A stretch of 64,000 bases of DNA, taken from Desulfocapsa sp. (GTDB taxonomy: Bacteria; Desulfobacterota; Desulfobulbia; Desulfobulbales; Desulfocapsaceae). Of the stretch, positions 1 to 64,000 are shown one piece after another. The stretch spans positions 186,001 to 250,000 of the forward strand of contig JAESPV010000027.1 of NCBI GenBank assembly GCA_016765495.1. Direction: 5' to 3'. The notes under the pieces were generated by a model, which made no database searches, had not been told where the DNA came from, and saw only the letters and a list, made by a program, of their open reading frames with translations. The first letter of the stretch is position 1. Each line of letters opens with the position of its first letter. Made by a program: the position numbers and the translations under genes.

Positions 1-1084
1 TGTAACATAGAGTCTTACGGGTTATTTCCCAGGCCTTGTCCCAATCATAGAGATGAACATCCATCAATAAACGCATAAGTTCCGGTACCGCAACGGATGG
101 ATGGGTATCGTTCAGTTGAGCTGCAAAACCATCATAGAAATTGTCCAGTGACTCATTCATGAACAGGTGGATGCGGATCATATCCTGCAGAGAACAGGAA
201 ACAAAAAAGAACTGCTGTTCCAGGCGCAGTTGTTTACCCTGAAACTGTTCATCGTTGGGGTACAATACTTTAGTGATAGTCTCGGCCTTCATTTTATCTT
301 CCACTGCGCCGTAATAATCACCGGTGTTAAAATCTGCAAAATCAAAGGAGACTGGAGCTTCAGCGCTCCACAAGCGAAGCACGTTAATATTGTTGACTTT
401 GTAACCTGGAACAGGGGTGTCGTAGGGAATTCCGGTGATAACCCGGGCAGGAATCCAGCGGGTTCTCCGGTTGCCCTGCTCGCAATGATATATTTCGGTA
501 TGGCCGCCGAATCCGACGTCACAGGACCTGTCAGCTTTTTTAATTTCCCAGGGATTTCCCGGGTGCAGCCAGCGGTCGCTCAGTTCTTTTTGCCAGCCGT
601 CAACGATTTCCTGATCAAACATGCCGTACTCGTAGCGAATACCATAGCCGATGGCAGGGATTTGCTGTGAGGAGAGCGAGTCAAGATAACAGGCGGCCAG
701 CCTTCCTAGTCCACCATTGCCCAGACCTGGTTCCTCTTCATGGTTGATAAGTTCTTTTAAATCCAGGCCGCTTTCCCTGGCAGCCTGTTCAAAGTCATCA
801 TAGAGGCCAAGATTAACCAGGTTGTTGTGAAGGTGTGGACCCATGAGAAATTCTGCAGAAAGATAACAGACTATCTTGGAGTCTTTTTCGAATAGTGCTT
901 CAACTGAATTGACAAAGAGGTGCTGCATCCGATCCCTGAGAGTATAGGACACTGCAAGATAGTAATCATTCAAGGTAGCTGTTCTGGTGGTAACCCCCTG
1001 TTTGTAGAAAATATTGTAGGCAAAGGCTCTTTTAAGCTTTTCTATACGTTCCTTACGAGTATTGCTTTTGTGTTGAGAGCTCAT
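1..1084 (-). CDS. glgP: Glycogen/starch phosphorylase, N-terminal part (cut by window edge)
   Basis: Phosphorolysis of alpha-1,4-glucan chains to glucose-1-phosphate with a PLP cofactor, in the cytoplasm. The frame is open from an ATG at 1082-1084 to the window edge, giving about 361 residues of an enzyme that is usually 800-850 long. Family motifs are plain: YLSAEFLMG at residues 74-82, EPGLGNGGLGRL near 118-129, a GIRYEYGMFDQ block, and AQLNDTHPSVAVPELMR near the edge. The C-terminal half with the PLP lysine lies outside the window. AAGGAGA stands 6 bases before the ATG and fixes the start. The next gene downstream of the edge is unknown; on the other side lies 6-phosphogluconolactonase, so this is a sugar-storage neighbourhood. 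The identification is firm. Confidence 0.95.
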   Translation of the reverse strand, partial: MSSQHKSNTRKERIEKLKRAFAYNIFYKQGVTTRTATLNDYYLAVSYTLRDRMQHLFVNSVEALFEKDSKIVCYLSAEFLMGPHLHNNLVNLGLYDDFEQAARESGLDLKELINHEEEPGLGNGGLGRLAACYLDSLSSQQIPAIGYGIRYEYGMFDQEIVDGWQKELSDRWLHPGNPWEIKKADRSCDVGFGGHTEIYHCEQGNRRTRWIPARVITGIPYDTPVPGYKVNNINVLRLWSAEAPVSFDFADFNTGDYYGAVEDKMKAETITKVLYPNDEQFQGKQLRLEQQFFFVSCSLQDMIRIHLFMNESLDNFYDGFAAQLNDTHPSVAVPELMRLLMDVHLYDWDKAWEITRKTLCY

Positions 1085-1407
1085 AACGTCTCCTTGAGAG
1101 TGAGGTTTTCTCTTCTTTATCAAAATAAATGAAAATGTTGGAGAATGTATCCATAAATTTGGCAAGGAATAAAGTCATTACTCATTGGCTAAGTAGTGTA
1201 GTTTAAAGAAACTATGAGGTGTAACTACGTACAAAATGCAACAAATTTCTGCAGGTCGACTGGCGCAGTTGTCTTCTTCATACGCAATCCAGTCAAACCG
1301 TGAAAATGTTCGGTGCTCTGTGAGTAGTTACGGAATATAAATAATATCAGCACCATTGTTTGGCAGTTCGCAACGTGTTCGATTTCTTTATGCATAAGCA
1401 TTATCTC
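1085..1407. other. Intergenic region upstream of glgP
   Basis: No gene is seen in these 323 bases. It must carry the glgP promoter and leader (minus strand) and the region just past the pgl stop. A short inverted repeat TAGTTT/AAACTA lies near 1200-1215. Open frames here are short, lack ribosome binding sites and look like chance. Confidence 0.4.
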
Positions 1408-2124
1408 TTATTTTGCCCAGTAGATCTTGAAATTGTTTTTTTGTTTTTGTGTCTGATTTCTCAGAATAAAACGAATAGGCATTTCTTCCATGAGCCCCTC
1501 ACCAAATGCCTGTTCCAGTACATCTTTTTTGTTCTGTCCGGTAATATGAAGAATAATCTGTTTTGATTCAAGAATTACTGGAAGGGTCAGAGTCATTCGT
1601 TCATGGGGTGCTGTAACAGGAGCAATACCCACACAAATTTTTCCTGAGTGCATATCCGTTGCCAGGGGAAGTTTAGCGGCTCCCGGAAAAAGAGATGCTG
1701 TATGCCCATCATTTCCCATACCAAGGAGTAACACATCAAAGGGGCGATTGATCTTTTGTAACTGTTTGGCGGATTCTGTTTCTCCCTCACTGGCAGTTCT
1801 TGCGGAATTCTTCATGCCAGTAAAGAGAGCAACCGCAGCGCTATTTTGCAGAAGGTGTGTTCTTACCAGATTTTCATTGGAGTCGGGATCAGTCGGGCTG
1901 ACCCAGCGCTCATCGACCAGAGTAATGGTAACGTTTTCCCAGGGTAGATCGATGGTGGAGAGACTTTTAAAAAGTTGAACAGGTGTTGAACCACCAGACA
2001 CAGCAAGGCTTGCCCGGCCATTTTGAGCGATTCCTTTCCTGAGCAGGTCTGTTATTACAACAGTCAGCTCAGCAGTAAGCTTATCTCTGGTTGGAAATGA
2101 GTGGATATCTTTTTGAACATTCAT
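1408..2124 (-). CDS. pgl: 6-phosphogluconolactonase
   Basis: Hydrolyses 6-phosphogluconolactone to 6-phosphogluconate in the oxidative pentose phosphate pathway. The 238-residue product has the DevB/Pgl pattern: a LAVSGGSTP phosphate-binding loop, VDERWVSPTDPDSNENLVR, and LLGMGNDGHTASLFPG. The length is normal for the family. The open frame runs 114 bases further upstream to 2238, but GCAGGAG stands 7 bases before the ATG at 2122-2124 and family alignment begins there, so the shorter start is used. It lies between glgP and the CBS-domain protein on the same strand. No zwf or gnd is visible in the window. Confidence 0.9.
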   Translation of the reverse strand: MNVQKDIHSFPTRDKLTAELTVVITDLLRKGIAQNGRASLAVSGGSTPVQLFKSLSTIDLPWENVTITLVDERWVSPTDPDSNENLVRTHLLQNSAAVALFTGMKNSARTASEGETESAKQLQKINRPFDVLLLGMGNDGHTASLFPGAAKLPLATDMHSGKICVGIAPVTAPHERMTLTLPVILESKQIILHITGQNKKDVLEQAFGEGLMEEMPIRFILRNQTQKQKNNFKIYWAK

Positions 2125-2262
2125 CGTCAAGCTCCTGCAAGGTTTATGATAGCTGTATCCTATATAAGGTATCAGTTGCTGAACATTGAACGCTTCAGCC
2201 CACTGAGAATTATGCACAGTTAACGATCTGACCACCATCTATGGTATAAGGTGAAACAGTTT

Positions 2263-3306
2263 CTATCTTTTTAATGTCCCTGGCATTTGCCTGTTTAGTT
2301 TTCTTGCAAGTTCTCTCATATCCTGAGTTTTGTCAGATTCATCCATGATTTCCCGTCCAATAATCTCTTCAAGAATGTCTTCCATTGATATAACTCCTGT
2401 AACAGCGCCATATTCATCGACCACAACAAAAAGATGCTGATGGCGGTCAAAGAATTCGATAAGGATGCGGTTAAGTGGAGATGTCTCGGCAACAAAGTTA
2501 ACAGGGGATTTGAGATCCTTTAATCTGGTTGTATGGTTTTGTTCAGCAGCGGCCAGCAAGACATCACGACGCATTATCAGACCGGTTACATTGTCTGTTT
2601 CATTGTTATATACGGGCACCCGGCTATGGCTCGAGAGATGGGTACTCTGTTCCATAGCCTCTGCAACTGTATAATTCTCATCAAGTGAGAAGGTTACAGT
2701 ACGAGGTGTCATAACATCACGAACAATTTTATTACCAAGCTCTAAAATATTAAAAATAACACGTTCCTGATCAGCGCCAATTTCACCGGATTGCCGTGAA
2801 AGTGCAGCTATGGTTTGGAGCTCTTCAGCAGAAATTGAATCGGTATTTTCCGGCTGGGGAATAAGTCGGGTCATAATTTGGCAGAGCCAGACGATGGGCT
2901 TTAATAAGACGATCATCCATTGCAAAGGACGAGCAATATAAGGTGCCAGCAACACAGCGTAACTGACACCAATTGTTTTCGGCAGGATTTCTGAAAAAAG
3001 CAGGATGACAAGTGTAAATACAATCGAGAACAAAAAGAGGTTCTGTTCTCCAAAGACTGCAGCTGCAGAGGCTCCTGCAACTGCAGCCCCAATGGTATGA
3101 GCAGTTGTGTTCATGGTGAGGATGGCTGTGATGGGCTCCTCGATATCTTCCCGAAGTTCCTGGAGCAGGGGGGCTGAAGCATGACCCTGTTTCTTGAGCA
3201 TCTCAACCTGGGATGAGGAGATTGAATACAACACAGCCTCAAGAATTGAACAGAAGGCAGAAATAGCAACAGCAAGAACAACAGCAATGATAAGTGTACT
3301 GACCAA
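2263..3306 (-). CDS. CNNM/CorC-type membrane protein with DUF21 and CBS pair (hemolysin-like)
   Basis: Inner-membrane protein of the CNNM/CorC/HlyC family, often linked to divalent-cation transport or resistance. The order is an N-terminal DUF21 transmembrane region of about four segments (VVLAVAISAFCSILEAVLYS, then LFSIVFTLVILLFSEILPKT), a linker, then two CBS motifs (VMTPRTVTF... and FVVVDEYGAVTGVISMEDIL). A C-terminal CorC_HlyC transporter-associated domain seems absent; the protein ends soon after the second CBS. The frame extends to an ATG at 3438, but those extra 44 codons lie inside a dispersed repeat element (3324-3483). I therefore prefer the TTG at 3304-3306, which has GGAG 6 bases upstream. 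The start is uncertain; the family is clear. Confidence 0.8.
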   Translation of the reverse strand: MVSTLIIAVVLAVAISAFCSILEAVLYSISSSQVEMLKKQGHASAPLLQELREDIEEPITAILTMNTTAHTIGAAVAGASAAAVFGEQNLFLFSIVFTLVILLFSEILPKTIGVSYAVLLAPYIARPLQWMIVLLKPIVWLCQIMTRLIPQPENTDSISAEELQTIAALSRQSGEIGADQERVIFNILELGNKIVRDVMTPRTVTFSLDENYTVAEAMEQSTHLSSHSRVPVYNNETDNVTGLIMRRDVLLAAAEQNHTTRLKDLKSPVNFVAETSPLNRILIEFFDRHQHLFVVVDEYGAVTGVISMEDILEEIIGREIMDESDKTQDMRELARKLNRQMPGTLKR

Positions 3307-3323
3307 GACCTTCTCCAAAGAAT

Positions 3324-3483
3324 AAGAAGCGTACACAAAATAACCTGAACACCTTACTTGCCCTTTGGTTCGCCGCTGGTACTTGAAAAAAACGTTACAT
3401 ACAGATAGTATACAAGGTTTTTTTAGTACAGGTGACAAAACAATTGCAGTGTAATGTGCCTAACTTATTTCGTTCCCGTTCCT
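3324..3483 (-). repeat. MITE-like palindromic element, copy 1 (degenerate)
   Basis: About 160 bases that align by eye with the reverse complement of 44582-44737. Shared blocks in order are GTACAC-AAATAAC-TGAACA, GGTACTTGAAAA-AACGTT-CAT, a central spacer, AGTACAGGTG, and a terminal CTTATTTCGTTC-CGTTCCT. The ends and the centre both form inverted repeats. This copy is more diverged than the one at 44.6 kb. It lies just upstream of the CBS-domain gene and has lengthened its open frame. Confidence 0.65.
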
Positions 3484-3626
3484 GAAATGAGATTAATTAC
3501 ATGTATTATACTGTAATTTTAGTTCTTTGCCAAACAGATGTGAACGGCTATACTTGTATCAAAATAAAAACGTAACTGAGCTTGTCTGTAACGTTGTTTT
3601 GCAATTCAATTTCCGGAGAAAATATA

Positions 3627-5156
3627 ATGGTCACAACAAAACTCACCATCAGCCGAGAGAAAGCAGAGATCTTTCGGGGTGATGTGCTTATTTATTGTTT
3701 GCAGCAGGATAAAAAAGGGAGTGCAATTGTTCCTCAAACTCTGGTGTCAAAGGAGTTGGATAGAGCTGTCGCACTAAAGGATTTTAAGGCAGATGTTAAT
3801 GACAATCTGCTTGTGTACTCACAAAATACCTCGGCAACAAAGGGCTTTGCCGGAAGAACGTTATTTGTAGGATTGGGTTGTACCCAAGACAAAGATGCTA
3901 ATCAATTGAGAGAAATGTGTCGGAAAGTTGGAGGAAATATTGCAGTTAAGGTTAAGGAGATAAAAGCTGATTCTCTATATCTCAGTTTACCGTCGATTAG
4001 TAAAATGAAAGAATTGGATATTGCCGAATGTCTTGTGGAGGGTGTATTGCTTGGTGATTATTCTTTCCGTAAATATAAAAATGAAGACAAGAAAAAACCT
4101 CCATTTAAAGGAATCAGAGAAATAACGTTCTCTTCTGCTAAAAACCGGAAAGCTTTACTAAAGGGTTTAAAGAGAGCACAGGCTTCAGCAAAAGCTGTAT
4201 GTGTAGCAAGGGATATGGCCAATGAGCCTGGAAATGGATGGCTACCTGCAAGTTTTGCTTCTTATGCTACTGAACTTGCAGATAAATATAAAATGACCTG
4301 TACCATTCTTGGCAAGAGTCAAATGAAACGCCTTAAAATGGGTGGAATTATTGGAGTAAATCAGGGATCTGCTGAACCTCCCAAATTGGTTATTCTCGAA
4401 TATCATTCAAAAAACAAACAGGCTCAGACAATTATGATCGTTGGCAAAGGGCTCACCTTCGATTCCGGTGGTATAAGTATTAAACCTTCAGCTGGTATGC
4501 AGGAGATGAAGTATGATATGTGTGGTGGAGCTGCCGCACTCTCTGCCATGGCTGTCATAGGTGAAGAAAATCCGGATGTGAATGTGGTGGCTATTATACC
4601 TGCAACCGACAACATGGGCGGAAGCTCTGCGTTAAAACCCGGGGATATTATACGCCATTATGGCGGGATCACTTCTGAAATTGTAAACACCGATGCTGAA
4701 GGGAGGCTTATCCTCGCAGATGCACTTGCTTATGGGATAAAAAAATTCAGTCCAACCTGTGTTGTTGATTTGGCTACATTAACTGGTGCAGTGATATTAG
4801 GGCTTGGTCATCATCGGACTGGACTTCTTGGGAATAATCAAAAATTAGTAGATCGTGTGCTTGCAGCTGGTGCAAAATGCGGGGAACCCCTTTGGCAGCT
4901 ACCAATAGATGAAGAGCATATTGAACAGATTGATTCCGATATTGCAGATATTAAGAATTCTGGCGGACGTCCTGCCGGAACCATCACAGCCGCAGCTTAC
5001 CTGCAAAAATTTGTCGGTGATACTCCCTGGACGCATCTTGATATCGCAGGAACTGCCTGGAATTTTACAAAGAAATCATATATCCCTGGTGGACCCTCAG
5101 GAACCGGAGTAAGAACTCTTGTTGAGTTAGTAAGAAATTGGGAAAAGTTTTCCTGA
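3627..5156 (+). CDS. pepA: Leucyl aminopeptidase (peptidase family M17)
   Basis: Cytosolic dizinc aminopeptidase that removes N-terminal residues from peptides. The product has 509 residues, the usual length. The catalytic C-terminal domain shows VGKGLTFDSGGISIKP with the metal/catalytic lysine at residue 274, MKYDMCGGAA, and the signature NTDAEGRL at 354-361. The N-terminal macro-like domain is diverged, as is normal. An upstream in-frame ATG at 3582 exists, but CGGAGA stands 8 bases before the ATG at 3627, which is chosen. The gene stands alone, convergent with the diheme cytochrome gene, with a strong hairpin between them. In some bacteria PepA also binds DNA; nothing here tests that. Confidence 0.93.
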   Translation: MVTTKLTISREKAEIFRGDVLIYCLQQDKKGSAIVPQTLVSKELDRAVALKDFKADVNDNLLVYSQNTSATKGFAGRTLFVGLGCTQDKDANQLREMCRKVGGNIAVKVKEIKADSLYLSLPSISKMKELDIAECLVEGVLLGDYSFRKYKNEDKKKPPFKGIREITFSSAKNRKALLKGLKRAQASAKAVCVARDMANEPGNGWLPASFASYATELADKYKMTCTILGKSQMKRLKMGGIIGVNQGSAEPPKLVILEYHSKNKQAQTIMIVGKGLTFDSGGISIKPSAGMQEMKYDMCGGAAALSAMAVIGEENPDVNVVAIIPATDNMGGSSALKPGDIIRHYGGITSEIVNTDAEGRLILADALAYGIKKFSPTCVVDLATLTGAVILGLGHHRTGLLGNNQKLVDRVLAAGAKCGEPLWQLPIDEEHIEQIDSDIADIKNSGGRPAGTITAAAYLQKFVGDTPWTHLDIAGTAWNFTKKSYIPGGPSGTGVRTLVELVRNWEKFS

Positions 5157-5203
5157 TCAAATGTCTAAAATCACCCAATTATAATAGTATTCACCCTTAA
5201 AAA

Positions 5204-5248
5204 CCATCCAACACACTTAGGACTTTCAGTCCATAGTGTGTTGAATGG
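5204..5248. terminator. Hairpin between convergent pepA and the diheme cytochrome gene
   Basis: CAACACACT (5209-5217) pairs with AGTGTGTTG (5235-5243), with an inner GGACT/AGTCC stem and outer CCAT/ATGG pairs. It sits 50 bases past the pepA stop in a convergent intergenic region. There is no clear T-run, so it may stop transcription weakly or protect 3' ends. Confidence 0.5.
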
Positions 5249-5325
5249 GGGCTGTCCCGTTTTCCAGGATTGGTCATCCATTTGCAGATACTTTTACACG
5301 TCAGCATCCACACCACTTGAATTTT

Positions 5326-6726
5326 CTAAAGGGCTCTCATAAAAGCCACCAGATCCTTTTTCTCATCATTCGTCAACTTAAGTTCCTGAATCAGATTGAA
5401 GAACTCCACAGTGTCTTCCAGGGTTAACAACCGCCCGTCATGGAGGTAGGGTGGGGAATCTTTAATACCTCGCAGAGGAAAAGTCTTAATAGGCCCGTCA
5501 GCAGAAGCATAACGACCGTTAATCATCTGGGGTGTAAAAAAGCGCTCCGCCTTCAGGTTGTGCATGGTATTGTCTGTGTAATACGGAGCTGGATGACAGG
5601 TGGCACATTGAGCTTTGCCATGAAAGATTTCCTGTCCACGTAGTTCGGATTTCGAGGCCTTTTTTTCATCCAGCTTGCCGTAAATGTTCAACTTAGGCGC
5701 AGGTGGAAAGTCCAGGATGGACTGGAACTCCGCCATGTTATGAACCTGGCTTCCACGTTCGAGGATGTTCACCCCTTTTTTGGTGGCGATGACGGGATCG
5801 CCGTCAAAATAAGCAGCCCGTTGTTCAAATTCCGTGAAATCCTCAACACTCTTCAACGCCCGCTGAGATCCAAAGAGGCGTTGTATATTTACTCCACGGA
5901 GGGTAGGGGTATCCAGTCGATGTCTGAATTCCTGAGGGCGGATGTCGCCTACCAGGTGAGTTGCACCATTGCTGTGACCGTTCACGTGGCAGTCAAAGCA
6001 TGTAACCCCACGACTTGGGAGCTCGGACCGACGGTCTTCGGTCTGGTTGAACTGTTGTTGAGGAAAGGGCGTGACCAGTAACCTGAGCCCATCGATCTGC
6101 TTTGGATTAAGAATTCCGTTGAACAATTCATAGTAGTTCATCATGGTGACGACTTTACCTTGGGAGACATCACCAAGATCAGGTCGCGTTGTCAGGAAGA
6201 TAGCTGGAGGAAATTCGGGCAAGAGGTGATCCGGCAGATCAAAATCAAGATCGAATCGAGTAAGGTCCCGCCCCTCCTGTTTTTTTGCTTCATCGATATG
6301 GAACTTGGGGAAGAGCATGCCCCCTTCCGAATGATTCGGATGCGGGAGGGGGAGGAACCCTTTAGGCCAAAGATCCTTTTTTTGAACCTCTTCAGGGGGC
6401 ATCGCGGCTAGTTTTTCCCAGGACATACCCTCGGGGAGTTTGACCCGCACACCTTCCTGAACAGACTTTTTTCCCCTAGACATCATCACGCCCTCAGCCG
6501 ATCGGTCGCTCAAGTCATATCGTTCATCGAGCAAATCCATCTGACGCTTCATCACATCAGATTTTGCAGCTTTCATGCGAGTCATGGTTTTTTCAAATGA
6601 TTCATTGATTACAATCGGACTATAGCTACTTTTTACCACGTCCCCGGCAAGAGCCATTCCCTGGGAAACATGGGATATAAGCAGGACAATCAATGCCCTT
6701 CTCATCATAGTAGATATTTTCTTCAT
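5326..6726 (-). CDS. Secreted diheme cytochrome c (CcpA/MauG-like)
   Basis: Periplasmic c-type cytochrome related to the diheme cytochrome c peroxidase/MauG superfamily. The product has 466 residues and an N-terminal signal peptide (MRRALIVLLISHVSQGMALA). Two haem-binding motifs are visible: CFDCH at 243-247 and CATCH at 374-378. The C-terminal TFPLRGIKDSPPYLHDGRLLTLEDTVEFF block is typical of the family's second haem domain. GGGAGG stands before the ATG. The first domain is longer and more diverged than in classical CcpA. It may reduce peroxide or oxidise another substrate; the sequence does not decide. It lies next to the relic of a peroxide-stress locus. Confidence 0.85.
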   Translation of the reverse strand: MKKISTMMRRALIVLLISHVSQGMALAGDVVKSSYSPIVINESFEKTMTRMKAAKSDVMKRQMDLLDERYDLSDRSAEGVMMSRGKKSVQEGVRVKLPEGMSWEKLAAMPPEEVQKKDLWPKGFLPLPHPNHSEGGMLFPKFHIDEAKKQEGRDLTRFDLDFDLPDHLLPEFPPAIFLTTRPDLGDVSQGKVVTMMNYYELFNGILNPKQIDGLRLLVTPFPQQQFNQTEDRRSELPSRGVTCFDCHVNGHSNGATHLVGDIRPQEFRHRLDTPTLRGVNIQRLFGSQRALKSVEDFTEFEQRAAYFDGDPVIATKKGVNILERGSQVHNMAEFQSILDFPPAPKLNIYGKLDEKKASKSELRGQEIFHGKAQCATCHPAPYYTDNTMHNLKAERFFTPQMINGRYASADGPIKTFPLRGIKDSPPYLHDGRLLTLEDTVEFFNLIQELKLTNDEKKDLVAFMRAL

Positions 6727-6882
6727 TTTTAGATCCTCCCAATAATTATAAATTGTTGTTTCTTTCTGTTACGCTTTTATCGGTACTATTTAGACCAACC
6801 GGAGCTTCGACAGATCAAGTTCAAACCTCCTGTTTTAAGCGTTCTATATCATAGACACCTCCTTTATATTACTTTTTGGGTT

Positions 6883-7202
6883 TCATAAGGCGGCGCCCAA
6901 TGCACCGCTTATTATGGGGTTTCGGTTCTTAGTGAGAAGCTCGAAATGAGCCTGTGCGTGGTCACGGGCATGGAATTTTTCGGGCGCTGTGTCATCCTCG
7001 TGCAGGAAGCCGCAGTGACGGCAGCACCAGATACCTTTTCCGCTGCATTGAAAGAGTGACTCTTTAAAGGTCTGCCATTGAAGGTTCATGATTTTGTTGC
7101 ATTTGTCACAGAAAAAGTGATGGTGCTGCATTCTCTATGCTTCAAATCGTGCCTGACTTTCCTCACCAGACCATGCTTTTCAAGGGGTGTCAAGATCCGG
7201 TA
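6883..7202 (-). pseudogene. Relic of a perR-rubrerythrin locus
   Basis: An 82-codon open frame (6883-7131) starts inside a Fur/PerR-like metal-binding segment, HHHFFCDKCNKIM, and runs into a rubrerythrin-tail-like segment, WCCRHCGFLHEDDTAPE. In true rubredoxin-like tails the second CxxC follows; here it reads KFHARDH, with both cysteines lost. Upstream, other frames continue the PerR pattern: ARFEA then a stop in the same frame (7152-7135), and YRILTPLEKHGLVRKV one frame away (7202-7155). Several frames are therefore needed to read one protein. The order perR then rbr is common in Deltaproteobacteria. I read this as a decayed, internally deleted remnant. A small live zinc-ribbon protein cannot be excluded. 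Confidence 0.6.
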
Positions 7203-7488
7203 TCAAAACAAGACCAAAAGTGCGCCTTACAAGCCGGGAAATGAGGGGCCTCTAAGATAAGTAACGAAAAACAGAAGCCGACCTGAACGATATTTGTCCC
7301 AGATCGTAAAAAGAGGGGGGGTTGTGAACGATAGAAGTGGCAACAGGCATGCCTTCACAGTGCTTGTAGCGGTATGTGCTGATTACGCTAGGCTTTATTA
7401 GTAGTTGTAAAAAACCTTACAAATGTTTGAAATCCCAATTATAGTAGTATAGTAGTGTAACTTTTAAAAACAAAAAAACGGAGACACA

Positions 7489-7695
7489 ATGGATATTGAT
7501 GAAATAATGACGGGTATTTCAAACGAAGTGTTGATTTCACTGAAAGATATGGAAAAAGCAAAAACGTCAGAAGAAAAGCTTATACACAGCAAAACTGTAA
7601 AAAACTTGTGTGAATCTTTAGGAGTCTTCCTCAACGTAATGGGTGACATGGACCTATACGATGACGACGATTACGATGAGTCAACGCAATTTTAA
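7489..7695 (+). CDS. Small acidic protein of unknown function
   Basis: A 68-residue protein that I do not recognise. ACGGAGA stands 5-6 bases before the ATG, and a strong inverted repeat follows the stop. The chain looks helical and charged, and it ends in an acidic run (DLYDDDDYDES). There is no signal peptide, membrane segment or cysteine. It is a single-gene unit between the perR/rbr relic and the methionine synthase genes, which face it. The site before it (about 7400-7480) is AT-rich and suits a promoter. The clean ribosome site and terminator-like repeat argue that it is real. Confidence 0.6.
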   Translation: MDIDEIMTGISNEVLISLKDMEKAKTSEEKLIHSKTVKNLCESLGVFLNVMGDMDLYDDDDYDESTQF

Positions 7696-7722
7696 TACAA
7701 GGTTACCTGACACAAGGCATTG

Positions 7723-7764
7723 TTGAATAACCCGAAATTCGTAGCCGATATTCGGGTTATTCAA
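7723..7764. terminator. Hairpin between the small ORF and metH (convergent)
   Basis: Perfect 14-base arms TTGAATAACCCGAA (7723-7736) and TTCGGGTTATTCAA (7751-7764) enclose a 14-base loop. It stands 27 bases after the stop of the small acidic protein and 44 before the end of the minus-strand metH part. It is probably a shared, bidirectional terminator. Confidence 0.65.
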
Positions 7765-7807
7765 TAATCGTACGGGCTGCCAGGTGAGTTTAACTGTTGA
7801 AAAGTTC

Positions 7808-10234
7808 TCACACCGAAAAATAATGTGCCTGCGGATGGTGTAGTATCATGGCAGAAACACTCAACTCGGGAACCATTTCCATGGACGAGCTAAGTTTAAC
7901 GCCAATTTCTTCAGCTTGAAGAAGTTCAAACAGTGGTTGCTGTAGATCTAGTTCCGGGCATGCAGAATAGCCAAAGCTGTAACGTTGTCCGGATGCTTCA
8001 ATTTGTAGTTCCTTGCGCATAAGGTTATGGGTGTATTCGGCTAGGGCTTCAGCTATTTCTACCCCAAAACCGTGAAGTAACAAGTATTCATGATACTTAT
8101 CTGCACCGTAGAGTTCCTTGCAGCGTGCAGCCATTTTTTCTCCAAGTGTTACCACAAAAAAGCCTATTAAGTCATTTCCCTGCTGTTCTGTTCTGAAAAA
8201 ATCAACAAGGCTCTGGTTTGGTTCCCTCCGTTGTCTTGGCAGTGGGAAGGTGAATGTTTTATCTTCGTGGCTTACAATTAAACTTTCCTGTTCTCTTTTG
8301 CAGGAAAACCAGCCATAACGAACTGTGGGTTTCAACAGGTTCTCTTGTATAATCCGCTTGTGAATTGCATTAAATTCCGGGATGACGGTTTTGTCTAAAA
8401 GCGCCTGGTATTCTGCATCATCAAGTTTACCTCGTTTATAGCCCCAGCGGCCGCGGAAAAGTATCTGTCGGTTTAAGAGTGGCAGGAAATTAGATGGGTC
8501 AACCTCAAGGGTTCTGGTACCTGTAAATGGTGATTCGGGGATAGTCTCAAGAACTGTAACTTCTGACTTCTTAATGTTTCCGGTACGGGGGTGTTTTTTT
8601 CCGGTATCTTTCCACGAGCTTGATTCTAAAACGCCTTTTTCAAAATCCTGAATTGCTTTTAAGCCTGAAAAAGCATCACGGCAATACACCACCTGCGCAT
8701 CATATTGTGGTACACAGTTTTCTGCCACAAATTTTCGTGTAAGAGCAGCACCGCCTAAAAGGATTGGTGTGTTAATGCCTGCCAACCTATACTTTTCCAT
8801 GCTTTCCTGCATGATTATGGCGGATTTCACAAGCAGGCCGCTCAAGCAGATAATATCAATATCCGAATTGTTTTTGACCGTTTCGATTATGGTTTCAGCA
8901 GTCACCTTGATCCCGATATCAATTACCCTGTACCCATTATTACTAAGGATTATATTTACAAGGTTTTTCCCGATATCATGGACATCTCCCTGAACAGTGG
9001 CCAAAAGGATACATGGTGCATCGGATCGGTCACTTGTCTCCATAAAAGGTTCCAGAATATCAACGGATTTACGCATAACCTCTGCAGATTGAAGCACAAA
9101 TGGAAGGAGCATTTCTCCTGATCCAAAAAGAACACCAACCTCACGCATTGCTGCAACCAGATGGTCGTTAATAATTTCAAGCGCCGAATAGCGATCAAGG
9201 AGCATGCGAAGAATATCAGGGAGGTCCTGTTGATTCCCGCGCATGATTCGTTCCCGGATCATTTCTTCAGGGCTTGCTTCTTCATTGTCAGCAGAATCAT
9301 CTTCGATGTCATGATCTTCAAAGTATTTGATATAGCTCATTAAAGGCTGGTCATTCTTGTCAGTGCGATCATATAAAAGATCAAGTGCCAACGAGACAGC
9401 TTCTTTATCAATGGTATCAAGATTTATGCAGTTTGTGGGGTCAATGATCACAGCATCAAGCCCTGCTTCGATTGCTTCGTGAAGAAAAACAGCATTTAAT
9501 ACTTTCCTTGCTGGAACAGGCAGGCCAAAAGATATGTTTGAAAGGCCAAGAATAGTATGACATCCCGGTAATTCCGCCTTAATGCGTTTAATGGCATCCA
9601 GGGTTTGTATAGCTGCGTCACGGAGTTTTTCATCACCTGATCCTACGGTGAACGTCAGGGTGTCGAAGAAGAGAGAATCTGCAGCAATGCCATGTTTTTC
9701 TGTAACTAGCCGATATAAACGTTCAGCAATAGCAAACTTTGCATCACAATCCATGGCCATGCCGGATTCATCGATGGTAAGTGCTGTAACACAGGCGCCA
9801 TATTTTTTGACATGGGAACAGATAGTATCGAGGTTTTCGCCACCATCTTCAAGGTTTATAGAATTTACAATTGCTCTTCCGGGATAAGCAGCGAGAGCTT
9901 TTCCGATCACAGCAGGAGATGTGGAATCAATCATTAGTGGAGCTTTTAACGTCCGGCCATACATTTGCACAAGTTTTACAAGATCATGCTCCTCATCACG
10001 TCCTGCCCAGGCAACACTGAGATCAACAACATGGGCGCCTAGACGCTCCTGATCAAGCCCAACTTGCAGGCAACCCTCGTAGTCGTTGGCGATGAGCAGT
10101 TCCCGGAATTTTTTTGAGCCGGTGGGGTTGGAACGTTCCCCAACGATAAGAGGTGCAGGCTGCTGCACAATATCAACTGCCCGGTAAAGGCTTGCTACCT
10201 GATTGAGTTTTGTATTGCTTATGATCTTTTTCAC
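7808..10234 (-). CDS. metH: Methionine synthase: folate-, cobalamin-binding and activation domains
   Basis: This is the larger piece of cobalamin-dependent methionine synthase, 808 residues. The order is a pterin-binding domain (from VGERSNPTGSKKFRELL, with MIDSTSP and INSINLEDG-like blocks), the four-helix cap and B12 domain with the cobalt-ligand motif GDVHDIGKN, and a C-terminal AdoMet activation domain ending in RYSFGYSACPELDLQQPLF. It transfers methyl from 5-methyltetrahydrofolate via cobalamin to homocysteine. The homocysteine/zinc module is absent here and is encoded by the upstream gene, which overlaps by ATGA (10231-10234). The two proteins together make a complete MetH. Coexpression by translational coupling is likely. 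Confidence 0.9.
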   Translation of the reverse strand: MKKIISNTKLNQVASLYRAVDIVQQPAPLIVGERSNPTGSKKFRELLIANDYEGCLQVGLDQERLGAHVVDLSVAWAGRDEEHDLVKLVQMYGRTLKAPLMIDSTSPAVIGKALAAYPGRAIVNSINLEDGGENLDTICSHVKKYGACVTALTIDESGMAMDCDAKFAIAERLYRLVTEKHGIAADSLFFDTLTFTVGSGDEKLRDAAIQTLDAIKRIKAELPGCHTILGLSNISFGLPVPARKVLNAVFLHEAIEAGLDAVIIDPTNCINLDTIDKEAVSLALDLLYDRTDKNDQPLMSYIKYFEDHDIEDDSADNEEASPEEMIRERIMRGNQQDLPDILRMLLDRYSALEIINDHLVAAMREVGVLFGSGEMLLPFVLQSAEVMRKSVDILEPFMETSDRSDAPCILLATVQGDVHDIGKNLVNIILSNNGYRVIDIGIKVTAETIIETVKNNSDIDIICLSGLLVKSAIIMQESMEKYRLAGINTPILLGGAALTRKFVAENCVPQYDAQVVYCRDAFSGLKAIQDFEKGVLESSSWKDTGKKHPRTGNIKKSEVTVLETIPESPFTGTRTLEVDPSNFLPLLNRQILFRGRWGYKRGKLDDAEYQALLDKTVIPEFNAIHKRIIQENLLKPTVRYGWFSCKREQESLIVSHEDKTFTFPLPRQRREPNQSLVDFFRTEQQGNDLIGFFVVTLGEKMAARCKELYGADKYHEYLLLHGFGVEIAEALAEYTHNLMRKELQIEASGQRYSFGYSACPELDLQQPLFELLQAEEIGVKLSSSMEMVPELSVSAMILHHPQAHYFSV

Positions 10235-11169
10235 TTCAGCACCTCTTTACGGTCCGCAGGAGATGCACCTTGCAAAGCAGCCACCAACGTTTTGATGTGT
10301 TCAGGTGATGTTCCACAGCAGCCGCCAACAATGGAAACACCTTTGTTAGTGACAAAATCATACATGTGTTGGCCGTATTGCGTGGGAGTCAGAGGATAAT
10401 GAGTTTTTCCGTTGACCACCTCAGGCATGCCCTGGTTGGGGATACAGGAGATACGTTTTGTCCAGTTTTTGCAGAGATAATCAATGTGCGGCGCCATATC
10501 TGTGGGTCCTGTTGCACAGTTGAGTCCCAATGAAAAAACCGGAAAAGGGGCAATGGTTGCACAAACTGCACCGATATCGGTACCAACCAGCATGGTGCCT
10601 TGTTGTTCAAAGGTTACAGAAGCAAGAACCGGGATATCCACGCCTTCTTTTTCAAGCAGGTCAAAACAGGCAACAAGTGAGGTTTTAATCTGTAACAGAT
10701 CCTGGCAGGTCTCAACAATTAAGGCATCAACACCTTCGTCAAGCAGAGTTCGCATCTGCTCTGTAATAGTTGCAGCCAGGTTCTTCGGTGAAATGTGGCC
10801 TAGGACGGGAAGCTTTGTGGTGGGTCCAATGGAACCGACAATGTAACGGGGAGACTCTTTGGTTGAAAACTCAGCAACGGCCTTTTTTGCATTGGCAACT
10901 GCTGCACGATTAAGTTCGGCAACTCTGCTTTCAAGCCCATATTCAGAAAGCACCACCGATGAAGAACCAAATGTGTTGGTTTCAACTACCATTGCACCAG
11001 CTGCCAGAAATTTCCGGTGAAGTTCTACTATGGAATCGGGATCTGAAATATTTAGATACTCGTTACAGCCATCAAGGCCGTCCCAGGCAGCAGGATCAAT
11101 GTTCATTGTTTGGAGCGTGGTTCCACAGGCTCCATCAAATATTAAAAGGGGTTCGTTGGCAAATGTCAT
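10231..11169 (-). CDS. Methionine synthase: homocysteine-binding (zinc) subunit
   Basis: Homocysteine S-methyltransferase domain of 312 residues, equal to the first module of MetH. It begins LLIFDGACGTTLQTM, the usual MetH opening. The zinc cysteines are visible in GLNCATGP and near the C-terminus in VGGCCGTSPEH. The gene ends inside the start of the larger MetH piece (ATGA overlap), so the two products are made together. Standing alone it could be mistaken for a BhmT/MmuM-type enzyme, but its position and the lack of this module in the neighbour argue for a split methionine synthase. The ribosome site before the ATG is weak. A short GTCATTC/GAATGAC inverted repeat lies about 55-75 bases upstream. 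Confidence 0.88.
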   Translation of the reverse strand: MTFANEPLLIFDGACGTTLQTMNIDPAAWDGLDGCNEYLNISDPDSIVELHRKFLAAGAMVVETNTFGSSSVVLSEYGLESRVAELNRAAVANAKKAVAEFSTKESPRYIVGSIGPTTKLPVLGHISPKNLAATITEQMRTLLDEGVDALIVETCQDLLQIKTSLVACFDLLEKEGVDIPVLASVTFEQQGTMLVGTDIGAVCATIAPFPVFSLGLNCATGPTDMAPHIDYLCKNWTKRISCIPNQGMPEVVNGKTHYPLTPTQYGQHMYDFVTNKGVSIVGGCCGTSPEHIKTLVAALQGASPADRKEVLK

Positions 11170-11435
11170 AATTGTTCACGGAAATTGTCGAAGTAAAGTA
11201 CGAAAGGTAGAGAGTAACGTGTCATTCTGATCTGTACCGGAATGACATGTTATGCAATTAATATAATTGTTTGATTATATAACTCCTATGAAAGTAAATA
11301 GAAAACCATTTTATCAAGGGCTTGGTTTCTTTTTTTATGACTTTGCCATGCCTGCTAACGCAGATCCTGAGGATTATGCAGCAAATAAATGGAATGGGAC
11401 AGGGGCAACCAACGGAGGAGAGTTAAGGAGATTTG

Positions 11436-11639
11436 TTAACTTTGTTTTCCCAGTAAGGTTGCAACTTTTGCTCTGCATCGTTTTGAGTTGCACGATCCGC
11501 CACCAATATTGGTACGTTTTACAATTTCTTCATAGGTGTCGGCACCGTTTTCTATGGCTGTCAGGATGATGTGCAGTTTTATTCCTTTGCAGATACATCC
11601 CGGCTTCAGGCGTGCAAGCATTTCTTCTTCGGTTAGCAT
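11436..11639 (-). CDS. BFD-like [2Fe-2S]-binding small protein
   Basis: A 67-residue protein matching the bacterioferritin-associated-ferredoxin-like fold. A CIC pair lies at residues 16-18 and C-x4-C (CNSKRC) near 50-55, in the form CxC...GGGSC-x4-C used by this domain to hold a [2Fe-2S] cluster. The middle is the helical segment TAIENGADTYEEIVKRT. The gene follows uvrC by only 5 bases on the same strand and probably shares its transcript. No partner ferritin, nitrite reductase or oxidoreductase is nearby, so its role is unknown. Iron-sulfur transfer or redox sensing are both possible. No good ribosome site is seen, which fits reinitiation after uvrC. Confidence 0.75.
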   Translation of the reverse strand: MLTEEEMLARLKPGCICKGIKLHIILTAIENGADTYEEIVKRTNIGGGSCNSKRCRAKVATLLGKQS

Positions 11640-11644
11640 TTGAT

Positions 11645-13447
11645 TTATATATTGAAATGATTGTAAATGGTTACGGCTGTACTAGTCCCGATTCCAGGCA
11701 CTGCCTTTAATTCTGCAAGGGATGCCATGCTGATACGTTTCACGCTGCCAAAGTGTTTCAGGAGTTTTTCTTTGCGATCCCTGCCAATTCCTGGAATTGT
11801 ATCAAGACTTGAAGCAATGGATACTTTTGCCCGAAGTTTTCTGTGAAACGTGACCCCGAATCGATGTGACTCATCTCTAATATTCATAAGATAGAGAAGA
11901 ACGGGATTGTGGCCTTTTAACAGGATGGGATTTTTGCGACCGGGTTTGTATAGTTTTTCTCCCTCTGATTGTTTTTCTTTTGCTATACCAATCCAGTCAA
12001 GCTCGTCACGAATACCAAGCTTATCTGCAACATGCATAGCCATGCCAAGCTGACCGCGTCCGCCGTCAACAATGAAAAGATCAGGGAGGTTGTTCTCATT
12101 GATTCCACGAGTGAACCGTCTCTCTAAAACCTCTTTCATCATCGCATAATCATCAGGGCCGTCAACTGTTTTTATCTTGTAATGCCTGAACATGTTTTTT
12201 GCTGCTTCACCTCTTTTAAAACAGACAAGTGACCCAACTGCTTGCTTGCCGCTGGTATTTGATATGTCCAGACATTCAATGTGGTCAGGAATAGTATCAA
12301 GGTGGAGAAGTTTTTCCATGGAAGCTGCAAGTCCCTGCCAGGAACGTTCTTTTTTCTCCTTTTCATCAAAGACGTGAGCGGCATTTGAATTTGCCATCTG
12401 GAGTAATTGCACTTTATCGCCGCGTTGAGGAACGTGCAAACGGACTGTGCTACCGAGAAGTTCAGTGTAATGTTCTTCGAGAATTGTCGAATCTTCAATT
12501 GGAAAGGGGAGCAGTATCTCCTTGGCCGGGATGGTTTTAGAATCGTAATATTGGCCAAGTGCCTGTGAAAGTATGGTGGTGTCATTTTCTACAGGATTAC
12601 TGATGAAAAAATTGCGACTGTTGGTTATTAATCCTTCCCTGACAAAAATCAGCGCAATGGCGACAGAGGTTCCCTGTCTTCTATAGCCAAATACATCCTG
12701 ATTTTTGAAATGGGATGAAACAATAATTTGTTTTTCCAGGGTTTTTGCAAGTGCAGATATCTGGTCTCGTAGTTCAGCTGCTCTTTCAAAGAGTAGAGCT
12801 TGTGAGGCTTTTTCCATTTCCTGTTTAAGCTCACTCACCAGACTTCTGTTTTTCCCTTCAAGCACCATGATAACTTTTTTTACCTGATCCATATAGAGTA
12901 CAGGATCGGCCAGATTAACACATGGCCCCAGGCACTGTCCCATCTGTAAATTAAGGCAGGGTCTATTGCGGGGACGAACCTTATTTCCCTTACATTTCCG
13001 CAGGGGAAACATATTGGAAAGAAGTCGTAACGTTGCCCACATTGAAGAACTTGATGCATAAGGGCCAAAGTATTTAGCCCCGTCTTTTAACCGCTTACGG
13101 GTCATGTGGATGCGTGGCCAGGTGTCCTGGACGGTCACTTTAATGAGCGGATAGTTTTTGTCATCACGTAGAAGAATGTTATATTTTGGTTTATGCTTTT
13201 TTATGAGTGATGCTTCCAGGAGCAAAGCCTCTTTTTCGGTGTTTGTGAGCAGGGTGTCAACCTTGTGCACTTTTGTGAGCATAACCGTTGTCTTGTTGTG
13301 ATCAGTTCCTGAAAAACGGGAGTATGAGGTGAGTCTGTTTTTGAGGTTTTTTGCCTTTCCAATATATAAAATCCGTGACTGTTTATTGAGCATCATATAG
13401 ACACCGGGAGTCTTTGGAACTGTTTTCAGGAAGTCTGTGGGGAACAT
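11645..13447 (-). CDS. uvrC: Excinuclease ABC subunit C
   Basis: Dual-incision nuclease of nucleotide excision repair, 600 residues, the normal length. From the N-terminus: GIY-YIG nuclease domain (GVYMMLNKQSRILYIGKAKN), a cysteine-containing PCLNLQMGQCLGPC segment, a UVR motif that contacts UvrB (LLFERAAELRDQISAL), an RNase H-like nuclease domain (HIECLDISNTSGKQAVGSLV, then DLFIVDGGRGQL), and a C-terminal helix-hairpin-helix pair (DTIPGIGRDRKEKLLKHFG, AVPGIG). All catalytic regions look intact. It leads a two-gene unit with the BFD-like protein. uvrA and uvrB are not in the window. Confidence 0.96.
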   Translation of the reverse strand: MFPTDFLKTVPKTPGVYMMLNKQSRILYIGKAKNLKNRLTSYSRFSGTDHNKTTVMLTKVHKVDTLLTNTEKEALLLEASLIKKHKPKYNILLRDDKNYPLIKVTVQDTWPRIHMTRKRLKDGAKYFGPYASSSSMWATLRLLSNMFPLRKCKGNKVRPRNRPCLNLQMGQCLGPCVNLADPVLYMDQVKKVIMVLEGKNRSLVSELKQEMEKASQALLFERAAELRDQISALAKTLEKQIIVSSHFKNQDVFGYRRQGTSVAIALIFVREGLITNSRNFFISNPVENDTTILSQALGQYYDSKTIPAKEILLPFPIEDSTILEEHYTELLGSTVRLHVPQRGDKVQLLQMANSNAAHVFDEKEKKERSWQGLAASMEKLLHLDTIPDHIECLDISNTSGKQAVGSLVCFKRGEAAKNMFRHYKIKTVDGPDDYAMMKEVLERRFTRGINENNLPDLFIVDGGRGQLGMAMHVADKLGIRDELDWIGIAKEKQSEGEKLYKPGRKNPILLKGHNPVLLYLMNIRDESHRFGVTFHRKLRAKVSIASSLDTIPGIGRDRKEKLLKHFGSVKRISMASLAELKAVPGIGTSTAVTIYNHFNI

Positions 13448-13635
13448 GTTTTTGTGTTTTTGTTTTTTTGTTGTTTTGTTTATGTATCTATTCTTTCATA
13501 TGATTGTAAAAGTTACAAATTCTCACCTCTAAGGAGCCTCACGATAATTATGATGCCAGATCTTTACAAGGAAAGCTCTGGATGGTTTACAAAAAAAAGA
13601 TTGTTGAGTATATAATCTTCACAATTATATATTTT

Positions 13636-13802
13636 CCAGGTGCCGTATGCAATGCGGTGAAAAGGAAATACGGTGAGAATCCGTAACGTTGGGCCAACGC
13701 TGTAAGCGGGGACAATGGTCACATAGGTGCCACTGTTGGAAGTATCAATGGGAAGGCGTGACTTGAGAATGATCCGTAAAGTCAGAAGACCTGCCTGGAA
13801 AA
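13636..13802 (+). promoter_or_regulatory. Cobalamin riboswitch
   Basis: Conserved blocks appear in the right order: AGGTGCCGT at 13638, TACGGTGAGAATCCGTAACG, GGGCCAACGCTGTAAGCGGGGAC, GTGCCACTG near 13727-13736, ATGGGAAGGCG near 13749, and the B12 box AAGTCAGAAGACCTGCC near 13780-13795. This is the aptamer for adenosyl- or methyl-cobalamin. It is followed at once by an intrinsic terminator, so control is probably premature transcription stop when cobalamin is plentiful. It stands before a ThiC-family gene rather than a transport or B12-ring gene, which points to lower-ligand synthesis. Confidence 0.93.
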
Positions 13803-13823
13803 CAAGGATAAAGTAGTCCGTAC

Positions 13824-13864
13824 AAGTCCGTAATACATTGAAAGATGTGTTACGGACTTTTTTT
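13824..13864 (+). terminator. Riboswitch expression-platform terminator
   Basis: AAGTCCGTAATACA (13824-13837) pairs with TGTGTTACGGACTT (13846-13859), with a T-run to 13864. A second copy of AGTCCGTA just upstream (13815-13822) can pair with the same TACGGACT arm and would disrupt or replace this hairpin, a plausible switch between on and off states. Confidence 0.85.
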
Positions 13865-13912
13865 ATGCCCAAGCGGAAAAAATTAAAAAGATAGGATAGA
13901 GGAGAAAGTATT

Positions 13913-15292
13913 GTGGAAACTCAAATTGAACTCGCCAGAAAAGGAACTATCACCAGGGAGATGACTCAAGTTGCAGAACAGGAAGGGCTTGCGGCAGCCT
14001 GGATCTGTGAACGGGTTGCAGAGGGACGGATTGTTATTCCAGCAAACCCAAATCGTAAACAGCAAAATGCAGTGGGCATAGGTTTTGGACTACGAACCAA
14101 GGTGAATGCGTCAATTGGAACATCATCAGATATTGCCGATTTTGATCTGGAGGTACGAAAAGCGAGAGTTGCCGAAGAGGAAAAAGCAGACACTCTGATG
14201 GAACTTTCAACAGGTGGTAATCTTGATGAAATACGACGCATGATTCTGGATGCCTGTTCACTTCCTGTCGGAAATGTGCCTTTGTATCAGGCATTTTCTG
14301 AGGCAGGCAGGAAGTATCACAACCCTAATAAGCTGGACAAAGAGTACCTTTTTGAGCTTATAGAAAGACAGCTTGAAGATGGTATATCATTTATGGCTAT
14401 TCACTGCGGAATAAACAGATACTCTATAGAACGATTGAGGAAACAGGGGTATCGCTATGGAGGACTTGTTTCAAAAGGGGGTACATTTATGGTTTCCTGG
14501 ATGGAATATAACAACTGTGAAAATCCGCTCTATGAAGAGTTTGATAGAGTTTGTGCTTTGATGAAAAAATATGATGCTGTTTTGTCACTTGGAAACGGAA
14601 TAAGGGCAGGTGCTATTCATGACAGTCATGATCGGGCACAAATGGCAGAGATGGTGATTAACTGTGAGCTTGCTGAACTTGGACGTGATATGGGTTGCCA
14701 GATGATGGTTGAAGGGCCGGGGCATGTACCACTTGATGAAATTGAGGGGAATATCATGCTTGAAAAGCGAATGAGTGGAGGTGCACCCTATTATGTTCTT
14801 GGGCCGTTGCCTGCAGATTCAGGGGCCGGGTATGACCACATAACGTCTGCAATAGGAGCCGCCAATTCAGCAAGATATGGTGCTGACTTAATCTGTTACA
14901 TTACCCCATCTGAGCACTTAGCATTACCAAATGAAGATGATGTTAGAGAGGGGGTTCGGGCAACAAGGTTAGCTGCAAGAATTGGTGATATTGCAAAATA
15001 TCCGGAACGTCGCGAGCTTGAAAAAAAGGTGGCTCTCAGTCGCCGTGATATGAACTGGGATGAACATTTTAAACTCCTCATGTTTCCAGAAAAGGCGGAA
15101 GAAATACGACGATCAAGATCTCCTGAAAATCAGAAAACCTGTACAATGTGTGGTGATTTTTGTGCTATGGAACGTGGAGTAAGTCTTTTTGCCGACGACA
15201 TAAAAGGGGACAAAAAGAAGATGTCATCGACGGAATCAGCTGAGACGCACAAAAAAAATGATTGTACTCGGGTTGCACCAAAAGGGATCTAG
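13913..15292 (+). CDS. bzaF: ThiC-family radical SAM enzyme, probable 5-hydroxybenzimidazole synthase
   Basis: A 459-residue ThiC-family enzyme. ThiC and its paralog BzaF both rearrange aminoimidazole ribotide: ThiC to the thiamine pyrimidine, BzaF to 5-hydroxybenzimidazole, the first step of anaerobic cobamide lower-ligand synthesis. Visible are IPANPN, DTLMELSTGG, MVEGPGHVP, the ITSAIGAA block and a C-terminal cluster motif CTMCGDFC. That motif is C-x2-C-x3-C, one residue shorter than the C-x2-C-x4-C of classical ThiC. A lysine/serine-rich tail of about 30 residues follows. The start is GTG at 13913 with GAGGAG 8 bases before it. The cobalamin riboswitch upstream favours BzaF over ThiC; the protein alone does not settle it. 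No other bza gene is nearby. Confidence 0.75.
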   Translation: METQIELARKGTITREMTQVAEQEGLAAAWICERVAEGRIVIPANPNRKQQNAVGIGFGLRTKVNASIGTSSDIADFDLEVRKARVAEEEKADTLMELSTGGNLDEIRRMILDACSLPVGNVPLYQAFSEAGRKYHNPNKLDKEYLFELIERQLEDGISFMAIHCGINRYSIERLRKQGYRYGGLVSKGGTFMVSWMEYNNCENPLYEEFDRVCALMKKYDAVLSLGNGIRAGAIHDSHDRAQMAEMVINCELAELGRDMGCQMMVEGPGHVPLDEIEGNIMLEKRMSGGAPYYVLGPLPADSGAGYDHITSAIGAANSARYGADLICYITPSEHLALPNEDDVREGVRATRLAARIGDIAKYPERRELEKKVALSRRDMNWDEHFKLLMFPEKAEEIRRSRSPENQKTCTMCGDFCAMERGVSLFADDIKGDKKKMSSTESAETHKKNDCTRVAPKGI

Positions 15293-15316
15293 CCATACTT
15301 CGCAAAATGTGTGATT

Positions 15317-15350
15317 AACGACCGAACATCGCATGGGTGAGTCGGTCGTT
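15317..15350 (+). terminator. Hairpin after the ThiC-family gene
   Basis: AACGACCGA (15317-15325) and TCGGTCGTT (15342-15350) form a 9-base stem 25 bases past the stop codon. No long T-run follows, so it is a moderate terminator candidate. Confidence 0.5.
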
Positions 15351-15506
15351 ATGTATGCGTTTATTCGGCTTCATTAAAAGAGCCAAAGGGATTGATCTGA
15401 ATCATAACATTCGAATTTTGAAGATTCTCCGTGTTATGGATTTCAAAAACGAGCTACGTACTAAAAGTATCATCGATGTCCCCATTTTCTTCCTAAAATA
15501 TCGATT

Positions 15507-15817
15507 TCAAAACCATTTCAACTTCGCTTCCCACAGGAGGCATTTTATTCCAGTTGACCCTGTAGTAATTTTCCGTATGTTTAAGCGGGATACTGTTGTC
15601 GGTGATGATGCCACCATTGCAGCCTGCAGGTTGTTAACATTAAACAGCCAGTAGAATTCACAGGTATAGAAAAAGGCGTCAAGAAAATAAAAATACTTGT
15701 AGATAATTGCTGTGCCACCCACAGCAACACCCAGCATGAAGAGCAGTACCCAGGCTTTCTTTTAAGAATTTGCTTGACGCTGTCATTTTCGGAACATTTG
15801 GTCAATTCTTTTTCCAT
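15507..15817 (-). pseudogene. Frameshifted small membrane protein
   Basis: Reading begins at the ATG at 15815-15817 with a charged N-terminus (MEKELTKCSENDSVKQILK). The same frame then loses coding character. One base back, after the A-rich run near 15756-15767, another frame gives KKAWVLLFMLGVAVGGTAIIYKYFYFLDAFF, a clear transmembrane segment, and stays open to 15507. Together they would make a protein of about 100 residues. I do not recognise the family. The gene starts 12 bases after the stop of the Fe-S/TVP38 fusion on the same strand, so it was probably the end of that operon. Either an indel has broken it or there is a -1 frameshift; a sequencing error is also possible. Confidence 0.45.
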
Positions 15818-15828
15818 TTGTTTAACTA

Positions 15829-17646
15829 TTATTTTGTTATTTTTTGATACTGGAATTCAATTTTTTTATAAATAAAGGGAATTAAAGACACTCCAGCTAT
15901 CAGGAGGATGCCGATTATAAATGATGGTGTCACGTTACCCTTGATGACTTCCAGTAAAGAGCTGGAGAAAACAATGAAGGCAATGCAGGCTGGAAGCATG
16001 CAGATAAAAGAGGTGACTGCATAGTGGACAAATCTTATTTTGGTAAGGCCAAAAGCGTAATTAAGGAGGTTAAAGGGGAAAAGCGGGATCAGGCGGGTGA
16101 AGGCAACTGCCTTCCAGCCGTGCTCTTCAACCATCGTGTCCAGTTGCTGTAGTTTCGAGCTCTGCAGTTTTTTTTCTATCCAGGCTCTGCCGACACGGCG
16201 TGAGATGAAAAAGGCGACACAGGCGCCTGCCGTTGAACCGACAATGCTGTAGACAACCCCCCAGAACGGACCAAAAAGGATACCCCCGGCTATGGTGATT
16301 GGTAGGCCGGGAAGAAAAAGAGCAGGCGCAACTGTATATGTCAATATATAAATAAACGGTGCCAAGGATCCATAACTTTCGATAAAAGCCCGAAGTTTTT
16401 CCGGCTCGAGGTGTTGAGTAACGCCGGTCATGCGAACTGTAATAATTACAGCTATAAGTGCTGCAAAAAAGGCAAACTTTTTGAGCAATCCACTTTTGTT
16501 CTTGTTGTTTTCCCCGGTAAAAGTCCTTTCACGGGACACAGCAGCATTGATTTTCTTTTTAAAATGGTTTTTGAGACGCAGTCGATTGAGATAAGTCCAA
16601 GGAGCTTTAGAAATCTTTACCTTACCGGCAAGAGTCGCTTCGGGCTCAAAAAGTAAATCAAGTATATGGCTGGTAGGGTTTACTGATCCTAGAAAATTGG
16701 CACATCCCGCACAATATGTAAGAATCATGTCACCACCTGCTTCTTCTTTTCGGCGGCGTCCCCAGTTTTTTGAGTAATCGGGATTTATGCAGCCCACCGA
16801 ACCACCCTCTCCACAACAGATAGTTTTGGGACCATGGTGCTTCATTTCCTTGATTGTTAATGCTTTTTTTGTGGTGAGCTGGCGGATGGCGGCATGTATT
16901 TGCTCTTCATCTCTGGTCCTGCAGGGGTCATGGACTGTCACAGTCGCAGAAATGGCTGCTGTTGCAGGCAAAGAGGTCTCTGCCAGGTGTTCATAAATTG
17001 TTTTTACCTGAAGACTGCCTCCGTACTGTTTGAAAACCATGTAGCAGTTTGGACAGGCAACCAGAATGTTTTTCACGCCATTTTGCAGGAGGTAGTCCTG
17101 CATCTCACTGAACATGGCCTGAAAATGTTCTTCTCTGCCAAGATCATGTGATGGCTTGGTGCAACAGTCCAGCACTATGCCTAGATTGACTATTGTTTTC
17201 TGTAGATGGTCAAAAAGACTCTTAACTTTATCAGGCCTGGTGCCGGGGAGGGTGCATCCTGGAAACAATATAGTGGTACAGTTTTCAGGCAGGGCGTAAT
17301 ATGAATATGACTTAGAGTTCCCTCGTTTCTCGTAATTAAGGATAACGCCGTAGTTCGCTAAATTCTGCACTCCATTTGAAAATGCTTCGCGACGCATTTC
17401 CAGAAACATAGCTGCGGGATTGATACCCACAGGGCATACAGCACCGCAAAGCCCGCAGAGACTGCACTCGAAAGAGATGATGTAATCATCTTTAGATGCC
17501 GGGACGTAGGTGTCCGCTATTTGTTTGGGAGAGCCGTAATTCTGTAAAAAATTACATTCTTTGCGGCACAGTTTACATTCAATGCATTTTTCAGAATTTA
17601 TTTTTAGTTGCTTCTGGAGCTCAGGTCTTGTAACTGTTTTTAACAT
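15829..17646 (-). CDS. Fe-S/CCG-domain oxidoreductase fused to TVP38/TMEM64 membrane domain
   Basis: A 605-residue two-part protein. Residues about 15-80 carry two 4Fe-4S motifs (CIECKLCRKEC; CSLCGLCGAVCPVG). Residues about 125-340 resemble HdrB/HdrD/GlpC-type CCG domains: FPGCTLPGT, LDCCTKPSHDLG, VACPNCYMVF, HDPCRTRDE, TICCGEGGSVG, YCAGCANF. From about 395 the chain becomes a TVP38/TMEM64 (SNARE-associated, DedA-like) domain with several membrane segments and the block FTRLIPLFPFNLLNYAFGL. The family parts are clear; their union in one chain is unusual. By analogy the first part passes electrons between a soluble donor and an acceptor, and the second part sits in the inner membrane. Substrate unknown. 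Confidence 0.85.
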   Translation of the reverse strand: MLKTVTRPELQKQLKINSEKCIECKLCRKECNFLQNYGSPKQIADTYVPASKDDYIISFECSLCGLCGAVCPVGINPAAMFLEMRREAFSNGVQNLANYGVILNYEKRGNSKSYSYYALPENCTTILFPGCTLPGTRPDKVKSLFDHLQKTIVNLGIVLDCCTKPSHDLGREEHFQAMFSEMQDYLLQNGVKNILVACPNCYMVFKQYGGSLQVKTIYEHLAETSLPATAAISATVTVHDPCRTRDEEQIHAAIRQLTTKKALTIKEMKHHGPKTICCGEGGSVGCINPDYSKNWGRRRKEEAGGDMILTYCAGCANFLGSVNPTSHILDLLFEPEATLAGKVKISKAPWTYLNRLRLKNHFKKKINAAVSRERTFTGENNKNKSGLLKKFAFFAALIAVIITVRMTGVTQHLEPEKLRAFIESYGSLAPFIYILTYTVAPALFLPGLPITIAGGILFGPFWGVVYSIVGSTAGACVAFFISRRVGRAWIEKKLQSSKLQQLDTMVEEHGWKAVAFTRLIPLFPFNLLNYAFGLTKIRFVHYAVTSFICMLPACIAFIVFSSSLLEVIKGNVTPSFIIGILLIAGVSLIPFIYKKIEFQYQKITK

Positions 17647-17824
17647 AGGAATATACTGTGGGTTTTTTTATGTATAAGGCAGGTTTTACTGGAAATGACC
17701 AGTATGTGTAAAAAAAAGTTGATATTGCGGGTTGCCAAATAAATATTGATGAATGTTAGAGCAAGCGTGCCGGAAAGTCCAATAGTTAATTTCGAAAAAA
17801 AACTATGACATTGATAGGAAACCC

Positions 17825-17983
17825 CTATTGGAGTTTTGTGCTGTAATTAGAGTGGAAATAGATTATCCCTGATGCGAGAAAAATTTCATCTGGTTCTTTA
17901 TGTTCTGAAAATGTTTCACGCATTCTTCTTACACTTTCTAAAACGCCGCTTGCCACTACATCTCTGTACCAGTTCCGGTTCAT
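17825..17983 (-). CDS. Possible 52-residue small protein, unknown
   Basis: ATG at 17981-17983 and stop at 17825-17827. The chain is charged and looks helical (VLESVRRMRETFSEHKEPDE). Its composition resembles a real protein more than random sequence, but no ribosome site stands before the ATG. It could be a fragment of a lost gene. Low confidence. Confidence 0.25.
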   Translation of the reverse strand: MNRNWYRDVVASGVLESVRRMRETFSEHKEPDEIFLASGIIYFHSNYSTKLQ

Positions 17984-17989
17984 GAAAAT

Positions 17990-18198
17990 ATGGAGCAGGC
18001 AACTGACTCAAAGGCTGGGAACGAAATGGCTGGCACGCCCGTGAAGGAAAAAGTGTAAGTAATAAGGAGGAATGGCAGGCATTGAATCAGGTACTACAGG
18101 AATACTCCTTGGGCGTTCATACAATAAGTAAAGAAATACCACCAGCCATAGTCAGGAAGCAAAAAGAACTTGCCGGTGAGTGGGGGGCACTTTTATAG
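17990..18198 (+). pseudogene. Possible frameshifted small gene upstream of the HD-GYP protein
   Basis: An ATG at 17990 opens a 22-codon frame (start MEQATDSKAGNEM) that stops at 18056-18058. The frame overlapping that stop continues with protein-like sequence (EEWQALNQVLQEYSLG, then ISKEIPPAIVRKQKEL) to a TAG at 18196-18198. Joined by one frameshift they would give about 68 residues. No family is recognised. It may be a broken gene, or two short chance frames. Confidence 0.3.
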
Positions 18199-18236
18199 GT
18201 GGGATAGGTAAACCTGCTGTATAATGGGATGAACTG

Positions 18237-21200
18237 ATGAAGAAAAAAACATACGCCGGTGAAACGCTAAAAAAACCTTTTCGATGTAACTTATCTCTTC
18301 TTATTGGTTTAATTTTCAGTGCTTTGCTCGTTTCTCTAGGTCTTGTTGTCACGTTGTATTCCTATGAAACCCAGAAAAAAGCAACGCTTGAATCCACAGA
18401 AACTATTTTTGAACTGAGTTCAATACAAATAGAGGAAAAACTTTCAGGTCTTATTAATTCTGTAAAGAGTTTTGTCTCAATGTCATCGGTTCTGAATAGT
18501 CTTGAAGGCGGTGAAGTAGAAAAAATGTCTGTTCTCCTCCCCTATTTTAACCAGTCTTTCATCACTATTCCATGGATGGAATCAATCTATGTTGGATACG
18601 GTGACGGGTCATTTTATATGATTCAGTCCCTAAGGGACAAAGAACAGATTCGCCAGGCTACTTCCGCACCTGCTCTGGCAGCGTACAGTATGAAAACAAT
18701 TCCACCGGCATCCGATAGAAACAGGAAGGTTCAGTTTTCGTATTTTGATTCTGAACTCACTCTTTTAGGCACAAGAGAGGAAGATTTCAGGGGGTTTGAT
18801 CCCAGGGAAAGGGAATGGTATAAGAGTTCGATATCAAACAGTAATGTTGTAATCACAGAGCCATATATTTTTTTTACAACCCGAGAGTTGGGCGTTACCA
18901 CTTCCCGTTCATTACTACAGGGGGCAGGGGTTGTAGGTGCCGATTCTGTTCTTAGCGACCTTGGTGTTCTTTTGCAGGAACAGAAAATAACTCAGTCGAC
19001 GCAAATTGTGCTACTGGATATCAATGGCAGGGTTATATTAAGCGCAGATGAAGCTGATTTGATGAAAATTCAGGAATCAGGAACTTCAGATCATGGGGGG
19101 AGTTTGCATGTTAAAGATCTTGATAATAAAGCAATCAATATCCTTTATGAAAAAAGCATAGCAGCACAATTTACAGGTGGGCATGTTGTAGAGGTCGATG
19201 GGGAAAAATGGTTTGGCCATATAAGGCAGGTTGCAGATGATGGCAGCAGAGGAATTTATATTGCCATAGGAGCACCTTTTGACGAGTTGATGAAAAATAT
19301 TCAAGCAACCAGGAAGCGGAATTTTCTAATTACCTTTTTAGTCGTACTTGTAGCCCTTGCTCTTGGTATTTATTTTTCACGTCGCATTGCAGAACCACTG
19401 CGGGTTCTTTCCTTTCAGGCTGAAAATATACGAAATTTTAAGTTGGACGCTCCCCTTAGTATTCAATCAAGAATTTGTGAAGTCGACCAACTTGCCTCCA
19501 GCATGACAGTGATGCAGAAGGCAATCAAGCGTTTTGTGGAGATTGCCAGGGCCCTGTCTGCAGAAAAACAGATGGGTAAGGTTTTGGATATGATTGTGAA
19601 AGAGGCGCAGTCTATTACTGGTGCAGATGGAGGTGGAATAGGCTTAGTCAGTGACGATGGAAAAAGCTTTTCCTATGTTCTGGTATGTAATAGCAAATCC
19701 GCTGTGTGTTTTGGTGAGGGGGAAATTCCCATTGATGCCATAACTCTTGGTGATGAAGCAGGAAAACAGACACTTGAAGCATCTGTTATTAAAAGTGCAC
19801 AGACTAAGGTTGTTGATGATGTTGGAGTTTCCCTGGCAGGTATGTCTCTGCCAATCCTGCGCTTACATGAGAAAGCAGAATATGGCTGCGATTCACTTCT
19901 CGTCATCCCTCTGTTAAATCGTCAGGATGAAGTGATAGGTCTGCTCCATCTGGTGAATGCAAGAGATGAGAGTAGCGGAGAAATCATCGGTTTTTCAGAA
20001 GACAAAACAGCCTATGTGGAAGCTCTTGCTTCAAATGCGGCACTTGCTCTAGATAATAATCGGCTTATTCGTGCCCAGAAGGATCTTTTTGATTCTTTCG
20101 TCCGTCTGATAGCAGGGGCCATTGATACAAAATCACCATATACCGGAGGACATTGTCAGCGGGTACCTGTGATTGCGGGTATGCTTGCAAAAGCAGCCTC
20201 TTCTGCAACACATGGCCCTTTTGGAGATTTTGAACTTTCAGAAGACGAACGCTATGAACTGTATGTTGCGTCCTGGCTTCATGATTGTGGAAAGGTGACT
20301 ACTCCTGAGTATGTTGTGGATAAGGCGACAAAGCTAGAAACCATTTATAACCGTATCCATGAAGTACGAACACGTTTTGAAGTTCTCTGGCGTGATACTG
20401 ATATTGTTTTTTATAAGGGACTTCTGGCGAACCCTGATCAGGAATTTCAGCTAAAAAAGAAACGTGATACCCGCCGCCATGAGCTGCAGGATGACTTTTC
20501 CTATATTGCAGAATGCAACTTGGGTGGAGAGTTTATGGAACCTGGCAAGATAGAGCGCCTTGAAAAAATTTCGAGACAGACATGGCAACGAAATTTTGAT
20601 AATCGTTTGGGGTTATCCAATGATGAAGAAGCCAGAAACAATATGGATTTGCAAGTTTCTTTACCGGTTACTGAGACATTATTGGCCGATAAACCCGAGC
20701 ATATTTTTCCCCGGCTTGATGGTGGAAATCCCTATGGTGACAACCCCTGCAATATAACCATGGCAGTGCCCGATTACAGTTATAATCAAGGGGAGCTGTA
20801 CAACTTATCCGTTGCTAAAGGAACCCTCACTGAAGAAGAACGTTATAAGATTAATGATCATGTTGTGCAGACCGTTGAAATGCTGCATACCCTTCCTTTC
20901 CCCAAGGAAATTAGACGAGTTCCAGATTGGGCGGGCAACCACCATGAAAAACTCGATGGTAGCGGGTATCCGAGAAGTTTAACTGCGGAACAGCTTTCAA
21001 TTCCCGAGCGAATTATGGCAGTGGCTGATATTTTTGAGGCATTAACGGCAGCAGATAGGCCTTATAAAAAACCTAAGAAACTCAGTAGTTGCCTTAAAAT
21101 TATGAGCTCTATGCGAAATGATGGTCATATTTGCCCGGATCTTTTTGAACTGTTGGTTAAATCCGGTTTGTACCTGGAGTATGCCAGAAAGTATATGCAG

Positions 21201-21242
21201 AATGAACAGATAGACGATATTATTATTGAAGATTATCTATAG
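18237..21242 (+). CDS. Membrane HD-GYP phosphodiesterase with Cache, HAMP and GAF sensing domains
   Basis: A 1001-residue signalling protein predicted to hydrolyse cyclic di-GMP. One membrane segment lies near residues 20-42. A periplasmic Cache-like domain follows (FDPREREWY, VITEPYIFFTT), then a second membrane segment near 360-378, HAMP, a GAF domain at about 440-600 and the HD-GYP domain. The metal-binding HD is in WLHDCGKV (about 681) and the HHEKLDGSGYP motif is at about 901. These motifs are about 218 residues apart; in ordinary HD-GYP domains the gap is about 60-65. About 155 extra residues are inserted right after the HD motif. All key residues remain, so activity is plausible. A single-gene unit; the ribosome site is weak. 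Confidence 0.9.
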   Translation: MKKKTYAGETLKKPFRCNLSLLIGLIFSALLVSLGLVVTLYSYETQKKATLESTETIFELSSIQIEEKLSGLINSVKSFVSMSSVLNSLEGGEVEKMSVLLPYFNQSFITIPWMESIYVGYGDGSFYMIQSLRDKEQIRQATSAPALAAYSMKTIPPASDRNRKVQFSYFDSELTLLGTREEDFRGFDPREREWYKSSISNSNVVITEPYIFFTTRELGVTTSRSLLQGAGVVGADSVLSDLGVLLQEQKITQSTQIVLLDINGRVILSADEADLMKIQESGTSDHGGSLHVKDLDNKAINILYEKSIAAQFTGGHVVEVDGEKWFGHIRQVADDGSRGIYIAIGAPFDELMKNIQATRKRNFLITFLVVLVALALGIYFSRRIAEPLRVLSFQAENIRNFKLDAPLSIQSRICEVDQLASSMTVMQKAIKRFVEIARALSAEKQMGKVLDMIVKEAQSITGADGGGIGLVSDDGKSFSYVLVCNSKSAVCFGEGEIPIDAITLGDEAGKQTLEASVIKSAQTKVVDDVGVSLAGMSLPILRLHEKAEYGCDSLLVIPLLNRQDEVIGLLHLVNARDESSGEIIGFSEDKTAYVEALASNAALALDNNRLIRAQKDLFDSFVRLIAGAIDTKSPYTGGHCQRVPVIAGMLAKAASSATHGPFGDFELSEDERYELYVASWLHDCGKVTTPEYVVDKATKLETIYNRIHEVRTRFEVLWRDTDIVFYKGLLANPDQEFQLKKKRDTRRHELQDDFSYIAECNLGGEFMEPGKIERLEKISRQTWQRNFDNRLGLSNDEEARNNMDLQVSLPVTETLLADKPEHIFPRLDGGNPYGDNPCNITMAVPDYSYNQGELYNLSVAKGTLTEEERYKINDHVVQTVEMLHTLPFPKEIRRVPDWAGNHHEKLDGSGYPRSLTAEQLSIPERIMAVADIFEALTAADRPYKKPKKLSSCLKIMSSMRNDGHICPDLFELLVKSGLYLEYARKYMQNEQIDDIIIEDYL

Positions 21243-21634
21243 CTATTTAGCGGGGCACCACATTGTGCGGGGTTCTGAATAGTTGTGATTACGATAGTAA
21301 AAAAGAGAGGTTGACAGGAGACACGACCATAAAAAATTATGGCTTGAAAGACTTGCCCCTCATGCACCACGAGCAGTACAGGCGTAATGGATATGACGAC
21401 AATGCTGATGCCCACATGCAAAGGGATATTATTGTGGGGCGGGAAATTGTTGTGGTTGTGGCAGGTGGCCAGTTAGTTGGAACTTGGGGAACAGGTTTTT
21501 TTCGGAGAGTTTGATGGGCGGAGAAAGAAACGTGTATTGGTAAAACCTATTGGACAGTAGGGGTTACAGAAGAAAACCCCTGCTTGCATAAGGCAAATTA
21601 CAGGGGGTAGACAATAATCTTCTACTTATCCAAA
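21243..21634. other. Convergent intergenic region with hairpin
   Basis: A 392-base gap between the HD-GYP gene and lpxC. The only clear structure is AGGGGTT (21559-21565) pairing with AACCCCT (21575-21581), a probable terminator for one or both genes. Open frames of 60-80 codons on both strands lack ribosome sites and are not believed. Confidence 0.5.
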
Positions 21635-22642
21635 TCAGCACGCTGCAGCGGCATAACCTGACTTGGATGGGGTTGCCTGGGGAGCGAAAAAAGGAATGAT
21701 TTGTTCACCCAAGGATTTTGTTGTTAAGGCAACCTGGTGAAAAGCTGAATTGCCATTACTGGTTTCAAGTTCGACTATTTCCCAGCAGTCAGTAGCTTCG
21801 GCCACGGTTTTCATAAAACCAAGATGCTGAGTATGACCGCTTCTGGTGGCTACAATATGGCCAAGTATCGGACAACCCATCAGGGCAAGGTCACCAATAA
21901 GATCTAAAACTTTGTGGCGAATAAATTCATCACCAAATCGTAGTCCGCCTTCATTGAGGATGCTGTTTCTATCCCAGTGGATGGCTATTACGTTGTCAAG
22001 ATTTCCGCCCTGAGCCAATCCATTAGCCCACAGCTCTTCAACTTGTTCAACATACCCAAATGTTCTGGCTTGAGATATTTCGTTGCTGAATCTTTCCTGG
22101 TTAATATCTAACGAGTAGGTCTGCTTATCAATAATTGAACCTTCAAAGTAAATTTCACTACTTATTTTATACCCTTCGTAAGGAAGAATTTTTATTGTGG
22201 TGTCGCCGGAAGTAAATGATATCTCTTTGGTGATACGCAAAAACTTTCGCATGGCATTTTGCTTTTTTAAGCCTGCACGTTTTAATAGAAGTATGAAAGG
22301 GCCGGCACTTCCATCCATGATAGGTACTTCAGCGCCATTGATTTCAATATTTGCATTATCAATGCCAAAGCCTTGAAGGGCGGCCATGACATGCTCGGTA
22401 GTGGAAACGTACATTTCCTTATCGGCAATAGTGGTGGCTAATCTGGTGTCAACTACTTTGTTCATGTGGGCGGGGATTCCATTTTTATCATCAAGGTCTG
22501 TGCGATAGAAACGAATTCCGGAATTTTCAGAAGCAGGTCTGATTGTGAGTCTTACCTTATCACCTGAATGCAACCCAACTCCTGAACAACTAACTGATTT
22601 TTTCAATGTATATTGGTGCGGGTCCAGCGAAAGAGGAGCCAT
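21635..22642 (-). CDS. lpxC: UDP-3-O-acyl-N-acetylglucosamine deacetylase
   Basis: Zinc-dependent deacetylase, the committed step of lipid A synthesis, in the cytoplasm. The 335-residue product opens with TLKKSVSCSGVGLHSG, the family hallmark. It contains STTEHVMAALQGFGIDNA with a zinc histidine, VPIMDGSAGPF, FGDEFIRHKVLDLIGDLAL with the second histidine and aspartate, and GHTQHLGFM. Residues after about 300 form a family-typical variable tail. The next gene upstream on the same strand is lpxK, 272 bases away. A palindromic operator-like site at 22817-22834 stands between them. Identification is firm, and it shows a Gram-negative outer membrane. Confidence 0.96.
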   Translation of the reverse strand: MAPLSLDPHQYTLKKSVSCSGVGLHSGDKVRLTIRPASENSGIRFYRTDLDDKNGIPAHMNKVVDTRLATTIADKEMYVSTTEHVMAALQGFGIDNANIEINGAEVPIMDGSAGPFILLLKRAGLKKQNAMRKFLRITKEISFTSGDTTIKILPYEGYKISSEIYFEGSIIDKQTYSLDINQERFSNEISQARTFGYVEQVEELWANGLAQGGNLDNVIAIHWDRNSILNEGGLRFGDEFIRHKVLDLIGDLALMGCPILGHIVATRSGHTQHLGFMKTVAEATDCWEIVELETSNGNSAFHQVALTTKSLGEQIIPFFAPQATPSKSGYAAAAC

Positions 22643-22816
22643 TTGAAATCCTTATATAGTAATGAGATGGGATGTTTCGTTAAGTTAATAAAGAACGATT
22701 GTGCAAAATGTGTGCCATGGAATGCTTGCCTGTTCTCTGGTGGGCGTTTCCTGGAAACTTCAAGTGATGCCGTGGTGTTGTGTCATCGTGTCCTTTTTTC
22801 CGTCTTGTGGGTACAG

Positions 22817-22834
22817 TGTGTCATGTATGACACA
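22817..22834. promoter_or_regulatory. Palindromic operator-like site upstream of lpxC
   Basis: TGTGTCAT-GT-ATGACACA is a perfect 8-base inverted repeat with a 2-base spacer. It stands about 175 bases before the lpxC start and 80 bases past the lpxK stop. Its size and symmetry suit a dimeric regulator; the protein is unknown. Confidence 0.35.
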
Positions 22835-22914
22835 AATGGGTGAAATTTGACATTTCTTTTGGTGAAGATATTCACATTCTGTTTGTTTGGAATGCTGTTT
22901 ATATGGAGTGGACC

Positions 22915-23970
22915 TCAGGAGGGGAAGTTTTCTATTTGTTCATCAAGATAGATCAGAAGGTCATCATCCGCTTCAACTCTCATCTTAAGAGCGAAACATG
23001 GAAGTTTAAAGGTATCTTTGTGAAGTTTTACAAGGTCTTTTTCGGTGGTAATGAATCCCCTGGCGTTTGTTGACTGAGCCTGTGCAGTTATTTTGCTGAT
23101 AAGGCTCTGTTTGAATAACTGGTGGTCATTGAGTGGAATAAATCCTGCCAACGATATATTCTGTGCAGTAACGGTTTGCTGAAAGAGCTCAGGCTGGGCA
23201 ATCCCACAAAACCCGAATAGAGGCGTTGGTAATGATTCAATCTCCCTTGACGCATTATCCTCTAAAGAGATTGCACCTGTTGCCTGGTAGGTTGTATAAA
23301 AAACCGGTTTGTCAGGAAAGCGCTTTATCAGGAGTTCACCGAATTTTTTTGAGCGTACCTTAAGTGTATCAGTTACGCCTGTAATCAAAAAAGCATCGCA
23401 CCTTTTGAGGGCTGAGACAGGTTCACGCAGGTCACCACCAGGGAACACTCTACTATTACCGGCAAGTGTTGCAGCACTGAAAAGGACCAGATCCAGATCC
23501 CGTTTAACGGATAGATGCTGGAATCCATCATCAAGAATCAGGATGTTACACCCAAACTTTTCGATGGCATGACGGCATGGAAGGACTCTCACGATTCCAG
23601 TGAGCACTGGTACTCCAGGAAGGCTTTTTGCCAGAAAACATGGTTCATCTCCAGCGGTTTCAGCATCCAGAAAAATTTCTTTTCCATCTGAAACTATATT
23701 CACTTTATTCTTTACTGTTCCCCCATAGCCTCTTGAAATTATGGCAGGCTTAAGTCCTTTTTTTAGAAGTATGGATGCCAGGAATGCGACAACGGGTGTT
23801 TTTCCAGTACCTCCCATGGTCAGATTTCCAATCGATATGACAGGAACGTCTAATTTATAACGTCGTTTGATGCCCTTGCTATAAAATGATTCTCTCAGTT
23901 TCATGATGGTGCTGTACAACGGGCTAAAGGGTCGACCCAAAAAATAGAGGCTGGTTTTTTTTTGTGACAT
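22915..23970 (-). CDS. lpxK: Tetraacyldisaccharide 4'-kinase
   Basis: Membrane-associated P-loop kinase that phosphorylates the 4' position of lipid A disaccharide. The Walker A region is GNLTMGGTGKTP, followed by ISRGYGG, LVLDDGFQH-like ILDDGFQHLSVKRDLDL, and a C-terminal region with TTEKDLVKL. The start at 23968-23970 gives 351 residues, normal for LpxK. An in-frame ATG at 24075 would add 35 residues, but that part lies in a repeat element (24052-24133) and has no family likeness. No strong ribosome site precedes either start. Other lipid A genes, lpxC and lpxB, are in the window but not in one operon with it. Confidence 0.92.
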   Translation of the reverse strand: MSQKKTSLYFLGRPFSPLYSTIMKLRESFYSKGIKRRYKLDVPVISIGNLTMGGTGKTPVVAFLASILLKKGLKPAIISRGYGGTVKNKVNIVSDGKEIFLDAETAGDEPCFLAKSLPGVPVLTGIVRVLPCRHAIEKFGCNILILDDGFQHLSVKRDLDLVLFSAATLAGNSRVFPGGDLREPVSALKRCDAFLITGVTDTLKVRSKKFGELLIKRFPDKPVFYTTYQATGAISLEDNASREIESLPTPLFGFCGIAQPELFQQTVTAQNISLAGFIPLNDHQLFKQSLISKITAQAQSTNARGFITTEKDLVKLHKDTFKLPCFALKMRVEADDDLLIYLDEQIENFPS

Positions 23971-24051
23971 GTTTTCAGATGATGGGTGTTGTTCTACGAC
24001 TTTTATAGAGTTATAAAAAAAGAATCGAGAAAAGCGTGATATTTTGACAAG

Positions 24052-24133
24052 AAACGGGATCGAAATAAGTTGCAAGCAGGTGGGGCAGACTCCGAGATGT
24101 TCAAGTTATTTCGTGTACGTTCCTAAGGCATTC
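24052..24133. repeat. MITE-like palindromic element, copy 2 (short form)
   Basis: The right end GATGTTCAAGTTATTTCGTG (24094-24113), followed by TACGTTCCT, is identical to the copy at 44.6 kb. The left end (AACGGGATCGAAATAAGTTG-like) is its diverged inverted partner. The long central hairpin of the 44.6 kb copy is missing, so this looks like a deletion derivative. It overlaps the dubious N-terminal extension of lpxK. Confidence 0.6.
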
Positions 24134-24192
24134 AAGCCGAATTGATTATTCTTTCCGGCATGAAATGTTTACAAGTATCCGCCACTTCTTTT

Positions 24193-24221
24193 TTGACTAA
24201 ATGACTAAATAATGATACTAA
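24193..24221 (+). promoter_or_regulatory. Candidate sigma-70 promoter for the liv operon
   Basis: TTGACT (24193-24198) and TACTAA (24216-24221) are spaced by 17 bases, about 100 bases before the substrate-binding protein start. The -10 match is modest. No operator is obvious. Confidence 0.3.
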
Positions 24222-24318
24222 CACTTGCAGAGAGTTTTAGCCCCTATTCTCTGTTTTGACTCAATTTAACAATGAAATAAGGGTGAAGATTAAAACAGTA
24301 TTACTTTTGGAGATGACA

Positions 24319-25449
24319 ATGCGCTTAGGATTACAGAAAAAATTGTTTGTTGCAGCAGTTGCCTTAGGCTTTGCCCTGGCTGTTCCCGCTACAGGAATGG
24401 CCGGTGACACGATTAAACTTGGGGTTGCCGGAGCTCACAGTGGGGATCTTGCATCATATGGACTGCCCACAGTTAAAGCTGCTGAACTTGTAGTTGCACA
24501 ATACAATGCCAGGGGTGGAATTAACGGTAAGAAAGTTGAGCTTCTGATTGAAGATGACGTTTGTAAGCCTGAAGTTGCCACAAACACTGCAACTAAACTG
24601 GTAACAGATGGTGTAGATGTTGTTCTTGGGCATATCTGCTCCGGTGCTACCAAAGCAGTTCTTCATATCTATAAAGAAGCTGGCGTTGTCGTAATGTCTC
24701 CTTCTGCCACAGATACAGGTCTTACTTTTTCTGGCGATTATCCAAATTTCTTTCGTACTATTGCTCACAATGATGCCCAGGCAATTTCTATGGTAGAATT
24801 TGCCATAAACACCATTGGATCAAAAAAGATTGCTGTTATTCATGACAAAGGTGATTACGGAAAAGGTTTGGCAGAGATTGCAAAGAAACTTGTAGAAAAG
24901 TCCGGGAAGGCAGAGGTAGTTTTATTTGAAGGTGTGACTCCGGGTGCTGTTGATTATACAGCGATTGTACAAAAAATAAAACGGAAAGGTGCTGATACCG
25001 TTTTATTTGGTGGATACCATCCTGAAGCTTCAAAAATTGTTACAATGATGAAGAAGAAACGTTTAAAGGTAACCTTCATCTCTGATGATGGTGTAAAAGA
25101 TGATACCTTTATTAAAGTGGCTGGTAAGAATGCAGAAGGCGTTTATGCAACTGGCCCCAAAGATACTTCGAAGAATCCTCTTTCAGCCATAGCTATTGAA
25201 GCACATAAAAAAACGTATAATGCTGACCCCGGTGCTTTCTTTGAAAATGCGTATTCCGCAGCTCTTGCATTGTTGAATGCTATCGAAAAAGCAGGCTCCA
25301 CCGATATGGCTGCTGTTGTTAAAGCCCTACAGACCGAAAAAGTTGATACCCCTGTAGGATCAATTTATTTTGACAAAAGAGGCGATGCTGTTGGTGTCGG
25401 CTTTGTCATGTATCAGGTTAAAGATGGAAAATATATAGAAGTTAAGTAA
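24319..25449 (+). CDS. livJ: Branched-chain amino acid ABC transporter, periplasmic binding protein
   Basis: Periplasmic Leu/Ile/Val-type binding protein of 376 residues. A signal peptide is clear (LFVAAVALGFALAVPATGMA), and the mature protein begins near GDTIKLGVAGAHSG, the LivJ/LivK opening. Later blocks include GVDVVLGHICSGATKAV and VMSPSATDTGLT. Starts further upstream in frame exist (24256, 24313), but GGAG stands 6 bases before the ATG at 24319 and the signal peptide begins there. It heads a five-gene transport operon. A hairpin just after it likely reduces readthrough, so the binding protein is made in excess. True substrates may be other amino acids; the family is broad. Confidence 0.92.
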   Translation: MRLGLQKKLFVAAVALGFALAVPATGMAGDTIKLGVAGAHSGDLASYGLPTVKAAELVVAQYNARGGINGKKVELLIEDDVCKPEVATNTATKLVTDGVDVVLGHICSGATKAVLHIYKEAGVVVMSPSATDTGLTFSGDYPNFFRTIAHNDAQAISMVEFAINTIGSKKIAVIHDKGDYGKGLAEIAKKLVEKSGKAEVVLFEGVTPGAVDYTAIVQKIKRKGADTVLFGGYHPEASKIVTMMKKKRLKVTFISDDGVKDDTFIKVAGKNAEGVYATGPKDTSKNPLSAIAIEAHKKTYNADPGAFFENAYSAALALLNAIEKAGSTDMAAVVKALQTEKVDTPVGSIYFDKRGDAVGVGFVMYQVKDGKYIEVK

Positions 25450-25478
25450 GAAGCTGCACATTTTTTGTGTGTGATTAT

Positions 25479-25515
25479 GCCTGGAACAGGAAATTCTGTT
25501 TCAGGCACTTTTTTT
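25479..25515 (+). terminator. Partial terminator (attenuator) between livJ and livH
   Basis: GCCTGGAACAG (25479-25489) pairs with CTGTTTCAGGC (25496-25506), followed by a T-run to 25515. It lies between the binding-protein stop and the first permease gene. Such sites commonly set a high ratio of binding protein to permease. The permease start follows 15 bases later. Confidence 0.75.
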
Positions 25516-25530
25516 ATAGTCTGGGTAATT

Positions 25531-26433
25531 ATGGATTATTTTATCGAACTTTTTTTTGGTGGTCTTACCAGGGGATCCATCTATGCTCTGATTGCCCTTG
25601 GTTATACCATGGTTTACGGTATTATCGGGATGATCAATTTTGCCCATGGTGAGATTTATATGATCGGGGCTTTTACCTCTTTTATTGTTGCCACGGTCCT
25701 CTCAATTTATGGCTTTCCACTGCTTGCAATTGTTGTTATTGCTGCTCTGGCTGCGACTGTCTGGTCAAGTGCTTATGGTTTTACCATAGAAAAAGTCGCC
25801 TACCGTCCTCTGCGAAAAGCTCCAAGGCTGGCACCTTTGATCAGTGCCATCGGCATGTCTATTTTTTTGCAAAATTATGTCCTTCTTGCCCAGACCTCTG
25901 ATTTTCTTCCCTTTCCAGCACTGGTTCCTGAGTTTGCTTTCATGGAGCCTGTGGCGCACATTGTCGGGTCATCCGATCTTGTCATCCTTGTCACAACTGC
26001 ACTGGTGATGATTGCTCTCACATTTCTGATTAAGTTTACAAAAATCGGTAAGGCCATGCGTGCGACTGCTCAGGATAAAACCATGGCAGTACTCGTTGGC
26101 ATTAATGTTGACAGGGTAATTTCTACAACCTTTGTGATCGGTTCAGCCCTTGCTGCTATTGGGGGATTGCTTGTCGCTTCTCATGTGGGTCAAATAAATT
26201 TTTACATCGGCTTTATTGCTGGAATCAAGGCGTTTACTGCAGCCGTTCTTGGCGGGATTGGTTCAATCCCCGGTGCTGTGCTGGGCGGTCTTGTTCTGGG
26301 ACTGACGGAGAGTTTTGCCACCGGATATGTGTCCTCCGATTATGAAGACGTATTTGCCTTTTCTCTTCTTGTTCTCATTCTTATTTTTAAACCTTCCGGT
26401 CTTCTTGGTAAGGCCGAAACCAAAAAAGTGTAA
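25531..26433 (+). CDS. livH: Branched-chain amino acid ABC transporter permease LivH
   Basis: Inner-membrane permease of 300 residues with about eight hydrophobic segments. It opens FIELFFGGLTRGSIYALIALGYTMVYGIIGMINFAHGE, which is characteristic of LivH (written here as one family block; NFAHGE is the key part). The EAA-like loop lies in KAFTAAVLGGIGSIPGAVLGG. The frame is open from 25465, but that extension covers the attenuator hairpin, so the ATG at 25531 is chosen. The ribosome site is weak. It works as a heterodimer with LivM and is driven by LivG and LivF. Confidence 0.9.
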   Translation: MDYFIELFFGGLTRGSIYALIALGYTMVYGIIGMINFAHGEIYMIGAFTSFIVATVLSIYGFPLLAIVVIAALAATVWSSAYGFTIEKVAYRPLRKAPRLAPLISAIGMSIFLQNYVLLAQTSDFLPFPALVPEFAFMEPVAHIVGSSDLVILVTTALVMIALTFLIKFTKIGKAMRATAQDKTMAVLVGINVDRVISTTFVIGSALAAIGGLLVASHVGQINFYIGFIAGIKAFTAAVLGGIGSIPGAVLGGLVLGLTESFATGYVSSDYEDVFAFSLLVLILIFKPSGLLGKAETKKV

Positions 26434-26447
26434 TCGGGGATTCAATT

Positions 26448-27677
26448 ATGTTTCCAGTTAAAGAACTCAAACGATCACTCCTTATTTCAATTTGGTTTGC
26501 TTTTCTCACTTTTCCTATCATGGTAATTAAGGTAGACCCCATTGAAAGAGTCGTGAGCTGGCGTTGGGAGAATATGTTTTTTATAGCTTTTGGCAGTTTT
26601 GTTCTTTCTATTCTTGCTAAAGTCTATCTTCTGAGAAAAGATCGGCGGGTCGGACGCAAAAAGATAAAAAAGGAACTTACAGAACCCTTTGTGCAGCGAA
26701 TTTTAAGGGAGCCACGTTTTCTTTATCCTTTAAGTCTTGCGGTGCTGACTTTTGCACTTCTTTTTCCGGCTTTGTTTTCCACCTATCAAACGAATATTAT
26801 GACAACAGCACTTATGTTTGTGGTGTTGGGTCTTGGCTTGAATATCGTGGTTGGCGTGGCAGGGTTACTTGATCTTGGCTATGTCGCATTCTACGCTGTT
26901 GGAGCTTATAGTTACGCTTTGCTCAACCTCCATTTTGGTATGGGGTTTTGGGCAGTGTTACCAATTGGGGGACTGCTTGCAGCCTTTCTTGGTATTATAC
27001 TCGGCTTTCCCGTATTAAGACTTCGAGGAGATTATCTGGCCATCGTAACACTCGGTTTTGGCGAGATCATCAGGCTTATACTTGAAAATTGGAGCGAATT
27101 TTCCCAGGGGCCAAGTGGTATAGCAAACATTGCACGTCCAGGATTTTTTGGTATGCAGATGTCATTTGACTCTGGCATTACTTATATCTATTATATTGTG
27201 GTTGCTCTTGTAATCATCACTATTTTCGTGGTGAACAGGTTGCAGGATTCACGCCTTGGCAGGGCGTGGCTTGCCCTTCGTGAAGATGAAATTGCCTGTC
27301 AGGCCATGGGAATTGATAAGACCAGAACAAAGCTGATTGCTTTTAGCCTTGGTGCTTTCTGGGCAGGGCTTGTTGGGGTTATTTTTGCTGCAAAAACAAC
27401 ATTTATAAATCCTGCAAGTTTTACCTTTCTCGAATCAGCTATCATACTTTCCATCGTTGTTCTTGGTGGAATGGGATCCATTGTCGGAGTAATTTTTGGT
27501 GCACTCATTCTGATTTTAATGCCTGAATATCTGAGGGCTCTGTCAGAATATCGAATGCTTGCCTTTGGTGGCATTCTTGTTGTAATGATGGTTTTTAAAC
27601 CAGATGGTATTATTTCCAACGTAAGGCGAAGTTATCTCTTTAAAAAACAACCAGCAAAAGAAGTGATTGATTCATGA
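26448..27677 (+). CDS. livM: Branched-chain amino acid ABC transporter permease LivM
   Basis: Second inner-membrane permease, 409 residues, longer than many LivM because of an N-terminal part of about 95 residues with two extra membrane segments, as in E. coli LivM. The conserved core begins GLGLNIVVGVAGLLDLGYVAFYAVGAY, and the coupling loop LVGVIFAAKTTFINPASF precedes ESAIILSIVVLGGMGSI. It starts 14 bases after livH and its stop overlaps the livG start (ATGA at 27674-27677). Role: forms the membrane channel with LivH. Confidence 0.92.
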   Translation: MFPVKELKRSLLISIWFAFLTFPIMVIKVDPIERVVSWRWENMFFIAFGSFVLSILAKVYLLRKDRRVGRKKIKKELTEPFVQRILREPRFLYPLSLAVLTFALLFPALFSTYQTNIMTTALMFVVLGLGLNIVVGVAGLLDLGYVAFYAVGAYSYALLNLHFGMGFWAVLPIGGLLAAFLGIILGFPVLRLRGDYLAIVTLGFGEIIRLILENWSEFSQGPSGIANIARPGFFGMQMSFDSGITYIYYIVVALVIITIFVVNRLQDSRLGRAWLALREDEIACQAMGIDKTRTKLIAFSLGAFWAGLVGVIFAAKTTFINPASFTFLESAIILSIVVLGGMGSIVGVIFGALILILMPEYLRALSEYRMLAFGGILVVMMVFKPDGIISNVRRSYLFKKQPAKEVIDS

Positions 27678-28465
27678 GTGAAGCAATTTTAAATGTGAAG
27701 GGACTGACTAAAAACTTCGGTGGTATCAAGGCAATTGATAGTGTGGATCTTGATATTAAACCGGGCGAAATAGTAGCACTTATTGGACCCAATGGAGCAG
27801 GGAAAACAACCTTTTTTAACTGTTTGACCGGGATCTATACACCGAGCGCAGGTGACATCATACTGCGTCATCCGGAAAGCCGAAAAGAGACCCGCCTAAA
27901 CGGGATGAAGCCAAACAAAATCACTGAACAGGGGATGGCTCGTACATTTCAAAACATCCGTCTGTTTCCCACCATGAGTGTTCTTGAAAATGTGATGATC
28001 GGCCGACATTGCCGTACCAGGTCGCTCATTTTTGGTGCTATTTTTAGAGGCCCTGCAACAAGGCGTGAGGAAGAGGGAATCATAGATATGAGTTATGAAA
28101 TCCTTCAAAAGGTAGGCCTGGAAAGAGAGGTGAACGAACAGGCGAGAAATCTCCCTTATGGTGCTCAACGTCGTCTTGAGATCGCTCGTGCGCTTGCGAC
28201 TGAGCCATTCCTGTTGCTTCTTGATGAACCTGCTGCTGGTATGAACCCTCAAGAGACAGAAGCATTGGTCAGTCTTATCAGAAGGATTTGTAAGGAAGGA
28301 CATTCCATTTTATTGATTGAACATGATATGAAATTGGTTATGAGTCTATCCGACAGAATTTTTGTGATGGATTACGGGAAAAAGATCGCTCAGGGCACAC
28401 CTGAAGAGGTACGTGCAAATCCTGCTGTAATAAAGGCTTATCTCGGAGAAGATGTCGATGCTTGA
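27674..28465 (+). CDS. livG: Branched-chain amino acid ABC transporter ATPase LivG
   Basis: ABC ATPase of 263 residues. Walker A is GPNGAGKTTFFN, the Q-loop is in ARTFQNIRLFP, the signature reads YGAQRRLEIARAL and Walker B LLLLDEPAAGMNP, with a switch histidine in LIEHDMKLV. The signature departs from LSGGQ to LPYGAQ, as is usual for LivG. The C-terminal region after the switch carries the extension typical of this family. Its start overlaps livM by four bases and its end overlaps livF by 14, so the whole set is translationally coupled. Confidence 0.94.
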   Translation: MSEAILNVKGLTKNFGGIKAIDSVDLDIKPGEIVALIGPNGAGKTTFFNCLTGIYTPSAGDIILRHPESRKETRLNGMKPNKITEQGMARTFQNIRLFPTMSVLENVMIGRHCRTRSLIFGAIFRGPATRREEEGIIDMSYEILQKVGLEREVNEQARNLPYGAQRRLEIARALATEPFLLLLDEPAAGMNPQETEALVSLIRRICKEGHSILLIEHDMKLVMSLSDRIFVMDYGKKIAQGTPEEVRANPAVIKAYLGEDVDA

Positions 28466-29165
28466 ATTACGAAATGTAAGTGCTGCCTATGGAAATATCC
28501 AGGTATTACATAACCTTGATCTTGTGATTAATAGTGGTGAAATTATTACTCTCATTGGTGCAAATGGCGCAGGTAAGTCCACAACGCTAATGGCCATTTC
28601 GGGGATTGTACCGGTTCGTTCCGGTAAAATCCTGTTTGAGGGGGAGCCCATCCAGAAACTCCCGCCTGAAAAATTGGTGGCCATGGGAATTTGTCAGGTT
28701 CCTGAAGGACGTCATATTTTCCCGGAGCTTACGGTACAGGAAAATCTGGATATGGGAGCTTTCCTGCGTAATGATAAGGATCGTATTAAAGATGACTTGG
28801 ACTATGTATTCTCACTTTTTCCAATTCTGGCAGAAAGGCGTACTCAGGATGGCGGAACCCTGAGTGGTGGTGAACAGCAGATGCTTGCCATGTCAAGAGC
28901 CCTTATGGCACGTCCTAAGCTTTTACTTCTTGATGAACCCTCCATGGGGCTTGCTCCCCTGATCATCAAACAGATTTTTGAGATCGTCAAGAAGATTAAC
29001 AAAGAACACAATACAACCATTTTTCTGGTGGAACAGAATGCCAATCAGGCTCTGCATGTCGCAGATAGAGGGTATGTTATGGAAAATGGTGTGATTACTA
29101 TCAGTGACAGTGCTGAAAATCTTCTTAAGAATCAGGATATACAGAAGGCCTACTTAGGAATCTGA
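28452..29165 (+). CDS. livF: Branched-chain amino acid ABC transporter ATPase LivF
   Basis: ABC ATPase of 237 residues, partner of LivG. Walker A GANGAGKSTTLMAISG, Q-loop region CQVPEGRHIFPELTV, signature LSGGEQQMLAMSRAL, Walker B LLLLDEPSMGLAP, switch histidine replaced in the usual LivF way by FLVEQNANQAL. Two ATG codons six bases apart (28452 and 28458) could start it; both lie inside the end of livG. The last gene of the classical liv set; an oxidoreductase gene follows after 36 bases on the same strand. Confidence 0.94.
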   Translation: MSMLELRNVSAAYGNIQVLHNLDLVINSGEIITLIGANGAGKSTTLMAISGIVPVRSGKILFEGEPIQKLPPEKLVAMGICQVPEGRHIFPELTVQENLDMGAFLRNDKDRIKDDLDYVFSLFPILAERRTQDGGTLSGGEQQMLAMSRALMARPKLLLLDEPSMGLAPLIIKQIFEIVKKINKEHNTTIFLVEQNANQALHVADRGYVMENGVITISDSAENLLKNQDIQKAYLGI

Positions 29166-29201
29166 TCATAAAAAAGAAGCAGAAATAAAGGAAAGCATTA
29201 T

Positions 29202-30176
29202 ATGAAAGTTGGAGTAATAGGTGTTGGATATTTAGGTAAATACCATGCCCAGAAATATAAAGCCATGGACGATGTTGTGCTTGTCGGGGTTGCCGATGTC
29301 GATTTAGCCATAGCAGAAGCCAGTGCAACAGAAAATGGCTGCCGTGCGTTTCGTGATTACAGAGAGCTGTTGAAGCTCGTTGATGCTGTGTCTGTGGTTG
29401 TGCCAACCAGCCTGCACCATGAGGTTGCCTTGGAGTGTATTGAAGCTGGTGTTGATATGCTCATGGAAAAACCCATCACCGCAACCGTTGAAGAAGCAGA
29501 TGATATCATTGCCAGGTGTGACGAAAAGGGGCTGATCTTGCAGGTTGGGCATCTTGAACGTTTTAATCCTGCTGTACAGGCAATGCAGCCTTCTCTTACA
29601 ACACCTGTTTTTATCGAATCTCAACGGATCTCAACATTTAAGAATCGTGGGGTTGATGTTGATGTTGTTCTTGATCTGATGATTCATGACATTGACATTA
29701 TATTAAATATTATCAAATCACCTCTTGAGACTATTCATACCGTAGGTGCACCAGTGGTTACTGATTTTACAGACATTGCCAATGCCAGATTGATTTTTGA
29801 AAATGGTGCAACAGCCAATGTTACTGTTTCCAGAATTGCACGGACAAATACCAGGCGGATGCGTATTTTTCAGCCGGGATCGTTCATTAATGTTGATTTT
29901 GCCAATCGTAAAATAATGACCATGCATTTGAAGAAAGGTGAATTTTACGAAAATGGAATGCCCAAGCAAAATGTTGTTGTGAATACCTTCCCGGAAGGGG
30001 ATGCCTTAAATTCTGAAATTTTACACTTTGTCGAAAATGTGCGCAATCGTACCACACCCCTTGTCTCTGGAAATGAAGGGCGCAGGGCGTTAGACGTTGC
30101 TCTTCAGGTGATCAAGCAGATTAAGGATCATCAAAAGCTTGGTGTTTATGCTGAAGACATGACAGCAAACCGATGA
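29202..30176 (+). CDS. Gfo/Idh/MocA-family oxidoreductase (lipid A-linked)
   Basis: NAD(P)-dependent oxidoreductase of 324 residues. A Rossmann start VGVIGVGYLGKYHAQKY, the family motif MEKPIT near residue 90, and a C-terminal Gfo/Idh fold domain are seen. It overlaps lpxB by ATGA (30173-30176). A Gfo/Idh gene directly before lpxB is a recurring arrangement in Deltaproteobacteria and other groups, where it may act on UDP-sugar intermediates of lipid A (compare GnnA, which oxidises UDP-GlcNAc for diamino lipid A). That function is inference; no GnnB-like aminotransferase is seen here. AAAGGAAAG stands before the ATG. Confidence 0.82.
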   Translation: MKVGVIGVGYLGKYHAQKYKAMDDVVLVGVADVDLAIAEASATENGCRAFRDYRELLKLVDAVSVVVPTSLHHEVALECIEAGVDMLMEKPITATVEEADDIIARCDEKGLILQVGHLERFNPAVQAMQPSLTTPVFIESQRISTFKNRGVDVDVVLDLMIHDIDIILNIIKSPLETIHTVGAPVVTDFTDIANARLIFENGATANVTVSRIARTNTRRMRIFQPGSFINVDFANRKIMTMHLKKGEFYENGMPKQNVVVNTFPEGDALNSEILHFVENVRNRTTPLVSGNEGRRALDVALQVIKQIKDHQKLGVYAEDMTANR

Positions 30177-31336
30177 ACAACAGAGTTATGATCATTGCCG
30201 GAGAAGCTTCCGGTGATTTACACGGTGCCAGATTAGTTACAGCAATGCTGGCAAAACGGCCGGAACTCTCTTTCTCAGGCATGGGACACAAAGAGCTTGC
30301 AGCCGTTGGTGTTACTATTCTTTTCGATGCCCGGAAAATAGCGGTTGTTGGTCTGGCCGAGGTTTTTTCACATCTTCCTGATATTCTTACTGCCAGAAAA
30401 GTTCTACGAACTGCCCTTAAAGAAACACGTCCAAAACTTCTTATTATCATAGATTTTCCTGACTTTAATCTCATGCTTGCCAAGTACGCTAAAAAACTTG
30501 GGATTCCAGTTCTTTACTATATTGCTCCCCAGGTATGGGCCTGGCGCCCCGGACGGGTTAAAACCATTGGAAAAAGAGTGGATCGAGTGGGAGTAATACT
30601 TCCATTTGAAGAGGAATTCTTTCGTAGTCACGGGCTTATTGCTGATTATGTCGGGCATCCATTACTTGATTCAGTAAAAAGTACAAAGACAAGAGAAGAA
30701 TTCTGTAGAGAGCAGGCCATTGATCCGAGACATACTTGCATAGGCTTACTGCCGGGAAGCAGAAAGAAGGAAATTGCGTCTTTACTCCCCATACTGTTGC
30801 AAACTGCACAACGATTACAGAAACAGAGCCAGAAACAAAAGAAGCAAAAAATGGTGTTCTTATTAGCTCTTGCTGCCACTGTCAGTGAAGAAGAAATTCG
30901 CAAGAATGGATTGGATGAATATGGAGCAGATCTTGATTTTCGCATAATAAAGGAAAACCGTTACGATATGATGGCCGCTTGTGATGCAGCAGTTGTTGTG
31001 TCTGGAACAGTAACCCTGGAGCTTGCTTTACTAGGTACTCCAATGGTTGTGATCTATAAGCTCTCTCCCAGTTCTTACCGTATTGCGAGACTGCTGGTGA
31101 ATAAAGAGTTGAATCATTACTCGCTGGTGAACCTTGTCGGAGGTAAGGAAATAGTACCTGAGCTTCTTCAGGATGAAGTCAATCCAGAGCGCATTGAAAC
31201 GGAACTTTCAGCGATTCTCCATGATACGAAGAGAAGAGATTTGATCCTGCAAGGTCTTGAAGAGGTACGTGACAGGATGGGGGAGGCCGGCGCATCTGAA
31301 AAGGCTGCGGACCTGGCACTCAGCCTCTTGTTATGA
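30173..31336 (+). CDS. lpxB: Lipid-A-disaccharide synthase
   Basis: GT19 glycosyltransferase that joins UDP-diacylglucosamine and lipid X to give the lipid A disaccharide, at the inner face of the inner membrane. The product has 387 residues, the family's usual length. Visible are MIIAGEASGDLHGARLV at the N-terminus, LIIIDFPDFNL, YYIAPQVWAWRPGRV, GLLPGSRKKEI and SGTVTLELALLGTPMVV. The start overlaps the oxidoreductase stop, so the two are coupled. It is probably carried on the liv transcript as well, since no terminator is seen after livF. Confidence 0.95.
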   Translation: MNNRVMIIAGEASGDLHGARLVTAMLAKRPELSFSGMGHKELAAVGVTILFDARKIAVVGLAEVFSHLPDILTARKVLRTALKETRPKLLIIIDFPDFNLMLAKYAKKLGIPVLYYIAPQVWAWRPGRVKTIGKRVDRVGVILPFEEEFFRSHGLIADYVGHPLLDSVKSTKTREEFCREQAIDPRHTCIGLLPGSRKKEIASLLPILLQTAQRLQKQSQKQKKQKMVFLLALAATVSEEEIRKNGLDEYGADLDFRIIKENRYDMMAACDAAVVVSGTVTLELALLGTPMVVIYKLSPSSYRIARLLVNKELNHYSLVNLVGGKEIVPELLQDEVNPERIETELSAILHDTKRRDLILQGLEEVRDRMGEAGASEKAADLALSLLL

Positions 31337-31347
31337 ATTTTCTGCTT

Positions 31348-32310
31348 TTAATTTACTGCAGGAATATCAGTAAGAAAAGAAGGCCGCATTGCTCGTGGTA
31401 CCTGAAAAGAAATCTGCTCCCGGGTAAAAGGGGATAGAAAACTGATCTTCCAGGCGCAGAGATGGAGTTCATGGTGCCCCTTCTGTTGCGCCTCACCATA
31501 CCTTTGGTCACCTATTACAAAATATCCAAAATCCGCAAGATGTCTTCGTATCTGATGCAGGCGCCCTGTATGCAACTGAATGTCAAGTATAATATTGTGT
31601 ACAGTCTTTCCAGGATATGCTGCCAGAATTTCTGTGTGTGCTGATTTGTCGTCAATATCCATTGTCAGTTGTAAACCTTTCATCGGTATTTCAGGTTTCC
31701 CGTATACTTCTGCAAAATATCTTTTCTCTATTTTGTTATCCTGAAAAAGTTTTGATAGCAGCATTGCAGCATTTCGATTGTGGGCAAGAAGTACAATACC
31801 GGACGCTTCACGATCAAGTCTATGCACAAGCTGATACTCTATCTCGCTGTTACTTTTTTCGGCAAGGCGAAGAAGGGAACAGTGGTCTCCGTAGCGACTT
31901 CCCTCACTAAGGAGCCAGGGTGGCTTAAACCAGACACTGTAATCGTCATAACTTGCAATGCACGTAGGCTCAGGAGCAGTTTGGGAAAGGACGTTTGCAT
32001 CGTAAAAGAGTTGAACGTAATCATCGGGGAGAAGCTTGAATTTTGCTTTACGCAGGCGCCGTTCTTTTTTACCCGGTCGTGTTAACCAGACAGCTCCCTT
32101 CACCATTGCATGTTTGATTCGTTCTTTTGGTAATCCACTGGTGTCAGCGAGAAGCTGGCATGCAACTACCGGGGCTGTGACGTTAAGATTGCAGTGAATT
32201 TGTTTTTCTGATCTGTTGTTATTTTCCAAAGCTACACACCGGATATTGACAATGTTTACAGTTTCGGCAAAGACCGCCATGTCCCATTCTGGCAAATTCT
32301 TCCCGACCAA
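31348..32310 (-). CDS. RluA-family RNA pseudouridine synthase
   Basis: Pseudouridine synthase of up to 320 residues acting on rRNA or tRNA. The catalytic aspartate is in HRLDREASGIVLLA, and QLHTGRLHQIRRHL and GDQRYG are family blocks. An S4-like region precedes them. The frame from the ATG at 32310 overlaps the end of the molybdopterin-binding gene by 92 bases in another frame, which is long. A shorter start (ATG at 32280, or a TTG near 32227) is possible; no convincing ribosome site decides. The target nucleotide cannot be read from sequence. Convergent with lpxB, 11 bases apart. Confidence 0.85.
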   Translation of the reverse strand: MVGKNLPEWDMAVFAETVNIVNIRCVALENNNRSEKQIHCNLNVTAPVVACQLLADTSGLPKERIKHAMVKGAVWLTRPGKKERRLRKAKFKLLPDDYVQLFYDANVLSQTAPEPTCIASYDDYSVWFKPPWLLSEGSRYGDHCSLLRLAEKSNSEIEYQLVHRLDREASGIVLLAHNRNAAMLLSKLFQDNKIEKRYFAEVYGKPEIPMKGLQLTMDIDDKSAHTEILAAYPGKTVHNIILDIQLHTGRLHQIRRHLADFGYFVIGDQRYGEAQQKGHHELHLCAWKISFLSPFTREQISFQVPRAMRPSFLTDIPAVN

Positions 32311-33244
32311 TTGGTTCGCGGGTAAGAATCCGCGGCAGGATTAAATCAAATATTGTGATGCTATGAAACATCCCACAGGCAGGCAGACCGAGTACCGGGA
32401 TATCTCCGATGTGACCACTTAAAAACATGGCACCGGGAAGAACTGGAGTTCCGTAATAACAGTCAGTGGCTCCTGCTTTCTCAATACCCATTCGTGTCAC
32501 ATCATCCGGGTCAACCGACATGCCACCTGATGTGATAACCAGCTCTGCTCCTGCACCTATGGCATTGGTAATTGCTTCACCGATGGTATCAATATCATCT
32601 GGGGCAAATGTGACTGAAATCACCTCGGAACCCAGTTTGTCAAGTTTATCCCGTAAAACATTCTCAAATTTATCTTCGATTCTTCCGTGAAAGACTTCGT
32701 TACCGGTTATAATAAGGCTGACTCTTGCCTTGCGTAATATTTTTACTGCAACAACGGGGCTTGAGGCGGTGGCAATCTGAGCAGCCTTCAAAACAATGGA
32801 TCGATCGGAGACCAGAGGAATAAGGCGGGTGGCCGCTATGGTTTCACCTTTTTTGACGGGTGTGTTAGTCTGCAGGGTGGCACACATTACTTCACCAAGT
32901 AAATTAAATTGATAGAGCGCCTCTTCGTTGATTTTGAGAAGGCCATCATGTGCTGCAAGAAGGGAAATTTTCCCTTCAACAGGTTCTGATGAAAGCATGC
33001 AGCCAGGACCGGAAAGGGCAGAAGCCAGTATTTGAGCTGCCTCATTTTCGTGTATTTCGTTTGGCCCGAGTTTCAAGACATAAATATGTTCTTTTCCAAG
33101 ACGTTTCAAATGGTCTACGTCCTCAGCACGTATAACGTGACCCTTTTTAAAGGCTCTCCCTTTAAATTCGCCTTTAACAATTTCGGTAATATCGTGAGGC
33201 AGAACCATTCCCACGGCGTCATCAATTGGAACTGTTTTTTTCAT
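32219..33244 (-). CDS. Molybdopterin-binding (MoeA/CinA-like) protein with cysteine-rich tail
   Basis: A 341-residue protein with a MoCF_biosynth domain: VSLIITGNEVFHGRIEDKF, then ITSGGMSVDPDDVTRMGI, the MoeA/MogA signature. The N-terminal part has a SAF-like segment (MVLPHDITEIVKGEFKGRAF, near residues 13-32 of the chosen start). The C-terminus ends in CRNCKHCQYPVCSFG, a four-cysteine motif absent from E. coli MoeA. Related stand-alone proteins occur in clostridia and Deltaproteobacteria near molybdenum or selenium enzymes. The frame extends to 33343, but similarity begins at the ATG at 33242-33244. Exact role unknown; perhaps cofactor insertion or maturation for a specific enzyme. Confidence 0.82.
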   Translation of the reverse strand: MKKTVPIDDAVGMVLPHDITEIVKGEFKGRAFKKGHVIRAEDVDHLKRLGKEHIYVLKLGPNEIHENEAAQILASALSGPGCMLSSEPVEGKISLLAAHDGLLKINEEALYQFNLLGEVMCATLQTNTPVKKGETIAATRLIPLVSDRSIVLKAAQIATASSPVVAVKILRKARVSLIITGNEVFHGRIEDKFENVLRDKLDKLGSEVISVTFAPDDIDTIGEAITNAIGAGAELVITSGGMSVDPDDVTRMGIEKAGATDCYYGTPVLPGAMFLSGHIGDIPVLGLPACGMFHSITIFDLILPRILTREPIGREEFARMGHGGLCRNCKHCQYPVCSFGK

Positions 33245-33281
33245 TGTGTTGTTTATCTGGGTATGTTTCAAATAAATATTT

Positions 33282-33950
33282 CTATACACCCCGACTAATG
33301 TCAGGCCAGAGCATGGTATGTATTTGGAGTTGCAGTCGAACATTCAATCCATCTTTCATAATCCAATCAGCTAAAGTAGCTGCTGCCAAATCTTTTTGTA
33401 CTGGTGAAAAAAGAATTGGCAGTCTGTTTATTAAGTTGTTTTTATGGATAAAATCCTTTGCATATAAAAAATCTGCTTGCGTCGAAAGAACAAATTTAAG
33501 TTCACATGAATTTGGAGTTTTATCAATTCGATCTGTTATCAACCGGATATTATCAGGATGAAAACTGTCCTTTGATCCACTGTCAGGACATTTCACATCA
33601 AGAATTACAATGACTTCAGGCGAAACATTCTCAATGGAAAACGAACCGTTACTTTCAAGAAGCACGGTCTTTTTTCGGCTGATAAGTTTTGAAAGCAGTT
33701 CAAGACAATTTTCTTGAAAAAGAGGCTCGCCACCTGTAACTTCTACCAGATCACAGGGGTATTGTTCAATGCTCTCAAGAACAGTACCTATATTCTCTGG
33801 TTCTCCTTCCTGCCAGGTGTAGTCAGCATCGCAATATGTACATCTCAGATTGCACCCACTCAAGCGAATAAAGACACAGGGAAAACCAGCATAGCTCGAT
33901 TCCCCCTGGATGGAGTAGAATATTTCCGAGATGTTGAGTTTATTGTTCAT
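33282..33950 (-). CDS. queE: 7-carboxy-7-deazaguanine synthase
   Basis: Radical SAM enzyme of queuosine/7-deazapurine synthesis: 6-carboxytetrahydropterin to 7-carboxy-7-deazaguanine. The 222-residue product shows the cluster motif CNLRCTYC (cysteines 33, 37, 40), the opening SEIFYSIQGESSYAGFPCVFIRL, and VEVTGGEPL. Its start overlaps the queD stop by 11 bases, so the pair is coupled. queC is not in the window. Family and role are firm. Confidence 0.93.
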   Translation of the reverse strand: MNNKLNISEIFYSIQGESSYAGFPCVFIRLSGCNLRCTYCDADYTWQEGEPENIGTVLESIEQYPCDLVEVTGGEPLFQENCLELLSKLISRKKTVLLESNGSFSIENVSPEVIVILDVKCPDSGSKDSFHPDNIRLITDRIDKTPNSCELKFVLSTQADFLYAKDFIHKNNLINRLPILFSPVQKDLAAATLADWIMKDGLNVRLQLQIHTMLWPDISRGV

Positions 33951-34320
33951 CCGGTCCGTAGTAGATTAATCCTGATGTTTCCGTTTCCCAAACTTCAACG
34001 CAATGAAGTTTGTAGCGATCATGCTGCAGGTCGGGTTGCAGTGTTTCAAAAAGATGTGCTGCAATATGTTCAGACGATGGGTTTTGCTTCTGAAAAGGTG
34101 GTAGTTTGTTGAGATCATGGTGGTCAAGATCGTCAACAGCCACATTTACAATCTTTTTTAAGAGTTTAAAATCAATACCCATACCAAGCTCATCAACCTT
34201 ACTGGCCCGTACGGTCACCTTGACTTTCCAGTTGTGGCCGTGAGGTCTTTCACAGCTCCCGGGATAGTTGCGCAGATGGTGGGCACCGGCAAAATGTGTT
34301 TTTATGAAAATATCGTACAT
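33940..34320 (-). CDS. queD: 6-carboxytetrahydropterin synthase
   Basis: Converts dihydroneopterin triphosphate to 6-carboxytetrahydropterin, the step before QueE. The 126-residue product has zinc histidines at 15, 27 and 29 and the catalytic cysteine 23 within CERPHGHNW. Later DDLDHHDLN and the C-terminal WETETSGLIYY carry the remaining active-site residues. ACAGGAGA stands before the ATG. It heads a two-gene unit with queE and is divergent from the DUF1015 gene across 169 bases. Confidence 0.94.
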   Translation of the reverse strand: MYDIFIKTHFAGAHHLRNYPGSCERPHGHNWKVKVTVRASKVDELGMGIDFKLLKKIVNVAVDDLDHHDLNKLPPFQKQNPSSEHIAAHLFETLQPDLQHDRYKLHCVEVWETETSGLIYYGPDEQ

Positions 34321-34489
34321 AGTAAGTTCTCCTGTACTGTTTTTTTGTTTAAAAAAAGTGGGACAAAATAGCTGTAAGCCTTGAAAGTATACAAGGTAAA
34401 GTGTTATTGTTTACTGTTCAAATCAATAACGGTAGAATCAAAAAAACGTATCATCATATACCATTATAGCAAAAAAGGAGTTATCCCGC

Positions 34490-35884
34490 ATGGCCTTTAT
34501 CGCACCCTTTAAGGGAGTTTATTATAATATTGAAAAAATAGGCAGCCTTGACGATGTTGTCACGCCCCCATATGACGTCATCAGCAAAAATGCAGTGGAA
34601 TCCTACACAGCAAAAAATCCTTACTCCATGATCCGGCTGGACATCACTAAAAATCCGGGTGGTACTGTCGGCGCTGATTCTAGGTATCAGGATGTAGCCG
34701 ATCTTTTTAAGGAATGGCAGGATCTTGATGTGTTAAGACGCGACACACAACCCAGTCTTTATTTGTACACAGTTCAGTATAAGCACCCAAACGGAAAAAT
34801 GCTCACAAGAAAAGGAATAGTGTCACTGGTTGGACTGTCCGAGTTTGGTGAAGGGGTGGTAAAACCCCATGAAGAGATATTTGAATCCGTTATCAGTGAC
34901 AGGCTGCGCCTGCTTGAGGCAACAAAGGCACAGTTTAGTCCAATATTTTCTCTCTACTCAGATGAAGAAAATAAGGTTTTGACTCTGATGGATGGTGCAA
35001 AAGAACAAACCCCCATGGGAAGTATCACTGACGAGGATGGTTGTATTCATTCCCTGTATCGTGTTACCGATGCTGCTGTTATCAGGAAGGTACAGGACTA
35101 TTTTATGGATAAGTCTTTATATATTGCCGACGGTCATCATCGTTATACCACCGCTCTTCAATACAGACGTCTGCAAAGGGAACGAAACAGCAACTTTTCT
35201 GACAAGGATCCGGCAAACCATATCATGATGTACCTTTGTCCCATGGAAGATGCAGGTCTTTCTGTACTTCCCACCCATCGTCTTTTAAATTGGCCTGGAG
35301 AGTTATCATTTGATGAACTGTGTACACGCCTTGCACCATGGTTTGAACTTGAAGAAATAAAAGGTGGTGCAAGAGAAATACTCTTATGCGAGGTCTTTTC
35401 CAGAATGGAAGAGGAAGGGAAGCAGGCCGGTAAAATCGCAAAAACATTTGGTGTCTATCATCCCGGTGAGGATCGCTGCCTGTTGCTTATCGTGAAAAAG
35501 GATGCAGACAAGCTCCTGAGTGACAAACCGGAACAGTTGCAGGAACTCGATGTGGTTGTGCTCTCTGATGTAATTATAGAGGGCGCTCTTGAGCTGGATC
35601 ATAAGCGTTGTGAAGCTGATAATTTGATACACTATTTCAGCGACCCCGATGAGGCAATGGATGCTGCTGTCAAAACATGTCTTGAAAATGGAGCCGAAAC
35701 ATCCACAGCAACAAAAACGCCTCTTCTTTTCGTGATGAATTCCACACGGGTAAAACAGGTGAAAGAGGTAGCTGATAAAGGATTGATAATGCCTCATAAA
35801 TCCACATACTTTTATCCAAAAATTATGACGGGACTTCTTTTCAATCAACTGACTGAAGGCGAAGACGTTCAACGGCTTGACTGA
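34490..35884 (+). CDS. DUF1015 family protein
   Basis: A 464-residue protein of the widespread DUF1015 family, sometimes annotated as SerC-like without good cause. The family hallmarks are seen: APFKGVYYN, VVTPPYDVIS, NPYSMIRLDI at the N-terminus; VVKPHEEIFE; and LYIADGHHRYTTAL, a histidine-rich motif in the middle. No biochemical role is established to my knowledge. AAAAGGAG stands 8 bases before the ATG. It overlaps the following methyltransferase-like gene by 8 bases, so they are coexpressed. Confidence 0.88.
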   Translation: MAFIAPFKGVYYNIEKIGSLDDVVTPPYDVISKNAVESYTAKNPYSMIRLDITKNPGGTVGADSRYQDVADLFKEWQDLDVLRRDTQPSLYLYTVQYKHPNGKMLTRKGIVSLVGLSEFGEGVVKPHEEIFESVISDRLRLLEATKAQFSPIFSLYSDEENKVLTLMDGAKEQTPMGSITDEDGCIHSLYRVTDAAVIRKVQDYFMDKSLYIADGHHRYTTALQYRRLQRERNSNFSDKDPANHIMMYLCPMEDAGLSVLPTHRLLNWPGELSFDELCTRLAPWFELEEIKGGAREILLCEVFSRMEEEGKQAGKIAKTFGVYHPGEDRCLLLIVKKDADKLLSDKPEQLQELDVVVLSDVIIEGALELDHKRCEADNLIHYFSDPDEAMDAAVKTCLENGAETSTATKTPLLFVMNSTRVKQVKEVADKGLIMPHKSTYFYPKIMTGLLFNQLTEGEDVQRLD

Positions 35885-36623
35885 GGCGGTGCAGACCAGA
35901 GATACCCTTTTTGGAGGAGCACTCCATTGCCTTCAGTACCGGGATGGGTATCGGTTCTCCATAGACCCCGTGCTTCTTGCTCACTTTGTTCGTCTGAATA
36001 CAAATGAACATATTCTGGATCTTGGAGCAGGATGTGGTGTTATTGGACTTATTCTCCTTTATCGCGCCAGCAGCTCTATTTCATCTCTTACAGCCTTTGA
36101 ACTCCAGGAAAGACTTGCCGGGCTTGTGCGGGAAAATATTGTTCTTAATCAGTTCCAGAACCAGATGGAAGTCGTTGAAGGAGACCTGCGAAACATAACG
36201 CAGTATTTCAATCCGGAATCCTTTTCCACGATACTTTGCAACCCGCCTTTTTATACCCCAGGCAGTGGAAGGCAATCCAAAAACAAAGAAGCTGAGATTG
36301 CAAGGCATCAGGTTTACTGTTCTTTACTGGAAATCGTTTCAGCAGCAGCTGTTACCGTGAAGAACAGAGGGAAAGTGCTTATGGTTTATCCCGCAAATGG
36401 CCTTGCCACCTTACTGCTACTCCTTGAGCAGCAGCGTCTCAGAGTGAAAAGAATGCAGCTGGTTTATTCCTATCCCGGTTCTTCAACAGGTGCGCGGTTG
36501 GTGCTGATTGAAGCTGTTAAGAATGGTGGTGAAGGAGTGGATATAATGGAACCTTTTTATATTTATGATAAGAAAGATGGTGATTATACTGAAGAGATGC
36601 AGCAGTTCTATGCTCCGAATTAA
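35877..36623 (+). CDS. TrmN6-like (tRNA1(Val) A37 N6-methyltransferase family) protein
   Basis: SAM-dependent methyltransferase of 248 residues. The SAM-binding loop is ILDLGAGCGVIGLI and the adenine-amino methyltransferase motif NPPFY occurs in LCNPPFYTPGSGR, as in TrmN6/YfiC. The N-terminus RDTLFGGALHCLQYRDGYRFSIDPVLLA matches that family (key part GYRFSIDPVLLA). By analogy it modifies A37 of a tRNA, but the family also includes proteins acting on other substrates. It sits between a DUF1015 gene (8-base overlap) and yifB (21 bases). Confidence 0.85.
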   Translation: MTEAVQTRDTLFGGALHCLQYRDGYRFSIDPVLLAHFVRLNTNEHILDLGAGCGVIGLILLYRASSSISSLTAFELQERLAGLVRENIVLNQFQNQMEVVEGDLRNITQYFNPESFSTILCNPPFYTPGSGRQSKNKEAEIARHQVYCSLLEIVSAAAVTVKNRGKVLMVYPANGLATLLLLLEQQRLRVKRMQLVYSYPGSSTGARLVLIEAVKNGGEGVDIMEPFYIYDKKDGDYTEEMQQFYAPN

Positions 36624-36644
36624 ACAGAAAGGGACGCAATACTA

Positions 36645-38165
36645 ATGCTTGCAAAGGTTCATAGCGGTGCAGTACTTGGGGTTGATGGTCTGTCAGTGGT
36701 GGTTGAAGTGGATCTTGCCCTCGGTTTACCCATGTTCACGACTGTTGGATTACCGGATGGAAGTGTCCGGGAAAGTAAAGAACGTGTTAAGGCTGCGATT
36801 AAGAACTGCGGCTATGATTTTCCTCCCAAACGAATAACGGTAAACCTGGCTCCTGCTGACATAAAAAAGGGAGGTGCCGGTTTTGACCTTCCCATTGCCC
36901 TTGGTATTCTTGCAGCATCCGAACTCTTTCCAACGGATGTATTAAAACAGTATGCCATTCTTGGTGAACTTTCGCTTGATGGTGAGCTGCGCCATGTTCC
37001 CGGAGTGCTGCCCATAGCCTTAAAGGTAAAGGAGGAAGGTTTAAAAGGTATTCTTGTTCCAGAGGCAAATAAACTGGAAGCAGCAGTTGTAAAAGGAATA
37101 GATGTAATTGCCGTAAACAGTTTGCATCAGGCCGTGGACTTTCTAGCAGGAAAATTACAACTTGACCCGGTAATTCTTAACCAGGACGATCTCCTTGTGA
37201 GCAGTATTGCCTATGATGTAGATTTTCAGGAAGTGAAAGGTCAGGAGCATGTGAAACGAGCTTTTGAAATTGCAGCATGCGGCGGGCATAATGTTGCCCT
37301 GAAGGGAGTACCAGGTTCTGGAAAGACCATGCTTGCAAGAAGGCTCAGTACTATTTTGCCCGGGATGAGTTTCGATGAGGCTCTTGAAACCACCAAAATT
37401 TATTCCATTGTAGGAAAGCTGACAACAGATGCACCACTGGTTTCCATGAGACCTTTTCGTGCACCTCATCATACCATATCCGATGCCGGACTTATTGGTG
37501 GCGGACAAATTCCGCGTCCCGGTGAAGTCTCTCTTGCCCATAACGGCGTTCTTTTTCTTGATGAACTCCCCGAATTTAAAAAACATGTTTTAGAAGTATT
37601 ACGTCAACCTCTGGAAGCAGGAGATGTTTCCATCGCCCGTGCTCATCAAACGCTGCAGTTCCCTGCTCGTTTTGTTCTTGTTGTGGCCTCAAACCCTTGT
37701 CCCTGTGGGTATTATGGCGATAAGATAAGAGAGTGTCAATGCACACCGCAACAGATTCAACGGTATAACAGCAAAGTGTCTGGACCACTTCTTGATCGTA
37801 TCGACCTCCACCTTGAAGTCGCAGCAGTTCCTTTTAAAGAAATCAGTGATGAGCGTCAGGGAGAACCGTCCAGTAAGATCAAAAAACGTGTGGATGCGTG
37901 CAGGAAAATTCAGCAAACTCGATATCAAAACAACAGGAATATCCACTGCAACGCTCAAATGGGCCCTGGAGAAATTGAGAAATATTGCTCACTTGCTCCG
38001 CCAGCCATTCGTTTGCTTGAAAAGAGCGTTGAAAAGCTTGGTCTTTCAGCACGTGGATATCATCGGATTTTAAAAATTGCAAGAACTATCGCAGACATGG
38101 ATACCAAACAAGAACTGGAGATTTCACATGTAGCAGAGGCTGTACAGTATCGGAGGAATGGGTGA
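36645..38165 (+). CDS. YifB/ComM family Mg-chelatase-like AAA+ ATPase
   Basis: AAA+ protein of 506 residues. In naturally competent bacteria ComM is a helicase that aids branch migration during DNA uptake; in others the role is less clear. The N-terminal ChlI domain has GLPDGSVRESKERVKAAIKN (family block) and NLAPADIKKGGAGFDLPIAL. Walker A GVPGSGKTMLARRL lies near residue 221 and FLDELPEF is Walker B. The C-terminal domain has NARMGPGEI-like CNAQMGPGEI and LSARGYHRILKIARTIADM. Length and order are normal. Last gene of a three-gene plus-strand unit. Confidence 0.92.
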   Translation: MLAKVHSGAVLGVDGLSVVVEVDLALGLPMFTTVGLPDGSVRESKERVKAAIKNCGYDFPPKRITVNLAPADIKKGGAGFDLPIALGILAASELFPTDVLKQYAILGELSLDGELRHVPGVLPIALKVKEEGLKGILVPEANKLEAAVVKGIDVIAVNSLHQAVDFLAGKLQLDPVILNQDDLLVSSIAYDVDFQEVKGQEHVKRAFEIAACGGHNVALKGVPGSGKTMLARRLSTILPGMSFDEALETTKIYSIVGKLTTDAPLVSMRPFRAPHHTISDAGLIGGGQIPRPGEVSLAHNGVLFLDELPEFKKHVLEVLRQPLEAGDVSIARAHQTLQFPARFVLVVASNPCPCGYYGDKIRECQCTPQQIQRYNSKVSGPLLDRIDLHLEVAAVPFKEISDERQGEPSSKIKKRVDACRKIQQTRYQNNRNIHCNAQMGPGEIEKYCSLAPPAIRLLEKSVEKLGLSARGYHRILKIARTIADMDTKQELEISHVAEAVQYRRNG

Positions 38166-38337
38166 AAGGATTCATTTTTCAATTGCGGTGCGACAAGCGT
38201 ATGATACATGGTTTTGCTCAATAGAATTTATTCCTACCCCTTTGTTACAGTTCTCTGCTGTATAGATAGTCAATGTGCTATTTTGGAGATAAATCTCATC
38301 ACCTTGTAGTAGCGATAATATATACATAACGTCATCC

Positions 38338-38366
38338 CGACATCAACCCAATTTCAGTTGATGTCG
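38338..38366 (+). terminator. Terminator-like hairpin after yifB
   Basis: CGACATCAAC (38338-38347) pairs with GTTGATGTCG (38357-38366), followed by CCTTTTAA. It stands 170 bases past the yifB stop in a 304-base gap (38166-38469) that holds nothing else I can identify except the leader of the secreted-protein gene. Confidence 0.6.
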
Positions 38367-38469
38367 CCTTTTAATTCCATCCCACCGTCGTATCTTACTA
38401 ATCAATACAGGGGAAAATATATTACAGGCCTCGATTAGAGATCAAACTTAACAAGTGGGAGAAAAGATT

Positions 38470-39270
38470 ATGACTGCCGGAAGATCAATACAAGGAATTT
38501 TGGTAATTTTGTTTGTTTTATTATTTTCTATTCCAGCCTCAGCCGGAAAGTATTCTGGGTATTCAGCCGTGGATATGGAAATAGTTTCTGATCAGCGTGG
38601 TAGACTACGCAATTTTACCGTTCAATCAGAAAGAAAAAATGTGGAGAGAAGCTATATTATAGCAAAAGACGATGAACGATATCGTATCAGAGTAAGCAAT
38701 AGAAGCAACAGACGCATAGGGGTCGTAATTGCCGTGGATGGTAGAAATATTATTTCAGGGAAAAAGTCTCATCTACAATCCAATGAGCGCATGTATATCC
38801 TCCAACCTTATGAAACACAGGAGTATGGAGGATGGCGCACCGGTCGTAACAGAACCAATCGATTCTATTTTACGCAAATGGAAGATTCATACGCTGCTGA
38901 TTGGGGGGATTATACAGCAATGGGGGTTGTAGCATTGTCGGTGTTTCAGGAGAGACAACAGGAGATCAACAGACCCAACTATAAAAGCATGGGGCAACAT
39001 AAGAAATCAGGCAGGGCAAAAAGTATGGACAGGGAACTTGGTACCGGTTTTGGTGAACGACACTGGTCTCCCAGCAGAGAGGTGCATTTTGTTGCAGAAA
39101 AAAGAGCAATCTCAAAGAAATTCATAAAGTATGAATATCGTTCAACACTGTGTCGAAAAGGGATAATTTCGTGTGGACCCAATCACAGACAAAACCGGTT
39201 TTGGAATGAAAATAACAGGAATTATGGATATGCACCATTTCCATCCTGGCATTTTGAATTAAGATTTTAG
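38470..39270 (+). CDS. Secreted protein of unknown function
   Basis: A 266-residue exported protein with a signal peptide (ILVILFVLLFSIPASA). The middle shows a pattern I have seen in uncharacterised proteobacterial proteins: a basic RIRVSNRSNRRIGVVIAVDGRNIISGK-like strand (key part VVIAVDGRNI), then YILQPYETQEYGGWR, then QMEDSYAADWGDYTAMGVVALSVF. The C-terminal third is basic, rich in Arg, Lys, Asn and aromatic residues and has two cysteines (STLCRKGIISCG). GGGAG stands 8 bases before the ATG at 38470; a GTG at 38455 is less likely. It stands alone with terminators on both sides. Function unknown. Confidence 0.75.
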   Translation: MTAGRSIQGILVILFVLLFSIPASAGKYSGYSAVDMEIVSDQRGRLRNFTVQSERKNVERSYIIAKDDERYRIRVSNRSNRRIGVVIAVDGRNIISGKKSHLQSNERMYILQPYETQEYGGWRTGRNRTNRFYFTQMEDSYAADWGDYTAMGVVALSVFQERQQEINRPNYKSMGQHKKSGRAKSMDRELGTGFGERHWSPSREVHFVAEKRAISKKFIKYEYRSTLCRKGIISCGPNHRQNRFWNENNRNYGYAPFPSWHFELRF

Positions 39271-39292
39271 AAAAAAGTGTTTAATGATTTCG

Positions 39293-39332
39293 TTGAAAGA
39301 GAAAACTTCCAATTGTCAGTTTTCTCTTTCAA
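39293..39332. terminator. Strong hairpin between convergent genes
   Basis: Perfect 15-base arms TTGAAAGAGAAAACT (39293-39307) and AGTTTTCTCTTTCAA (39318-39332) around a 10-base loop. Lies between the secreted-protein gene and the end of the hydrogenase gene; the U-rich second arm suits a terminator for the plus-strand gene. Confidence 0.6.
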
Positions 39333-39462
39333 ATTGAGGTGTGTTCTTGCCATGAAGAGGAGCTAAGGGTAAGTTGGGGGAACTGTGCAACGTATTGAGA
39401 TTTGAAAGGCGAAGCTGAATTGTAACGGATTGTCCTTTGTCGGCCAGCAGGATCAAGTCAAA

Positions 39463-41280
39463 TTAATGAACCGCACAGGTGATGCATGGATCCATGGCTC
39501 GAACCAGTTCCTCCAGCAGAGCAGTCTTTTTATCATTGGACTCTGTCCGATAACTCCGAAGTAACAGAGAAGCCTCTTGTTCAAGACTGGCAAGATTGAG
39601 AACCGTGGGAGGAATAATATTGTATAGGGTTACGTTCCCCTGTTTGTCAATATGTGCCTCATGAAACAAAAGGCCCCTAGGTGCTTCTATGGCACTCACT
39701 CCTTTTTTTGGCCAGAGGCCGCTATTCTCCAAGGCTTGTTGGCGGACTTCTTTCCGGTCAACTACCACTTCTCCTAAATCTTCACTTTGAAGCAACCCCA
39801 AGAGACGGATTGCTTCTTCAAGGTAATGGATAATCTCTATGGCTTGGGCAATATTGGTGTGAAAGGGGTTGCTGAACTTCAGGTTACTCTCTTTAAGAAC
39901 TTTTCCTGCCATTGGATTTAAGCTCTGATGATAATAAAAAAGACGAGCCAGCGCGCCTGTTTTGATGGGGATGTTTGGGGCAAGGCAGGCCACTTTGCTT
40001 GGGCAACCAGGGACGATGGATTCGTTGATAAATTCCCTATAATCACCAACTGCAAAAGGCTCAGGATTATTATAGCGGATTCTGACCCCGAACATGGGAT
40101 AGATATCCTTAATCTCCGGCTGAATGCACAACATATGTGCTGCAGTAACAGCTTCTGGCCAATCGAATTCTGAAAAAAATCGTACCAGATCCAATGAATT
40201 GTTGAGAACCCTTGAAATTTTTTCCTCCAGACTAAAAAGTCTCGATGAATCTGGAGCCTTAGAGAAACCTCCAACCGTTAATGCCACCGGATGCAGGGGG
40301 GCTCCGCCAATGATATCGAAGAACTCTTCAGTGACACGCTTTATCTCTAAGAATATATGAAATTCAGCAGGATAACGGCGGGTAACGTCAAGGCTTGATC
40401 CAAGTTCGGCGATGGATGGCAGAATCATCAAATAGAGATGAAGCAGATGGCTCTGCACCATTTGCCCACACTGAAAAATACGGCGCAGACGTCTACTCTG
40501 AATATTTGGCTGTATCTCTAAAGCATTTTCGATAGCCTTTATGGAACAGATGCAATGTGCCACGGGACAGATTCCGCAGATCCTGCTGTGCACCCTTGGA
40601 GAGGTGAGGTAAGGTTTCCCCAGCACCAAAGCCTCTGTAAACCGTTCCCCCTCTTCAGGGTGAAAATGAGCCGTTTCTTTTTTGAAATCCGCCTTGAGAC
40701 TTCCGTGTCCTTCTATCCTTGCCACATAATTAGGTTGATACACTTTCTGTATCTTGGATGTAACAGGCGACTGCCGTAACTCATTGAGTAATTTTGCTGC
40801 CACCTCGATATTTGCTGGACAGCCTGGAATAACGTGATCAACTTTGACTACTTCGGCAACAGGCTTAACAAATTGCGTCACGGTTTGGTGCTCTGGTGAA
40901 TACACTAATGCCTTGAGATTTTTTAAATTCTCTGGAGTAATTTGGGAAAAAACATGACCTGACATTGCGCACACTCCCACAGCCACAACAAGGGAACAGG
41001 TTGCTCTGGCCTGCTTCAGAAGTTCAACTTGTTCGTCATTGCAGGCATAACCCTCCACAAAAACAACATCGTAGTCAGCGGTCGTGCCTGTCTGTAACAT
41101 CCGCCAGCTGGTGACCTCAAAATCCTGGATCATATCGAGAAAGGCCGTGTCAAGCCGGAGCAGATTAACCTCGCAACCAGAGCAACCGGTTAAATCAAGA
41201 AAGGCAATTTTTGTTTTCTCTGCATTCTTGGCTGTAACTTCTATGTAGTTGAGTTTTGGTGTATTGTCTATTTTTCTCAC
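39463..41280 (-). CDS. Single-chain [NiFe]-hydrogenase: small and large subunits fused
   Basis: A 605-residue chain joining both hydrogenase subunits. Residues about 25-185 are a small subunit: LTGCSGCEVNLL (Cys 33, 36), VAVGVCAMSGH and VIPGCPANIE supply four ligands for one proximal 4Fe-4S cluster, as in short group 3/4 small subunits. From about 195 a large subunit begins (ARIEGHG). The Ni ligands are in RICGICPVAH (233-242) and DPCITCAVH (597-605). The protein ends exactly at that last histidine, so there is no C-terminal tail for a maturation protease. The sequence resembles group 3 (MvhG/HoxY-like) more than group 1. The GTG at 41278-41280 overlaps the upstream USP stop (GTGA); an ATG at 41322 is the alternative. 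No electron-acceptor subunit or hyp gene is nearby. Confidence 0.9.
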   Translation of the reverse strand: MRKIDNTPKLNYIEVTAKNAEKTKIAFLDLTGCSGCEVNLLRLDTAFLDMIQDFEVTSWRMLQTGTTADYDVVFVEGYACNDEQVELLKQARATCSLVVAVGVCAMSGHVFSQITPENLKNLKALVYSPEHQTVTQFVKPVAEVVKVDHVIPGCPANIEVAAKLLNELRQSPVTSKIQKVYQPNYVARIEGHGSLKADFKKETAHFHPEEGERFTEALVLGKPYLTSPRVHSRICGICPVAHCICSIKAIENALEIQPNIQSRRLRRIFQCGQMVQSHLLHLYLMILPSIAELGSSLDVTRRYPAEFHIFLEIKRVTEEFFDIIGGAPLHPVALTVGGFSKAPDSSRLFSLEEKISRVLNNSLDLVRFFSEFDWPEAVTAAHMLCIQPEIKDIYPMFGVRIRYNNPEPFAVGDYREFINESIVPGCPSKVACLAPNIPIKTGALARLFYYHQSLNPMAGKVLKESNLKFSNPFHTNIAQAIEIIHYLEEAIRLLGLLQSEDLGEVVVDRKEVRQQALENSGLWPKKGVSAIEAPRGLLFHEAHIDKQGNVTLYNIIPPTVLNLASLEQEASLLLRSYRTESNDKKTALLEELVRAMDPCITCAVH

Positions 41281-41720
41281 ACAACGTTTTTGCGAATATT
41301 TCTGAGGCGTAAGACGGAGCATGGAGCATCCCGATAAATGTGTTTGGCGCAGGTGTGACTGAAAGCCTCGTTGATTTCACGATACCTGTTATGATAAACA
41401 ATAATCAGGTCTGCGTCCCATTTTTTTGCCATTTTCACTACTTCTTCGTAGTTTTTTCCAGAACGAATATGGAAGGTGACTGATTCATCACAGTTCGCAG
41501 ACACAAAGGTTTGCAGTTCGTCTCTAAAATGTTCGACAGCTTCTTTACGAACTCTGTCTGAGATAAAAGACCCCACAATCGGCATACCAAAGCCAGGCAT
41601 GACAGAGATGAGTTTTATTTCAGCACCAAACGGTTTGGCTATTGTTGCTGCACAATCGTAAACAGCTTTGGCAGCAATGGGGCGATCAACATCTATGGGA
41701 ACTAAAATTTTTTTAAACAT
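41277..41720 (-). CDS. Universal stress protein family
   Basis: A 147-residue UspA-fold protein, cytoplasmic. It starts FKKILVPIDVDRPIAAKAVYDCA and contains WDADLIIVYHNR, then ends in APCSVLRLR. The ATP-binding G-x2-G-x9-G(S/T) motif expected after the fourth strand is missing (it reads YHNRYREINEAFSH), so this is probably a non-nucleotide-binding type. GGAGAG stands before the ATG at 41720; the frame also has an ATG four codons earlier. It lies between a TRAP permease gene and the hydrogenase gene. USP genes often accompany TRAP transporters (TeaD is the known example), so it may tune the transporter. Confidence 0.85.
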   Translation of the reverse strand: MFKKILVPIDVDRPIAAKAVYDCAATIAKPFGAEIKLISVMPGFGMPIVGSFISDRVRKEAVEHFRDELQTFVSANCDESVTFHIRSGKNYEEVVKMAKKWDADLIIVYHNRYREINEAFSHTCAKHIYRDAPCSVLRLRNIRKNVV

Positions 41721-41758
41721 AACACTCTCCAAAAGGTTTTCTTTTAACCTTTCAACTT

Positions 41759-41794
41759 GACCCAGTGCTGCACAGATAAGTACAGCACTGGGTC
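41759..41794. terminator. Hairpin between TRAP permease and USP genes
   Basis: Perfect 12-base arms GACCCAGTGCTG (41759-41770) and CAGCACTGGGTC (41783-41794). No T-run follows on the minus strand, so it may be a partial terminator or an mRNA-end stabiliser within the transcript. Confidence 0.5.
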
Positions 41795-41868
41795 GTTAGG
41801 TTGTAAGTTTGTCTAATAGCCACTGATAGACGGTTAGCCAGTATTCCCTTGATGGGTGTAAAACACTA

Positions 41869-44463
41869 CTATTGATTTGACCTGGGCCGTGAGATACCCT
41901 CCTTCTTTTTCCGACGCCTTTGGAGAAAATATACAAAAGCAAATAAGGCATAAGCAGGTATAAAAAGAAGTTGCTTGGGAGGTATGTCAGTTGGCATTTG
42001 AATAGTCAGGATTTCCTGATCAAAGTCTATACCAACTTTCTCAGCAGCACTGCCAAAAATAACATTGTCTACAAGAACTTTACCATCTTCTTCTCGTATT
42101 TCAATTCCAATTCCTTCTAAGCGGGCCTTACCAGATGCCTGATCTCCGACTGGCAGCATAACGGTTTTAGTGTACTCATCCCCATTCATGCTTTCACCCT
42201 TGATCATTACTCGTAGTGAAGAACCGGGTTGAGTTTCTGTAAGAAGGGTTTCAATACGGGTCGGAGATTCATTGGAAAGAGGTGGAAAAAACTTACCCCA
42301 AAAGTATCCCGGCCGGAAGAGTACGAAGGTCACTAAAAGAAGTGCAATTGTTTCCCAGAGACGGCTTTTAACAATGAAAAAACCCTGTGTTGCGGCTGCA
42401 AATGCCAGCATGGCAGCAATTGCAGCGGTAACAATCAGTACTAGAACGAACAAGCTGTCAATGCCTATCATTAATAACTGGGTATTAAAGATAAACATAA
42501 ATGGCAGGATGGCTGTTCTGATGTCGTAGGTGAAACCCTGTATACCGGTTTTGATCGGATCTCCTCCGGAAATCCCTGCAGCCGCAAAGGCAGCTAGCCC
42601 CACAGGTGGTGTATCATCGGCAAGAATTCCAAAGTAAAAGACAAACAGATGGACAGCTATCAAAGGTACGATGAGGCCATTCTGGGCACCAAGCTCTACA
42701 ATTACCGGAGCCATAAGAGTGGAAACAACAATATAGTTTGCGGTCGTTGGCAGTCCCATACCAAGTATTAAGCTGATGAGAGCAGTAAAGAAAAGAACCA
42801 GCATCAGGTTGCCACCTGAAATAAACTCCACAAAATCAGTCATAACAAGACCGATACCCGTGAGTGTGATGGTACCGACAACAATACCTGCTGCTGCAGT
42901 TGCAACACCAATACCAATCATATTTCTGGCGCCGGACACCAGTCCGTTAATAAAATCATCAAAACCATTTTTAAAAGAAAAATCCTCATCCTGACTTTTC
43001 CTGAAATACCCTTTTAACGGACGTTGAGTTAAGACAATAACAATCATGAGAACTGTGGCCCAGAAAGCTGAAAGGGCAGGGGACAAACGTTCTACAACCA
43101 GGCACCACATAAGAACAACAATGGGCAGTAAAAAATATAATCCTGCCTGCGCAGTTTTCCAAAGCTCTGGGAGTTCTTTGATGTCGTGTGTCTGTTCAAG
43201 TTCAGGTACCTTGGTGGCATACATGATGAGCCCGAGATATGCGATAGCAAGTAAGCCCGACACGATATAAATAGTGAAGTTACCAGCAACAGTCTTGATC
43301 CAGCCAATGCCATAATACGTAACAGCAGCCATGACAATCATGAACAAAAAACTAAATACAAATGATAGCAATTTCTGGGCAAGTGTTTGTGTAACTCTCT
43401 TTTTCAAGCCTTCAAGTCCCATCTTACAGGCTTCAAGGTGAACAATATAAACAAGTGCTATATAAGAGATAATTGCAGGTAAAAATGCACACTTAATAAC
43501 TTCAAGGTAGGTGATACCAACATACTCGACCATGAGAAAAGCGGCGGCACCCATAACAGGAGGCATAAGCTGACCATTGGTGGAACAGGCAACTTCAATG
43601 GCTCCGGCTTTTTCAGCTTTAAAGCCAACTTTTTTCATCAATGGAATGGTAAAGGTTCCAGTGGTGACAACATTTGCAATGGAAGAACCTGACACAAGCC
43701 CAGTGAGACCGGAGGAAACAACAGCAGCCTTTGCAGGACCACCCTTGAGATGTCCAAGCCCGGCAAATGCAGTGCGGATAAAATAATTACCAGCACCAGC
43801 TGATTCTAAGAGTGCGCCAAAAAGAACAAACATAAAAACCATACCAGTGGAAACACCCAAAGCAACGCCAAAAACACCTTCTGTTCCAAGCCAGTAATGG
43901 GACATACCCTTATTCAGGCTCGCTCCCTTATGGGCAATAACATCCGGCATAAATTGCCCGCCAAAAGTATAGATACAAAATATAGCGGCAACCACCATCA
44001 GCGGTGGTCCTAAGGCCCGGCGTGTTGCTTCAAGCAGTAGAATCATACCGGTAACTGCCACGATGATATCCATTTGAGTTGGATCACCTGGCCGTTCGGC
44101 AAGTCCTGCATAAAAGAAATATAAATAGGATGCACAAAAGGTTGCAATCATACCAAGAACCCAATCCTGAATGGGGATGTAGCTTCTCGGAGAAGTTTTA
44201 AACGTAGGGTAAGCTGTGTAAGAAAGAAAGACGGCAAAGGCCAGGTGAATGGCTCTTGCTTCGGTGTCGTTAATAATAAAAAAATTAAAAATAAATGGAA
44301 GAGGAGATGCGTACCAAAGCTGAAAAATAGTCCAGATAAGCGGAACTAAAAAAAGAATTTTTTTAGGAAAAGCACCCGTTGGATTTCGGGCACCGAAGTC
44401 TGTCTCAGCGATCATCTCCTGAAGTTCTTTATCGGTTTTTATGTCGAAATTTTCTTCACTCAT
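41869..44463 (-). CDS. TAXI-type TRAP transporter, fused 4TM/12TM permease
   Basis: Inner-membrane secondary transporter of 864 residues in which the small (DctQ-like) and large (DctM-like) subunits are one chain, the usual form for TAXI systems. Many hydrophobic segments are seen; typical DctM blocks are GLVSGSSIANVVTTGTFTIPLMKK (key part SGSSIANVVTTG), SCTNGQ-like ACSTNGQLMPPVMGAAAF, and LGMGLPTTANYIV. The C-terminal 170 residues form a DUF3394-like domain with an extracytoplasmic PDZ-like stretch, between membrane segments. The frame is open to 44535, but AAAGG and family alignment support the ATG at 44461-44463. Its receptor is the next gene upstream. Substrate unknown; TAXI systems include glutamate/oxoglutarate carriers. 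Confidence 0.92.
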   Translation of the reverse strand: MSEENFDIKTDKELQEMIAETDFGARNPTGAFPKKILFLVPLIWTIFQLWYASPLPFIFNFFIINDTEARAIHLAFAVFLSYTAYPTFKTSPRSYIPIQDWVLGMIATFCASYLYFFYAGLAERPGDPTQMDIIVAVTGMILLLEATRRALGPPLMVVAAIFCIYTFGGQFMPDVIAHKGASLNKGMSHYWLGTEGVFGVALGVSTGMVFMFVLFGALLESAGAGNYFIRTAFAGLGHLKGGPAKAAVVSSGLTGLVSGSSIANVVTTGTFTIPLMKKVGFKAEKAGAIEVACSTNGQLMPPVMGAAAFLMVEYVGITYLEVIKCAFLPAIISYIALVYIVHLEACKMGLEGLKKRVTQTLAQKLLSFVFSFLFMIVMAAVTYYGIGWIKTVAGNFTIYIVSGLLAIAYLGLIMYATKVPELEQTHDIKELPELWKTAQAGLYFLLPIVVLMWCLVVERLSPALSAFWATVLMIVIVLTQRPLKGYFRKSQDEDFSFKNGFDDFINGLVSGARNMIGIGVATAAAGIVVGTITLTGIGLVMTDFVEFISGGNLMLVLFFTALISLILGMGLPTTANYIVVSTLMAPVIVELGAQNGLIVPLIAVHLFVFYFGILADDTPPVGLAAFAAAGISGGDPIKTGIQGFTYDIRTAILPFMFIFNTQLLMIGIDSLFVLVLIVTAAIAAMLAFAAATQGFFIVKSRLWETIALLLVTFVLFRPGYFWGKFFPPLSNESPTRIETLLTETQPGSSLRVMIKGESMNGDEYTKTVMLPVGDQASGKARLEGIGIEIREEDGKVLVDNVIFGSAAEKVGIDFDQEILTIQMPTDIPPKQLLFIPAYALFAFVYFLQRRRKKKEGISRPRSNQ

Positions 44464-44581
44464 GCGATGATACCTTTTAGTTATGTTTGCTTGGGAATGG
44501 GAACAAATACTGGTGAACAGTAAACAAGTCAGCATACGTTCCTTATAAACCCTTTTCAGAAAAACCTAAAAAAGAATTCAT

Positions 44582-44737
44582 AAGGAACTAAGTTGCTTGA
44601 ACATATTGCGAAGAATGTTTTTCTCCACCTGTACTTGAAAACACGTTGCATACAGGAAGGATGCAACGTGTTTTCAAGTACAGGAAAGGGAACAAGGGGC
44701 CAATAAGATGTTCAAGTTATTTCGTGTACGTTCCTTA
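44582..44737. repeat. MITE-like palindromic element, copy 3 (best preserved)
   Basis: About 156 bases. The ends are inverted: AAGGAAC...TTGAACAT on the left and ATGTTCAAGTTATTTCGTG followed by TACGTTCCTT on the right. In the middle CCTGTACTTGAAAACACGTT (from 44629) and its complement ending in TTTTCAAGTACAGG (to about 44684) form a hairpin of 24-base arms around a short loop. It lies between the TAXI receptor and the TRAP permease. No coding capacity. Confidence 0.75.
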
Positions 44738-44800
44738 GTGTAACTCCCATAAATGGTAATAGGAGGTAGGTACTACTGAAAAAATATGGGGTAAGTAAAA

Positions 44801-44827
44801 AAGGCGTACTGTTTGTCAGTACGCCTT
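44801..44827 (-). terminator. Intrinsic terminator after the TAXI receptor gene
   Basis: AAGGCGTACTG and CAGTACGCCTT form an 11-base stem around TTTGT; on the minus strand the stem is followed by a run of T. It stands 15 bases after the receptor stop. Partial readthrough would give a high receptor-to-permease ratio. Confidence 0.85.
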
Positions 44828-44841
44828 TTTTATAAGTCGGA

Positions 44842-45813
44842 CTATTTTAGAAGGCCAGCTTCTTTATAGTATTTAGCAGCTCCATCATGCAAAGGAGCAG
44901 AGAGACCATCTTTTATCATTTCTTCTTTTTTCAGATTGTTAAATGCTGGATGCAGTTTCCGGAAGGAGTCAAAGTTCTCAAATACTGCTTTAACTACGTT
45001 GTAGATAACGTTTTCAGGAACATCGGAGGAAGAAACAAAGGTAGCACCTACACCAAAAGTTTTAGTGTCAGTATCGGTTCCACGATACATTCCACCAGGG
45101 ATGGTAGCGGTACGATAGTAGTCATTGTCTGCGACAAGTTTGTCTACTTCAGGTCCTGTTACATTAACCAGTATTGCATCACATGAAGTGGTAGCCTCTT
45201 TAATGGATCCACTTGGGTGACCAGCGACGAAAACCATAGCATCAACTTTATTGTCACAAAGTGCTTTAGACTGCTCCGAAGATTTCAACTCGGAGGCAAG
45301 TTTGAAATCTTTTGTGGTCCAACCAAGGGCATCCATCAGAACTGTCATGGTACCACGCTGACCGGAACCAGGGTTACCAATGTTCACACGTTTACCTTTC
45401 AAATCTTTGAATTCTTTAATACCGGAATCAGCACGGGCAACAACGGTGAAGGGCTCTGGATGAATGGAGAAAACTGCCCGAAGTTTTTTGTTTGGTCCTT
45501 TTTTCTCAAACTTTGAAGTTCCGTTATATGCATGATACTGCCAATCAGACTGGGCGACACCCATATCAAGTTCACCGGCAGCAATGGTGTTCAGATTGTA
45601 AATAGAACCACCTGTACTCTCAACTGAGCAACGGATTCCATGATCTTTTCTTGTTTTATTTACAAGGCGACAAATAGCGCCACCAGTGGGATAATAAACG
45701 CCGGTAACACCGCCGGTGCCGATGGTTACAAATTGTTGCTCGGCAAAAGATGGGGTAGAGGCGAGAGCGAGGGCAAATCCGCAACCAATGGCAATTCTTG
45801 ATACAAGTTTCAT
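44842..45813 (-). CDS. TAXI-family TRAP transporter solute-binding protein
   Basis: Periplasmic receptor of 323 residues. Signal peptide [18 protein letters not shown], then [25 protein letters not shown] (key part [15 protein letters not shown]), the hallmark of TAXI proteins. Later [26 protein letters not shown] and a C-terminal [13 protein letters not shown] are also family blocks. Two cysteine pairs may form a disulfide. TAGGAGA stands before the ATG. A strong terminator follows, then the repeat element and the permease gene. Promoter elements must lie in the AT-rich gap 45814-46086. Confidence 0.93.
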
Positions 45814-46086
45814 TTTGTGTTCTCCTAATGATAAAACAATGAATAGATTAAAGAGTCTTCTGTTTTTAATCTTCCTTCTGTCAGTTTGGTGCTGTTTTCT
45901 TTGTTTGTGACCTCCTTTCGTTGGATCCTGTCTAAGTTTGGCTGTAATTGGTACTAATAAGGAATTTGTATCACTGATAAATCGTTAAATATATAGAGAA
46001 ATGAATTGTAAGGCAATCATTTTAATTCCTTTAAATGGAATTTTAGATAGTAAAACTGTGGAGAATTCCCAGTAAGCTGGTTTTAT

Positions 46087-46899
46087 TTACGGTATAAAAT
46101 GAAGGAGCGGACCGTTACTTCTGCTTGTTGCGACAGATGTATTTAGTCCGGCAGTGATAATTCTATCCATGTATTCACCTGTCAGCTTGAAGGCTGTAAC
46201 GGCATCATTTCCCAGACATAAGTAAGATGCCAGTGCCGATGAGTAGGTGCAGCCGGTACCGTGAAGATTTGGGTTCCGAATTCGTCTGCGTTTTGATTCG
46301 CTGATGATTTTACCGGGCTGTACCAGAAAATCACAAATATTTAATTCTGATTCCTCAAGATGTCCGCCTTTGATTACAAGTGCCTTCATTTGAGGGTATT
46401 TGTTGAGTACCAGTCTGGCACAGTCAATGGCATCTTCTTTGGTGCTGATCGATGTATTACTGATCAACTGTAATTCCGATGTGTTTGGGGTTAGATAAGA
46501 TATTTCCGGTAAAAGCTTTTCTTTGAGGACTGAAAAAGCATCTGTTTTCAGCAGAGGAGCTCCTGATGTAGCGGCAAGCACCGGATCATAAATAACCTCA
46601 CCAGCAAATGAACGAAGCAGGTTTGCAAGACAATATAAGATTTCTGCATTGCCGGTCATTCCTATCTTAATGTGTGTGACATCGTGGTCTTCGAGAACTG
46701 CCTGTATCTGCGCCTGAACAAATCCCGCTGAAAGTGGTTGTATTTCCTGGACACCACGTGAATTTTGCACAGTAAGACAGGTGATGGCAGCTGCGCCATA
46801 AACACCAATTACAGTCATGGTTTTTACGTCTGCCTGAATTCCTGCACCTCCTGATGGATCAGAGCCGGCAATACTGAGAAGAGTGGGTTGAATAAGCAA
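46087..46899 (-). CDS. thiD: Hydroxymethylpyrimidine/phosphomethylpyrimidine kinase
   Basis: Ribokinase-fold kinase of 270 residues phosphorylating HMP and HMP-phosphate for thiamine synthesis. LLSIAGSDPSGGAGIQADVKT is the family start (key part AGSDPSGGAGIQAD). QNSRGVQ, KIGMTGN, YDPVLAATSGAPLL, and the C-terminal NLHGTGCTYSSALA with the anion-hole/catalytic region are all present. The gene stands alone, divergent from the topoisomerase pair. No TPP riboswitch is seen before it. thiE, thiG and a clearly classical thiC are not in the window. Confidence 0.94.
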   Translation of the reverse strand: MLIQPTLLSIAGSDPSGGAGIQADVKTMTVIGVYGAAAITCLTVQNSRGVQEIQPLSAGFVQAQIQAVLEDHDVTHIKIGMTGNAEILYCLANLLRSFAGEVIYDPVLAATSGAPLLKTDAFSVLKEKLLPEISYLTPNTSELQLISNTSISTKEDAIDCARLVLNKYPQMKALVIKGGHLEESELNICDFLVQPGKIISESKRRRIRNPNLHGTGCTYSSALASYLCLGNDAVTAFKLTGEYMDRIITAGLNTSVATSRSNGPLLHFIP

Positions 46900-47059
46900 A
46901 TAATATACCTGTGTGTAATGATTTTCTTATGTTTTCAGTGTGTCATTCCGTCTATTGCGAAATATAGTAAAATGCAATACTATTGCAAGGCTTCATCATA
47001 TTATTAGTACCTTATAAATTCTATCGCAGTCTACGCGTATTTCATGCAAGCCTCTTAAC

Positions 47060-48886
47060 ATGCAGCCAAAGCCACCAGTTTACGACGAAAGTAAAGTAAA
47101 AACGCTCAGTTCTCTTGAGCATATCCGAAAACGCCCCGGTATGTATATTGGGCGTCTGGGTTCAGGTACTCATCCAGATGATGGTATATATATTCTTCTC
47201 AAAGAAGTGATAGATAATGCCGTTGATGAATTTATCATGGGAGCCGGGAAAAAGATAACCGTTTCCATTTCTGAAGAAGGCCGTGTCTGTATACGCGATT
47301 TTGGTCGTGGTATTCCTCTTGGAAAGGTGGTCGAATGTGTTTCAAAAATTAACACAGGGGCCAAATATTCAACCGATGTTTTTCAATTTTCCGTTGGCTT
47401 AAATGGTGTCGGCACCAAAGCAGTAAACGCCATGTCTGAGTATTTTAAGGTAACTGCTTTTCGTGAAGGGCAATTTGCTTCTGCAAGCTTTTCTAATGGC
47501 ATACTTAATGATAAGAAAAAAGGAAAAAGCAGTGAACCTGATGGAACGCTTGTTGAATTCCTCCCGGATTCTAATCTGTTCGCTGACTTTCGTTTTGATC
47601 GGGAGTATGTTGATAAACGACTTTGGCGTTACGCTTATCTCAATGCCGGATTGAAAATATATCTGGATAAAACCTGTTACCACTCCACCAATGGGCTTCT
47701 TGATTTACTGGATAAGGAACTTGGGGGGCAGGGTATATATGATCCTATCTATTATCAGGATCCCACGTTAGAGTTTGCTTTTTCTCACACTGAAGGATAC
47801 AGCGACACCTACTATAGTTTTGTTAATGGAACCTATACCAGTGAGGGGGGAACCCATCTCTCGGCTTTTCGGGAAGGTGTTTTAAAAGGGGTTAATGAGT
47901 TTTCCAATAAGAAATTTGCCGCGAATGATGTCCGTGATGGAATAGTGGGTACATTGTCTGTAAAAATTGTTGAACCGGTCTTTGAATCCCAGACGAAGAA
48001 CAAACTTGGTAACACTGATATTCGTGCCTGGATTGTAAATAAGGTAAAGGATGCGGTGTCCAGTGCTCTCTATAAAGATACAGAACTTGCTGATCGTTTT
48101 CTCGAGAAGGTTCAGCGCAATCAAAAGATACGTAAAGAGTTGCAAAGTGTTCGCAAGGAAGCCAAGGCCAAAGCCAGAAAAGTGGCCCTCAAGATCCCGC
48201 AGTTAAAAGACTGTAAACATCACCCAACGAGGAATAATCCCTCTGCCAGGGATAAAGAAAACATGATCTTTATCACCGAGGGACAATCTGCCGCCGGATC
48301 AATTGTTTCTTCCCGTGATCCTTTAACTCAAGCGGTTTTCTCATTAAAGGGCAAGCCCATGAATGTACTTGGGCAGAAACTTGCGCTACTGTATAAAAAT
48401 GATGAGATGTATTCTCTCATGCGCGCCTTAAATATAGAGGAATCCATAACAGATCTTCGTTTTGATAAGGTTATTCTTGCAACCGATGCGGATGTGGATG
48501 GACTCCATATCCGTAATTTGCTACTCACCTTTTTTCTTCACTACTTTGAACCATTGGTGAAACTTGGACATGTGTATATTTTGGAAACCCCAATTTTCAG
48601 AGTGCGTAATAAAAAGGAAACTTTTTACTGCTACACCGAGAAAGAAAAAGAGAAAGCTACCCGCAAGCTCCAAGGGAGTGGAAAGGTGAAGAAAGCCGTT
48701 GAAATAACAAGATTCAAGGGTTTAGGCGAAATATCTCCCAAAGAATTTAAGCAGTTTATTGGTCCTGATATCATTCTCAGACAGGTGGAGATGGGGTCGG
48801 TTAGTGAAATGACAGAAGTGCTTTCCTTTTATATGGGGAAAAACACTCCTGAGCGTAAAGCCTATATTATGGAAAATCTTCTGTAG
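47060..48886 (+). CDS. parE: Type IIA DNA topoisomerase subunit B (topoisomerase IV-like)
   Basis: GHKL ATPase/TOPRIM subunit, 608 residues. LEHIRKRPGMYIGRLGSG opens the ATPase domain, LLKEVIDNAVDEF is the N-box, and VGLNGVGTKAVNAMS the G-loop. The TOPRIM part has ITEGQSAAGS, where most GyrB/ParE read EGDSA, and DADVDGLHIRNLLL. The EGQSA-like form is shared with a side branch of topoisomerase subunits seen in other phyla. The product is shorter than GyrB. With the next gene, 8 bases away, it forms a complete enzyme. Whether it decatenates, like topoisomerase IV, or supercoils cannot be read from sequence. Confidence 0.85.
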   Translation: MQPKPPVYDESKVKTLSSLEHIRKRPGMYIGRLGSGTHPDDGIYILLKEVIDNAVDEFIMGAGKKITVSISEEGRVCIRDFGRGIPLGKVVECVSKINTGAKYSTDVFQFSVGLNGVGTKAVNAMSEYFKVTAFREGQFASASFSNGILNDKKKGKSSEPDGTLVEFLPDSNLFADFRFDREYVDKRLWRYAYLNAGLKIYLDKTCYHSTNGLLDLLDKELGGQGIYDPIYYQDPTLEFAFSHTEGYSDTYYSFVNGTYTSEGGTHLSAFREGVLKGVNEFSNKKFAANDVRDGIVGTLSVKIVEPVFESQTKNKLGNTDIRAWIVNKVKDAVSSALYKDTELADRFLEKVQRNQKIRKELQSVRKEAKAKARKVALKIPQLKDCKHHPTRNNPSARDKENMIFITEGQSAAGSIVSSRDPLTQAVFSLKGKPMNVLGQKLALLYKNDEMYSLMRALNIEESITDLRFDKVILATDADVDGLHIRNLLLTFFLHYFEPLVKLGHVYILETPIFRVRNKKETFYCYTEKEKEKATRKLQGSGKVKKAVEITRFKGLGEISPKEFKQFIGPDIILRQVEMGSVSEMTEVLSFYMGKNTPERKAYIMENLL

Positions 48887-48894
48887 GAAAACAA

Positions 48895-50901
48895 GTGGAC
48901 TCACAGCAGGGCAAACTTCGACAGCTTTTTGAATATAATTTCCTCGAATACACCTCCTATGTCATTAAAGAGCGTGCCATTCCTGACATTAATGATGGCC
49001 TTAAACCTGTTCAACGTCGTATTCTGCAGACGCTTCATATCATGGATGACGGACGGTTCCATAAAGTGGCAAACGTAGTTGGCGCCACCATGAAACTCCA
49101 TCCCCATGGAGACCAGTCCATTTTTGCTGCTCTTGTGAATATTGCTAATAAGGGATTTCTTATTGATCGGCAGGGAAACTACGGAAATATTTTCACAGGT
49201 GATGCCGCCTCAGCTCCCCGTTATATAGAGTGTCGCCTTTCACCACTTGCTCGTGCAATCCTGTTTAATAAGGATCTCACCGAATTTGTTGACTCCTATG
49301 ATGGAAGAATGCAGGAACCTGTAACCCTGCCAAGTAAAATTCCACTATTGCTGTTGCAGGGAGCTGAAGGGATCGCAGTTGGAATGGCCACAAAAATTAT
49401 GCCACATAATTTTTGTGAGCTTCTGAACGCACAAAAAAAGATCCTGAGAAATGAAGAATTCACCCTTTACCCCGATTTTCCTCAAGGTGGAATGGTTGAT
49501 GTTTCTCTCTATAACCATGGAAATGGTAAGATTCGTTGTCGTGCAAGGATGGAGGAGGCCAATGAAAAGACAATTCTCATTAAAGAAATTCCATATACCA
49601 CCACTACACAATCGCTTATTGATTCCGTAGAAAAGGCCGCCAAAGCCGGAAAAATCAAAATAATTTCCATTAATGATTACACGGCAGAAGAGGTTGAAAT
49701 TGAAATTAAACTTGCCCGTGGAATCTATGCAAAAGATACCATCAAAGCGCTGTATGCATTCACCGACTGTGAAGTCCCCATAAGCCCAAACCTAACTCTC
49801 GTTCAGAATGGTGTCCCTAGAACTGCAACAGTCGAGGAAGTTTTACGATATAACACAGAAAAACTTCTTGCTGATCTTACCCGCGAACTTGAAATTGATA
49901 AAAATCGCCTGGAAGATCGATTGCATGCCCGATTGCTGGAGCAGATATTTATCGAAGAACGAATCTATAAAACCATTGAAGAGAAAACAAGCTACAAAGC
50001 AGTGATTGCAGGAGTGGATGAAGCCCTGCAGCCTTTTATAAAAGAATTGAAACGTCCGGTTGTCACTGAGGATATAGAAAGGCTTCTTGAAATTCGTATT
50101 AAACGCATATCCCGTTATGATATCAATAAGCAAAAAAAGGAAATCAAAGCTCTTCTCGGAGAGATCAAAAGCATTGTAAACCATCTTAAGGATATGGTTC
50201 TTTTCACCACGAATTATATTGATACCATATTGAAAAAATATGGTGAAGAATATCCACGACTAACAGAAATAAAGGAGTTCACAGAAGTTAGTGTTCGGAG
50301 AGTTGCCTTATCTAATCTCACTGTTTGCTATGACAGAGAGGAAGGATTTCTCGGACATCAGATCAAGATGAGCGGAGAAAAAACGGACTTTTCTATTCCG
50401 TGCTCCGAATACGACAGATTACTGCTGATCTACGAAACAGGCGTATACAAAGTTATTCAGGTAACTGATAAGCTTTTCGTCGGCCATGATGTTCGCTGGG
50501 TTGGAAAGATAAAAAAGGGTCTTGTCTTTAATATGGTGTACAGGGAAGGGCGGGAAAACCTCTGTTATGTGAAACGCTTTACCACGCCAAAATTTATTCT
50601 TGATAAGGAGTATAAGCTCTTTGATCATCATAAACGCTCAAAAATCCTATTCCTTTCTTTTGGCGAAGAAAAGAGTGCTCGTGCCAGTCTTATGCCATCA
50701 CCTCGTGCTAAAGCAAATATAGTAGAGATATTTTTTGATGAATACCTTGTGAAGGGCCCCACTGCTAAAGGCAAACGTGTTTCTACAAGAATTGTTCGAC
50801 GTGTGGTTGATGCCACAGGTAAAAAACCAAAGGAAAGGAAGATAAATTTACCACTTCCTGGGATGGGAACGCAGGTTCCCAGGCGAAATGATGATGAGTA
50901 A
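48895..50901 (+). CDS. parC: Type IIA DNA topoisomerase subunit A (topoisomerase IV-like)
   Basis: DNA breakage-reunion subunit, 668 residues. It opens with LEYTSYVIKERAIPDINDGLKPVQRRIL (key part RAIPDINDGLKPVQRR), then HPHGDQSIFAALV, and SAPRYIE with the catalytic tyrosine at residue 110. The C-terminal third is short and lacks clear GyrA-box repeats, which argues against a gyrase. The start is GTG at 48895 with TAGGAAAA before it. It follows the B subunit after 8 bases and is followed 65 bases later by the helicase fusion gene on the same strand. Confidence 0.87.
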   Translation: MDSQQGKLRQLFEYNFLEYTSYVIKERAIPDINDGLKPVQRRILQTLHIMDDGRFHKVANVVGATMKLHPHGDQSIFAALVNIANKGFLIDRQGNYGNIFTGDAASAPRYIECRLSPLARAILFNKDLTEFVDSYDGRMQEPVTLPSKIPLLLLQGAEGIAVGMATKIMPHNFCELLNAQKKILRNEEFTLYPDFPQGGMVDVSLYNHGNGKIRCRARMEEANEKTILIKEIPYTTTTQSLIDSVEKAAKAGKIKIISINDYTAEEVEIEIKLARGIYAKDTIKALYAFTDCEVPISPNLTLVQNGVPRTATVEEVLRYNTEKLLADLTRELEIDKNRLEDRLHARLLEQIFIEERIYKTIEEKTSYKAVIAGVDEALQPFIKELKRPVVTEDIERLLEIRIKRISRYDINKQKKEIKALLGEIKSIVNHLKDMVLFTTNYIDTILKKYGEEYPRLTEIKEFTEVSVRRVALSNLTVCYDREEGFLGHQIKMSGEKTDFSIPCSEYDRLLLIYETGVYKVIQVTDKLFVGHDVRWVGKIKKGLVFNMVYREGRENLCYVKRFTTPKFILDKEYKLFDHHKRSKILFLSFGEEKSARASLMPSPRAKANIVEIFFDEYLVKGPTAKGKRVSTRIVRRVVDATGKKPKERKINLPLPGMGTQVPRRNDDE

Positions 50902-50966
50902 ATATCACCTGGGGACCCGCCAATCCTTGTTCCTGCGATGCCACCAAACAAGGAACAGCATAATCC

Positions 50967-53900
50967 ATGAACGTTCAGGAATTTCTCAAAAAATGTTTCC
51001 TCTTTGACATTGAAATCAACGAGAAAAATGAGATTTATTCGCTTGGTGCTGTTTGTGGTGAAGATACTTTTCTGCTGGAAGCAGGAAGAAAAATCAACAA
51101 ACAGCAACTGGCTGATTTTGACGCCCTTGCCGCCGAAGCAGATTTTATCCTTGGTCACAACATATTCTCTCACGATGTACCCCATCTGACCAGGCTGGCA
51201 CCGAATCTTGCCCTTCTGCAAAAGCCGGTAATCGACACTCTGTATTTCTCTCCACTTGCCTTTCCGGAAAATCCTTACCATCGCCTGGTAAAAGATTATC
51301 AGATTGTCCGGGACAGCGTTAATAATCCTGTTCAGGATGCAAAACTTGCCGGAAAAATATTTTGCGAACAATGGGAGGCATTCAAGCTCCAGATAGAATC
51401 CTGTTCTGATGCCCCTCTCCTCTATCGCAGCTTTTTCCATCAGGAGTCATTGCTTAGTGGCCTGTCGTCTGCGATGAGCGAGATGGGTATAGCACTTCTT
51501 GAAGGTGATGATCTTTTTGAAAGTTTTTCCTGGTTTATCCGTGAAAAAGCGTGTGGAATAGCCTTGCAGTACCTTCTCGATCAACTTGGCAGTGGCAACA
51601 TAAGCTATCCGCCACTGGCCTATGTCACAGCATGGATCACAGTTGCCGGTGGGAATTCCGTTCTCCCTCCATGGGTACGTCACCATTTCCCGGAGGTGCG
51701 CCTGATCCTTCAGCAACTTCGGGAAATCCCGTGCAATCACAAGGATTGCCACTACTGTAGCAACCATCATAATCCCAAATACTTTCTTAAAAATTTTTTC
51801 GGCTTTGACGATTTCAGATCAACCCCGGCCACCAAAGAAGGGAAAAGTCTGCAGCAGGAAATAGTACAGTCTGCAGCCAGCAACCAATCGGTTTTCGCCA
51901 CATTACCCACAGGCGGCGGCAAATCCCTCTGCTACCTTCTCCCTGCCCTGATGCGCTACCATCGCCGAAACACTCTATCCATTGTCATCTCACCCCTGCA
52001 GGCCCTGATGAAAGATCAAGTGGATAATTTTTCCAACCAGACAGGCACCGGTGTTGCGGCGGCTCTTTCGGGAATGTTGACTCTCCCCGAACGGCGTGTT
52101 GTTCAGGAAGGCGTGCGGTTGGGTGACATCGGTATTTTGTACGTTTCGCCCGAGCAATTACGCAACAGTTCTTTTATTAACACCGTCAAGCAGCGCGAGA
52201 TCGGGGCCTGGATATTTGATGAAGCTCACTGTCTCTCCAAATGGGGGCATGATTTCCGACCGGATTACCTCTACTCCATCCGTTTTATCCGCGAGATGGC
52301 GCAACGGGACAAATGCAATATCCCGCCCGTACAGTGTTTTACCGCCACCGCTAAAAAGGATGTGAAGATCGAAATCATTGATATACTCGGGCGGGAACTT
52401 GGAATAAAAATCATCGAATTTGAAGGAGGTCATGAGCGTTCAAACCTGATTTATGAAGTATATCCCACAAGTCCCTATGAAAAAAACGAAACCATTCTGG
52501 AACTGCTCCGTATTCGATATCATGCTTCCGGTAGTGTGGTTATCTATTGTGCCAGGCGAAAAAGCACTGAAGAACTGGCTGAACTCCTGCAAACTGCAGG
52601 CTATAATGCCATGGCATTTCACGCAGGTCTCGTCCCGTCGGAGAAAAAAAATATTCAGGAAGATTTTATAAAAGGCAATATCCCGATAATATGCGCAACA
52701 AATGCATTTGGTATGGGAATTGACAAGGATAATGTGCGTCTTGTTATCCATTACGATATCCCCGGTTCTCTTGAAAATTATCTGCAGGAAGCAGGACGTG
52801 CCGGACGGGATAGAAATACAGCCGAATGTATCCTTATCTTTACGGATCAGGATATAGAAACCCAGTTTACCCTGAGCTCGATTTCAAGACTGACCAAACG
52901 CGAAATAGCGCAGCTGCTGCGAGGTTTACGCTATGCGGCCAAGGGAGAAAAGGAACTGGTTCTCACCACCGGTGAACTTATGCGTCAAGAGGTTGTGGAT
53001 CTTGACTCTGAAGAAATGTATGACGCTGACACCAGGGTAAGAACAGCAATCTCCTGGCTGGAACGGAGCGGGTATCTGCAGCGGAATGAAAACAACACCA
53101 GAGTATTCCAGGGTACTCCCCTGGTGCGTAATCTTGAAGAGGCCAGAGAAAAGATCGATTCCCTCGGGCTTTCAAAACGTCAGCAGGAACGCTGGATCTC
53201 TATTCTTGCTGCGATCATGGAAAACCGTACGCCAAACCGAGGTTTTAGTGCCGATGAGTTGGCGGGGCACAGTTCGTTTCAGAAAGCCGAACATGACTCC
53301 GAAAATGAAACAGAATCACAGCGTGTTATCCGTACCCTGCAAGACATGGCAGAGCAGGGGGTGCTGAACAAGGAAACCACTCTCACCGCCTATATTCGCC
53401 ATAAAGTTGCGGACAGCTCCAAAAAACGACTGGAACAAACCTGTTCTCTTGAACGGGATTTTTTAAAGGTTCTTGAAGAGATAGCACCCGACACTGAAAC
53501 GGAAAGCCGTCTGCAGATCGATTTAAGACAGGTGAATCAAAAACTTTTGGATATGGGACATGACTACGCCACCTCACGCAGCCTGAACCTGATTCTCCAT
53601 GGGCTATCATTGGATGGAAAAGGAATCGCAGGACAAAAGGGCAGTGTCAGTATCCGGGATCGCGGCTATCATCGATTTTCCATGATGTTGCACAGGGACT
53701 GGCAATCCCTGAACACAACGGTGAGAATCCGTCAGCAGGCAGCTTTTAATGCTCTGAATATGCTGCATTTGGCAGTACCTGTCGAGGCTCCGGCAGGTGC
53801 AGCAATTCTTGTTGAATTTACCCTTGAAAAAATCATTGATGCGCTGAAGCATGACATGCTTCTTACCGACCTGAAAGATCCCCTGGCTGCTGCGGAACGG

Positions 53901-56147
53901 GCACTGACGTTTATGAATGAACAGTCCATAATCGACCTGCAGCAGGGACTTGCAGTGTTTCGTCAAGCCATGACCATAACGCTGAATATGGATAAAAAAG
54001 GTGTTCGCTATACAAATAGTGATTTTGCTCCACTCAGAACCCATTATGGTGAACGCAATTTCCAGATCCACGTGATGAACGAATATGCAAAACGGGCGCT
54101 GGATACCATCAATGCAGCAAGGGGTCTGGTGAACTCCTACTTTCAGGATGAAAAGGAAGACTTTATCAAACGCTTTTTTCCGGGCCGTGAAAAAACATTG
54201 CAGCGGGCAACCAGTGAGCAGTCCTACCAGCAGATTGTTGATGATCTTCACAACCCTGCCCAGGAGGCCATTGTTTCTGCAAAAACATCCAGTAATATTC
54301 TGGTTCTTGCGGGGCCTGGATCGGGAAAAACCAGGGTGGTCGCCCATCGTATCGCTTTTCTTCTTCGGGTTAAACGGGTTCGCCCCGGCTCCATCCTTGC
54401 TCTCTGCTATAATCGTTCTGCCGTTACAAGCCTGCGAAAACAGATGAAGGATCTGATAGGACGTGACATGCAGAGAGTGACAACACTCACCTTCCATGGC
54501 CTGGCTCTTCGTATAACCGGCCGCTCACTAACGGAACAGATTCTTGATAAGGCTAAAACAGAGATCGATTTTTCAGAGCTGATCCGGGATGCCATAAAAC
54601 TGCTAAGAGGAGAAAGTGATGTTTTAGGCTTTGGTGACGGAGAGCCACGGGATGAGTTGATTAACAGGTTCAGCCATATTCTGGTAGATGAATATCAGGA
54701 CATTGACGAGGAACAATATACCCTGATTTCCCTTCTGGCCGGCCGGAATCTTAGTGCAAGTGAGGAAAAGATGACCATCATGGCAGTTGGTGATGATGAT
54801 CAGAATATCTATCGTTTCAGGGGCACAAATGTTGAATTTATTCGTAAATTTCATCGGGATTACAAGGCGGACATTCACCATCTAACAGAAAATTACCGCT
54901 CAACCGCTTATATTGTCGCTGTTTCCAATCAGCTTATTCGTCATAATCAAGACAGAATGAAAACCGAACATCCAATAAGGATAAACAGCGGCAGAAAAAC
55001 GCTGCCACCGGGCGGCAATTTGCAACAGAGCGATCCGGAAAGAAAGGGCAGGGTCGCAGTTCTTACCGTTGCGGACGAGAACACACAAGCGATATCAGTT
55101 TTACAGGAAATCAAAAAGCTGCAACAACTTGAAAATAATTTCACTTATCCAGACTGCGCAATTTTAAGTAGGGAGTGGAAGGATCTTGATTTACTCCGAA
55201 CCCTGTTTGAACAAGAAAACATTCCTGTTTCAACCAATTGGGGCAGATATAATTTCCCCACTTTTACCCGTATCCGGGAACATAAAAAACTCCTGAACTA
55301 TTTACAGAAAAATATCACCAAAGAAATGCAAGCCAACACTCTATTGAACCTGTTACCGTCAAATCGGGATGAAGATACTATCTGGCAGGATAATCTTCGC
55401 AGTATCATTAAAGACTGGGCTGAAGAAACAGCTGACACCTCCCAGCCTATATCGGACATTCTGGATTATATCTATGAAACACTGAGTGACCAGCGTCGAT
55501 CCGGGAACATTGGAAACGGAGTCTTCCTTTCCACGGTTCACTCCGTAAAGGGTATGGAATTTAATCATATTTTTATTCTGGCAGAAAACTGGCAGCAGAA
55601 ACAGGGGACAGAACTCGAAGAAGAGCGACGTCTCTTTTATGTTGCCATGTCACGGGCAAGAGAGTCACTCCATCTTTTTTCACTGCAAAACAAAAACAAA
55701 AACAAAAAGCCAAAAAATCCCCATACCGCACTCCTGAAGGGGGAAGAAATTTTTCGCAAAACAGTTGATCGAGTGGAAGCAGAAAAACTGCCACATTTTC
55801 ACTATGAAATTCTAGGAATGAAAGAACTGTTTATCGACTATGGTGGAAGTAAACCATCATGCCATCCCATACACAAAGAGCTGAGTAGATTAAAAGCCGG
55901 TGATACCCTGCAGTTGGAAGAGCGTAACAAACACCTGGAACTGACAAGCAAGGGAATAGCCGTGGCCCGCTTGTCGAAAAGTGCAGCCAAACACTGGCAA
56001 TCCCGACTGCAATTCATTAAAGTTGCAAAGATTATTGCAATCACCGTGCGACATCGCACTGATATCAGAGATGGTACATTTGTCGACCGCTGTGAGGTAG
56101 AAAGCTGGGAGTTGCCCATTGTTGAGCTTAAGATTGACACTGAATAA
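50967..56147 (+). CDS. Exonuclease-RecQ-UvrD helicase fusion
   Basis: A 1726-residue DNA-processing protein. Residues 1-200 resemble a DEDD 3'-5' exonuclease (FDIEINEKNEIYSLG, LGHNIFSHD). A RecQ-type SF2 helicase follows: TLPTGGGKSLCYLLPAL near 313, FDEAHCLSKWGHDFRPDY near 418, GMGIDKDNVRLVIHYDIPGSLENYLQEAGRAGRD (key part QEAGRAGRD). A linker of about 400 residues includes winged-helix-like parts. Then an SF1A UvrD-like helicase: LAGPGSGKTRVVAHR near 1115, LVDEYQDIDEEQY near 1241, STVHSVKGMEFNHIF and a C-terminal RRLFYVAMSRARESLHLF. All motor motifs look intact, so the protein has two motors and a nuclease. Similar RecQ-UvrD fusions exist in scattered bacteria; their role in repair or defence is not settled. 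Confidence 0.9.
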   Translation: MNVQEFLKKCFLFDIEINEKNEIYSLGAVCGEDTFLLEAGRKINKQQLADFDALAAEADFILGHNIFSHDVPHLTRLAPNLALLQKPVIDTLYFSPLAFPENPYHRLVKDYQIVRDSVNNPVQDAKLAGKIFCEQWEAFKLQIESCSDAPLLYRSFFHQESLLSGLSSAMSEMGIALLEGDDLFESFSWFIREKACGIALQYLLDQLGSGNISYPPLAYVTAWITVAGGNSVLPPWVRHHFPEVRLILQQLREIPCNHKDCHYCSNHHNPKYFLKNFFGFDDFRSTPATKEGKSLQQEIVQSAASNQSVFATLPTGGGKSLCYLLPALMRYHRRNTLSIVISPLQALMKDQVDNFSNQTGTGVAAALSGMLTLPERRVVQEGVRLGDIGILYVSPEQLRNSSFINTVKQREIGAWIFDEAHCLSKWGHDFRPDYLYSIRFIREMAQRDKCNIPPVQCFTATAKKDVKIEIIDILGRELGIKIIEFEGGHERSNLIYEVYPTSPYEKNETILELLRIRYHASGSVVIYCARRKSTEELAELLQTAGYNAMAFHAGLVPSEKKNIQEDFIKGNIPIICATNAFGMGIDKDNVRLVIHYDIPGSLENYLQEAGRAGRDRNTAECILIFTDQDIETQFTLSSISRLTKREIAQLLRGLRYAAKGEKELVLTTGELMRQEVVDLDSEEMYDADTRVRTAISWLERSGYLQRNENNTRVFQGTPLVRNLEEAREKIDSLGLSKRQQERWISILAAIMENRTPNRGFSADELAGHSSFQKAEHDSENETESQRVIRTLQDMAEQGVLNKETTLTAYIRHKVADSSKKRLEQTCSLERDFLKVLEEIAPDTETESRLQIDLRQVNQKLLDMGHDYATSRSLNLILHGLSLDGKGIAGQKGSVSIRDRGYHRFSMMLHRDWQSLNTTVRIRQQAAFNALNMLHLAVPVEAPAGAAILVEFTLEKIIDALKHDMLLTDLKDPLAAAERALTFMNEQSIIDLQQGLAVFRQAMTITLNMDKKGVRYTNSDFAPLRTHYGERNFQIHVMNEYAKRALDTINAARGLVNSYFQDEKEDFIKRFFPGREKTLQRATSEQSYQQIVDDLHNPAQEAIVSAKTSSNILVLAGPGSGKTRVVAHRIAFLLRVKRVRPGSILALCYNRSAVTSLRKQMKDLIGRDMQRVTTLTFHGLALRITGRSLTEQILDKAKTEIDFSELIRDAIKLLRGESDVLGFGDGEPRDELINRFSHILVDEYQDIDEEQYTLISLLAGRNLSASEEKMTIMAVGDDDQNIYRFRGTNVEFIRKFHRDYKADIHHLTENYRSTAYIVAVSNQLIRHNQDRMKTEHPIRINSGRKTLPPGGNLQQSDPERKGRVAVLTVADENTQAISVLQEIKKLQQLENNFTYPDCAILSREWKDLDLLRTLFEQENIPVSTNWGRYNFPTFTRIREHKKLLNYLQKNITKEMQANTLLNLLPSNRDEDTIWQDNLRSIIKDWAEETADTSQPISDILDYIYETLSDQRRSGNIGNGVFLSTVHSVKGMEFNHIFILAENWQQKQGTELEEERRLFYVAMSRARESLHLFSLQNKNKNKKPKNPHTALLKGEEIFRKTVDRVEAEKLPHFHYEILGMKELFIDYGGSKPSCHPIHKELSRLKAGDTLQLEERNKHLELTSKGIAVARLSKSAAKHWQSRLQFIKVAKIIAITVRHRTDIRDGTFVDRCEVESWELPIVELKIDTE

Positions 56148-56211
56148 AAAAAACAACAAAATGTAATCGCTCACCGGAAATAATTTGGTAACGTTACATG
56201 TATATTGAGGA

Positions 56212-56481
56212 TTATCGCCCAAATATATGTTTCACTAAAGCTGTTACGATCGGCTCACCAGTATCGACAACACTTGCCGAATAGATCCAATTGCTGTTTG
56301 CCTGACCTACAACAGCAATTGCATTTGCCTCGTACTCAACAAGGTTGAGCTCACCATTTTCGGGAGGAACAGAATGATGCATTCCAGAAGTCGTCAGCCT
56401 GAGCTGAGTGTCAACTTCGGGCTTAGGGGATAAGAGTTGAAACAGACCGTTTTCTACAATCCCGACAAATATTTCACTCAT
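56212..56481 (-). CDS. Small conserved-looking protein, unknown function
   Basis: An 89-residue protein. ACAGGAAAA stands before the ATG at 56479-56481; the frame is open to 56532 but that part is unlikely. The central LNLVEYEANAIAVVGQANSNWIYSASVVD (key part YEANAIAVVG, WIYSASVVD) has an all-beta look and resembles short uncharacterised proteins with a WIYSA motif. No signal peptide. It begins a set of small genes between the helicase and the caspase-like gene. Confidence 0.65.
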   Translation of the reverse strand: MSEIFVGIVENGLFQLLSPKPEVDTQLRLTTSGMHHSVPPENGELNLVEYEANAIAVVGQANSNWIYSASVVDTGEPIVTALVKHIFGR

Positions 56482-56602
56482 GACTTTTCCTGTTTTCAAT
56501 CGGTTGAGGCCCATAAATTTGTTAATGAACAATCAGGTAGCAAAGTGTTATTAACCTGTGAAACGAGACTAGCGATACTGAAAAGTTTGTTAAATCGTTG
56601 GA

Positions 56603-57103
56603 TCAGGATCCTTCAGCAGCCCTGCGTTTAGCTGATCCGAACAAGTAGCCGGCAATGGCACCGAGAATGCCGATCGGGGCCGTAAGCTGTTCGCTTGTTA
56701 ATGCAGAAACAGTAATAAACATGGTTCCTTCTATAACAAGCACAAGTCCGATAGCATTCACCAGGCTTTCTTCGGCACAGTGGTCAAGATTTTTTAGACA
56801 GAATAAGACCATAGCCAAGATAACAGGGGTGGAGCAAATAATACCTATTAGAAGCCACATCCTGTTCCTCTCCTGGAGGAGGATAAGATCCGCATTCTTC
56901 TCTAGTAATATATCGCTGGTGGCAGTTTTCAGGCTTGGAAGATACCCTTCTGTCGCTTGGGAAGGCCTCATCATTTCAATTTCTTTCAGCAAACTCTGCC
57001 CTTTTTCAGACAATTGTTCAGTCATTCCTGGTTTCACCAGGATGAAACCGGAACAACAAACGATCAGACCGATGAGTAACATGGCGAATAAATGATTGCG
57101 CAT
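56603..57103 (-). CDS. Small membrane protein, unknown function
   Basis: A 166-residue protein with an N-terminal hydrophobic segment (LFAMLLIGLIVCCSGFILV), a charged helical stretch of about 70 residues, then two or three more hydrophobic segments (LLIGIICSTPVILAMVLF; AIGLVLVIEGTMFITVSAL; IGILGAIAGYLFGSA). The N-terminal segment could be a signal anchor. AAGGAGTT stands before the ATG. It follows the secreted protein gene (57131-57484) by 27 bases on the same strand and probably shares its transcript. No family is recognised. Confidence 0.65.
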   Translation of the reverse strand: MRNHLFAMLLIGLIVCCSGFILVKPGMTEQLSEKGQSLLKEIEMMRPSQATEGYLPSLKTATSDILLEKNADLILLQERNRMWLLIGIICSTPVILAMVLFCLKNLDHCAEESLVNAIGLVLVIEGTMFITVSALTSEQLTAPIGILGAIAGYLFGSAKRRAAEGS

Positions 57104-57130
57104 AATATGTAACTCCTTCAGGATGGCTAA

Positions 57131-57484
57131 TTAATTACATTCTTTCTTAACCTTTGCACGAGAAAGCTCATTTAAAAACCCCCTGTAATATTCTTTATCA
57201 GCTCCTGTCCTGGCGGATTGATGTTTACTCATCAATCGAACTTGAAGTGCCTGGAGTTCTGGGCATTGGAATATGGCAATATCCTGTCTGAACTGTTCCA
57301 ACTCTCTGGAAGGCTGGACTTGACGATATTTGGGAGAGAGCTGCTGGTACTGTGGTGCCAATGCTCTGTCCTGTTTAGGAAAAGGATTGAGCACCGCCCC
57401 AAAAGAGGACATGGCGAAAAACGAAATAAATACCGTCAATAGTAGGCCGTGGCAGAGATTTTTTCGGACAACTAAACGATTCAT
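57131..57484 (-). CDS. Small exported protein, unknown function
   Basis: A 117-residue protein with a signal peptide (GLLLTVFISFFAMSSFGA). The mature part is rich in Gln, Arg and Leu, is probably helical and has two cysteines (IFQCPELQ, KKECN). GGAAAGGAG stands 6 bases before the ATG. It is the first sure gene of a two-gene unit with the small membrane protein, so the two may work at the inner membrane/periplasm. Not recognised. Confidence 0.65.
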   Translation of the reverse strand: MNRLVVRKNLCHGLLLTVFISFFAMSSFGAVLNPFPKQDRALAPQYQQLSPKYRQVQPSRELEQFRQDIAIFQCPELQALQVRLMSKHQSARTGADKEYYRGFLNELSRAKVKKECN

Positions 57485-57693
57485 GTGTTGCTCCTTTCCA
57501 TAGAATTATCATATCCAGTAGTGGGGTATGTCTGACAACTGTTTAACCAGCTTAAGACCAATTTACGGCTTCCCCTTAGCCTGTGTAATGCTATTTGACA
57601 TTGATAAATTAGCAATACACGTACCAATGCTGAATATTCTGCAGCAATTTTTTTTAAAAAGCCCCAAAGGCCCCTTTCCATAAGGCCTTTCAT
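57481..57693 (-). CDS. Doubtful 70-codon open frame upstream of the exported protein
   Basis: Its stop overlaps the ATG of the exported protein (ATGA), which could mean coupling, but the downstream gene has its own good ribosome site. The start region overlaps a hairpin (AAAGGCC/GGCCTTT near 57670-57690). The chain has no recognisable features. Kept at low confidence only. Confidence 0.2.
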   Translation of the reverse strand: MKGLMERGLWGFLKKIAAEYSALVRVLLIYQCQIALHRLRGSRKLVLSWLNSCQTYPTTGYDNSMERSNT

Positions 57694-57781
57694 CTCTTTT
57701 TTGCGCCAAAATTTCCTGTTATTGGTTTCCTAAAACAGAAGAAACCACGATTTTGAACCGAAGCCGTACCCAAAATCGGTG

Positions 57782-57810
57782 GATATGCACCACCAGTACT
57801 GGTGCATATC
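57782..57810. repeat. Perfect inverted repeat in the small-gene region
   Basis: GATATGCACCA (57782-57792) and TGGTGCATATC (57800-57810) with a 7-base centre that itself contains AGTAC. A weaker CGATTTTG/CAAAATCG pair lies about 30 bases before it. These lie in the 307-base gap 57694-58000, where no gene is seen. It could be a terminator, operator or the end of a small element. Confidence 0.45.
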
Positions 57811-58000
57811 ATGCAGTTGAGGGAGAGAAGAGGGACGAAAGTTCTGACTCAAGACCTTTACAGGTTCAGCTATCGGGGGATATCAGCGATAAAAAGCAAA
57901 TGAAAAATTGATTGGTGTAAATATTGTTTTCTCGCATTCTGCGAAGTACTGTGATTTGAAAAAAAACCCTAACAGAACAAAAAACAATAAAGAGGAGAAG

Positions 58001-58153
58001 ATGAGTGCAAGTAATGCTGTTTTAAGTAAAAGTCCGCCCGCTTTGTTGTCTGACTTTCTCTCAAAAAAATATGAACAGGAAAAAACAGTCGAGCGTTACA
58101 TACAGGGTAATATCAGATTACCTACGGTTGATATACACCACCCCCCCCACTAG
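58001..58153 (+). CDS. Small protein (50 residues) upstream of the caspase-like gene
   Basis: ATG at 58001 preceded by AGAGGAGAAG, a strong ribosome site, so translation is likely. The frame is open further upstream to 57908 without a ribosome site. The chain has a helical middle (ALLSDFLSKKYEQEKTVERY) and ends at a run of eight C (58141-58148) that codes HHPPH just before the stop. A change in that run would alter only the last few residues. No family is recognised. Same strand as the caspase-like gene, 266 bases before it. Confidence 0.55.
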   Translation: MSASNAVLSKSPPALLSDFLSKKYEQEKTVERYIQGNIRLPTVDIHHPPH

Positions 58154-58419
58154 TGCGTCGGAGTCAGTAGGGTGAAAACGACCACTTTTATGACAAATGA
58201 GCTTATCATGGGGGGAGTCTTTCTACTCTTGCTTTGGTACCTGTGCAGTGATTGGAGGTGCTTAGCACTTTAAAGTGAGCAAAAGATCACCAGGGTTTAA
58301 AAAATGGATTGGTTTTTGCTATGCATTCAACAAAGCCAAACACAACAGATTGTGCTCCTGGTGATGATTCCGAAATAAGGAATAGAACCTGAAAACTAAA
58401 AGATCAAGGAGAAAAGGTT

Positions 58420-59259
58420 ATGGGAAAAAAAGCACTATGCGTTGGTGTCAACAATTTCAAGAACTTCCCAGGTGCCGCATTGCGTGGATGTGTCAACGAT
58501 GTACAGGACATGTCATCACTACTCCAGGAACTCTTTGGATTTGCAAATAAGGATATCACTATTTTAACTGATGCAGATGCCACAAAGGCAAACATCATGA
58601 ATAATCTAGAGGCAATGGTGGATGAGGCCAAAGCTGGTAAATATAATTATATTGTCTTCAGCTTTTCCAGTCATGGTACCCAGGTTCCAGATTTGAGCGG
58701 CGATGAGGATGATGCGGCAGATGAAGCATTTTGCCCCCATGATTTGGATCAGGCTGGTGATGCATGGGATCCAAATTTCATTATTACCGATGACGAATTG
58801 CACGATCTCTTCGCTACTCTGCCTGAAAATGTGATACTGGAGGTGTATCTCGACACCTGTCACAGCGGCACTGGGGTCAGGGCGATAGATTTTCTCTTGA
58901 CCCGCAAGCCACGATATATGCCGCCGCCATCACTTCAGGCGTTTAAGCAGATTGAAGGCCGGGCTTCACGCGGACTCGCAAGAAAATTCATACAGCTGCC
59001 TGTTGTCCATCATGTTTTGTGGGCGGGATGCCGCTCCGAGCAGACCAGTGCGGACGCTTTGATTGAGAATAACTGGCATGGGGCGTTTACGTACTTCTTC
59101 TGCAAACAAATGCGTGCATGTCAAAACAGACTTTCTCGTAAAGAGATAATTACCAAGGTGCGGGGAGATCTGGCTGCAGGTAACTATACCCAGATACCAC
59201 AACTGGAATGTGATGCGACCCGAAGAAATGAATCCGTCGCTAGTCTTTTAAAACTATAG
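58420..59259 (+). CDS. Caspase-like (peptidase C14 / metacaspase) protease
   Basis: Cysteine protease of the caspase/metacaspase clan, 279 residues, cytoplasmic (no signal peptide). The start KKALCVGVNNFKNFPGAALRGCVNDVQDM is typical (key part LRGCVNDVQDM). The catalytic dyad is His85 in SFSSHGTQ and Cys147 in LDTCHSGT. Acidic residues around DLSGDEDDAADEAF suit calcium or S1 basic-residue binding, as in type I metacaspases. There is no extra effector or sensor domain, so the protein is a bare peptidase domain. AAGGAGAAAAGG stands before the ATG. Downstream follow a microgene and an M15 peptidase on the same strand. Role unknown; self-killing, processing of a partner, or stress response are possible. 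Confidence 0.9.
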   Translation: MGKKALCVGVNNFKNFPGAALRGCVNDVQDMSSLLQELFGFANKDITILTDADATKANIMNNLEAMVDEAKAGKYNYIVFSFSSHGTQVPDLSGDEDDAADEAFCPHDLDQAGDAWDPNFIITDDELHDLFATLPENVILEVYLDTCHSGTGVRAIDFLLTRKPRYMPPPSLQAFKQIEGRASRGLARKFIQLPVVHHVLWAGCRSEQTSADALIENNWHGAFTYFFCKQMRACQNRLSRKEIITKVRGDLAAGNYTQIPQLECDATRRNESVASLLKL

Positions 59260-59445
59260 AAAGTAGAGGGAAAACAACAGAACGCTTTTAAAACAGCTCT
59301 CTTCTCAAATGATTACAAGTCGCCTTGGTCATACATGCTTTTTGCTTTTTAAGGCACATCTTCGGATCGGAGGTATCAGATTAGGTTCTCTGGTGCATTG
59401 GAAACGCTTTTTTTTACGCATTTGACTGGAGGGGAATGAAAGAAT

Positions 59446-59571
59446 ATGGATATCTATCAAAAAATATGGAATGCAGACCAGTCTGAAGGTTCAGTGCGTG
59501 CAGATTCCTTGACCCGCAGGGGGCTCAACTGTCCAACATACATTGCTGAGATAAACAGGAGACCACTATGA
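59446..59571 (+). CDS. Microgene (41 codons) coupled to the M15 peptidase
   Basis: ATG at 59446 with GGAGGGG about 12 bases before it; the stop TGA at 59569-59571 overlaps the ATG of the M15 peptidase gene (ATGA). That overlap is the main reason to believe it. The chain begins MDIYQKIWNADQSEGSVRAD and has no membrane segment; it contains one cysteine. Not recognised. It could be a regulator or inhibitor of the peptidase, or only a leader that couples translation. Confidence 0.5.
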   Translation: MDIYQKIWNADQSEGSVRADSLTRRGLNCPTYIAEINRRPL

Positions 59572-60179
59572 GTGTACGACTCTTTCCAGATGACGTGTTA
59601 TTTTTTCAACGATTGCTTAAAAGTGACGGCTTGTATACGGGGAAGCTCGACGGGATATGGGGGGCGTTCACCGAAAAGGCCGCGAATGAGTTTGAGGCGC
59701 AGGCCGACCTGTTAAAAACGGAAATTATGGAGTTTGATTTCCGTACTGAAAGAAATATCGGAACCCTTGCTCTGTCTGCCCAGAAAGAGTCAAGAATTTT
59801 TATGAAAAAAATTGTGGCTAAGGGCATAAAGGCAAAGATCATTTCAGGATCAAGAACCTATGCCGACCAGAATAGATTATTCAGGCAGGGCAGGGGGGAC
59901 AATCCCGGCCCCATAGTTACTAATGCTCAGGGCGGTAGAAGCAACCATAATTTCGGAATTGCATGGGATATTGGCATTTTTACAGAAACTGGAGGTTACA
60001 TCACGGGAGGTGCTGCTTATGATCGTGCGGCTGAAGCCGGAATGGGAGAAACTATTGAATGGGGTGGAGATTGGGCAAGTTTTGTGGATAAACCACACTA
60101 CCAGTTAAAACTTGGTGTGAGTCTGGCGCTGATCCGCGAAAAGTTTGAGACCGGCGAAGGCTTTACTCTGGTCGCATAA
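59568..60179 (+). CDS. M15-family peptidoglycan endopeptidase (L-alanyl-D-glutamate type), endolysin-like
   Basis: A 203-residue peptidase of the M15 (VanY/CwlK/phage endolysin) type. The N-terminal 50 residues form a peptidoglycan-binding-like repeat (FFQRLLKSDGLYTGKLDGIWGAFTEKAANEF; key part GLYTGKLDGIWG). The catalytic part has SGSRTYADQNRLF, then SNHNFGIAWDIGIF with the zinc histidine and aspartate, and DKPHYQL with the last zinc histidine. No signal peptide is seen, as in phage endolysins, so export would need another route or lysis. Its start overlaps the microgene stop. No holin or other phage gene is near. It would cut peptide cross-links in cell walls. Confidence 0.87.
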   Translation: MSVRLFPDDVLFFQRLLKSDGLYTGKLDGIWGAFTEKAANEFEAQADLLKTEIMEFDFRTERNIGTLALSAQKESRIFMKKIVAKGIKAKIISGSRTYADQNRLFRQGRGDNPGPIVTNAQGGRSNHNFGIAWDIGIFTETGGYITGGAAYDRAAEAGMGETIEWGGDWASFVDKPHYQLKLGVSLALIREKFETGEGFTLVA

Positions 60180-60204
60180 GTTTTTTTTCTATCGAATCTG
60201 ACTT

Positions 60205-61545
60205 TTATTTAATCTGGGTAATATTGTATTTCTTCATGCGGTAGCGCAGGGTATTGCGGCTGATACCAAGTTTTCTTGCTGATTCTGATTGATTCCAGCC
60301 GCACTGCTCCAGCGCTGCAACAATAAGTTGTTTCTCATGGGCTGTCAGGTCAAACAAATTCATGTTTGGTTTCTTCTTTACTCCAGTTTGAGATCGCACT
60401 TTCTCCGGCAACATTTCTTCTGTTATGGTAGTGTTTTTACAAGTCAACACCATTCGTTCCAGTACGTTACGAAGCTCGCGAACATTTCCTGGCCACGGGT
60501 ATCTATTAAGTAAATTCAGGGCCTCTGCGCTAATGTTCAAGGATTCTTTTCCCTGTTCACGGCAGAAGAGGTCTAGATGATATTCGACAAGCTCAATCAG
60601 ATCTTTTCCACGTTTTCTCAATGGTGGCAGAGGAAAGTGAAAAGTGTTGAGTCGATAGTAGAGATCACTGCGAAACTGTCCACATTGTACCATCTCATCG
60701 AGGTTATGATTTGTAGCGGTAATAATCTTGACATCCAATGTTTGTGGTTTAGTGGCTCCGACAGGTGTGACAGACTTTTCCTCCACTGCATGTAGAATCT
60801 TGGGTTGCAGTTCAAGGGGAAGATCGCCGATTTCATCAAGAAATAACGTGCCACCGTCGGCAAGGACAAAAGCACCTGTGCGGTTAGTAACCGCACCTGT
60901 GAATGCACCACGGAGGTGACCGAAGAGCTCACTTTCTAGCAGGTCTCGAGGGATGGCTGCACAATTCACCCGAATAAAAGGGCTGCTGGGGCGTTTTGAA
61001 TGAGCATGAATTGCCCTGGCAACCAGTTCTTTGCCAGTTCCAGATTCACCGGTTATTAATACGGATATTCTGGTCGTTGCAATCAGGGTAATATCTTCGT
61101 ACACCTTTCTCATAACAGGGGACGAACCTATCATCTGACCTGCCTGTACTGCGGAAATTTGTGACACTCCTTTTGGGTTGTTATTGTCTCGTATAGCCCT
61201 GGCCACAACTTCGATCAATTGTTCATTATCAACCGGTTTGGTCAGATAATCATACGCACCCTGCTTCATGGCAGTTACAGCACTCTGGACAGTGCCGTAC
61301 GCTGTCATTATAATCAGAGGTACTTGCTGGAATTGTTGATTCCGAAAATCAAGAACCTCAAGCCCATCGGCTCGTGGCATTTTTAAATCTGTCAACACCA
61401 CATCCGGCTGCATAAGCTGCCAGAGTACTATACCCTCTATGCCGTCGCCTGCCGTCTTGACCACATAGCCTTCCTCGGTCAGGACCAATGCAAAAAGGCG
61501 GCGCATTCGCTCTTCATCATCAATGATCAGTATGCGTCTTTCCAT
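60205..61545 (-). CDS. Sigma-54-dependent response regulator (NtrC family)
   Basis: A 446-residue activator. The receiver domain has the phosphate-accepting Asp53 in DVVLTDLKMP and acidic residues at IIDDEE. The central AAA+ domain has Walker A GESGTGKELVARAIH and the sigma-54 contact loop GAFTGA. The C-terminal Fis-type helix-turn-helix reads NQSESARKLGISRNTLRYRM. It activates sigma-54 promoters after phosphorylation by the kinase encoded 2 bases upstream. Targets are not known; no sigma-54 promoter was sought exhaustively. The nearby M15 and caspase genes are convergent with it, not in its operon. Confidence 0.94.
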   Translation of the reverse strand: MERRILIIDDEERMRRLFALVLTEEGYVVKTAGDGIEGIVLWQLMQPDVVLTDLKMPRADGLEVLDFRNQQFQQVPLIIMTAYGTVQSAVTAMKQGAYDYLTKPVDNEQLIEVVARAIRDNNNPKGVSQISAVQAGQMIGSSPVMRKVYEDITLIATTRISVLITGESGTGKELVARAIHAHSKRPSSPFIRVNCAAIPRDLLESELFGHLRGAFTGAVTNRTGAFVLADGGTLFLDEIGDLPLELQPKILHAVEEKSVTPVGATKPQTLDVKIITATNHNLDEMVQCGQFRSDLYYRLNTFHFPLPPLRKRGKDLIELVEYHLDLFCREQGKESLNISAEALNLLNRYPWPGNVRELRNVLERMVLTCKNTTITEEMLPEKVRSQTGVKKKPNMNLFDLTAHEKQLIVAALEQCGWNQSESARKLGISRNTLRYRMKKYNITQIK

Positions 61546-61547
61546 CT

Positions 61548-63236
61548 TTATTTTTCTTCCAGTCGTGTTGATACGGATACCTGGGGAACCCGTTTATTTG
61601 CTCCAATGTTTACCAGTGGTCTTAGTGGTAAGTGAATAATAATCGAAGCGCCGCCCTCTTTTTCATTGATTAAGCTAATGCTGCCGTTATGCGTACGAAC
61701 AATCTGACGGCAGACAGGTAGTCCCAGGCCAACGCCTTTTTTTTTGGTGGTGAAGAACTTTTTAAAAACCAGTTTAAGATCCTCATCTGCCAGGCCAGGC
61801 CCGGTGTCGGTCAAAAGGATTTCAATACGTTCATTTTCAAGTTCACGCACAGAAATGATGATCCGGCCACCATCGGACATGGCCTCTTCACTGTTGCTAA
61901 TACAGTTGAGTAGTACCTGTCTGAGCTGCTTGAAGTCGGCATACAAAACCGGTAGGTGTTCAGGGAAGGAAACGTCAATTTCCACTTTTCTATTATGGTC
62001 GTCAGAATGTTTCCACTTGGATACAAAATCGACTAGCTCTTTTTTGAGATCCACTTTACGGAAGCGGGGTGGTTTATGACGAGCCAGTCCAAGCAGATTG
62101 TTGATGACCAGATTCAGGCTGTCCACCTCATCAACAATATAATGTAATAATTCCTCCTGCATCTCCGGTTTGCGCTCCCCAGTCACTAAAAACTGTGCGG
62201 AACTGCGAATAATGCCAAGAGGATTTCTTAACTCATGGGCAAGGATAGCTGTCATCTCGCCAAGGGCTGCAAGTTTTTCAGCTTGCAGCAGTTTGTTGTT
62301 GAGTCGCTGAAGTTGATTTTTACTTTCGGAAAGGGTTTCGTAATGCAGTGCATTTTCAACCGCTATGGTAACATGGTTTGCCAGAATGCTGAAAATCTGA
62401 ATATCACGATTGCTATATCGACAACCGTCCTTCCTCGGCCCAAGTAGCAGCATACCGCCAAACTTGGAACCTCCCTGTAATCCGTAGACCAGAGAAAAAC
62501 CAGCTTTTTGTATTTCCAGTAATTCGCTGGAAAGATCCGGGGAATTGGGCACTGGTTTACAGAAAAAAAAATGCTTGCCTGCACGCAACAGATCAATAAG
62601 TTGACTTTCCGACCAGAGATGAGAGCCAAATCGCAGATTCTCAGGGTATAGGCGACTGCGCTTTTCTTCCATGATCATTAGACCAACGCGGGTTATTCGC
62701 AGCCGTTCAGGTAATTCGGATATGAGCACCTCAACCAGATCAGGCAAGTACAGTGAGGAGGCGATCCGGCCGCCAAGATCACAGAGCAATGTTCGACAAT
62801 CCGGAAGATTATAAAAAAATAGTCGATTAATCGTACGATGAATTAAATCGCAAAGTGAATAAACAATGAGCGCTGTTGCCAGCAGAAAATATAAAAAAAA
62901 CTCCGCCAATGCAGCCTGACTGCAAATGGAAAATCGATTGAGAGTAACAAGCATGATCGTATATAGCCCAAAGAGTATTCCAAACAAAACCATACACGTG
63001 AAACTGTGGATCAGTAAGTGATCCATATCCATTCTCGGGTGCATACCGATTGCGCCAAAGAGTGTGAGCGAGATAGCAACACTACCCCACAGAGCGGGTG
63101 ACAAGGAAAGAAGGATGTGATCAAGGATGAATAAAGGTAACAGATAAAAAAATAGAAAAGAGAGAATACCGAACCAGATACTCACAAGAAAACGTTTGGG
63201 GAGTTCTTTGATATAGGTTGATGAGAGTAGAGACAT
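61548..63236 (-). CDS. Membrane sensor histidine kinase with GAF domain
   Basis: A 562-residue kinase. The N-terminal 150 residues hold about five hydrophobic segments (key parts FGILSFLFFYLLPLFIL and FFLYFLLATALIVYSL). A GAF domain covers about 165-300. A short coiled coil precedes the HisKA domain with the phosphoacceptor His334 in LAHELRNPLG. The HATPase domain ends with DTGPGLADEDL and KKGVGLGLPVCRQIV. The signal is unknown. It precedes its response regulator by 2 bases and forms the pair's transcript. Upstream lies a 304-base gap with no gene seen. Confidence 0.93.
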   Translation of the reverse strand: MSLLSSTYIKELPKRFLVSIWFGILSFLFFYLLPLFILDHILLSLSPALWGSVAISLTLFGAIGMHPRMDMDHLLIHSFTCMVLFGILFGLYTIMLVTLNRFSICSQAALAEFFLYFLLATALIVYSLCDLIHRTINRLFFYNLPDCRTLLCDLGGRIASSLYLPDLVEVLISELPERLRITRVGLMIMEEKRSRLYPENLRFGSHLWSESQLIDLLRAGKHFFFCKPVPNSPDLSSELLEIQKAGFSLVYGLQGGSKFGGMLLLGPRKDGCRYSNRDIQIFSILANHVTIAVENALHYETLSESKNQLQRLNNKLLQAEKLAALGEMTAILAHELRNPLGIIRSSAQFLVTGERKPEMQEELLHYIVDEVDSLNLVINNLLGLARHKPPRFRKVDLKKELVDFVSKWKHSDDHNRKVEIDVSFPEHLPVLYADFKQLRQVLLNCISNSEEAMSDGGRIIISVRELENERIEILLTDTGPGLADEDLKLVFKKFFTTKKKGVGLGLPVCRQIVRTHNGSISLINEKEGGASIIIHLPLRPLVNIGANKRVPQVSVSTRLEEK

Positions 63237-63540
63237 ATCGGCAGATGTATAGAAAATGAGAGTTTTCTTTCAGGCCGGGGATCGGGGTGAACCGTTGGCC
63301 ATAGACTTACTGTTAACCGGCTATCGTATTTGCGGCGATTAACTTGTCCGTCAAAATCGTTCACAAAATGAGTTCAGTCATTGTGCCAGCCTTACTGCGA
63401 CACTAACTGCACAGTAAAGATAGTAATTAGAGTTACAAAACAGTAAGTTGGAAGTCAAGGTCTTTTAGGTTAGTGCTTGAAAGTATACTGCCGGTGTTTG
63501 AATAAAAAGAGAAAATTGTTGAACAAAAACTTGAGTATCC
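63237..63540. other. Intergenic region upstream of the kinase gene
   Basis: No gene or clear structure is seen in these 304 bases. It should contain the promoter of the kinase/regulator unit (minus strand) and the 3' region past the aminomutase-like gene. Confidence 0.4.
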
Positions 63541-64000
63541 CTAAATGGGGTCGCCGTTTTCAGGATACGAACAAAGTTTACCGGAGTAATTACGAAATGA
63601 AAGCTCCTTGTTGCTGCTCAGTATATAATCGGGAGTGAGTGGAATCTTTCCTTTTCCACCAGGTGCATCGAGTGCAAAGGTTGGTATTGCCATTCCAGAT
63701 ATGGTTCCAATGAGTTGCCGCATGATTTTGACTCCGTTCCGGGTGTGGGTGCGGAAGTGATTGGTTCCTCTGGTGAGATCTCCCTGAAAAAGATAATAAG
63801 GCTTAACCCGCATACGAAGCAGGCCTAGAAAGAGTTCTTGCAGGGTTAGCGGATCGTCATTGACTCCTTTTAGAAGAACAGTCTGACAGCCGAGGGGAAT
63901 ACCAGCGTTTGCCAGAAGCTCACAGGCCTGAATTGCTTCTGTTGTAAGTTCTCTGGGGTGGTTAAAGTGAGTGTTAATATAGAGCGGATGGTGTTTTTTT
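63541..64000 (-). CDS. Lysine 2,3-aminomutase-family radical SAM protein, C-terminal part
   Basis: The 3' end of a gene that begins beyond the window edge; at least 152 residues are seen. The part shown has YINTHFNHPRELTTEA, AGIPLGCQTVLLKGVND, LRMRVKPYYLFQGDLTRGTNHFRT (key part VKPYYLFQGD), and ALDAPGGKGKIPL, all C-terminal blocks of the KamA/EpmB family that bind PLP and the lysine substrate. The radical SAM cysteines lie outside. It could be lysine 2,3-aminomutase, the EF-P modifying form EpmB, or a paralog for beta-lysine osmolyte synthesis. No efp gene is visible. Confidence 0.88.
   Translation of the reverse strand, partial: KKHHPLYINTHFNHPRELTTEAIQACELLANAGIPLGCQTVLLKGVNDDPLTLQELFLGLLRMRVKPYYLFQGDLTRGTNHFRTHTRNGVKIMRQLIGTISGMAIPTFALDAPGGKGKIPLTPDYILSSNKELSFRNYSGKLCSYPENGDPI

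Follow-up and report, generated by a model that had tools for sequence, protein, structure and literature searches.

Most [NiFe]-hydrogenases are assembled in a set order: the metal site is put into the large subunit, the large subunit is trimmed, and it is then joined to the small subunit. The closest described systems to the locus we discuss here are the group 3b enzymes, or sulfhydrogenases (HydBGDA, ShyBGDA), in which HydD is the small subunit and HydA the large one. HydD has a cysteine-rich C-terminal domain whose cysteines bind further clusters. The available portions of PMC7294309 describe a proofreading that prevents premature hydrogenase subunits from being joined, and they give 2b, 2d, 4c, 4e and 4g as the prominent tail-less groups, a list from which group 3b is absent. 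A chain that is born with both subunits cannot follow the order of filling, trimming and joining, so a fusion of the two is a direct test of whether that order is needed. A comparable case in the literature is the engineered one-chain [FeFe]-hydrogenase DdHydAB, in which joining the subunits sped up in vitro maturation, and for which natural one-chain homologues are also named (PMC12933642). DdHydAB resembles our locus in having two subunits in one chain, but it belongs to an unrelated enzyme class and was engineered. Among the matches listed from the open-licence PMC literature, a body that leaves most subscription papers outside, there is no report of a natural fusion of the small and large [NiFe] subunits.

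The window, a stretch of 64,000 nucleotides from a Desulfocapsa genome (G000), carries a one-chain [NiFe]-hydrogenase at 39463..41280 on the minus strand. This observation is confirmed by the reading frame, by Pfam, NCBIfam and PDB matches, and by orthologues. The frame has its stop codon at 39463 and no internal stops, and it encodes 605 amino acids from a GTG at 41280 or 619 if it starts from an ATG at 41322. We prefer the GTG, since it and the stop of usp, the universal stress protein gene on its upstream side (PF00582; 41277..41732, minus strand), overlap by 4 bases (GTGA), and since the next 19 codons hold no further in-frame ATG, GTG or TTG. Residue numbers nonetheless refer throughout to the 619-residue form. 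Pfam finds PF01058 at residues 47-181 and the best stretch of PF00374 at residues 230-298 of the same chain. The small-subunit domain lies at 40770..41226 on the minus strand, with approximate borders taken from PF01058 and an alignment with HydD and HoxY, and it has the proximal-cluster cysteines only. The large-subunit domain lies at 39463..40764 on the same strand, its start being approximate (PF00374, NF040832 and a PDB alignment to the alpha subunit of P. furiosus sulfhydrogenase 1). A short linker at about residues 186-199 separates the two. Where a [NiFe]-hydrogenase normally has separate small and large subunits, the two share a single frame in three genomes with intact copies, and a fourth genome keeps the frame across the joint.

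All four proximal-cluster cysteines are present (Cys47, 50, 118 and 168, aligned with those of HydD and HoxY), as are the Ni-ligand cysteines at 249, 252, 613 and 616. The motifs RxCGxCxxxH and DPCxxCxxH take the form RICGICPVAH and DPCITCAVH, and the final codon of the gene is the histidine of the second. An earlier sequence-only reading had claimed exactly this, a fusion of small and large subunit with every cluster and nickel ligand in place and a chain that stops at the last histidine, and on these points it was right. RIEGH and EAPRG, which we take to be the carriers of second-shell catalytic residues, occur together with the ligand cysteines and the final histidine in the window chain and in its orthologues wherever the stretch is covered. 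A strictly conserved pendant arginine is named in PMC10430524. The small domain also has an extra cysteine at residue 94 (GYACNDEQ or GFVCNEEQ) in all five fusion rows that cover the site, whereas the two HydD sequences and the single HoxY in our alignment have another residue there. An AlphaFold2 model of the fusion built from five rows had a mean pLDDT of 46 and was too poor to use.

The relationship to group 3b is clear in several kinds of data. The nearest solved chains in the PDB are the alpha and delta subunits of sulfhydrogenase 1, and the large part of the fusion shares about 30-37% identity with group 3b. In NCBIfam the large part is matched best by the sulfhydrogenase HydA model (213.7 bits) and the small part by the HydD model (78.1 bits), both scoring far under their curated cut-offs. 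The equivalog level is missed by NF040832 (213.7 bits against a cut-off of 880) and NF040828 (194.7 bits against 700). However, an ordinary group 3b row, L010, falls under the cut-offs too, with 286 and 258.3 bits, so the equivalog cut-off is not decisive for membership in group 3b. We built a careful tree of 47 large subunits that leaves out complex I and Ehr sequences, the group 1/2 rows (L001, L002, the second L076 row, HoxG and HoxC) and the truncated L079 row, and that keeps 15 of the 36 tail-less 3b rows and omits the other 21. The fusions form one clade with group 3b at 100/100, a clade that includes P. furiosus SHI, Rhodococcus, Streptomyces and the Desulfobacterota 3b rows.

Within that clade the four fusion rows group with 100/100 support, and their stem measures 1.57 changes per site, a branch long enough that it could reflect a changed function. 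The tree does not settle the earliest branching within group 3b, and long branches leave the exact place of the fusion unsure. The fusions join P. furiosus SHI at 99/96, but this carries a long-branch warning and we do not rely on it. The data neither establish nor reject a common clade of the fusions with the tail-less 3b enzymes of their own order (AU p 0.23). We file the fusion as group 3b by descent, though not as a full member by its parts. The sequence-only reading had placed it as group 3-like and had said that a place among Ni-free complex I or Ehr-like relatives would count against it; in our tree, from which complex I and Ehr rows are absent, it clusters with 3b, so group 3b-derived is the more exact placement.

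Ordinary operons of the same order show what the fusion has lost. In the two that we read (G006 and G240) the genes run hydB-hydG-hydD-hydA, named from their translations, with hydD directly before hydA. This is likely the parent layout of the fusion, which also has small before large. All 38 ordinary small subunits read have 100-129 residues with 8-10 cysteines, mostly 9, after the proximal domain. This cysteine-rich domain is absent from the fusion, whose large subunit begins where the domain would stand. Such a gene pair may have become the fusion through an in-frame deletion that took away the 3' part of hydD and the first codons of hydA. The description of the locus as two subunits joined holds as far as the fusion goes, but it overlooked the loss of the C-terminal domain of HydD. 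Compared with the sulfhydrogenases the fusion differs in being one chain, in lacking this domain and in having no HydB or HydG among the neighbours read or scanned. A small subunit with a single cluster domain is already known in another group, since in Cupriavidus, too, HoxY has nothing beyond the proximal-cluster domain. Group 3d HoxYH is otherwise different, with two chains, the diaphorase HoxFU, a tailed HoxH and another branch in the tree.

The sequence-only reading considered the fusion unusual for being combined with the loss of the maturation tail. That pairing turns out not to be special, because 36 of the 38 ordinary two-gene group 3b large subunits that we read from the same order also end at the histidine (35 in DPCISCSVH and one in DPCISCSSH). 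The remaining two run seven residues past it, and the four that we read outside the order, in the rest of the phylum, extend 7-13 residues beyond it. The 38 loci (L010-L028, L045 and L047-L064) are those of group 3b among the best matches of the searches of relatives and of the order; in the latter 90 of the 257 genomes matched, fusions included. Tail-less rows, counting fusions and repeated loci, stop at TGA 17 times, TAG 16 times and TAA 15 times, and the sequence that follows varies, so the loss is not a shared read error. As controls, HoxC, a sensor, has no tail (DPCMVCTVH-stop), and HoxG, HoxH and a Rhodococcus group 3b enzyme have one. The tree needs at least three changes of tail state, with P. 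furiosus SHI scored by us as tailed. We had entertained the idea that the tail was lost along with the fusion and dropped it, since nearly all the unfused enzymes read from the order are tail-less as well. These enzymes stop at the same histidine and likewise need no tail cleavage, but their small and large subunits are separate proteins. They offer more material for studying whether the tail is needed.

Two other observations on large-subunit ends came out of this survey. The genome of the window has another tail-less chain (L002, 1501-3117 on the minus strand of contig C37), which is over the NiFeSe_hydrog cut-off and ends in DPCLACAVH followed by TAG. In the large subunits at L004, which is VhuA-like, L035, L042 and L043, the frame stops after ...YDP, at the site of the first cysteine of DPCxxC. 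An internal TGA is reported for L035, L042 and the L004/L008 gene, which suggests selenocysteine.

We lean, by a little, towards reading the locus as a genuine [NiFe]-hydrogenase in one polypeptide, of group 3b descent and under selection, a putative minimal cytosolic enzyme that would be matured by Hyp proteins and would give its electrons to a soluble carrier. Hyp proteins encoded elsewhere would insert the NiFe(CN)2CO site with the small domain already attached, and the fusion would have no need of a tail protease. No signal sequence is seen by eye, so the enzyme is probably cytosolic, and there it would interconvert H2 with protons and electrons. The electrons would leave through the single proximal cluster to a small carrier of the ferredoxin or flavodoxin type, and presumably not to NADP(H). 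HypD, which was the Hyp gene searched for, is found in all six genomes that have the fusion or a piece of it; the sole HypD match of the window's genome is on a different contig from the hydrogenase. An ordinary group 3b large subunit is not seen in any of the four genomes whose fusion is whole or nearly so (one of them, G109, is an assembly 85% complete), and G235, which has only a remnant, does have one. It would be tempting to say that the fusion replaces the ordinary enzyme, but we gave this up since no ordinary group 3b large subunit is seen in the fusion-free relatives G015, G017, G516 and G643 either.

A bolder claim is that this is a functional natural one-chain [NiFe]-hydrogenase, the first of its kind, matured by Hyp proteins with its small subunit attached, in which neither a tail-cleavage checkpoint nor a separate joining of subunits would be possible and electrons would go out through one iron-sulfur cluster. 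We give this claim as much belief as doubt. If it is correct, a few uncultured bacteria have the two halves of a hydrogen enzyme as one protein without the usual electron wiring, and that protein could be used to test how hydrogenases are assembled. A compact one-gene hydrogenase would also be of use in engineering if it is active.

The genes around the fusion bear on what it does. Eight neighbours between 34490 and 46899 were scanned and none belongs to a diaphorase, ferredoxin, hyp or HoxFU-like family, which bears out the earlier statement that no diaphorase, ferredoxin or hyp gene is near. The nearest ferredoxin-like domain scanned is at 15829-17646, more than 20 kb away, in a chain where ferredoxin-like and CCG cysteine-rich domains are joined to a VTT membrane domain. 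Beyond usp is the membrane subunit of a TRAP transporter (DctM + DUF3394; 41869..44535, minus strand), also present in congeners without the hydrogenase, and then the TAXI-type (NMT1_3) solute-binding protein of that system (44842..45813, minus strand), identified by scan and by comparison with congeners. The TRAP membrane subunit and the hydrogenase, being on the same strand, are perhaps in one operon. In G109 the neighbours are an integrase-domain fragment upstream, TrkH, and a histidine kinase that lies downstream and is encoded on the opposite strand. In G645 the neighbours are an HU-type protein, Sua5, formate-tetrahydrofolate ligase, FolD (by reading), CO dehydrogenase and a FAD enzyme, and G535 has the same layout, by reading. 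No partner recurs between the lineages of the window, G109 and G645/G535.

This setting is what gives the main rival its appeal, namely that the fusion senses H2 and, like the tail-less HoxBC, signals its presence to a regulator instead of feeding metabolism. No metabolic partner gene adjoins the fusion, G109 has its histidine kinase, and the known sensors are also tail-less, both in the HoxC we read and in the portions of PMC7294309 that treat them. We nevertheless find this reading doubtful. The ordinary 3b enzymes read from the order mostly lack the tail as well, so its loss is no pointer to sensing. HoxC falls outside the group 3 rows in a fuller quick tree, and a kinase adjoins the fusion only in G109 and at none of the other loci read. 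HoxBC (group 2b) also differs from the fusion in having two chains, and in C. necator its genes are beside a kinase-like ATP-binding protein and a regulator.

Copies or pieces of the fusion are in six genomes: three are intact (G000, G109 and G645), one is frameshifted (G535) and two are remnants (G666 and G235), so half of the copies are broken or partial. G645, G535 and G666 correspond to loci L078, L081 and L079, and sequence identity was verified for these three and for G109. Identity to the window fusion is 84-85% for G109, 82% for the G235 piece, 70% for G666, 57% for G645 and 55% for G535. The G109 copy was assembled from two contigs that share an overlap of exactly 141 nt inside the gene, with the joint in frame. 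G645 has a single 589-residue frame with the joint intact. In G535 the joint is in frame and a frameshift near residue 90 is either real or a sequencing fault. The G666 remnant ends after about residue 404, and that of G235 is the last 130 residues only. Since the joint is in frame in G109, G645 and G535, the fusion is neither chance nor a sequencing slip.

These copies come from searches of 56 relatives, of 257 genomes of the order (E <= 1e-40, repeated as the class at 1e-64), of 395 genomes drawn from the phylum (1e-62), and of 46 genomes of the order and class of G535; the cut-offs are strict (1e-40; 1e-62 to 1e-66), so short remnants could escape them. Twelve genomes of the class of G426 gave no fusion match at a strict cut-off run with no positive control, and among 19 congeners no match reached the quality expected of the fusion. 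A pattern scan with a two-row alignment found four fusion loci in a collection of 84,980 species, a scan that is not exhaustive given that the G235 remnant is absent from its output, and a single-sequence pattern scan of genome contigs found zero. No fusion was found in viral contigs. Among plasmids 26 records matched, none above 60% identity, and the six that cover most of the query do so in 2 or 3 pieces each. Long open frames in G024, G038 and G097 were considered as further fusions, as were fetched loci of G026, G051 and G003 and a 704-residue frame of G201, but in all of them the small and large subunits are separate. The check covered these loci; other long frames, such as those of G203, G210 and G211, matched over the large part only.

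The gene travels alone and sideways between bacterial families, as several comparisons show together. When 38000-47000 of the window is compared with G109, DNA similarity is confined to 39461-41226, inside the gene. The congener G015 has the same neighbour order (a hypothetical gene, usp, TRAP, the TAXI protein and thiD) with another TAXI-like gene in the hydrogenase slot, while G012 has a TAXI-like gene beside usp and G001 has usp and then another gene. Finally, the G235 remnant is 82% identical to the window fusion, against 64% for the YifB of G235; G109 has no YifB match for the same comparison.

A gene that moves in this way might be a decaying stray, present in a few genomes after transfer and without a lasting role. 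Two of the six copies being remnants and a third frameshifted would fit that, as would its absence from all 19 congeners. We consider it improbable because of how the sequences have changed. By a Nei-Gojobori script dN/dS is 0.111 between the window and G109 (0.066 in the small domain and 0.132 in the rest), 0.083 between G645 and G535, and 0.104 between the window and G235. The pair G109-G235 gives 0.241 over 130 codons, and three more distant pairs have saturated silent sites and give no ratio. These values mean that both domains are under purifying selection, and those of the long pairs, 0.08-0.11, are hard to square with decay. The neighbours of G645 and G535 are conserved as well.

A further rival reading is that the fusion has kept sulfhydrogenase-type activity, in which polysulfide or a thiol, not ferredoxin, takes up the electrons of H2. 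Its closest named relatives are indeed the alpha and delta subunits of sulfhydrogenases 1 and 2. We think this quite improbable, since the fusion is missing the extra cysteine-rich domain of HydD, and since no HydB/HydG-type gene turned up in the neighbouring genes covered by reading or scanning in the window, G109, G645, G535 and G666. Nothing plainly sulfur-related recurs in the neighbours scanned either.

That the fusion was made by an assembly or sequencing error, which the sequence-only reading had named as one of its dangers, is hardly credible and already refuted by independent copies: the assembly is a draft with 7.28% estimated contamination, but the identical joint, with no stop at it, occurs in other species, in other assemblies from other families, and the contig is at home in its genus, with a YifB 91% identical to that of the congener G017.

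A few other features of this genome deserve mention. Contig C87 (L123), 3.8 kb long, encodes the same protein sequence as the window across the TAXI gene and the greater part of the TRAP gene and ends before the junction of usp and the hydrogenase; it is either an assembly duplicate or a piece of a second strain. The window encodes a 1726-residue chain at 50967-56147 in which, by the look of the translation, a RecQ-type helicase is joined to a UvrD-type helicase. At 58420-59259 it encodes a bacterial caspase-like protein (PF00656), followed by what looks from its translation like a peptidoglycan-binding peptidase.
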